Origin: a virus
Reading direction: 5' to 3' (one strand)
IMG/VR virus record: IMGVR_UViG_3300021085_001641
Coordinates: 1-22,676 of that record
Length of the DNA stretch: 22,676 bases
Made by a program: the position numbers and the translations under genes. The notes under the pieces were generated by a model that did not search any database, was not told the DNA's origin, and worked only from the letters and a program-made list of their open reading frames with translations. Below are positions 1-22,676 of the stretch, piece after piece (positions within the stretch are counted from its first letter, which is position 1; every line of letters begins with the position of its first letter).

Positions 1-123
1 CAAGGCCAACTCGAACTTAACGACGGGAATCCTGCTTGGAATGAAGCACATCTCTTTGCCCTCAACTACGCTCGTGAAGAGACAGGTCTCGGCCTAGCAG
101 AATTGGCTGATATCGGATGCTAA
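1..123 (+). CDS. 3' end of an unidentified protein (partial)
   Basis: Frame 1 is open from the first base to a TAA at 121-123 and encodes the last 40 residues of a protein whose start lies outside the window. The visible tail includes WNEAHLFALNYAREETG and ends LADIGC. It looks like an ordinary soluble alpha-helical C-terminus. I do not recognise the family and assign no function. Its stop codon overlaps the start of the next small gene (ATGCTAA at 117-123), the tight packing typical of a phage operon. Confidence 0.5.
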   Translation, partial: QGQLELNDGNPAWNEAHLFALNYAREETGLGLAELADIGC

Positions 124-215
124 TAGCTTTACTAATTTGTCTTGCAATGCCGCTTGCATTGTATGGCATAATGAAACTTCAAGATGCAGACTTAAAACGG
201 AAGGATAAGAAATGA
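117..215 (+). CDS. Small putative membrane peptide (32 aa)
   Basis: The ATG at 117 overlaps the stop of the upstream gene by 7 bases, and the TGA at 213-215 overlaps the next start (ATGA), so translation is probably coupled at both ends. Residues 2-20 (LIALLICLAMPLALYGIMK) are a single hydrophobic segment, followed by a short charged Lys/Asp/Arg-rich tail. That predicts a one-span membrane peptide with a cytoplasmic basic tail. No family is recognised and the ribosome binding site is weak. The gene call rests on the overlapping stop-start junctions and the membrane-like composition. Confidence 0.45.
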   Translation: MLIALLICLAMPLALYGIMKLQDADLKRKDKK

Positions 216-439
216 CTTTTGGATTAATAATAGTTATGTTTACTTTATTTATTAACAATCAACTGTTGACAGCTGAATTAGAGAATATGAATTCATACGA
301 GTATGTTGACACAACGGTTCATAATCTTTTAATTGAAGAACCTACTGTTACGATTAATAAACTCCCTGAAATTGAACGCAGCTATACTTACATAGAAAGC
401 CAACCCGTATTCCCAGAAGGAAATCTATATGACCGATAA
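212..439 (+). CDS. Small protein with N-terminal signal or membrane anchor (75 aa)
   Basis: The start is supported by AAGGAT about five bases upstream. Residues 1-20 (MTFGLIIVMFTLFINNQLLT) form a hydrophobic segment ending near an alanine, which could be either a signal peptide or an anchor. The remaining ~55 residues are polar and acidic, with several Glu, Tyr and Thr, so the protein is probably membrane-tethered or exported. The end overlaps the following gene by 11 bases. The family is not recognised. A role in altering the host envelope early in infection is possible but only a guess from composition and position. Confidence 0.6.
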   Translation: MTFGLIIVMFTLFINNQLLTAELENMNSYEYVDTTVHNLLIEEPTVTINKLPEIERSYTYIESQPVFPEGNLYDR

Positions 440-566
440 AAAAGAGTTGCGCCGCTGGCGTAAACGTGCTATAAAAGTGCAGAACAATCTTTACCCCCGA
501 AAAGTTTCTATGGCAGAAGCTTTAAGGTTAGCTCGAAAGGAGTATGAAAATGCGGGAACGTTATGA
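429..566 (+). CDS. Small basic protein (45 aa)
   Basis: The ATG at 429 has AGAAGGA at 413-419, about nine bases upstream, and the frame runs to TGA at 564-566. The product is strongly basic (MTDKKELRRWRKRAIK at the start, many Arg/Lys throughout) and predicted helical, which would suit nucleic acid binding or binding an acidic partner. It overlaps the previous gene by 11 bases and the next by about 17. No family is recognised. It is short, but the ribosome binding site and chained overlaps support a real gene. Confidence 0.5.
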   Translation: MTDKKELRRWRKRAIKVQNNLYPRKVSMAEALRLARKEYENAGTL

Positions 567-837
567 GGACACTATGAAACGTTTATCTAAAGAAGGTGAA
601 GACAAAAAGCATACGAGTTACTGGCAACATAGTGCTGCCCGTCATATGCAAGAGCTAGAGCGAGCGGAAGAACGCCGCCAACAAGCTGAACTCGCTGGAT
701 CTATGCGAGCAGAAGCAATCAATAATGCCCCGATCGATGAACTTCGTAAGGACATTAGCGATAACGTAGAACTTTGTGATAAGTTATATACAGCACAACG
801 TCTTATCTCAGAAGTACTACACGAACTTGAGAAATAG
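550..837 (+). CDS. Charged coiled-coil-like protein (95 aa)
   Basis: Two in-frame ATGs exist, at 544 and 550. The ribosome binding site AAAGGAG at 536-542 is one base from the first but seven from the second, so 550 (MRERYEDTMKRL) is the better start. The product is very rich in Glu, Arg, Ala and Gln (for example MQELERAEERRQQAELA) and predicted almost wholly alpha-helical, with coiled-coil character in the middle and at the C-terminus. It lacks Cys pairs, signal peptide or membrane segments. No family is recognised; an oligomeric or protein-binding role is plausible. Confidence 0.65.
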   Translation: MRERYEDTMKRLSKEGEDKKHTSYWQHSAARHMQELERAEERRQQAELAGSMRAEAINNAPIDELRKDISDNVELCDKLYTAQRLISEVLHELEK

Positions 838-850
838 AAAGGACTCTCTC

Positions 851-1072
851 ATGAAAATCATTAAAACTGTTTACAACATTATTACTGGTACTAAGTCTTA
901 CAACACGCCTTCAGCTACTTGGCGGTATAATCCTCGGACAAAGATGATTACCCAAGAGTGTAAGAAAGATAATATGAAGAAAGCTATTATCGACTACGCC
1001 CCGTGGCATCGCACATGGAACACACATATTAATCGAGTAGAGCGTCAAGCTCGCTGGATTGTTCGAGTTTAA
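851..1072 (+). CDS. Small basic protein of unknown function (73 aa)
   Basis: The ATG at 851 (MKIIKTVYNIITG) is preceded by AAAGGAC at 838-844. An upstream in-frame ATG at 776 would overlap the previous gene by 60 bases and has no binding site, so it is rejected. The product is basic and aromatic, with PWHRTWNTHINRVERQARW near the C-terminus, giving a Trp/Arg/His-rich patch that may contact nucleic acid. No known family is recognised. It sits in the run of small accessory genes ahead of the replication module. Confidence 0.6.
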   Translation: MKIIKTVYNIITGTKSYNTPSATWRYNPRTKMITQECKKDNMKKAIIDYAPWHRTWNTHINRVERQARWIVRV

Positions 1073-1095
1073 TTCTAGTAAAAGGATATAATATT

Positions 1096-1338
1096 ATGGC
1101 TAAGAAACATCTTACAATAGGCATTGATGTCTACACACAGAACTTGGAGAAAGCAGCTACTCATTGGGTTCGACTTACAATGCATGGTGCTGAACCAAGT
1201 CTTTATGTTAACACTTGGAATGTTAAAACAGCTAATCTCTCTTTGAGTGGCTGTAATTTCAGTCAAGAAGTATGGTCTATTCTAGAAGATATTAAAGAAG
1301 ATGACGATTATGCAGCTGACTCAAACGATTTTGAGTAG
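1096..1338 (+). CDS. Small acidic-tailed protein of unknown function (80 aa)
   Basis: The gene starts at ATG 1096 behind AAAAGGAT. The N-terminal ~60 residues look like a small beta-rich domain (alternating HLTIGIDVYTQN, WVRLTMHGAEP, SLYVNTWNV). The end is strongly acidic (EDIKEDDDYAADSNDFE), a pattern seen in small phage inhibitors and DNA-mimic proteins, though no family is recognised and that role is a guess. About 38 bases separate it from the next gene, one of the larger gaps in the cluster, and that gap holds an inverted repeat. Confidence 0.6.
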   Translation: MAKKHLTIGIDVYTQNLEKAATHWVRLTMHGAEPSLYVNTWNVKTANLSLSGCNFSQEVWSILEDIKEDDDYAADSNDFE

Positions 1339-1348
1339 TATAAGGCCC

Positions 1349-1379
1349 TATAAGAATACTGAAGGAGACTATTCTTATG
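1349..1379 (+). promoter_or_regulatory. Hairpin spanning the ribosome binding site and start codon of the DUF3310 gene
   Basis: ATAAGAATA (1350-1358) is the exact reverse complement of TATTCTTAT (1370-1378), and a U-G pair (1349/1379) can extend the stem to ten pairs. The 11-base loop (1359-1369) contains the ribosome binding site GAAGGAG and the right arm contains the ATG at 1377. Folding would occlude the start codon while presenting the binding site in the loop, which suggests translational control. The stem is AT-rich and would be only moderately stable. Confidence 0.5.
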
Positions 1380-1622
1380 AAGAAAACTGTTGACGATCAT
1401 GTTAACCCTGCTCACTACAAGGAGATAATTCCTGGTTACGAGTACATGGACATGATGGAACATATGCTTGCAGACTTTCAGGGTGTAGAAGCACACCTGA
1501 TGGGTCAAGTCTACAAGTATCTCATGCGTCTTGGTAAGAAGGACGCTAAAATACAGGATGCCAAGAAAGCAAAATGGTATCTCGACCGCTTAATCACAAC
1601 CTATAAAACTGATGGAGAATAA
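1377..1622 (+). CDS. DUF3310-family protein (possible nucleotide kinase relative)
   Basis: The 81-residue product matches the DUF3310 pattern seen in many phages: VNPAHYKEIIPGYEYMDMME near the N-terminus, a central LMGQVYKYLMRLGKKD and C-terminal DAKKAKWYLDRLI. The family signature is roughly NPxHY...E..D.......GN..KYL.R.GKK.....DxxKAxWYL. The same domain is found in the thymidylate kinase gp1.7 of phage T7, so a role in nucleotide metabolism is possible, but a free-standing domain of this size has no proven activity. It lies just ahead of the SSB gene. The start has GAAGGAG upstream within a hairpin loop. Confidence 0.8.
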   Translation: MKKTVDDHVNPAHYKEIIPGYEYMDMMEHMLADFQGVEAHLMGQVYKYLMRLGKKDAKIQDAKKAKWYLDRLITTYKTDGE

Positions 1623-1624
1623 AT

Positions 1625-2095
1625 ATGAGTGAAAGTAAAGTAATGATTGTACGTGATTTGAAAGCTTACTACCCAAAGCTGATGAAGCCAGTAGCACCGT
1701 TTGGTACTGAGCAATTCGAGCTACAAGTACGGGCTGAAGAAAGCTCAGAAGCTTTTAAGACTCTCACTGATTTAGGTGTGAAAGGTAAGCCACAAGAAGA
1801 TGGCACGATCGCATTTAATCTTAAGCGTAAAGCAAAGAACCGCAAGGGTGACGAGAATGGCGCACCCGATGTAGTCGATGCAGCGCGGAAGCCGTTTGAC
1901 GCTTCTATTATTGGTAACGGTTCTGGCGTTAATGTCAAACTGTTTACCTACCCTTACGATGTTCAAGGGCGTAAAGGCACTGGCGTAATGTTGTCTGCCG
2001 TACAAGTCACTGATTTAGTTGAGTACAAACCAACTAATAGCGTTGACTTTGATGCGGTAGAAGACACTACTGTAGGTGTTGCAGAAGACTTTTAA
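1625..2095 (+). CDS. Single-stranded DNA-binding protein, T7 gp2.5-like
   Basis: The 156-residue protein resembles podovirus SSBs: a beta-rich OB-type core with basic stretches (FNLKRKAKNRKG near residues 65-76, RKPFDASIIGNGSGVNVKLFTYPY at roughly 88-110 in two blocks), then an acidic C-terminal tail ending DAVEDTTVGVAEDF. In T7 gp2.5 an acidic tail ending in phenylalanine contacts DNA polymerase and helicase, and the terminal Phe is essential. This protein also ends in Phe. It would coat single-stranded DNA at the fork. GGAG lies about seven bases before the ATG. A hairpin follows the stop codon. Confidence 0.8.
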   Translation: MSESKVMIVRDLKAYYPKLMKPVAPFGTEQFELQVRAEESSEAFKTLTDLGVKGKPQEDGTIAFNLKRKAKNRKGDENGAPDVVDAARKPFDASIIGNGSGVNVKLFTYPYDVQGRKGTGVMLSAVQVTDLVEYKPTNSVDFDAVEDTTVGVAEDF

Positions 2096-2104
2096 TTCTT
2101 AATT

Positions 2105-2128
2105 GGGGATGGCTTTCGAGTCATCCCC
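2105..2128 (+). terminator. Stem-loop with UUCG loop after the SSB gene
   Basis: GGGGATGGCT (2105-2114) pairs with AGTCATCCCC (2119-2128), ten pairs including one G-U, around the tetraloop TTCG. It lies between the SSB stop (2095) and the ribosome binding site of the next gene. No T-run follows, so it is not a typical intrinsic terminator. It could be a partial terminator, an RNA-processing site, or a 3'-end stabiliser that raises SSB expression over the downstream genes. Confidence 0.6.
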
Positions 2129-2143
2129 TACAAAGGACCTTAT

Positions 2144-2473
2144 ATGTCTGATGATAACGTAATACAGTTTCCCAAGTCGGAAGACGTAAAAGAAGCTGAA
2201 GAACAATCAGATCTTTTCTTTGTTATGGCAGTTTATTTTGACCAGAACTTTAAGGAATTATTTGAGGAACATAATAGTAAGCTACCAGAGTATATAGCAT
2301 TACTAACTCTTACTGAGATTGTAATGTATCATATGAACGAAGGTAACGCTTACATCAAAGAAGATGATGGCTTCCTACAGCTAGCGATGGCTAAGGGGCT
2401 TCATGAAGAACTTACTGATGGAATGAAAGAACTCTCTATACTAGATGAAAGGACAGAGCATGATATTCATTGA
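2144..2473 (+). CDS. Acidic protein of unknown function (109 aa)
   Basis: ATG 2144 follows AAAGGACC. The product begins MSDDNVIQFPKSEDVKEAEE, an N-terminus (NVIQFP) common among small phage and bacterial proteins, and continues as a predicted all-helical acidic domain (LFFVMAVYFDQNFKELFEE, LPEYIALLTLTEIVMYHM). There are no cysteine motifs or membrane spans. No family or function is assigned. Its last 14 bases overlap the HAD phosphatase gene, so the two are probably translated together. Confidence 0.65.
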   Translation: MSDDNVIQFPKSEDVKEAEEQSDLFFVMAVYFDQNFKELFEEHNSKLPEYIALLTLTEIVMYHMNEGNAYIKEDDGFLQLAMAKGLHEELTDGMKELSILDERTEHDIH

Positions 2474-2954
2474 TGGCGATGGACCAATCCAAGACTTTGC
2501 TAAGTGGATGGTTGATAATGAGATTCCTCTTGGTTACGACCGAGAAGATACTGAATCAATTTTCCATAAAAAGATTAACGAAATCTTTTTGAAATCACCT
2601 ATGGCAAAATACTATCATTACTTCAAACGAATGTATGATGTTTATCCTTTGGGCGAAGTAAAAGTTCTTACTGCGGTTGGTAATCACTGGCCTACGTTAC
2701 ATTACAAAGAACAAGCTACTCGAAACAAGATTGAAGCGTTAGCTAAATTAGGTTTCCACGAAGAAGATATTATCGTTGTCGATAGTGGCAATGATAAAAT
2801 ACAATACGCTATAGACTCAGATGGTCATGCTAATACTTTGTATGACGATAAATGGTCTACTATAGTTAAATGGGAAGAAGTAGGAGGACATGGTATGTTC
2901 GTACCAGAATGTTACTTACGCTTCGAGGAGGCAGGACATGCAGACAAAAGTTGA
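2460..2954 (+). CDS. HAD-superfamily phosphatase, probable 5'(3')-deoxyribonucleotidase
   Basis: The start is set at ATG 2460 because the ribosome binding site AAAGGA (2448-2453) lies inside the longer alternative beginning at 2445. The 164-residue product begins MIFIDGDGP, giving the HAD motif I (D5xD7). Motif II is probably T71 in VKVLTAVGNHWP, and motif IV is the acidic pair D129-D130 in TLYDDKW, with a Lys in between (K90 or K113) serving as motif III. The 164-residue size fits small phage deoxyribonucleotidases that dephosphorylate dNMPs. Substrate is inferred from family and from the nucleotide metabolism context, not seen. It overlaps the next gene by 17 bases. Confidence 0.7.
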   Translation: MIFIDGDGPIQDFAKWMVDNEIPLGYDREDTESIFHKKINEIFLKSPMAKYYHYFKRMYDVYPLGEVKVLTAVGNHWPTLHYKEQATRNKIEALAKLGFHEEDIIVVDSGNDKIQYAIDSDGHANTLYDDKWSTIVKWEEVGGHGMFVPECYLRFEEAGHADKS

Positions 2955-3132
2955 TTTCCTTGGGGAATCATTTATGACTTATAAATGTTCGCGATGTCGA
3001 AAAGAGATTATGTCTATGAAGATGTCTCTCGGCACTCGCACTTGCCCTACCTGTAGTAACCCCTCAGAGACCCCAGTGCCAGACCCAGAAGATATTCTGG
3101 CAGCGCTGGAACACTCTAGAAAGGATAAGTAA
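2938..3132 (+). CDS. Small zinc-ribbon protein (64 aa)
   Basis: Two CxxC pairs, C17/C20 (KCSRCRK) and C36/C39 (TCPTCSN), with 15 residues between them, form a rubredoxin-like zinc ribbon. GAGGAGG at 2925-2931 places the start at 2938; ATG 2974 (MTYKCSRC) is a possible internal start behind GGGGA. After the ribbon is a proline-rich linker and a short helix. Such proteins often bind nucleic acid or a polymerase. The stop TAA overlaps the DNA polymerase start by one base (TAATG), so it is coupled to the polymerase gene. The exact role is unknown. Confidence 0.65.
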   Translation: MQTKVDFLGESFMTYKCSRCRKEIMSMKMSLGTRTCPTCSNPSETPVPDPEDILAALEHSRKDK

Positions 3133-4988
3133 TGAGGTTATGTTATGATATTGAATGCGATGGGCTTGACCCTTCAGTTGTTTGGTGTCTTGTTGCTATT
3201 GATGTTGATACAGGAACCGAGTACTGTTTCAGCGATTATGATTCAGACCTTGACTCTCTGTATTCAGGCATTAAGTTACTTAGTAACGCAGACAGCATCA
3301 TTGGTCACAACATTATTGGTTTCGATAATGTAGTGATGAAGAAGCTTTTTAATTGGACTCCCAAGTCTAATCAAAAGTTATACGATACATGGACTATGAG
3401 TCAGACTAACAATTACTTCCGAGGGCATAAGCATGGCTTAGCTGGATGGGGTAAACAGTTAGAAGACTCTAAGCTAGACTTCGATGATTGGGAACGATAT
3501 TCTAAACGAATGTTAGAGTATTGTACGCAAGATGTTCGTCTCAACGTTAAAGTGTTTAAGCTTCTTATGAAAGAGGTAGGACAGATTGCAGCGAAAGCAC
3601 CGCAATACCCTAAGTATCTTCGCGCTGAACATGACGCAGCAGAATTTGAAGCGGCTACTCGCATAAGCGGGTGGCGATTTGATTATGAAGGAGCGAACAA
3701 ACTTGTCGAACAACTACAAGAAACGATGGGAGCCATTGAGAAACGCGTTGAACCAGAGTTGGGACATCATGTTGAACTCATTGATAAAACCCCTAAGACA
3801 GCTAAATATAAAAAGAACGGCGAGTATAACGCTACAACTTGCCGCATTCTTAGTGAGTACCTTGATCGGAGTGTCAATCCTTCTGATGCTCTTCTCGATA
3901 ATCCTCCTATTCAAGCTGGCGAAGAGTTTCAGCGTGTTCGTAAAGTTAAAACTCGACTCGGTAATCTCGAACAAGTAAAGGAGTATCTCTATGGATTGGG
4001 ATGGGAACCCGACGACTGGAACGTTAAACGACTTCCAAGCGGTGATTTTCAACGAACAGGTCCTAAGCTCACTAGTAGCTCACTGGAAAAGCTTGGAGAT
4101 ATCGGTAGAAGTATCGACGAGTGGACTACTCTTCGATCACGGCTTAGCATTACACAAGGATGGATTAGAGATTCTAAGCCTGATGACGCAGGTGTTAGGC
4201 GACTCCACGGACGCGCTTGGAACATTGGAACACCTACATTCCGATGGCGGCATGAGGTTATCGCAAACCTTCCTGGAGCGGGTGAGCAATGGGGAAAGCG
4301 TATGCGTGCATTGTTTCTCCCAGAGCAAGATCATGTAGTAGTGGGTGCTGACTCTGCTGGTAATCAGTTTAGAGTGTTAGCTCACTTTATTGGTAATGAG
4401 GATTTCACAAATGAAGTACTTAACGGAGACGTTCATCAAAAGAATGCTGACATTCTGGGATGCACTAGGGCTGCGGCTAAGAGGTGGATCTACGCTTACT
4501 TATTTGGAGCAGGCGCAGGTAAGCTTGGTCTATACCTTACTGGTAAAATGGACCCCAACGTCGGACAAAGGTCGAAAGATCAATACGCAGCTGCTATCCC
4601 TGGCCTTGGAGATCTTAAGCGAAGCCTCGAAAACCAATGGCAAAACTCTAAGAACGCTACTGGAAGCGGATTTATCAGAGGACTCGGAGGTCAAAGAGTT
4701 TATGTTAAAGAGAACTACCAGACTCTCAACTACCTCCTCCAATCCGCTGAAGCGGCTACGATGAAGATTGCTATTGGCTACATTAAGAATCGTATTGCTG
4801 AAGAAGGAATTGAATGTGAACCTCGCTTGATGTATCACGATGAATTCCAATACTCCTGTAAGGCAGACCATGCTGATAAACTAGGTGAGATCTTAGTAGA
4901 AGGCTTAACGGAAGCACCGAAGATTCTTGGTGTAAACATTATGTCGGGTGATTATGAAGTCGGCAATAACCTAGCGGAGACACATTGA
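3132..4988 (+). CDS. Family A DNA polymerase with 3'-5' exonuclease domain
   Basis: This 618-residue replicative polymerase has the exonuclease residues D6 and E8 (YDIECDG), D65 (GHNIIGFDN) and Y130xxxD134 (YCTQD), then polymerase motif A D407 (VVVGADSAGNQFRVLAHF), motif B R446xxxK450xxxY454 (TRAAAKRWIYAYLFGAG) and motif C H569-D570-E571 (MYHDEFQY). Motif B has Tyr at the position of E. coli Pol I Phe762 (T7 Tyr526), but Phe458 where most relatives have Tyr (Pol I Tyr766). It is 86 residues shorter than T7 polymerase, 40 of them between exonuclease motifs II and III; dependence on host thioredoxin cannot be judged from this. One-base overlaps with genes on both sides suggest coupled translation. 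Confidence 0.95.
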   Translation: MRLCYDIECDGLDPSVVWCLVAIDVDTGTEYCFSDYDSDLDSLYSGIKLLSNADSIIGHNIIGFDNVVMKKLFNWTPKSNQKLYDTWTMSQTNNYFRGHKHGLAGWGKQLEDSKLDFDDWERYSKRMLEYCTQDVRLNVKVFKLLMKEVGQIAAKAPQYPKYLRAEHDAAEFEAATRISGWRFDYEGANKLVEQLQETMGAIEKRVEPELGHHVELIDKTPKTAKYKKNGEYNATTCRILSEYLDRSVNPSDALLDNPPIQAGEEFQRVRKVKTRLGNLEQVKEYLYGLGWEPDDWNVKRLPSGDFQRTGPKLTSSSLEKLGDIGRSIDEWTTLRSRLSITQGWIRDSKPDDAGVRRLHGRAWNIGTPTFRWRHEVIANLPGAGEQWGKRMRALFLPEQDHVVVGADSAGNQFRVLAHFIGNEDFTNEVLNGDVHQKNADILGCTRAAAKRWIYAYLFGAGAGKLGLYLTGKMDPNVGQRSKDQYAAAIPGLGDLKRSLENQWQNSKNATGSGFIRGLGGQRVYVKENYQTLNYLLQSAEAATMKIAIGYIKNRIAEEGIECEPRLMYHDEFQYSCKADHADKLGEILVEGLTEAPKILGVNIMSGDYEVGNNLAETH

Positions 4989-5188
4989 TGAGTAGAGATA
5001 AATCACTTACCTCATATATCAATCGATTATTCGTTGATGAAGATAAAGGAAAGGAATGGGCGGAACGTAAAGCCCGTCATCCCCATATGAAAGGGTATGA
5101 ACTTAAAATGGGTTGGCGTAAAATTAAATACGCGCCTGAAGAACCCGAATTATTCTCTGTATCATTTAGTAAAAAGGAAGAATTGTAA
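4988..5188 (+). CDS. Small charged protein of unknown function (66 aa)
   Basis: The start ATG at 4988 shares one base with the polymerase stop (TGATG); an in-frame TTG at 4985 is less likely. The product is highly charged and basic in the middle (GKEWAERKARHPHMKGYELK) and predicted helical. It has no cysteines or membrane segment. No family is recognised. The stop TAA again overlaps the next start by one base. Its position between polymerase and exonuclease genes hints at an accessory replication role, but nothing in the sequence proves it. Confidence 0.6.
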   Translation: MSRDKSLTSYINRLFVDEDKGKEWAERKARHPHMKGYELKMGWRKIKYAPEEPELFSVSFSKKEEL

Positions 5189-5379
5189 TGCCTAAAAGAC
5201 TTGCGTTTGCTATTGTATTTGTTACGTTATCACTAATGTATATTGTACCTAGCTTTTATAACGAGATTAAAACAATGGAGCTAGGAATCTTTCATTACCT
5301 TTTAATGGGTATGTATGGTTTCTTAGTCTTTAATTTTTATCGCCTAGCATTTGTAGATATGAAGGACCGTTGGAAATGA
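5188..5379 (+). CDS. Small membrane protein with two predicted spans (63 aa)
   Basis: ATG 5188 overlaps the preceding stop (TAATG) and is preceded by AAAAAGGAAG. Two hydrophobic segments are visible, roughly residues 4-23 (RLAFAIVFVTLSLMYIVPSF) and residues 35-55 (IFHYLLMGMYGFLVFNFYRL), separated by a short polar turn, with a basic C-terminus. It should sit in the inner membrane. Its length and topology are compatible with a holin, but no lysis gene is adjacent, so I leave the function open. Its TGA overlaps the exonuclease start (ATGA). Confidence 0.65.
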   Translation: MPKRLAFAIVFVTLSLMYIVPSFYNEIKTMELGIFHYLLMGMYGFLVFNFYRLAFVDMKDRWK

Positions 5380-6119
5380 CACAGCTATTAGTTGATGCTG
5401 ATAGCATGGTGTATAAGTCTTGTTTCAATGTAGTTACTGTTGATGAAGCTTTTAATAAGTTCAAAACAAAACTTAACTACTTGAAAGATGAGATGTGGAC
5501 TGACGATATGGTTATCTTCCTGAAAGGGGTAGAGAACTTTCGTGCAGTAGACTTCCCGTTATACAAGGCTAATCGCCCCAAGGCCGACCCCTCTTCTATC
5601 GTGCCTGAGCTATATGCTATCCTTGAAGAAGAAGAGATTGGGATTCAATCAGATGGTTGCGAAGCGGATGACCTAGTTCGTTCAGCAGCACATGAGTCTC
5701 GCCATAATGAAGACCCTTTTGTTGTTGTTGGTATCGATAAGGATTTATTTTGTGATCCATTTACTTATTATAATCCAGATAAACAAGAACAGTTTGAGTT
5801 AACCCAGAAGGAAGCTGACTTTAATTATTACTCTCAGCTACTTACTGGTGACTCGACAGATAACATTAAGGGTCTCCATAGGGTAGGACCTAAGACAGCT
5901 GCAAAGCTTCTTGAGTCAACTTCCCAATGGAAAGACTTAGTCATTCGAGAATACAAAGAACGATTCGGAAAAGATTATGAAGATGTTTTGACATTCGTCG
6001 GACATTTGATTCACATTAAACGTAATGAAAAAGACTGGTTCAACATTGGCTTCGGTGATTTCTATGACCGAAAGATTGATGTAGATAAGGTCGGAAAGCT
6101 ATTAGGCTATGACATCTAG
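5376..6119 (+). CDS. 5'-3' exonuclease / flap nuclease (FEN/PIN family, T7 gp6-like role)
   Basis: The 247-residue product has the acidic cluster of phage and Pol I-type 5' nucleases: D7/D9 (LLVDADSMVY), the basic YKANRP (63-68) of the helical arch region, E96-A-D98-D99 (CEADDLV), D121-K-D123 (GIDKDLF), and GDSTDNIKG (158-166) leading into the H3TH DNA-binding motif RVGPKTAAKLL. It should remove RNA primers and degrade DNA from 5' ends, as gp6 does in T7. ATG 5376 lies nine bases after AAGGA and overlaps the preceding stop; the in-frame TTG at 5370 is rejected. It neighbours polymerase and helicase genes. Confidence 0.9.
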   Translation: MTQLLVDADSMVYKSCFNVVTVDEAFNKFKTKLNYLKDEMWTDDMVIFLKGVENFRAVDFPLYKANRPKADPSSIVPELYAILEEEEIGIQSDGCEADDLVRSAAHESRHNEDPFVVVGIDKDLFCDPFTYYNPDKQEQFELTQKEADFNYYSQLLTGDSTDNIKGLHRVGPKTAAKLLESTSQWKDLVIREYKERFGKDYEDVLTFVGHLIHIKRNEKDWFNIGFGDFYDRKIDVDKVGKLLGYDI

Positions 6120-6129
6120 GACATTTGAG

Positions 6130-6765
6130 ATGGGTGATTATACATTCATCAGGTATGACCGATTAAAGATTACAGCAACACCGCAACCGAAAGGGGGCGA
6201 TCGTAAGTTGTCTTCTTCGGAAGGTATTATCTGGTGTAAAGAGAGTCTATACAAGTCTCTCGAATTAAAACGTGGGTGGGAAGGGCCATTAACCCTTTGT
6301 ACTCGCGATGGTAAACGCTGGTATGTAGCATTTGAAACATATCAGAAGGACGATTACGTTGTTGACGAAGTTAATGACGGTGATTACGGTCATTGGGAAC
6401 TCCCTAATAAGAATCTAGTTGACCCTCATCATGCTGGTTTTGTTTACGAACTTAAAGATAAAACTACTAATCGTATATATGTAGGCTCAAAGAAATTCTC
6501 TCAACCTGATTGGAAACAATATACAGGTTCTGGAGACTTCTCTGAGTTAACTGTGGACGATGTTGAGGGGCGTATCTTATTTAGTCTCCCCACACCAGGC
6601 CAACTTAATGCGTATGAAATGAGAGAGATATATCTTCGTGATGCACTCTTTCGGGATGACTACGCTAATAAACAAGCTGAGAAACGCATTCGGTCGTCTC
6701 ATCTTGGGCTTGGCTTTGATCATACACGACACTTAGAAATTACTAAAGCGGAGCGATGGCTATGA
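6130..6765 (+). CDS. GIY-YIG (Seg-like) endonuclease with an extra N-terminal domain
   Basis: Residues 103-123 (GFVYELKDKTTNR, IYVGSKKF) match the GIY-YIG core of phage Seg-like nucleases, followed by the characteristic DWKQYTGSG, a catalytic-candidate Glu in NAYEMREIY (E163 or E166), and the closing DDYANKQ...RIRSSHLGLGF with the conserved Asn. Residues 1-100 are an additional beta-rich region I do not recognise. TAGGAC about eight bases upstream favours ATG 6130 (211 aa); ATG 6109 in the same frame would add seven residues and overlap the exonuclease stop. It occupies a place among replication genes where T7 has endonuclease I, so it may degrade host DNA or resolve junctions, or may be a homing nuclease. 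Confidence 0.75.
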   Translation: MGDYTFIRYDRLKITATPQPKGGDRKLSSSEGIIWCKESLYKSLELKRGWEGPLTLCTRDGKRWYVAFETYQKDDYVVDEVNDGDYGHWELPNKNLVDPHHAGFVYELKDKTTNRIYVGSKKFSQPDWKQYTGSGDFSELTVDDVEGRILFSLPTPGQLNAYEMREIYLRDALFRDDYANKQAEKRIRSSHLGLGFDHTRHLEITKAERWL

Positions 6766-6917
6766 TTAGCATTGACGAAGTTGTAGAGCAAGAAGATGGC
6801 TCTGCTATTTTAACTATCACAGCTAGGGGCGAGGAACTTGAAATGCTCGTGGCTGAAGGATTCTTATCTGTACTACGAAAGGCGATGGAAGATGTCTCAG
6901 GAATTGTACAAGACTAA
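6762..6917 (+). CDS. Small acidic protein overlapping the helicase start (51 aa)
   Basis: ATG 6762 overlaps the TGA of the nuclease gene (ATGA) and lies eight bases after GGAG. The frame continues to TAA at 6915-6917, overlapping the primase-helicase start by 26 bases in a different frame. The product (beginning MISIDEVVEQEDGSAILTI) is acidic and looks like a short beta-hairpin plus two helices. It is a real gene by its ribosome binding site and coupling to both neighbours; family and function are unknown. Confidence 0.55.
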   Translation: MISIDEVVEQEDGSAILTITARGEELEMLVAEGFLSVLRKAMEDVSGIVQD

Positions 6918-8520
6918 ATGTGAAAAGTGTGGCTCATCAGATGGCAATGCTGTCTATGATGATAACCACGCATATTGTTATGTGTGTCAACATTATACAC
7001 ACGATATAGGAAAGGAAAATGAAGTGGTATCATTGGCAGTTAATAATTCTGAACGGAATACTAGCCTTCATCGGGCCTCTGGTTTGGCTAGCCGTGGTTG
7101 CCGTGACAGGGGAATTACCAAGACCGTGGCAGAGCATTTCGGCGTTCTTTGTGAGTATGATTCCGACGGTAATATTTGCTCTTATCTCTATCCTTATAAT
7201 CGAGGGTCTGAATTGGTTGCGTACAAGGTACGTGAACTTCCGAAGACTTTCAGCGCGATTGGGGACTTTAAGGGCGTTGGTTTATTTGGTCAAAATGTTT
7301 TCCCTGCGGGTGGCAAACGTATTGTTATTACAGAAGGCGAGTTTGACGCCTTGGCGGTTGCTACTGCGTATGCAGAGAAAGGAACGATCTGGCCAGTAGT
7401 AAGCGTACCTAACGGTGCTACAGCTAAGAAGACTATCTTAGAACAACGAGAGTATCTCCGAAGCTTCGATGAAGTTATCTTTATGTACGATAACGATGAG
7501 GCAGGCCAAGCAGGTCTTGAGGAAGCTGTTAAGATTATTGGTTATGATAAAGCTAAGGTGACTGATTTAGGTAAGTATAAAGATCCTAATGAAGTCCTTA
7601 TGGATGCAGGCGGCGGTGAACTCCTTCGTATGATTTGGAACTCCCGCACTTACACTCCTGCTGGTATTGTTGCTGGAGAGGAAGTATGGAAACAATTAGA
7701 GGAATACAATGAAATTGAATCAATTCCTTATCCTCCTTGTCTTGATGGGCTTAATGATAAGCTTAAAGGGATGCGGCGAGGTGAAATTGCTCTGTGGACA
7801 TCAGGTACAGGCTCAGGGAAATCAACAATTCTCCGTGAGATCGTCGCTCATCTGCATAAAACTACAACCTCAAAGATAGGTATCGTAGCCCTCGAAGAGT
7901 CTCCCGCTGAGACTGCTCGTAAGCTTTCGGGTATGATGCTTAATCGTAATCCAGCTAAAGAAGAGATTCCCCTTGAGGAACTTCGAGTAGGTTTTGATTC
8001 TATCTTAGCTGATGGGCGTATACAAATACTCGACCATAACGGTTCCGTAAGCGGTGATGTCATTAGTCTTATTGAATTCTTATGCGCTTCAGGTTGTGAG
8101 TATATCTTCCTCGATCATATTACTATCTTAGTCTCAGAAGGGGCTGATAGCCTTACTGGTAACGAAGCTATTGATAAGATTATGAATGACCTCAGAGGCA
8201 TCTGTAAGAAGTGGAATGTTTGGATTGGTCTTGTATCTCATCTACGTAAGATGGGCAATGCAGGTCAGTCATTCGAAGATGGTAAGATTGCTTCCCTCGA
8301 CGACATCAAAGGCTCAGGCTCTATTAAGCAAGTATCTTACGATATCATTGCGTTTGCTCGTGATGTTGGTAATGAAGATGAGGATACTCGTAACACTATC
8401 CAAATGAAAGTCCTTAAGAGTCGTTACACAGGTCTTACAGGTCCTTGCGGGGAAGTACGTTACGACTACGATACGGGTCGTTTAAATAAACTTAATGGAG
8501 ATTTCGATGATTTTAATTAA
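6892..8520 (+). CDS. DNA primase-helicase, T7 gp4-like
   Basis: The 542-residue protein starts with a zinc-binding domain (C10/C13 and C29/C32), followed by a TOPRIM primase domain (VITEGEFDALAV at 145-156 with E148 and D152; YDNDEAGQ at 199-206). The C-terminal RecA-like helicase has Walker A SGTGSGKST (304-312, K310), catalytic E335/E336 in ALEES, Walker B LDHI (D408), motif H3 VSHL (H450) and GSGSIKQVS with R490 as candidate arginine finger. It should unwind DNA as a hexamer and prime the lagging strand. The start at 6892 uses AAAGG nine bases upstream; an in-frame ATG at 6838 would lie wholly inside the preceding gene. Length is close to T7 gp4 (566). Confidence 0.93.
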   Translation: MSQELYKTKCEKCGSSDGNAVYDDNHAYCYVCQHYTHDIGKENEVVSLAVNNSERNTSLHRASGLASRGCRDRGITKTVAEHFGVLCEYDSDGNICSYLYPYNRGSELVAYKVRELPKTFSAIGDFKGVGLFGQNVFPAGGKRIVITEGEFDALAVATAYAEKGTIWPVVSVPNGATAKKTILEQREYLRSFDEVIFMYDNDEAGQAGLEEAVKIIGYDKAKVTDLGKYKDPNEVLMDAGGGELLRMIWNSRTYTPAGIVAGEEVWKQLEEYNEIESIPYPPCLDGLNDKLKGMRRGEIALWTSGTGSGKSTILREIVAHLHKTTTSKIGIVALEESPAETARKLSGMMLNRNPAKEEIPLEELRVGFDSILADGRIQILDHNGSVSGDVISLIEFLCASGCEYIFLDHITILVSEGADSLTGNEAIDKIMNDLRGICKKWNVWIGLVSHLRKMGNAGQSFEDGKIASLDDIKGSGSIKQVSYDIIAFARDVGNEDEDTRNTIQMKVLKSRYTGLTGPCGEVRYDYDTGRLNKLNGDFDDFN

Positions 8521-9061
8521 GAATTATCTTGACAAAGAGTTTTGTAAAGGAGTTATTAATTACTGTGAAGAACAAGAACTTCAAGAAGCTTATGTAGGTC
8601 TTGAAAATGAAGGTAAAGTAGACGATAAAATAAGACGTTCTAAAACTTATTTTATTGGATGGCCTTTTTATAATTCCCCTTTCCTTAATGATCTTTATTT
8701 TAATCTCGAAATGAAATTAAAAGAAGCTAATAATATGATGTACGGTTTTAATCTTACTTCTTTCGAACCATTTCAATTTACTAAATACGAATCTGAGGAC
8801 AAAGGTTTTTATGATTGGCATATTGACTCAATGAACGATCGACCTACTAGCGATCGTAAATTATCCTTCTCGGTTTTATTAAATGACTCTTCCGAATTCA
8901 ATGGAGGTCAATTTAAATTCCGTGCGCCATTTAAAGAAAAGCTTTCTCAAGCGGGGGACTTATTAATTTTCCCTTCATTTGAAGAACATTGTGTTAAACC
9001 TGTTACTAAGGGAATTCGTTACAGCCTAGTCGGTTGGATGCGTGGTCCTTTAATGCGATAG
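8507..9061 (+). CDS. 2-oxoglutarate/Fe(II)-dependent oxygenase (prolyl-hydroxylase-like)
   Basis: The 184-residue product carries the iron ligands H105xD107 (YDWHIDSM) and H161 (EEHCVKP), with R171 ten residues later (GIRYSLVGWM) for 2-oxoglutarate binding, spaced as in PKHD-type hydroxylases. The intervening NGGQFKF and AGDLLIFPS are family hallmarks. The substrate (nucleobase, protein or small molecule) cannot be told. Start 8507 lies six bases after GGAG and overlaps the helicase stop. The gene is clearly richer in A+T than its neighbours: three lines I counted (8521, 8641, 8701) have 15-17 G+C in 60, against 24 at 8341 and 32 at 9241, which suggests acquisition by transfer. Confidence 0.85.
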   Translation: MILIKNYLDKEFCKGVINYCEEQELQEAYVGLENEGKVDDKIRRSKTYFIGWPFYNSPFLNDLYFNLEMKLKEANNMMYGFNLTSFEPFQFTKYESEDKGFYDWHIDSMNDRPTSDRKLSFSVLLNDSSEFNGGQFKFRAPFKEKLSQAGDLLIFPSFEEHCVKPVTKGIRYSLVGWMRGPLMR

Positions 9062-9073
9062 AAAGAGATTATT

Positions 9074-9547
9074 ATGAATCAAATAGTTCAGGATATTACT
9101 GTAGCCAGCCAAGCTACTCGGAAGAAATACAAGTATGATACTCTGTATATGCAGATTGCTGAAGCCGTAGCTGATATGTCTGTTGATCCTAAACACAAAG
9201 TTGGGGCTATCATTGTTAAGGATGGTATCTTAGCGGAAGGCTGGAACGGCGCTCCCGCAGGATTCCCTAACCAAACTCGGAATGACGATAACAAAACACA
9301 CCCGTGGATTATCCATGCCGAACAGAATGCATTAGCTAAATGCGCCCGTAAAGGTATTGCCTGCGAAGGCGCTACTATCTTTGTAACACTCGCACCCTGC
9401 CGTGATTGCGCTCGTATGATTATTCAGAGTGGAATTGCAGAAGTTGTTTACAGAGATTCTTTTGAAAAAGACAAAGAAGGGTTGCGTATGCTTGAAAAAG
9501 CAGGTATAATAATTGAGCATTACGCCCGTAAACCATATGTAGGATAG
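9074..9547 (+). CDS. dCMP deaminase
   Basis: The 157-residue protein has the zinc-dependent deaminase signature H81-A-E83 (IHAEQNAL) and P108-C109xxC112 (APCRDCARM), with the nucleotide-binding EGWNGAPAGFP (55-65) characteristic of dCMP deaminases. It converts dCMP to dUMP, feeding dTTP synthesis. No thymidylate synthase lies in this window. It begins behind AAAGAGA and is followed after eight bases by the RNA polymerase gene. Together with the HAD nucleotidase and DUF3310 protein it forms a small nucleotide-metabolism set around the replication genes. Confidence 0.9.
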   Translation: MNQIVQDITVASQATRKKYKYDTLYMQIAEAVADMSVDPKHKVGAIIVKDGILAEGWNGAPAGFPNQTRNDDNKTHPWIIHAEQNALAKCARKGIACEGATIFVTLAPCRDCARMIIQSGIAEVVYRDSFEKDKEGLRMLEKAGIIIEHYARKPYVG

Positions 9548-9555
9548 GACACTAT

Positions 9556-11886
9556 ATGAAAGACATTGTAGACCATTTGAGAGATAAGGTTGAAACTGTT
9601 AATCTAAATAACCCTAAAGCCAATCCAGGCTCTAAATTACTTAAAGATCATGTTCATCGTATCATGGAATTCGTTATGACTTCTTTAGATACTATCGGAA
9701 CACACTACAATAAATATGATGAGGAGTTCCCTTACGGGTACGCTCGTCTTACTACAGTGTCTACTGCTATTGGCCGCGAAGTTTGTCGTCGTATCGGTCT
9801 TGAGTATGGCAGCGAGAAACCTAAAGAGGATTTCCGTAATCATCTTCGTATTGGTGACTGCATTCTCGACTCAATCATAGTAACAGGCTACTCAGATCTC
9901 ATTAGAGGTTCTGAAGAAACTGAAGCGCGTATTGCGTTTATGACTGAGTTAAAGAAGCTTTACCCTGATACCTACAAAGAACACCCTGAGTATAATGTTA
10001 AGCTTCTTAACGTACCTTACGCTCTTAGGGCTACTAATAAGTGGTCATCCCTCAAAGACGAGTTGACTATTGATCGTCGGATTCTTATGGGTACTACTTT
10101 TCTTAAGCCTAAGATGGTTGGTAGTCTCTTTCAGAATACTGAAACAGGCCCTCGAAGTTTAATTAAAGGTTGGGATAAAGAGTATATCAGTTTGTTTAAC
10201 GATAATGATATGCGCTCATCTCCTTTTGTTAAGGGTATTAACACTATCCAACAAACAGCTTGGGGTATTAACCAAGACGTATTAGAAGCTGTTAAACGAC
10301 AATTCAATACTATCTTATACGAAGAAGGTGAGATGCCAGAAGAAGGCGACCCATCAGAAGTTAAGATTGCTTTGTCTAAATTAATTAAAGATGATAACGC
10401 TGAAACACAAGAAGCTTATAACGAAGCTACTCGGAAGTGGAATAAGAAACTCTTAGTCCTCCGCGCTCGTTCTAAGAATTATGCTCTCAAGACTATCTTG
10501 AATAAAGCAGAAGTCATTGGGACCTCTGTGTTCTGGCAGTTTGCTGATTGTGATTATCGTGGTCGTCTTTATTTCTTAGAACCCTACCTCAACTTTCAAG
10601 GTAATGACCTTGCTAGAGGTCTCATGATGTTCGCCGACGGGAAGCCGATCGGGGAGGAAGGTATTAAATGGCTTGCTATCCACACTGCTACCTGTTACAA
10701 TCAGTCTTACGAAATCGATAAGATCCCTGATTGGGTTACGGCAGACTATAAAGGTTATCTAGAGAGCGAAGGGCTTCGGTCTATCTCAGTAGATAAGATG
10801 AGCCTTCAAGATCGCGCTCGTTGGACTTACAATAATCTTGTCCTCATTAATAGCACTGCACAACAAGGTTTAATTCATGGTGAGAAACCGTTTAGCTTCT
10901 TAGCCGCTTGCATAGAGATGATTCATGTACAGAATGACGGAGCAGAACATATTACTTTTCTTCCAATCCCCATTGATGGGTCTAACAACGGTTGGCAACA
11001 CCTTGCTGCCATCTCTAAAGACCAACAGGCGGGTGAACTCGTGTCGCTCGTCGATACTGAAATCCAAAGCGACTTCTACGTTAAGGTCGCAAAGGAACTC
11101 CACAATGTTGTTAAGGAAGAAGAGAACACACGTTTAATTACCCTCATCGAGACAATGCCTATGAGAGATATCCGCAAGGGTATCGCTAAACGTGCGGCTA
11201 TGACTAGAGCATACTCCTGTGGCGCAAAGCGCATGTCTGTGAGCATGTATGCCGACTGCTATAAGGAGGGGTATACAGATAAGTATGGTATCACTATGAT
11301 CGACTGTATTGGTTTATCGCAGTATATCATTAAGGCTATCGATAGGGTTTGCCCTGGTCCTCTAGCTACAATGGCGTTCCTTCAGGAAGCTGCTGTGCAT
11401 CAGGTGGGGTATCGTAAAGAGATTGACGATAAGAATGTTCATCTTCAATGGTGGACTCCCTCAGAGTTCCTAGTGATATACCAACGTAACCGACAAGAAG
11501 CTATTAAGCATCGCGGTCGTATTGCTGGGAAACAGATTAAACACGTTGGTCGAGTAGACACACATGTTCCTGACATTGGTGCTTACATCTCTGGTATCTC
11601 CCCTAACTTTATTCACTCTCAAGACGCTGCGCACTTAATGTTAGTAGCCTCTGATTGGGAAGGTTCTTTCGGGGCTGTACACGATAGCTTCTCTACACAC
11701 GCTTGCGATGTTGATAAGCTTGGACAACTAGTACGTGATTACTTTGTTCGACTATACGATTACGAAAACTTTTTTACTGAAATTAAGGAGGCATTACTGT
11801 CAGAGCCAGAAGGCTTTGAAGCGGAGGTTCCAATCGGATCTCTTAATGTCAATGATGTTTATGATTCAAAATACTTTTTCTGCTAG
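9556..11886 (+). CDS. T7-like single-subunit DNA-directed RNA polymerase
   Basis: The 776-residue protein has every polymerase motif of the T7 family: DCDYRGRLYF (D333 to R337), LNFQGNDLARGL, GKPIGEEG, motif A D474 (PIDGSNNGWQH), motif B K545 and Y553 (KRAAMTRAYSCG), SPNFIHSQDAAHL (682-694) and motif C H709-D710 (AVHDSFSTH). It would transcribe phage genes from its own promoters, which I could not identify. It is ~100 residues shorter than T7 RNAP (883), mostly in the N-terminal part. Two oddities: Lys replaces the motif B Arg four residues before K545, and YS replaces YG after Y553. It lies downstream of replication genes, as in phiKMV-type phages rather than T7. Confidence 0.95.
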   Translation: MKDIVDHLRDKVETVNLNNPKANPGSKLLKDHVHRIMEFVMTSLDTIGTHYNKYDEEFPYGYARLTTVSTAIGREVCRRIGLEYGSEKPKEDFRNHLRIGDCILDSIIVTGYSDLIRGSEETEARIAFMTELKKLYPDTYKEHPEYNVKLLNVPYALRATNKWSSLKDELTIDRRILMGTTFLKPKMVGSLFQNTETGPRSLIKGWDKEYISLFNDNDMRSSPFVKGINTIQQTAWGINQDVLEAVKRQFNTILYEEGEMPEEGDPSEVKIALSKLIKDDNAETQEAYNEATRKWNKKLLVLRARSKNYALKTILNKAEVIGTSVFWQFADCDYRGRLYFLEPYLNFQGNDLARGLMMFADGKPIGEEGIKWLAIHTATCYNQSYEIDKIPDWVTADYKGYLESEGLRSISVDKMSLQDRARWTYNNLVLINSTAQQGLIHGEKPFSFLAACIEMIHVQNDGAEHITFLPIPIDGSNNGWQHLAAISKDQQAGELVSLVDTEIQSDFYVKVAKELHNVVKEEENTRLITLIETMPMRDIRKGIAKRAAMTRAYSCGAKRMSVSMYADCYKEGYTDKYGITMIDCIGLSQYIIKAIDRVCPGPLATMAFLQEAAVHQVGYRKEIDDKNVHLQWWTPSEFLVIYQRNRQEAIKHRGRIAGKQIKHVGRVDTHVPDIGAYISGISPNFIHSQDAAHLMLVASDWEGSFGAVHDSFSTHACDVDKLGQLVRDYFVRLYDYENFFTEIKEALLSEPEGFEAEVPIGSLNVNDVYDSKYFFC

Positions 11887-11893
11887 AGGCGAT

Positions 11894-12142
11894 ATGAAAA
11901 ATTATAATTACCTAGCCCTTCAAGGATGGGAAGTAGATGACATGGAGATTGTAAAGGAATGGGACTTACCCGTAGATGTTGCCTTTACCCCAGAGATTAA
12001 TGCTGCATACTTAGATGCACTCTACAAAAGAACTCTTGAAGACTTTATGAAACTAAAGCCAGACGAGGAATACGCTACTCAAAAGGCTTATGAGATTTAC
12101 CAAGAAACTAAGTGCATGATCGATGCACTGAAGGAAGACTAA
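11894..12142 (+). CDS. Small acidic protein, first of a paralogous pair (82 aa)
   Basis: ATG 11894 follows AGAGGCG; a longer frame from 11735 would overlap the RNA polymerase gene and is rejected. The product begins MKNYNYLALQGWEVDDME and is acidic and helical in its second half (EEYATQKAYEIYQETKCMI). It is clearly related to the protein encoded at 12202-12477: both begin MKNYN, share AL.G.E..D, a VP/VD-x-TP-x-N-x-YLD/VLD segment, and end with EATQKAxE / ATQKAYE followed by an I-x-AL helix. Function unknown. The pair marks the 3' end of the plus-strand cluster. Confidence 0.65.
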   Translation: MKNYNYLALQGWEVDDMEIVKEWDLPVDVAFTPEINAAYLDALYKRTLEDFMKLKPDEEYATQKAYEIYQETKCMIDALKED

Positions 12143-12143
12143 T

Positions 12144-12200
12144 ATGATGATCGCTGTCCTTGCTATTCCAGTTCTTACCCTTATTATGATGAGAGATTAA
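12144..12200 (+). CDS. Possible 18-residue hydrophobic peptide
   Basis: ATG 12144, six bases after AAGGAAG, opens a frame of 18 codons ending TAA at 12198, filling the space between the two paralogues exactly. The peptide (MMIAVLAIPVLTLIMMRD) is one hydrophobic stretch with a charged end and could insert in the membrane. It may simply be leader translation between coupled genes, so the call is tentative. Confidence 0.3.
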   Translation: MMIAVLAIPVLTLIMMRD

Positions 12201-12201
12201 A

Positions 12202-12477
12202 ATGAAAAATTACAATGTAGCCGCCCTCCGAGGCGAAGAGATTACTGATGCAGAACATGCTTCGACTATTGGTATTGAAGTACCCGATGATATATTGAAT
12301 ACACCTAAATATAATGACTACGTTCTCGATAAAGTTTATCAAGATAACATTGGTCATCTCCAAACGGAGAATAACCCATTAACTGGTCAACGATATACCT
12401 TCGAAGAAGCTACTCAGAAAGCTGAAGAGTATCGACGCTCTGCTAAAGAAAACATTAATGCCCTTATGAAGGGTTAA
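12202..12477 (+). CDS. Small acidic protein, second of a paralogous pair (91 aa)
   Basis: The product begins MKNYNVAALRGEEITDAEHA and ends in a helical segment (FEEATQKAEEYRRSAKENIN). It aligns along its whole length with the 82-residue protein at 11894-12142, including the N-terminal MKNYN, a central VPDDILNTPKYNDYVLDKVY matching VDVAFTPEINAAYLDALY, and the C-terminal ATQKA. Tandem duplication followed by divergence is the simple explanation. A weak GAGAG precedes the ATG. It is the last plus-strand gene before the terminator. Function unknown. Confidence 0.7.
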   Translation: MKNYNVAALRGEEITDAEHASTIGIEVPDDILNTPKYNDYVLDKVYQDNIGHLQTENNPLTGQRYTFEEATQKAEEYRRSAKENINALMKG

Positions 12478-12482
12478 ATTTG

Positions 12483-12526
12483 AAAAGCCCCCGCAAGATT
12501 CCATATAGGATCTTGTGGGGGCTTTT
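12483..12526. terminator. Bidirectional intrinsic terminator between convergent clusters
   Basis: AAAAGCCCCCGCAAGATTC (12483-12501) pairs with 12508-12526 (ending GGGGGCTTTT) in a stem of 19 pairs including two G-U, with a six-base loop. The right side runs into TTTTCTTATTATT for plus-strand transcripts. The A-run at 12483-12486 supplies a T-run for minus-strand transcripts. It sits between the ends of the plus cluster (12477) and minus cluster (12543) and should end transcription from both. Confidence 0.92.
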
Positions 12527-12527
12527 C

Positions 12528-12545
12528 TTATTATTATTATTATTA
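12528..12545. repeat. (TTA)6 trinucleotide repeat containing the stop codon of the 1173-aa gene
   Basis: Six uninterrupted TTA units run from 12528 to 12545. On the minus strand they read TAA six times, the first being the stop codon of the polymerase-like gene and the others in-frame stops behind it. This gives fail-safe termination and also makes the T-rich tail of the plus-strand terminator. Confidence 0.85.
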
Positions 12546-15500
12546 ACCATCAGCGTTAGGGATCATAAACCCTAGGCGCTTTTGTTTTTTAACTGCATCC
12601 ATAACTATGGAGCGGTCTGAGTTAGAGTTAGAGTCATTAGATCGTGTAAATAAAGAAGCACGTTGATTTTTAAAAGCTTTATCATTTAAATAATAACGCC
12701 TAATAAAATTAAGATACTGCTCTTTACTAACAACAAGTACATCATTTTCGCGTGTACGATAGTCTTCATATCCGAGTTCGTCTTTAGCAGCCTCAATGAT
12801 GGCCTCTACTTTTTTAACAAAGTTACCTTGTTTAAGTGAAGGTAGAATAGTGTCATCATCAGGGTTCTTAATACGATTCTCTAAGAAGTCAACTTGTTCA
12901 TCCATGTACTGGAGGAAGCCGTAGAAGTCGCTTCCTTCTTCCATACGGATTTCGTTAGGCATTTCCGCAGCGGCTTGGTTAATAGATTCCGTAAAATCTT
13001 TTTCCATAGCTGCGTGCATATTCCAATCAAGAGCTTTTCGAGTACCTACTTCATTCATAAAGTAAGTGAACATCAAAAGATTTTTGTTCGACATAATAAA
13101 GTTATCATGCACTGGAACAGCATTAGCTGGTTCGCCGATAAGTTCGGTAAGCCCATTATAAGACTCAACGTTAACTACTGTCTCACGGTACTGACCCTTA
13201 ACAGGTCCGACCATATTAGTTACAGCAGTGTAAGCATTGGGAACGTATGTTGTTTTCTTTATTGTTCCATCATCTTGTTTGTCTTTAAATGTCTTTGTAA
13301 CACCGCGAGCCGCAAAGTCTTCTTCACGAGAAACATCCATCAAGTCTAAACCTGTACTAGTCATAAGACCTGATTTACGGGTAACAAGTTTTTGTTTACC
13401 GAAAGGAATAGTCTCCCCAAAGTAACCTATTGGGCGAGGCTTAGTACCTAAAAAGCCCTGAATAAGAGCCATTGCACTTGGTACATTACGCTGCGCTGAG
13501 TCAGTAACTCGAGCCAGGGCATCTTTAAACACCTCAGCCAACACAATAGACGCGCCTTCAGTATCGTAGCCTTCAGCATTAAATGCTTCGAATAGCTCTG
13601 GATACTTACCAAGCAAAGCACGACCAGCATCTTTATGTGCTGAGATAGCTTTACCGTAGTCTGTAACCATGAGAACTTTTTTACCAAAGTCATCTGCGAA
13701 TTTGGGACGAGTTTCTAAAAGGTCACTAACGGTAGCACGAATAGTACCGCCGTGGTTGTATGCACGACCTTCTTTACCTTGAACACTATCGAAGTAATCT
13801 TCGAATACATGTTCCGCTTCGGCTGCGAAGTACGTACGAGGCGTACCATCGGCTAGAAAGTCTAATGTACGAACATCAAAAGAGCCTTCAGTAAACTCTG
13901 AATCATTGCCATAAAAAATACCAGTACGCTTAAGAACTTGTGTCTCACCAATATCCATAGCAAGGAATGTACGACCAGCAGAACGTTGGTCAGCTTCTAG
14001 TAATACAGAATCATTAAGTTGAGACTGATTAACGTAGCTATGTGCCGCCATATAAGCTGAGGTACGCATACCCCAGTTTTTATGATTCAAACTTTTAAAT
14101 ACATCCATAAGTTTTTCTTGACTTTCTGGAGGAAGACCCATAAATGCGTTTGGGACATTAGGAGTCTCGAATATTGTTTTAAGTAAACCACCAATCTCAG
14201 CGTATTGTCTTAGTTTATTCTCAGTAATATCAGCAAGAGTCCTTTCAGGGAGATGCCGACTAGCTGTAGAGCTAAGGGCAGACTCAATAGAGAACAACAA
14301 ATCTAGCTCGTTCATCTCATTTTGAGACAACGATTTGAGAGCTTCTAAGTTACCAACATTAGGAATTTCAGAATCAGAAAGCAATGAAACACTCGGGTCT
14401 CGTCGCTCTAATTTAGTAACAGTAATTAACGGTCGATTAACGAATGTCATAATCTGACGGATATGAGTGTAACTTTGTGGGTTAAAATCATCCGAAACAG
14501 GGTATGCACGATTAACAGAACGGTCTACCTTATAGGGTAAATAACGAGAACGACCATCAGCCGAAATATTTTTCGCATAGTTGATAGTACGCTTTCGAGT
14601 TCTGCGATTAGTCTCTTCCGCATTAAGAGCTTCTGGATCGCCTGCTAAAATCTTATTGCGATCGATATCTAAAAGATTGTCTGCAATAGGTGCAAATTGA
14701 GGATATTGTTCCGCAAAGTTCCCATCCGAAGCTACTAAGTTAATAAAGTTTAAAGCATTCAATCGACGACGATCATATTGAACAGCGACTGAACCTAAAT
14801 TTAGTTTATAATTTTCTAGTGCCTTCGGCAAACGATCTGTAGCACCTTTAGCAAGATCTTGCCCCATAAGTTCTGAACGAGCGCCGACAAAACCTTTTTT
14901 AGAAGCAGGGACTAATTGTGAACGAGTAGGTAATTCATTAGGATCTACACTTAAAAGATAATCTTTAGCACCCATAATCATTCGACGAGATTTAGGCCCA
15001 GCTAAATAAACTTTTACTTTAGGGTTTTTAGTTCTAGGCGCTGTTTGGTCTTCAAGATTTTGACCTTTAGGTAACGGGGTTGTTGTACGGGTTTCTTCAA
15101 TAAGATAACCATTATCAACCAAAGCTTGAGTTATAATTTGACTTGCTTTAAAAGCATTGCTTTCATTATAAGGTACAATAGCCTCTGTAGGCAAACCAAA
15201 TTCATTAAGAGGCGTGGGGTGGACTGTCTCATAAAGAGATTTACCTAACATCGACACAAAAGTATTTGCTTCTACACCACCTTCTTGAAGTGCCTTACTA
15301 GCTTCACCGATCTGTTGATCGATGGGGCTTTCCATAAGACCACCAATATTAAATTCTTCAATAGTATCAAACATACTATTAGCTTCGGAATCAAACTCTT
15401 TTTGTTTAAGAGCCATAACACCGAGACGAGTGAAGCTCATTACACCAGCGTTAAGAACACGGTTGTAATCGGTAGTCCCTAAAAGATCAGCCGCTACTTC

Positions 15501-16064
15501 CATATTAGAAACAGCTAAACCATCTTGTCGGTTTACTCGACCTTCCGAAAGAGATTTAGTAAGAGGAAGACGCATATGGAATAGCGCACCTGTAGCAGTA
15601 GGACGCATACCTTCTTTTGTTATTTGTTTTAGCTCATCTTCTGTTTGAAAATCTACTGGAACAGTCCGATACAAACTCTCAGCGGCCTGTTCTGTTACTT
15701 CTTCTTGGTAACGTTCACGGCCTTGCTCTGTTGGAAGTACTTCACCTTCTTCGGCTTGCATCGTAGTAATATCAGGCATAATACCTGCTACGGGTTCGGC
15801 CCCTGGTACAATACGGCTTTGTTGAGTAGTATCAAGTGTTTGAAAGTTTTGACCACTCAACGCTGCACGTACTGACTCTAAAGGATCTTCTTCTACAGGC
15901 ATTTCAAGAGGAGCAGCAGGCTGTGCAATAGGTAATTGCCTTTCAGCAACAGCCTGTTCTGCTTCCTCTCTCTGTAATAGAAGATCTTCTTCCATTTGTG
16001 ATTGTTGTTCTGGAGTCAAAGCACCCGTGGGAGTAATACTTCCTGGGATATATCTCTTCGCCAT
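12543..16064 (-). CDS. Putative virion-associated single-subunit RNA polymerase (N4 vRNAP-like, divergent)
   Basis: In this 1173-residue protein I see the motifs of T7/N4-type RNA polymerases in order. P510YKVD514, NRAY (R519) and FNPQ (527-530) parallel T7 PYNMDWRGRVY...FNPQ. Motif A is EADQRSAG (D692, G697), matching DGSCSG of T7. Motif B is KKVLMVTDYG with K795 and Y803 eight residues apart, as in T7 K631/Y639. Motif C is VPVHDNFIM (H986-D987). The spacings D692-Y803 (111) and Y803-D987 (184) are near those of T7 (102, 173). The motif B Arg is absent at its usual place. Residues 1-150 are Gln/Glu/Pro-rich. Start: AGAGGAG upstream, TAATG overlap with the ejection-protein gene, implying co-production and packaging. 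If wrong, it is an internal virion protein. Confidence 0.62.
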   Translation of the reverse strand: MAKRYIPGSITPTGALTPEQQSQMEEDLLLQREEAEQAVAERQLPIAQPAAPLEMPVEEDPLESVRAALSGQNFQTLDTTQQSRIVPGAEPVAGIMPDITTMQAEEGEVLPTEQGRERYQEEVTEQAAESLYRTVPVDFQTEDELKQITKEGMRPTATGALFHMRLPLTKSLSEGRVNRQDGLAVSNMEVAADLLGTTDYNRVLNAGVMSFTRLGVMALKQKEFDSEANSMFDTIEEFNIGGLMESPIDQQIGEASKALQEGGVEANTFVSMLGKSLYETVHPTPLNEFGLPTEAIVPYNESNAFKASQIITQALVDNGYLIEETRTTTPLPKGQNLEDQTAPRTKNPKVKVYLAGPKSRRMIMGAKDYLLSVDPNELPTRSQLVPASKKGFVGARSELMGQDLAKGATDRLPKALENYKLNLGSVAVQYDRRRLNALNFINLVASDGNFAEQYPQFAPIADNLLDIDRNKILAGDPEALNAEETNRRTRKRTINYAKNISADGRSRYLPYKVDRSVNRAYPVSDDFNPQSYTHIRQIMTFVNRPLITVTKLERRDPSVSLLSDSEIPNVGNLEALKSLSQNEMNELDLLFSIESALSSTASRHLPERTLADITENKLRQYAEIGGLLKTIFETPNVPNAFMGLPPESQEKLMDVFKSLNHKNWGMRTSAYMAAHSYVNQSQLNDSVLLEADQRSAGRTFLAMDIGETQVLKRTGIFYGNDSEFTEGSFDVRTLDFLADGTPRTYFAAEAEHVFEDYFDSVQGKEGRAYNHGGTIRATVSDLLETRPKFADDFGKKVLMVTDYGKAISAHKDAGRALLGKYPELFEAFNAEGYDTEGASIVLAEVFKDALARVTDSAQRNVPSAMALIQGFLGTKPRPIGYFGETIPFGKQKLVTRKSGLMTSTGLDLMDVSREEDFAARGVTKTFKDKQDDGTIKKTTYVPNAYTAVTNMVGPVKGQYRETVVNVESYNGLTELIGEPANAVPVHDNFIMSNKNLLMFTYFMNEVGTRKALDWNMHAAMEKDFTESINQAAAEMPNEIRMEEGSDFYGFLQYMDEQVDFLENRIKNPDDDTILPSLKQGNFVKKVEAIIEAAKDELGYEDYRTRENDVLVVSKEQYLNFIRRYYLNDKAFKNQRASLFTRSNDSNSNSDRSIVMDAVKKQKRLGFMIPNADG

Positions 16065-19000
16065 TATAAATCTCCTCTGAGAGCTTTGTCTAAATAGTCT
16101 TCAGCTGCGACAGCCCCTTGATGGAGCGGCCCAACTACAGGTAATGATTTAAAGCCTTGTCTAGCGGCTCCTGGGAGATCACCTTCAAGGGCTTTGTTAA
16201 ATGTAGTCCCAATACGAGACATGTATGATATAGCTGGCATTTCGCCTTCAAGGAAATTACCAATAGATTCGGTTGCACCCGTAGAACGTTGCGGATAAAG
16301 AGGATCGAACATGTCGTATATACGTTCACCAGTGCCTAGAAGGCCTGATGCATATACTGCACGTTGGAATTTCTCTTCGTCATCTAACCAATCTGGTGCT
16401 TCACCATACTTAACGATATCCCTAATGTATTGTGCAAGGAAACCAAATGCGATAAGTAAGGCAATTGTTTTAATGCTTTCCGCTCGCGCACCGAGTGTAC
16501 GACCTGCAATTCCCTTATAGATACTTGGGAGAATAGTTGAGGTAAACGAAGCAATGAAACCTTGAAATGATGTTAGCAAAGCTAAGCGAGGATCGTTATA
16601 AAACTTTGGACGATTACCTACACGAGGATGTGCAACTGCTTGTTCAGTAAATTTTACAGAACCTACTAAAATTTCATTTTCAATAGCTTCAGAAATCTCA
16701 GGGCTAACTTGACCTTCGCTACGATAAGCTTCCAGTAGCAAGTCGGTATTAACGTTGACTGCTGCAAGCTCTTCTTTAGCTTCTAAGTACCCAATAGTGT
16801 TGGAATCCATTTCATCAAGGACTTGAATACGTTCTAGCAAGTAATCACCAAAGACACTTAAACGACCTGAACGACTAATATTAGTAAAACCTTGAAGGAA
16901 GATAAGCTTAAAGAAAGCATTCATAAGATTACTCTTACGACCAGAAGTATCATCTACGCCAGCACGTTGCATCGCACTTTGTTGTTGATCGAGATACCCT
17001 GTACTAGCAAGTCGTTCACGACCACCCTTAAGATAGCTCTTACGTTGAGTTAAGCCTGCTTTAGACGACATCTCGTTAATATAGTTAGCCATTTCTAGAC
17101 CAGCTGTTTTAGCTAATGGTGCAATTTGTTTAAACACTTGATCACGTGTTAACAATCGCGGCAACAAACTAAGTTCAACAAGACTTGACAACGTAGCCAA
17201 AGGTAATTGATTTAACGTAGTAAAGAAAATAATATTTTGTTGAGTCTTCCGAAGAAAATCATTTTCAATACGACCATAACGACCACGTTTCATTTCCATA
17301 TAGTCATTAAGCTCAGCCGCAAGGAAGTGCATTTGTTCTTTTGTAACTTTACCATTCTTATGAGCAAGCTTAAGCATACCAGCAATCTTGCGACCACCAG
17401 AACCGAAAAACTTATCGTTAATATTTTTATGTGCGGTAGCTGAATTTAATGCTGCCATATTATAGAAGATATTATTATTAAAGAATTCACTAAAGTCAGG
17501 ATCTTTATGGAGTTCCTTAATACTTAGCATAGGGCCAGTATCAAAGTCACCTTCAAAAGAATTAAGGCTTTTATCCATAGCATCTTCGGGAGTGCTAATA
17601 CTATTAATATCACGGATATCTTCAGCCATAACTTGAGCTTGTTGAGGCGCAACCTTATACTTAGTTACTAACAACTCTTTAAATCCTTGAAAGTTTTTCT
17701 CAAGAGCAGCGCGATCAATTGTTTTGGTATCCATAGTAGTACCTAACTTACGACCAGAAGCCCGATCAAGATTAGCGAGTTTACTTGCGAGGTCAAGAAT
17801 TGGTTTTTGAATGTTATAATATTGATTATCAGTTCTTAGAGATAATTTATTATCAAGAGCTATTTGATGAAGGTCAAGATTGCCTTTAATAGAACCAGCT
17901 TTTTGCAACAAGACTTTTACGAAACGTTGTACTACGGGATCATAAACAATTTTAGATACAGCTGCAGTGCCGTTTACTTTAAGATCTTGTTGAGCTTGCT
18001 CTTCAATAGGGACCATAGAATTTAAAGCGCCCAAACGAAGTTGCAAAGCTACTTCATCATCGGCTCCTGAATTAATATTATTAGCTCCAAGTATAGAGCC
18101 TAAATCACGAAGCTCATCGATATCAATAAATTTATTTAGAGTATTCGACTTGAAACCTTCAAAGAAACCTTTAACGCCTGCATTACGGGCATACCCGATA
18201 GCACTACGAAACAAACCTTTTTGTTGTCGCTGTGCGTATTCTTCTTCACCAAGCTCTGCAAGACTTTGATCTTGGAGATCAAGTGTTTTCTTTTCATACT
18301 CAGTAATAATATCATCTTTACTACGAACACGTTTATATTTAGAACGCTCACGGTCTTGAAAACGAACATCTCGATTGCCTTCATCAGCAGTCTTTTGATG
18401 TTTCCCAATAGAATTCTTAACAGACCCATAATCAATAACAGCACCTGCAGTACCGAATGCACCACCCAAAACACCGCCAGCTACTGCTGCGTTAAGAAGA
18501 CGAGAACGAACTTCATTCTGATCTACCTCTTTCATTTCGCCAGCCATGGCTAAAAGTTCCTGGGCAGATTCAGTTACGCCTTCGCCAAGCATACCAATAC
18601 CAGCGGCCTTACCAATACCTTTAGCAGCATTATTGATAGCAATATCGCTTTCAAGTGCTTTCAAGGTGTCTCTATTAAGACTACGCAAGGCAGTTTGAAA
18701 TGACTTAGCTGTAAGTTCCTCTGCCTCTTCAAGCGGTATATTACGTTTACTAGCAACCTGTTTAGCAACTTTTTGCATTGAAGTTTTAGTTAAAATAGCA
18801 CCAGCTTGGCCGCCAATTTTAACACCAAGAACATCAAGCGCAGCCTGTGCTATGCCAGAGAACAAAGCAGCGGCTTCGTTTTTATTATCTTCAGGTTGTT
18901 CGTTATATACCATACCTGCATATACTGAAGCAGGAGAAACAAGAGAAGCGCCGCCTGTTACTGGTGCGAGTGCCGTAGCGATAATCGTATTAGCCATATA

Positions 19001-19939
19001 AGGAGCAGATTGAGCAGCATTAATCAGCATAAATTCTGTAAAGTCCATAATACTGTTTAATCGCCACTTGCCTTTTTCGTCGAAAGCAGCTTGATTATCA
19101 TTAATTGGAAGAGACTCAATCTCATGCTTTAATCGTTTTTGATGAGCATCACCATAACGACTCATTGAGTCTACGTCAAACATCTCACCAAACATTTCGA
19201 TAGCACCGTAAGCACCTTCGATAACACCAAGTTTACCTAGCTCGAAAGCTGTTCCAATCATACTTCTTGCTTTATTATTAATTGTACGATCAGCTTGACG
19301 GAAAGCTACTCCACTAAACGCATTAGGGCGTTCAGCGTATTCTGCTTCGTTCATAGCAAGAGGCTTGACTTCACCTCGGTTACTGCCTGCATAACGATCT
19401 TCCATAAGCTCAAGGGAAGCTTTATCCCATTCATTAGCAAGACCATTCTGAAGACGTTTACGACGATCAACATTACCAACAATAAAAGCTGTAACATCAT
19501 CCGCCGAAGAATATTCAGTAGGCATGACGAGATTATGATATAATAGTTTTTGTTGTAAGCTTTCGCCTTTATCGTTTTGAAGATCACCTAATAAACGACC
19601 ACCAGTAGCATCTACTTCACCAGAAGAAACTACTTTATTAAAGCCATTATTATTAATAAGCTTTAAAACATTATCGTTAAGTCGTGCGCCGCCATAATCA
19701 CCACGTACAACTCCGCTCCCCGTGTAATGCTCTACTTCTAAAGCATCTACTCCAGGAATTCTAATAGATTGATAATACTCTCCGTCTTCGCCTTTAATAG
19801 GTTGTCCTAAACGAACTGTATCAGGGTCGGTAAGAGTGAGTCCCGTAGCCTCCCCGATAGCGTTACCAGCGTCAATATTAGAGGAAGAGCCAAACAAAGC
19901 TTGTTCAGCCTCCATAAGGAGTTCATTAATATCTGCCAT
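16064..19939 (-). CDS. Large internal virion/ejection protein with SNase-like N-terminal domain
   Basis: This 1291-residue protein carries, at residues 35-145, a pattern like staphylococcal nuclease: TDPDTVRL (D40, cf. DGDT), SIRIPGVDALE (R60, D65, E68, at the exact spacing of SNase R35/D40/E43) and DATGGRLLGDL (R115, cf. R87), then GESLQQKLLYHNLV resembling the family's closing helix. Residues 300-505 hold several Ala/Gly-rich hydrophobic segments (NTIIATALAPVTGGASLV, AAVAGGVLGGAFGTAGAV) and EGVTESAQEL, typical of ejected proteins; further hydrophobic stretches lie at 901-928 and 1155-1172. It probably forms part of the channel or accompanies DNA into the cell. The start has GAGGAAG upstream; the stop overlaps the polymerase-like gene by three bases. 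Confidence 0.7.
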   Translation of the reverse strand: MADINELLMEAEQALFGSSSNIDAGNAIGEATGLTLTDPDTVRLGQPIKGEDGEYYQSIRIPGVDALEVEHYTGSGVVRGDYGGARLNDNVLKLINNNGFNKVVSSGEVDATGGRLLGDLQNDKGESLQQKLLYHNLVMPTEYSSADDVTAFIVGNVDRRKRLQNGLANEWDKASLELMEDRYAGSNRGEVKPLAMNEAEYAERPNAFSGVAFRQADRTINNKARSMIGTAFELGKLGVIEGAYGAIEMFGEMFDVDSMSRYGDAHQKRLKHEIESLPINDNQAAFDEKGKWRLNSIMDFTEFMLINAAQSAPYMANTIIATALAPVTGGASLVSPASVYAGMVYNEQPEDNKNEAAALFSGIAQAALDVLGVKIGGQAGAILTKTSMQKVAKQVASKRNIPLEEAEELTAKSFQTALRSLNRDTLKALESDIAINNAAKGIGKAAGIGMLGEGVTESAQELLAMAGEMKEVDQNEVRSRLLNAAVAGGVLGGAFGTAGAVIDYGSVKNSIGKHQKTADEGNRDVRFQDRERSKYKRVRSKDDIITEYEKKTLDLQDQSLAELGEEEYAQRQQKGLFRSAIGYARNAGVKGFFEGFKSNTLNKFIDIDELRDLGSILGANNINSGADDEVALQLRLGALNSMVPIEEQAQQDLKVNGTAAVSKIVYDPVVQRFVKVLLQKAGSIKGNLDLHQIALDNKLSLRTDNQYYNIQKPILDLASKLANLDRASGRKLGTTMDTKTIDRAALEKNFQGFKELLVTKYKVAPQQAQVMAEDIRDINSISTPEDAMDKSLNSFEGDFDTGPMLSIKELHKDPDFSEFFNNNIFYNMAALNSATAHKNINDKFFGSGGRKIAGMLKLAHKNGKVTKEQMHFLAAELNDYMEMKRGRYGRIENDFLRKTQQNIIFFTTLNQLPLATLSSLVELSLLPRLLTRDQVFKQIAPLAKTAGLEMANYINEMSSKAGLTQRKSYLKGGRERLASTGYLDQQQSAMQRAGVDDTSGRKSNLMNAFFKLIFLQGFTNISRSGRLSVFGDYLLERIQVLDEMDSNTIGYLEAKEELAAVNVNTDLLLEAYRSEGQVSPEISEAIENEILVGSVKFTEQAVAHPRVGNRPKFYNDPRLALLTSFQGFIASFTSTILPSIYKGIAGRTLGARAESIKTIALLIAFGFLAQYIRDIVKYGEAPDWLDDEEKFQRAVYASGLLGTGERIYDMFDPLYPQRSTGATESIGNFLEGEMPAISYMSRIGTTFNKALEGDLPGAARQGFKSLPVVGPLHQGAVAAEDYLDKALRGDL

Positions 19940-19956
19940 AGTTCTTCCTCTATTAG

Positions 19957-22676
19957 TTATTTAACATTCATCAGGCCTTTCTTATTAGCCAACATTTTTT
20001 CTAAGAATACAGTAAACGTATTTTCACCTTCGCTAGGTGCGCGAAGACCTAGTGAGTTAAGTTGTTCAGGTGTGAACTGATTGAACACATTGTAAGCGTG
20101 TGATACGCGATCTTCAAAAGACGCATTAACAAAACCAGTATCGCTATTACGACGTTCACGGGCAATATTATTTTTAATTTTACCGAAAACATTAGCGGCT
20201 GCTTTTGGAGTTACGCCTTCAAAGGCATCACCAAGCTCTCTGCGTTGAAGCATTACTCGGTCTACCGCAGTAGACATAGCACCTGGAGCCATGTTAGAAG
20301 CATCACCTTTAAGACCTGTAACAAACTTTTGCATCACAGAAGGAATTAACTGTTGTGCTGCACGGAAATCAGCTGGATCCGAAAGGTCTAAACCAAATTG
20401 ATCAACAACAGCACTAAGCTCTGATGACACATAAGAAACAAGAGTAGGTGAATCACTTACATCAAGACCTGTATCGCTCAATGCAGTACGTAAAGTTGTT
20501 TGCCCATACTCGTCAAGCTTGATTTGATTGCTAATAGCACTTTCACGGCGCTTTTCTAAAGCAGCTAGTTTAGCTTTGTTAAGAGATGCTTCGTCTTTAG
20601 CCTGTTGGCGTTCAAGTAAACGTTCTTCGTCTACCCGTTGTTGTCTTTCTTTTTGACCTGCAACATAGCCCATAGCAGCTTGTCGGGCTGCTACGTCATT
20701 GTCGTAACCAAGAAGTTTGTTTACACCGTAGTATATACCTGCGGTAGCAATTGATTCTGCATCGAATACCTTTTTAAAAGCATTACCAAGACCGCCTTTA
20801 AGCGCCTCAAAAAATTTAGAACTAGTTTTAGACCCAGCAGGAGGTGTTTTGCCATTTTCAGGAGTTTTTATTGTTTTTGGTTTATCAGCAGTAAGAGTTT
20901 TTGTTTCAACAGGTTTTGGGGGCGCAATAGTAATATCCGAACCAGCTACTTTGATAGGTGCAGAAGCTTCGATAGGAACTGTTTCACTACCCATTGGCAC
21001 TTGACTCATACGTCTTGCTAACTCTCTTTGAGCGGTTTGTTGTTCTATTGTGGTTCTGCCGAAATTAGCAATTTCAGATAATTCTGAATCACTAATATCT
21101 GTCATAGTTGCAGGACCACCAGCTGCGGATTGGAAGAAACCTAAGCCTGGGCGATCCGCATATAGTTCTTCTTCAGTAAAACCTTCTGGATTAGTATAAG
21201 AAACATCACCACTACCTTGTTGAAAACCTTGAGGTACTTCTTGCATAGGCATAGGTACTTCCATACCATAGTTAGCCATAGTCTCATCAAGAGCAGCTTG
21301 TTTCATATTAGCGTCAGCTGTATCTTCAAGATGTTTGAGACCAATCTTTTCAATAGTATCGCGGGTACGGTTTTTAGATTTTTGTTCGTAACCCATTTGT
21401 TTAACCGCTAGCTTTTCCATCTGATCCATAGCAGGATCTTTCGGGGGAGCCATCATCATCATACTAGGTACTTCCATAACACCTCCTGCAAAGCCTTGTA
21501 GCGATTGTTCACCGCCACCATACTTACCTGTTAAATTTCGTTTATGATATGCATCTAATTCTGCATCATCGTACATTACTGCTTCTTTTCCGTTTACAGG
21601 AATACCATTAGCTTCCGCCATGCGATTCTTAGCTCGACCTTCATCAATCATTTTTTCAATGACAGGAATATTCTGAGGGTCTTGAGCAGCTGCAGCGGGA
21701 ATAACCGCTTCCCCTGGAGTAAGCATAGCTGGAACAGTATCGCTTGGACCTGCTTCAGGATTAGTAGGGGTTGACTGTGCTGAATCAAGAACAACACGAC
21801 CTTGAGATTGCGCTCTCATAGCGTCTGTAGGAGACATCATAGGTACTTCCTCTTGGGGTTGTTCTAGTGTTTCTACGGGTGGGACATCAGAAGCTTCAGC
21901 CGACATTCCAAAGAAATCTTTAATACTGTCAAAGAAAGAAGGTTCTTCTTTTTCTTCTTCAGGGACATTAAAAGAAACTTCATCTTCTTCGATTTCTTGT
22001 TTAGAGTACGAGCCAGCTTTGCCTCGCCGTTCATCTTCTAAAGCTTTCCGAAGAGTCCCTGGTCCAATAATTCCATCATCTTCGACACCAAGTTCTTGTT
22101 GAACTGCTTTAGCACCTTGCGTACCGCCGCCGTTAGCGTTATAAATCTGTTGAAGATTTTCAGGAAGAAAATCAATTACCGTTGCGCCTTCAATTCTATC
22201 ATTATCAATATATTGTTCAAAAACTTTTGGAATAGATTTCCCTAGTACTTTACGACCATGAATAAAATTAAGTAGTTCAGCGGCTCTAGGATTGGCTTTA
22301 AGTTCTTCAGGGGTCGGCATATTTTCTTTGCCAAAGGATTTTTCAATAATTTCCGCATATCGAAATAAAGCTTGTACACCTGCAAGTGAACCCATTAAAC
22401 TTTGAGAAGCACCTTTTAAATCATTATTTTTTAAAGAATCTCTTAAAGCACTAAATTGATTAATACCGCCGCCACCAACATTATATGCTAAAGACACTGT
22501 TGCCGTTTGAACTTGGGGTGAAAGATTATTAAAATCTTCACCTATAAAATTTTGAGCATCAGGTATAGCGGTAGCTTTAATATATTGAATCATTTTAGCT
22601 TTAGCTTCTTCTTTAGTCACAGTAGGGTTGCCAAGATCTTTACGAGCTTGTGCTACGCCTTCGTCACTTACAGGAT
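19957..22676 (-). CDS. Virion protein with GH24-type lysozyme region and peptidoglycan-binding motif (5' end missing)
   Basis: The frame is open through the right edge of the window, so the GTG at 22620 is internal and at least 905 residues are encoded. The start of the visible part (VTKEEAKAKMIQYI, then LSPQVQTATVSLAYNVGGGG and FSALRDSLKNND) matches the second half of phage T4-type lysozymes; the catalytic Glu would lie upstream. AVQQELGVEDDGIIGPGTL (near 22030-22150) is a peptidoglycan-binding repeat. DTVPAMLTPGEAVIPAAAA resembles a motif common in phage tail and internal proteins. A Met/Pro-rich linker and a charged coiled coil (QKERQQRVDEERLLERQQ) follow. It likely digests the cell wall during DNA entry, like T7 gp16 in role, though with a different enzyme fold. 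Confidence 0.75.
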   Translation of the reverse strand, partial: PVSDEGVAQARKDLGNPTVTKEEAKAKMIQYIKATAIPDAQNFIGEDFNNLSPQVQTATVSLAYNVGGGGINQFSALRDSLKNNDLKGASQSLMGSLAGVQALFRYAEIIEKSFGKENMPTPEELKANPRAAELLNFIHGRKVLGKSIPKVFEQYIDNDRIEGATVIDFLPENLQQIYNANGGGTQGAKAVQQELGVEDDGIIGPGTLRKALEDERRGKAGSYSKQEIEEDEVSFNVPEEEKEEPSFFDSIKDFFGMSAEASDVPPVETLEQPQEEVPMMSPTDAMRAQSQGRVVLDSAQSTPTNPEAGPSDTVPAMLTPGEAVIPAAAAQDPQNIPVIEKMIDEGRAKNRMAEANGIPVNGKEAVMYDDAELDAYHKRNLTGKYGGGEQSLQGFAGGVMEVPSMMMMAPPKDPAMDQMEKLAVKQMGYEQKSKNRTRDTIEKIGLKHLEDTADANMKQAALDETMANYGMEVPMPMQEVPQGFQQGSGDVSYTNPEGFTEEELYADRPGLGFFQSAAGGPATMTDISDSELSEIANFGRTTIEQQTAQRELARRMSQVPMGSETVPIEASAPIKVAGSDITIAPPKPVETKTLTADKPKTIKTPENGKTPPAGSKTSSKFFEALKGGLGNAFKKVFDAESIATAGIYYGVNKLLGYDNDVAARQAAMGYVAGQKERQQRVDEERLLERQQAKDEASLNKAKLAALEKRRESAISNQIKLDEYGQTTLRTALSDTGLDVSDSPTLVSYVSSELSAVVDQFGLDLSDPADFRAAQQLIPSVMQKFVTGLKGDASNMAPGAMSTAVDRVMLQRRELGDAFEGVTPKAAANVFGKIKNNIARERRNSDTGFVNASFEDRVSHAYNVFNQFTPEQLNSLGLRAPSEGENTFTVFLEKMLANKKGLMNVK

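Follow-up and report, generated by a model that had tools for sequence, protein, structure and literature searches.

A compact relative of the N4 virion RNA polymerase is predicted beside ejection-type protein genes in a CRP-7-like phage

The N4-type packaged RNA polymerase (RNAP) is known as a protein of 3000–3600 residues that is characteristic of the Schitoviridae. In phage N4, this virion RNA polymerase (vRNAP, gp50) transcribes the early genes, including the T7-like RNAPII (PMC4496689). N4 gp50 to gp52 are ejected, and the vRNAP combines a likely membrane-spanning N-domain with an autoinhibitory C-domain; how so large an enzyme traverses the tail has yet to be explained (PMC12633501). The genes are arranged in the order gp52, gp51, gp50, converging on the replication genes. 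Phages related to phiKZ and Thermus phage P23-45 (the latter through a tape-measure fusion) likewise carry an RNAP of their own in the particle, but these enzymes are related to cellular multi-subunit RNAPs (PMC10770324), whereas the protein described here, for which packaging is also proposed, is of the T7/N4 type.

This protein, P0001, is encoded in a 22,676-base viral fragment, the whole of which is referred to below as the window. At 1173 aa it is much shorter than the vRNAPs of seven schitoviruses (3022–3632 aa). A sequence-only reading had placed its open reading frame at 12543–16064; the frame exists, but it lies on the minus strand (16064..12543), the plus strand being full of stops there. 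From its profile match, predicted fold and catalytic residues, P0001 was annotated as a compact vRNAP-like single-subunit RNAP. Its ATG overlaps the stop codon of a 1291-aa gene (TAATG), with GGAG upstream. The 1291-aa product (16064..19939, minus strand) resembles ejection proteins and matched PHROG 6958, 'virion structural protein', at 2.6e-22. Next to it, a 905-aa probable ejected protein (19957..22674, minus strand), open at the window end, contains a lysozyme-like stretch near its visible N-terminus (PF00959, 9e-4; PHROG 7 endolysin, 8e-6). The plus strand encodes a DNA polymerase, an exonuclease, a primase-helicase, and a separate T7-like RNAP of 776 aa (9556..11886; PF00940, 2e-58; PHROG 414, 2e-110), presumably the second-stage enzyme. 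The plus- and minus-strand halves of the window converge on a GC-rich inverted repeat flanked by runs of A and T (12483–12526), which resembles a terminator and separates the converging transcripts of the early genes and the vRNAP. A strong hairpin, GGGGATGGCT-TTCG-AGTCATCCCC, was also found between two early genes at 2096–2143, possibly a terminator or an RNA-processing site.

The T7-like RNAP and the 1291-aa protein of the window match Roseobacter phage CRP-7. Gene order is identical in this phage, where the place of P0001 is taken by a gene on the minus strand encoding the 'hypothetical' protein gp33 (QBQ72826.1, 1235 aa); of the RNAPs, the CRP-7 publication reports the T7-like one only (PMC6918029). 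BLASTP between P0001 and gp33 was not significant (E 0.16), the best segment being the motif C region, with the motif A region also seen. An iterative HMM search joined P0001, gp33, and other members in one family, in the alignment of which gp33 is approximately 14% identical to P0001. Fifty IMG/VR loci were collected with the T7-like RNAP as the anchor, and more were added from later scans. A member was present in all 26 loci in which the sequence beyond the T7-like RNAP, on its downstream side, extends for 1.2 kb or more, a count that reflects position and constancy rather than independent homology because the HMM was built from the same members. No relatives of P0001 were found in a scan of GTDB genomes. 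The window phage groups with the unclassified CRP-7-like phages, outside the Schitoviridae. Searches of the open-licence literature yielded no account of a compact vRNAP of the N4 type. The 'virion RNA polymerase' of the Poorviridae (vB_PunP_Y3 ORF30, PMC11654794) was considered as an earlier compact case and rejected, as it comprises approximately 3421 aa. In OR779980, the gene described as encoding this Poorviridae polymerase spans 24147–34412 and is annotated as 'DdrB-like ParB superfamily'.

As a single sequence, P0001 gave no direct match in Pfam, PHROGs, PDB sequences, an INPHARED tblastn search, or an IMG/VR scan. When the 26-member family was compared by hhalign with a profile of 11 schitovirus vRNAP domains, a match with a probability of 97% and an E value of 4e-11 was obtained over 821 columns. 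The decoys (T7-like RNAP, DNA pol A, ejection protein, primase, and reversed profiles) gave E values of at least 0.036, and one further reversed decoy gave 0.023. The P0001 family showed no significant similarity to the family of the T7-like RNAP (E 0.036) or that of the DNA polymerase (E 0.1) of the same phage, and P0001 further differs from T7-type enzymes in being encoded in a virion operon. Against full-length vRNAPs, the sole match was the central RNAP domain (E 5e-10); the N-domain (E 0.69) and C-domain (E 0.32) of N4 vRNAP and gp51 (E 0.74) were not matched. One homologue (L011), which adjoins a T7-like RNAP 86% identical to that of the window, matched PHROG 2206, 'virion RNA polymerase', at 5e-9. 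The family HMM found nothing credible among PDB sequences: the best hit was an unrelated 33-residue match (0.0035), followed by RNAP1 (6dt7/6dt8/6dta, 0.57), which we take to be a subunit of N4 RNAPII. P0001 is thus almost certainly a single-subunit RNAP of the T7 superfamily, and by profile comparison its closest sequence relative is the catalytic domain of N4 vRNAP. It lacks the membrane N-domain and the autoinhibitory C-domain and therefore resembles a natural 'mini-vRNAP'.

All of the motifs quoted in the sequence-only reading were found in P0001, namely PYKVD..NRAY..FNPQ (residues 510–530), EADQRSAG (690–697), KKVLMVTDYG (795–804), and VPVHDNFIM (983–991). Conservation was counted in the 26-member family alignment using P0001 numbering; the other members are 14–34%, mostly 14–22%, identical to P0001. 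D692, G715, R743, Y803, and D987 are invariant (26/26), and R519, G804, and G883 are conserved in 25 members. Residue 795 is Lys in 18 members and Arg in 8, the CRP-7 group being among the latter. The hhalign alignment paired P0001 exactly with N4 at R519-R424, D692-D559, K795-K670, Y803-Y678, G804-G679, and D987-D951. Of the six catalytic positions of N4, four were among the nine most conserved of the 1173 columns (hypergeometric p ~2e-8). Because so divergent a family keeps D692, Y803, and D987 without exception, R519 almost always, and Lys or Arg at residue 795, the motifs represent more than chance. P0001 has the catalytic-residue set of a single-subunit RNAP: two Asp residues, the motif B Lys and Tyr, and the DxxGR Arg.

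On the minus strand, motif A (residues 689–698, containing D692) is encoded at 13971..14000, motif B, the O-helix equivalent (residues 787–805, with D791, K795, Y803, and G804), at 13650..13706, and motif C (residues 982–992, containing D987) at 13089..13121. The region equivalent to DxxGR/TxxGR (residues 510–536, with D514, R519, FNPQS, and R536) is encoded at 14457..14537. The string PYKVD is not itself the DxxGR motif; the motif is anchored by R519 within NRAY (N4 R424, T7 R425), and its D/T position is occupied by D514. The FNPQ of P0001 aligned with YNPQ of N4, and NPQ varies within the 26-member family.

The motif B Arg, named beforehand as the weak point of the polymerase assignment, is indeed out of place. 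At this position (residue 791), the family has Asp in 12 members, Lys in 13, Ile in 1, and Arg in none, whereas Arg is found in all 11 schitoviruses (N4 R666, T7 R627). We regarded this Arg as usual for the T7 superfamily and not as fold-defining. R743 (13836..13838, minus strand) is invariant in the P0001 family, whereas the schitovirus residue aligned to it varies; R743 may stand in for the charge of the absent Arg. As the domains of the large proteins and the motif B Arg were looked for and not found, P0001 was placed outside the giant schitovirus vRNAP family. The replacement of this Arg by Asp or Lys, the change of K795 to Arg in the CRP-7 group, and the unconserved NPQ would also fit a degenerate polymerase that was kept as a structural ejection protein, with the fold retained and catalysis lost. 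We consider this very unlikely, as R519, D692, Y803, G804, and D987 rank with the best-conserved residues of a family that has otherwise drifted to approximately 14–20% identity, a pattern indicative of selection on catalysis.

An AlphaFold2 model of P0001 was generated from the family alignment alone, with no templates and no N4 sequences in the MSA. The model was of moderate confidence (pLDDT 70.1, pTM 0.69; 257 residues under pLDDT 50). Motif A was modeled in a beta strand (689–693) and motif B in a helix (787–802), and D987 was positioned at the turn joining strands 982–985 and 988–991, a predicted placement that is as expected of a palm and an O-helix. All 50 of the Foldseek matches listed for the model were single-subunit RNAPs, with E values of 4.5e-12 for mitochondrial RNAP, 1e-10 for T7 RNAP, and 7e-10 for N4 mini-vRNAP. 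VIA gave Z scores of 22.0 to T7 RNAP and, over 729 residues, 20.5 to N4 mini-vRNAP. A CRP-7-type homologue (L016), closely related to gp33, was predicted to adopt the same fold (pTM 0.69, E 1.5e-12, Z 23.1), so that gp33, despite its low identity to P0001 and the Arg at the K795 position, agrees with P0001 in gene order, position, family, and, through this homologue, fold. The lack of a right-hand palm had been named in advance as a refuting outcome, and the models of P0001 and L016 both showed the polymerase fold, so that P0001 is predicted to be a right-hand polymerase. P0001 shares this fold and the catalytic residues with T7 and mitochondrial RNAPs (Z up to 22) as well as with the Schitoviridae vRNAPs (PHROG 2206; PDB 2PO4, 3C2P, 9PNR); the fold scores alone do not separate the N4 type from the T7 type, and it is the sequence profile, shared with the RNAP domain of the vRNAPs, that does so. 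Since family A DNA polymerases have the palm as well, we also weighed whether P0001 might be a template-dependent polymerase that shares this fold but makes a different product, as a primase or a DNA polymerase would. The E value of 0.1 to the DNA polymerase family of this phage against 4e-11 to vRNAP, the exclusively RNAP matches in the Foldseek list, and the Tyr at 803 that is common to RNA polymerases make this explanation extremely unlikely.

As in N4, the P0001 gene lies downstream of the ejection genes and is the first gene on the minus strand, convergent with the replication genes, and the window phage shares with N4 and the Schitoviridae both a vRNAP-type gene beside ejection proteins and a second, T7-like RNAP. 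From the operon with ejection-type proteins and the N4-like position, we infer that P0001 is packaged in the virion. An active single-subunit RNAP that is made late from the phage genome, remains unpackaged, and serves the late genes of the same infection would account equally for the fold and the catalytic residues, which are independent of packaging. This alternative is unlikely given the TAATG coupling to the gene for an ejection-type protein, a nearest sequence relative that is a packaged enzyme encoded at the same genome position, and the T7-like RNAP that is already available to the phage for later stages. A packaged compact polymerase served by neighboring ejection proteins would be the simplest reading.

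The neighboring proteins were also compared with N4 gp51 and gp53, and no homology was detected. The 1291-aa protein family gave a weak match to the N-domain of N4 vRNAP (hhalign E 0.0044, probability 8%; decoys E at least 0.27), which is compatible with the functions of one large protein being split between two but is too little to serve as evidence. Tentatively, the functions of N4 vRNAP may be carried here by separate proteins, a free polymerase and a membrane-spanning ejection protein equivalent to the N-domain; the split form may resemble a state before fusion, and the polymerase may be exchanged as a module with the virion block.

Taken together, P0001 is probably a packaged, early-transcribing compact vRNAP. 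Expressed late from the operon of the ejection proteins, P0001 would enter the capsid alongside the proteins of 1291 and 905 aa and leave with them through the tail. In the cell, it would transcribe the early plus-strand genes, including that of the T7-like RNAP, which would then take over transcription. The neighboring ejection proteins would do in trans what the N-domain of N4 vRNAP does in cis. Packaging, ejection, catalytic activity, use of early promoters, and this role of the neighbors in trans are all presumed.

The sequence-only reading had regarded the pairing of a virion polymerase with a T7-like RNAP as unusual. This emphasis did not hold, since N4 itself follows its vRNAP with the T7-like RNAPII (PMC4496689), so a second RNAP is expected; the core of that reading, a compact vRNAP-type polymerase, was retained on the basis of the N4 vRNAP profile match and the predicted right-hand fold. 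The second enzyme is a single chain in the window phage and a heterodimer in N4. What is truly unusual is the size of P0001, the absent N- and C-domains, the absent motif B Arg, and the occurrence outside the Schitoviridae.

No hairpin promoters of the N4 type (C-GNA-G) were found in CRP-7 or in the window, which is without the left end of the genome, and the promoter rules may differ; the N4 rule gave one match, in another locus (L067). A scan of the CRP-7 intergenic regions for repeats and for hairpins with loops of 3–5 nt detected a small number of hairpins but none repeated as a promoter. At the left end, a single candidate emerged, GCGTC-ATA-GACGC at 378–390 in the leftmost intergenic region; it has a GC-rich 5-bp stem and a 3-nt loop and is possibly a vRNAP promoter of a non-N4 type. 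In addition, a 19-bp repeat, AGTCCNNTATTAAAAGGRA, occurs four times in CRP-7 (0.33 expected), at 2028, 7149, and 14766 on the plus strand and at 38260 on the minus strand. One copy lies just upstream of the T7-like RNAP gene, and the repeat is a candidate promoter of that enzyme. A shortened form of AGTCCNNTATTAAAAGGRA was not enriched in the window.

Comparison with related loci revealed a mosaic structure. One locus (L007) is 89–95% identical to the window across the DNA polymerase, exonuclease, primase, deaminase, and RNAP, whereas its vRNAP is approximately 17% identical over 705 aligned positions. In another (L009), the exonuclease, primase, and RNAP are 82–87% identical, compared with 55% for the 1291-aa protein and 30% for the vRNAP. 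When window positions 1–11886 were compared with these two loci, a sharp junction was observed near the convergent terminator (12483–12526). In the loci seen, the vRNAP-like polymerase was always replaced by a homologue and never lost. These patterns suggest that the polymerase is exchanged along with the virion block and that the crossover point is the convergent terminator or close to it.

CRP-7 is an isolate and its gp33 is still annotated as 'hypothetical', so the compact-vRNAP reading can be tested at once. Compact vRNAPs would be small enzymes, possibly with new promoter rules, and could explain how transcription starts in CRP-7-type phages free of a host enzyme. If widespread marine phages carry a naturally compact form, it would reveal the parts needed for packaging and passage. 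A kind of gene so far annotated only as 'hypothetical' would become a small relative of the packaged, injected RNAP of N4, suggesting that abundant ocean phages outside the family of N4 likewise enter the cell with a transcription enzyme of their own.

Follow-up and report, generated by a model that had tools for sequence, protein, structure and literature searches.

The window analysed here is an entire virus record of the IMG/VR type (22,676 bases) and encodes a protein of 1,291 residues for which an original prediction had proposed a staphylococcal nuclease (SNase)-like domain at the front of an ejected virion protein. The locus raises the questions of whether this protein really bears an SNase domain, whether such a domain could be catalytically active, and what a nuclease would do on a protein of this kind. 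The features of the locus that bear on these questions are summarized in Table 1.

Table 1. Features of the gene for the 1,291-residue protein and of its neighbours in the window
Feature	Position	Strand	Basis
1,291-residue protein, SNase domain and long helical, probably gp16-like ejection protein	16064..19939	minus	ORF list
SNase domain, residues 24-160	19460..19870	minus	VIA-align, Foldseek, family profile
D38, counterpart of SNase D19	19826..19828	minus	profile alignment; invariant in 77 of 77
D40, counterpart of SNase D21	19820..19822	minus	profile alignment; invariant in 77 of 77
R60, counterpart of SNase R35	19760..19762	minus	profile alignment; invariant in 77 of 77
D65, counterpart of SNase D40, variable in the family	19745..19747	minus	77-sequence column count
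E68, counterpart of SNase E43	19736..19738	minus	profile alignment; invariant in 77 of 77
R115, counterpart of SNase R87	19595..19597	minus	profile alignment; invariant in 77 of 77
Segment weakly resembling gp16-type ejectosome core proteins in structure, about residues 577-1107	16619..18211	minus	VIA-align
Upstream neighbouring ORF, 905 residues, open at start	19957..22674	minus	ORF list
Lysozyme-like region of the 905-residue upstream ORF, residues 18-93	22396-22623	minus	Pfam, PHROG
Next ORF of the same operon, 1,173 residues, without recognised domain	12543..16064	minus	ORF list, Pfam, PHROG

Identity of the N-terminal domain

The motif D38-P-D40-T41 and the residues R60, D65, E68 and R115 were all present where the original prediction had placed them, as was the stretch G125-E-S-L-x-x-K-L-L-x-x-N-L, and in a 27-row profile alignment the named catalytic residues fell on D19/D21, R35, D40, E43 and R87 of SNase. 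The fold, the catalytic positions and the order of the motifs (DxDT, R-x4-D-x2-E and GR) were shared with the staphylococcal nuclease/thermonuclease family (PF00565, COG1525), from which the window domain differs in being fused to a helical protein of more than 1,000 residues and in belonging to a group in which the equivalent of SNase D40 is often replaced. The span first proposed for the domain (19505-19850, about residues 30-145) placed it correctly but was narrower than the structural match given in Table 1.

When searched as a single sequence, the window protein gave no SNase match in Pfam, PDB, NCBIfam or PADLOC, and none to PF00565 even at E-values up to 10. The PF00565 cut-off was reached by no marine member scanned, the best being L049 with 13.9 bits against the required 21, and the domain was therefore filed as a divergent SNase-fold family rather than as a PF00565 match. 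The reading of the letters had thus recognised what single-sequence searches miss. Weak labels returned for the protein (DUF1002, bacHORMA_1, Peripla_BP_2, sorcin and designed helical proteins) were judged to be chance matches.

Relatives were gathered from one IMG/VR contig and from gp34 of Roseobacter phage CRP-7, and the set was extended by three more scans, three others yielding no contig that was not yet in the set. When the 27-row family profile was compared with 177,635 PDB sequences, staphylococcal nuclease came first (E 0.001), the match spanning profile positions 9-119 of 123, and all of the best 60 of the 108 PDB profile matches were to this enzyme. A comparison by hhalign with eight annotated nuclease-family proteins, seven plasmid-borne and one phage-borne, gave a probability of 97.7 and an E-value of 1.3e-12. 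The member closest to ordinary thermonucleases, L049, retrieved by tblastn alphaproteobacterial plasmid genes that are mostly annotated as 'thermonuclease family protein' (best E 3e-3, with 21 records reaching an E-value of 1 or lower).

Two other nuclease genes were noted in passing. On Pukyongiella plasmid p1 (NZ_CP043619.1, L057:399-827), a thermonuclease-family gene lies between traW and traU within an F-type conjugation cluster and is another SNase adjoining a DNA transfer channel. In Arthrobacter phage Abba, gp27 (MT024868.1, L061:550-912) is a small SNase-type nuclease gene flanked by those for the holin and lysin A.

A structural model of residues 1-185 was built by AlphaFold2 with 13 rows (pLDDT 74.6, pTM 0.74). 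Foldseek against the PDB returned staphylococcal nuclease as all 50 matches listed (best E 1.3e-4, probability 1.00), and VIA-align superposed model residues 24-160 onto residues 6-137 of the SNase chain with a Z value of 10.8, an rmsd of 3.3 and 122 residues aligned; Z was 8 or more in 310 of 998 chains. The structure prediction that had been suggested as a check thus yielded an OB-type SNase fold. Among predicted viral proteins, the best structural match was to a protein of 1,368 residues, the same length as CRP-7 gp34, and some of the other matches were named micrococcal nuclease homologs. By name and structural match, A0A6J5NQ80 of an uncultured phage is likewise a long protein (1,342 residues) having the same fold (E 1.1e-3); it has already been named automatically as 'Staphylococcal nuclease (SNase-like), OB-fold', and we found no study of it in the literature searched. 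The family profile, the fold match and the profile-profile comparison were in agreement on an SNase-like domain at the front of the protein, and we regard this domain as almost certainly genuine.

Conservation of the active site and spread of the domain

The same architecture and gene order, with a T7-like RNA polymerase nearby, were found for CRP-7 gp34 (QBQ72827, hypothetical protein), in which 43% of the window protein could be aligned at 26% identity. This protein keeps the equivalents of SNase D21, R35, D40, E43 and R87, having DAGE where the window protein has DALE. The term 'nuclease' is absent from the available part of the CRP-7 paper (PMC6918029). An SNase domain also stands ahead of a homologous body in gene0066 of Aeromonas phage phiA008 (2,050 residues, hypothetical protein), in which residues 1745-1909 and 114-416 were aligned by blastp to window protein residues 986-1142 (E 4e-8) and 190-499 (E 5e-4), respectively. 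This protein is longer than the window protein and its domain is much nearer to ordinary thermonucleases; its residues 28-113 passed PF00565 (35.4 bits, cut-off 21, E 1.6e-8), and thus an SNase recognised by the standard model fronts a homologous protein in a named phage.

Column conservation was assessed on a domain set of 83 rows, from which five second contig copies and one identical core were removed. The resulting 77 distinct sequences formed 32 clusters at 60% identity and had a median pairwise identity of 32%. Six of the 106 well-filled columns never varied (D38, D40, R60, E68, R115 and G125), and five of these six were the SNase active-site positions D19, D21, R35, E43 and R87; under random placement, the probability that D21, R35, E43 and R87 would all lie within the six is 3e-6. 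The catalytic roles of individual SNase residues are known, and we take D40 of the window protein (SNase D21) to be a metal ligand and E68 (SNase E43) to be the general base. Judging from these columns, the catalytic set is under strong selection.

The original prediction had also considered that the activity might be reduced, because the residue following the equivalent of SNase D40 is Ala66 in place of a usual Thr. Ala was, however, the majority state at this position, being present in 63 of the 77 family members and in five of the eight nuclease-family proteins aligned. The doubt over Ala66 is weakened accordingly, and we rejected this residue as a cause of a weakened active site.

The equivalent of SNase D40 itself (residue 65) was variable, being D in 40, S in 15, N in 13, E in 7, T in 1 and Q in 1 of the 77 sequences, so that Asp was not kept in 37 of them. 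On a FastTree phylogeny computed from the rest of the protein, which carried long-branch warnings and placed the window on a long branch, this position changed at least 12 times. An oxygen in the side chain is common to all residue types found there and would be in keeping with a relaxed metal ligand; nothing usable on D40 mutants was found in the literature searched. The lack of this Asp in nearly half of the family would fit a binding module, in which the OB-fold would hold on to DNA or to a partner protein and catalyse little or nothing. Plain binding, however, would not require the equivalents of D21, R35, E43 and R87 to remain invariant among sequences so diverged, and the side-chain oxygen is retained at D40 in every case; we thus consider a binding module to be quite improbable. 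The conserved residues argue instead for a working Ca2+-dependent nuclease, which we regard as the probable nature of the domain. That the spacing of the motifs is accidental and the domain is not an SNase, as might be supposed from a window protein without any single-sequence database match, can be dismissed in view of the family profile, Foldseek, VIA-align, hhalign, the PF00565 score of the phiA008 protein and the column conservation.

The spread of the domain was assessed by a single scan with a 130-residue query from the far C-terminus, in which the best 80 of 136 relatives were taken as ranked by likeness to L001, itself a bearer of the SNase domain. Thirteen of the 80 ended short of the N-terminus and were left out, and six of the 67 remaining relatives with a whole N side (L065, L073, L077, L135, L136 and L142) were already known from the domain searches. 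The SNase domain was found in the same frame in 66 of these 67, with 3.7e-20 as the weakest E-value. L126 differed from the other 66 in that the domain lies in frame just upstream (before position 1869) with a single in-frame stop between, which is either genuine or an assembly error. Since the scan favours likeness to L001, the resulting count of 67 of 67 holds for the neighbourhood of L001. The same SNase-front arrangement recurs in many ocean viruses.

Among 30 records of outer homologs, three N-termini were examined, those of Pseudomonas phage tf, Vibrio phage vB_VpP_BA6 and Pseudomonas phage phiR18, and none of the three carried the SNase domain. The proteins of tf and vB_VpP_BA6, which belong to PHROG 6958, are homologous to the window protein in the body and lack the domain; in both, the homology begins past the SNase domain, in the tf protein at its residue 49, which corresponds to L011 residue 230. 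The SNase domain is thus a module fronting a wider protein family, and its absence from three homologs of cultured phages indicates that it is not required for ejection as such.

The body of the protein and its gene neighbourhood

Residues 845-1211 of the window protein matched PHROG 6958, a virion structural protein (E 2.6e-22), of which the tf protein is a full-length member, and homologs are annotated as virion or particle proteins. The tf protein, tf_51, is annotated as similar to gp50 of LUZ24, a phage whose virions were studied by mass spectrometry (PMC3517423, available in part). A structural model of residues 186-1291 was almost entirely helical (pLDDT 66.8); Foldseek gave no match for this helical body, and sequence profiles of the body compared with solved structures gave no match to T7 proteins. 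By VIA-align, the four best of 973 chains were all phage ejectosome core proteins with low Z values, namely those of PhiM1 (8vb2_A, Z 7.0, 269 residues aligned), T7 (9jyy_I, Z 5.7, 236 aligned; 7eyb_I, Z 5.3, 203 aligned) and E1004 (9vvp_L, Z 4.3, 230 aligned), while the next-ranked, unrelated rows had about 38 residues aligned. Like the window protein, T7 gp16 and the core proteins of PhiM1 and E1004 are large and helical and bear an N-terminal enzyme head, the likeness of the bodies being weak. Because the Z values are low, we call the gp16-likeness probable rather than shown.

Of the claim that the domain lies at the front of an ejected virion protein, therefore, the SNase part stood firmly, and the ejection part held to a moderate degree, on the low-Z gp16 matches, the late-gene order, a neighbouring peptidoglycan hydrolase and the virion annotations. 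The homology to virion proteins suggests that the window protein would be present in the virion and ejected from it, and we consider it likely to be a gp16-like ejection protein.

Wall-cutting functions were found in the adjoining genes. The 905-residue ORF upstream matched Phage_lysozyme of Pfam at E 9e-4 with 20 bits, below the cut-off of 22.3, and an endolysin of PHROG at E 8.3e-6. In four of the seven relatives tested, the gene before the SNase protein encodes a peptidoglycan hydrolase, which is of the lysozyme type in L006 and L037, of the SLT type in L043 and pesticin-like in CRP-7; none was found in L001, L011 and L049. Whereas the head of T7 gp16 is a transglycosylase, the window protein thus has an SNase head, and the hydrolase resides in the neighbouring ORF. 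A large ORF after the SNase-protein gene was also present in the relatives examined.

A different arrangement was observed in L020, an IMG/VR contig, in which a 1,576-residue protein (L020:2234-6961) has a lysozyme-like domain fused ahead of the SNase domain. The lysozyme-like domain scored 19.2 bits with Phage_lysozyme of Pfam (cut-off 22.3), and residues 34-179 matched PHROG 37474, a family of unknown function; both putative entry enzymes are here on a single polypeptide. Compared with polyvalent proteins, which carry at least two disparate effector domains within a single injected polypeptide, the window protein shows one enzymatic domain and the L020 protein two, lysozyme-like and SNase.

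Several other genes of the window were recorded. A SegE-type GIY-YIG endonuclease gene (6109-6765; PF19835, E 3.4e-9) lies between exonuclease and primase-helicase genes, and a gene for a 2OG-Fe(II) oxygenase (8495-9061, E 1.1e-15) adjoins that of a dCMP/cytidine-type deaminase (9074-9547, E 2.6e-24). The small neighbouring ORFs at 11735-12142 (later part) and 12202-12477 resemble each other over one stretch (MKNYN..AL.G.E..D), as would be expected of tandem paralogs. No match was obtained when the window was scanned for tRNAs and against Rfam.

Possible roles of the nuclease at genome entry

According to the available part of PMC8954989, residues 1-156 of T7 gp16 bear the transglycosylase and make up wings of the periplasmic tunnel, the C-terminal part of gp16 is presumed to reach the cytoplasm, and enzyme domains are exchanged among ejection proteins. 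By analogy, the SNase head would take the place that the transglycosylase has in T7 gp16, would exit the capsid with the ejectosome and would end at the periplasmic side of the DNA conduit, like the N-terminal part of gp16; if the topology resembles that of T7, the conduit would be surrounded in the periplasm by several nuclease heads. The phage genome would be sheathed within the tube, out of reach of the nuclease, and DNA or RNA outside the tube could be cleaved, be it misdelivered DNA, the DNA of another phage or host nucleic acid at the envelope.

One difficulty of this arrangement concerns the virion. In active T4 packaged with SNase, the addition of calcium led to digestion of the DNA (PMC3012670, available in part). 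Since such T4 heads lose their DNA, a calcium-activated nuclease beside packaged DNA is a danger and counts against the arrangement described above, and the natural nuclease would have to be shielded, folded late, inhibited or switched on by ejection. The passage of large ejection proteins through the conduit is believed to take place in an at least partly unfolded state (PMC8402733, available in part), and refolding after ejection could thus activate the nuclease. The weak likeness to gp16, the scores of the window sequence by itself, which stay below every SNase model, the loss of the D40 equivalent in 37 sequences and the three SNase-less homologs also count against the reading as a whole. 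We therefore put forward only tentatively, at somewhat less than an even chance, that the virus is a marine podovirus whose T7 gp16-like ejection protein bears an active Ca2+-dependent SNase head facing the periplasm. Action in the periplasm, rather than in the cytoplasm or the capsid, is on the T7 analogy itself a possibility falling a little short of even.

Free calcium is low in the cytoplasm, and SNase enzymes have no sequence specificity. Both properties bear on where else the enzyme might act. The SNase could enter with the ejected protein and cut host DNA or RNA as a take-over factor, in the sense of the polyvalent proteins. The conserved catalytic residues are compatible with such a cytoplasmic effector, and phages are well known to inject enzymes that target the nucleic acid or machinery of the host (PMC5512222, available in part). 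By analogy with T7 gp16, however, the N-terminal head would stay in the periplasm (PMC8954989, available in part), the low free calcium of the cytoplasm would ill suit an SNase, and the incoming phage DNA would be exposed to it there; we consider this role rather unlikely. Alternatively, the domain might process the genome of the phage itself by nicking, trimming or releasing the DNA end, either during packaging or when ejection begins. Ejection proteins are located close to the portal and, in P22, can occupy the same space as DNA (PMC8402733, available in part). An enzyme without sequence specificity would be poorly suited to this purpose, and three homologous ejection proteins of cultured phages dispense with the domain, so that we assign only a low probability to this role.

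We found no description of an SNase on an ejection protein in the literature searched. SNase is not mentioned in the available part of the main text of a survey on injected proteins with several domains (PMC5512222), and, in the parts available, PMC12629253 concerns other phages and PMC3482391 has no bearing on an SNase-bearing ejection protein. SNase domains and enzyme-bearing ejection proteins are known separately; what is new is their union and the keeping of the active-site residues across a group of marine phages.

Wall-cutting enzymes are known from the injection proteins of short-tailed phages, and a nuclease at this place would mean that virion space is spent on cutting nucleic acid at entry. 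Seawater is rich in calcium, and the arrangement raises the question of how a phage can pack a calcium-activated nuclease beside its own DNA while adrift in it. The finding also suggests a function for the still-hypothetical proteins of the cultured phages CRP-7 and phiA008. In its fullest form, which we regard as rather unlikely in all its parts together, a broad group of ocean podoviruses would place a ring of Ca2+-dependent nuclease heads outside the conduit; silent or shielded in the capsid and active in the calcium-rich periplasm, these heads would destroy nucleic acid outside the tube, so that the first phage would exclude DNA arriving later while its own genome would be protected by geometry.
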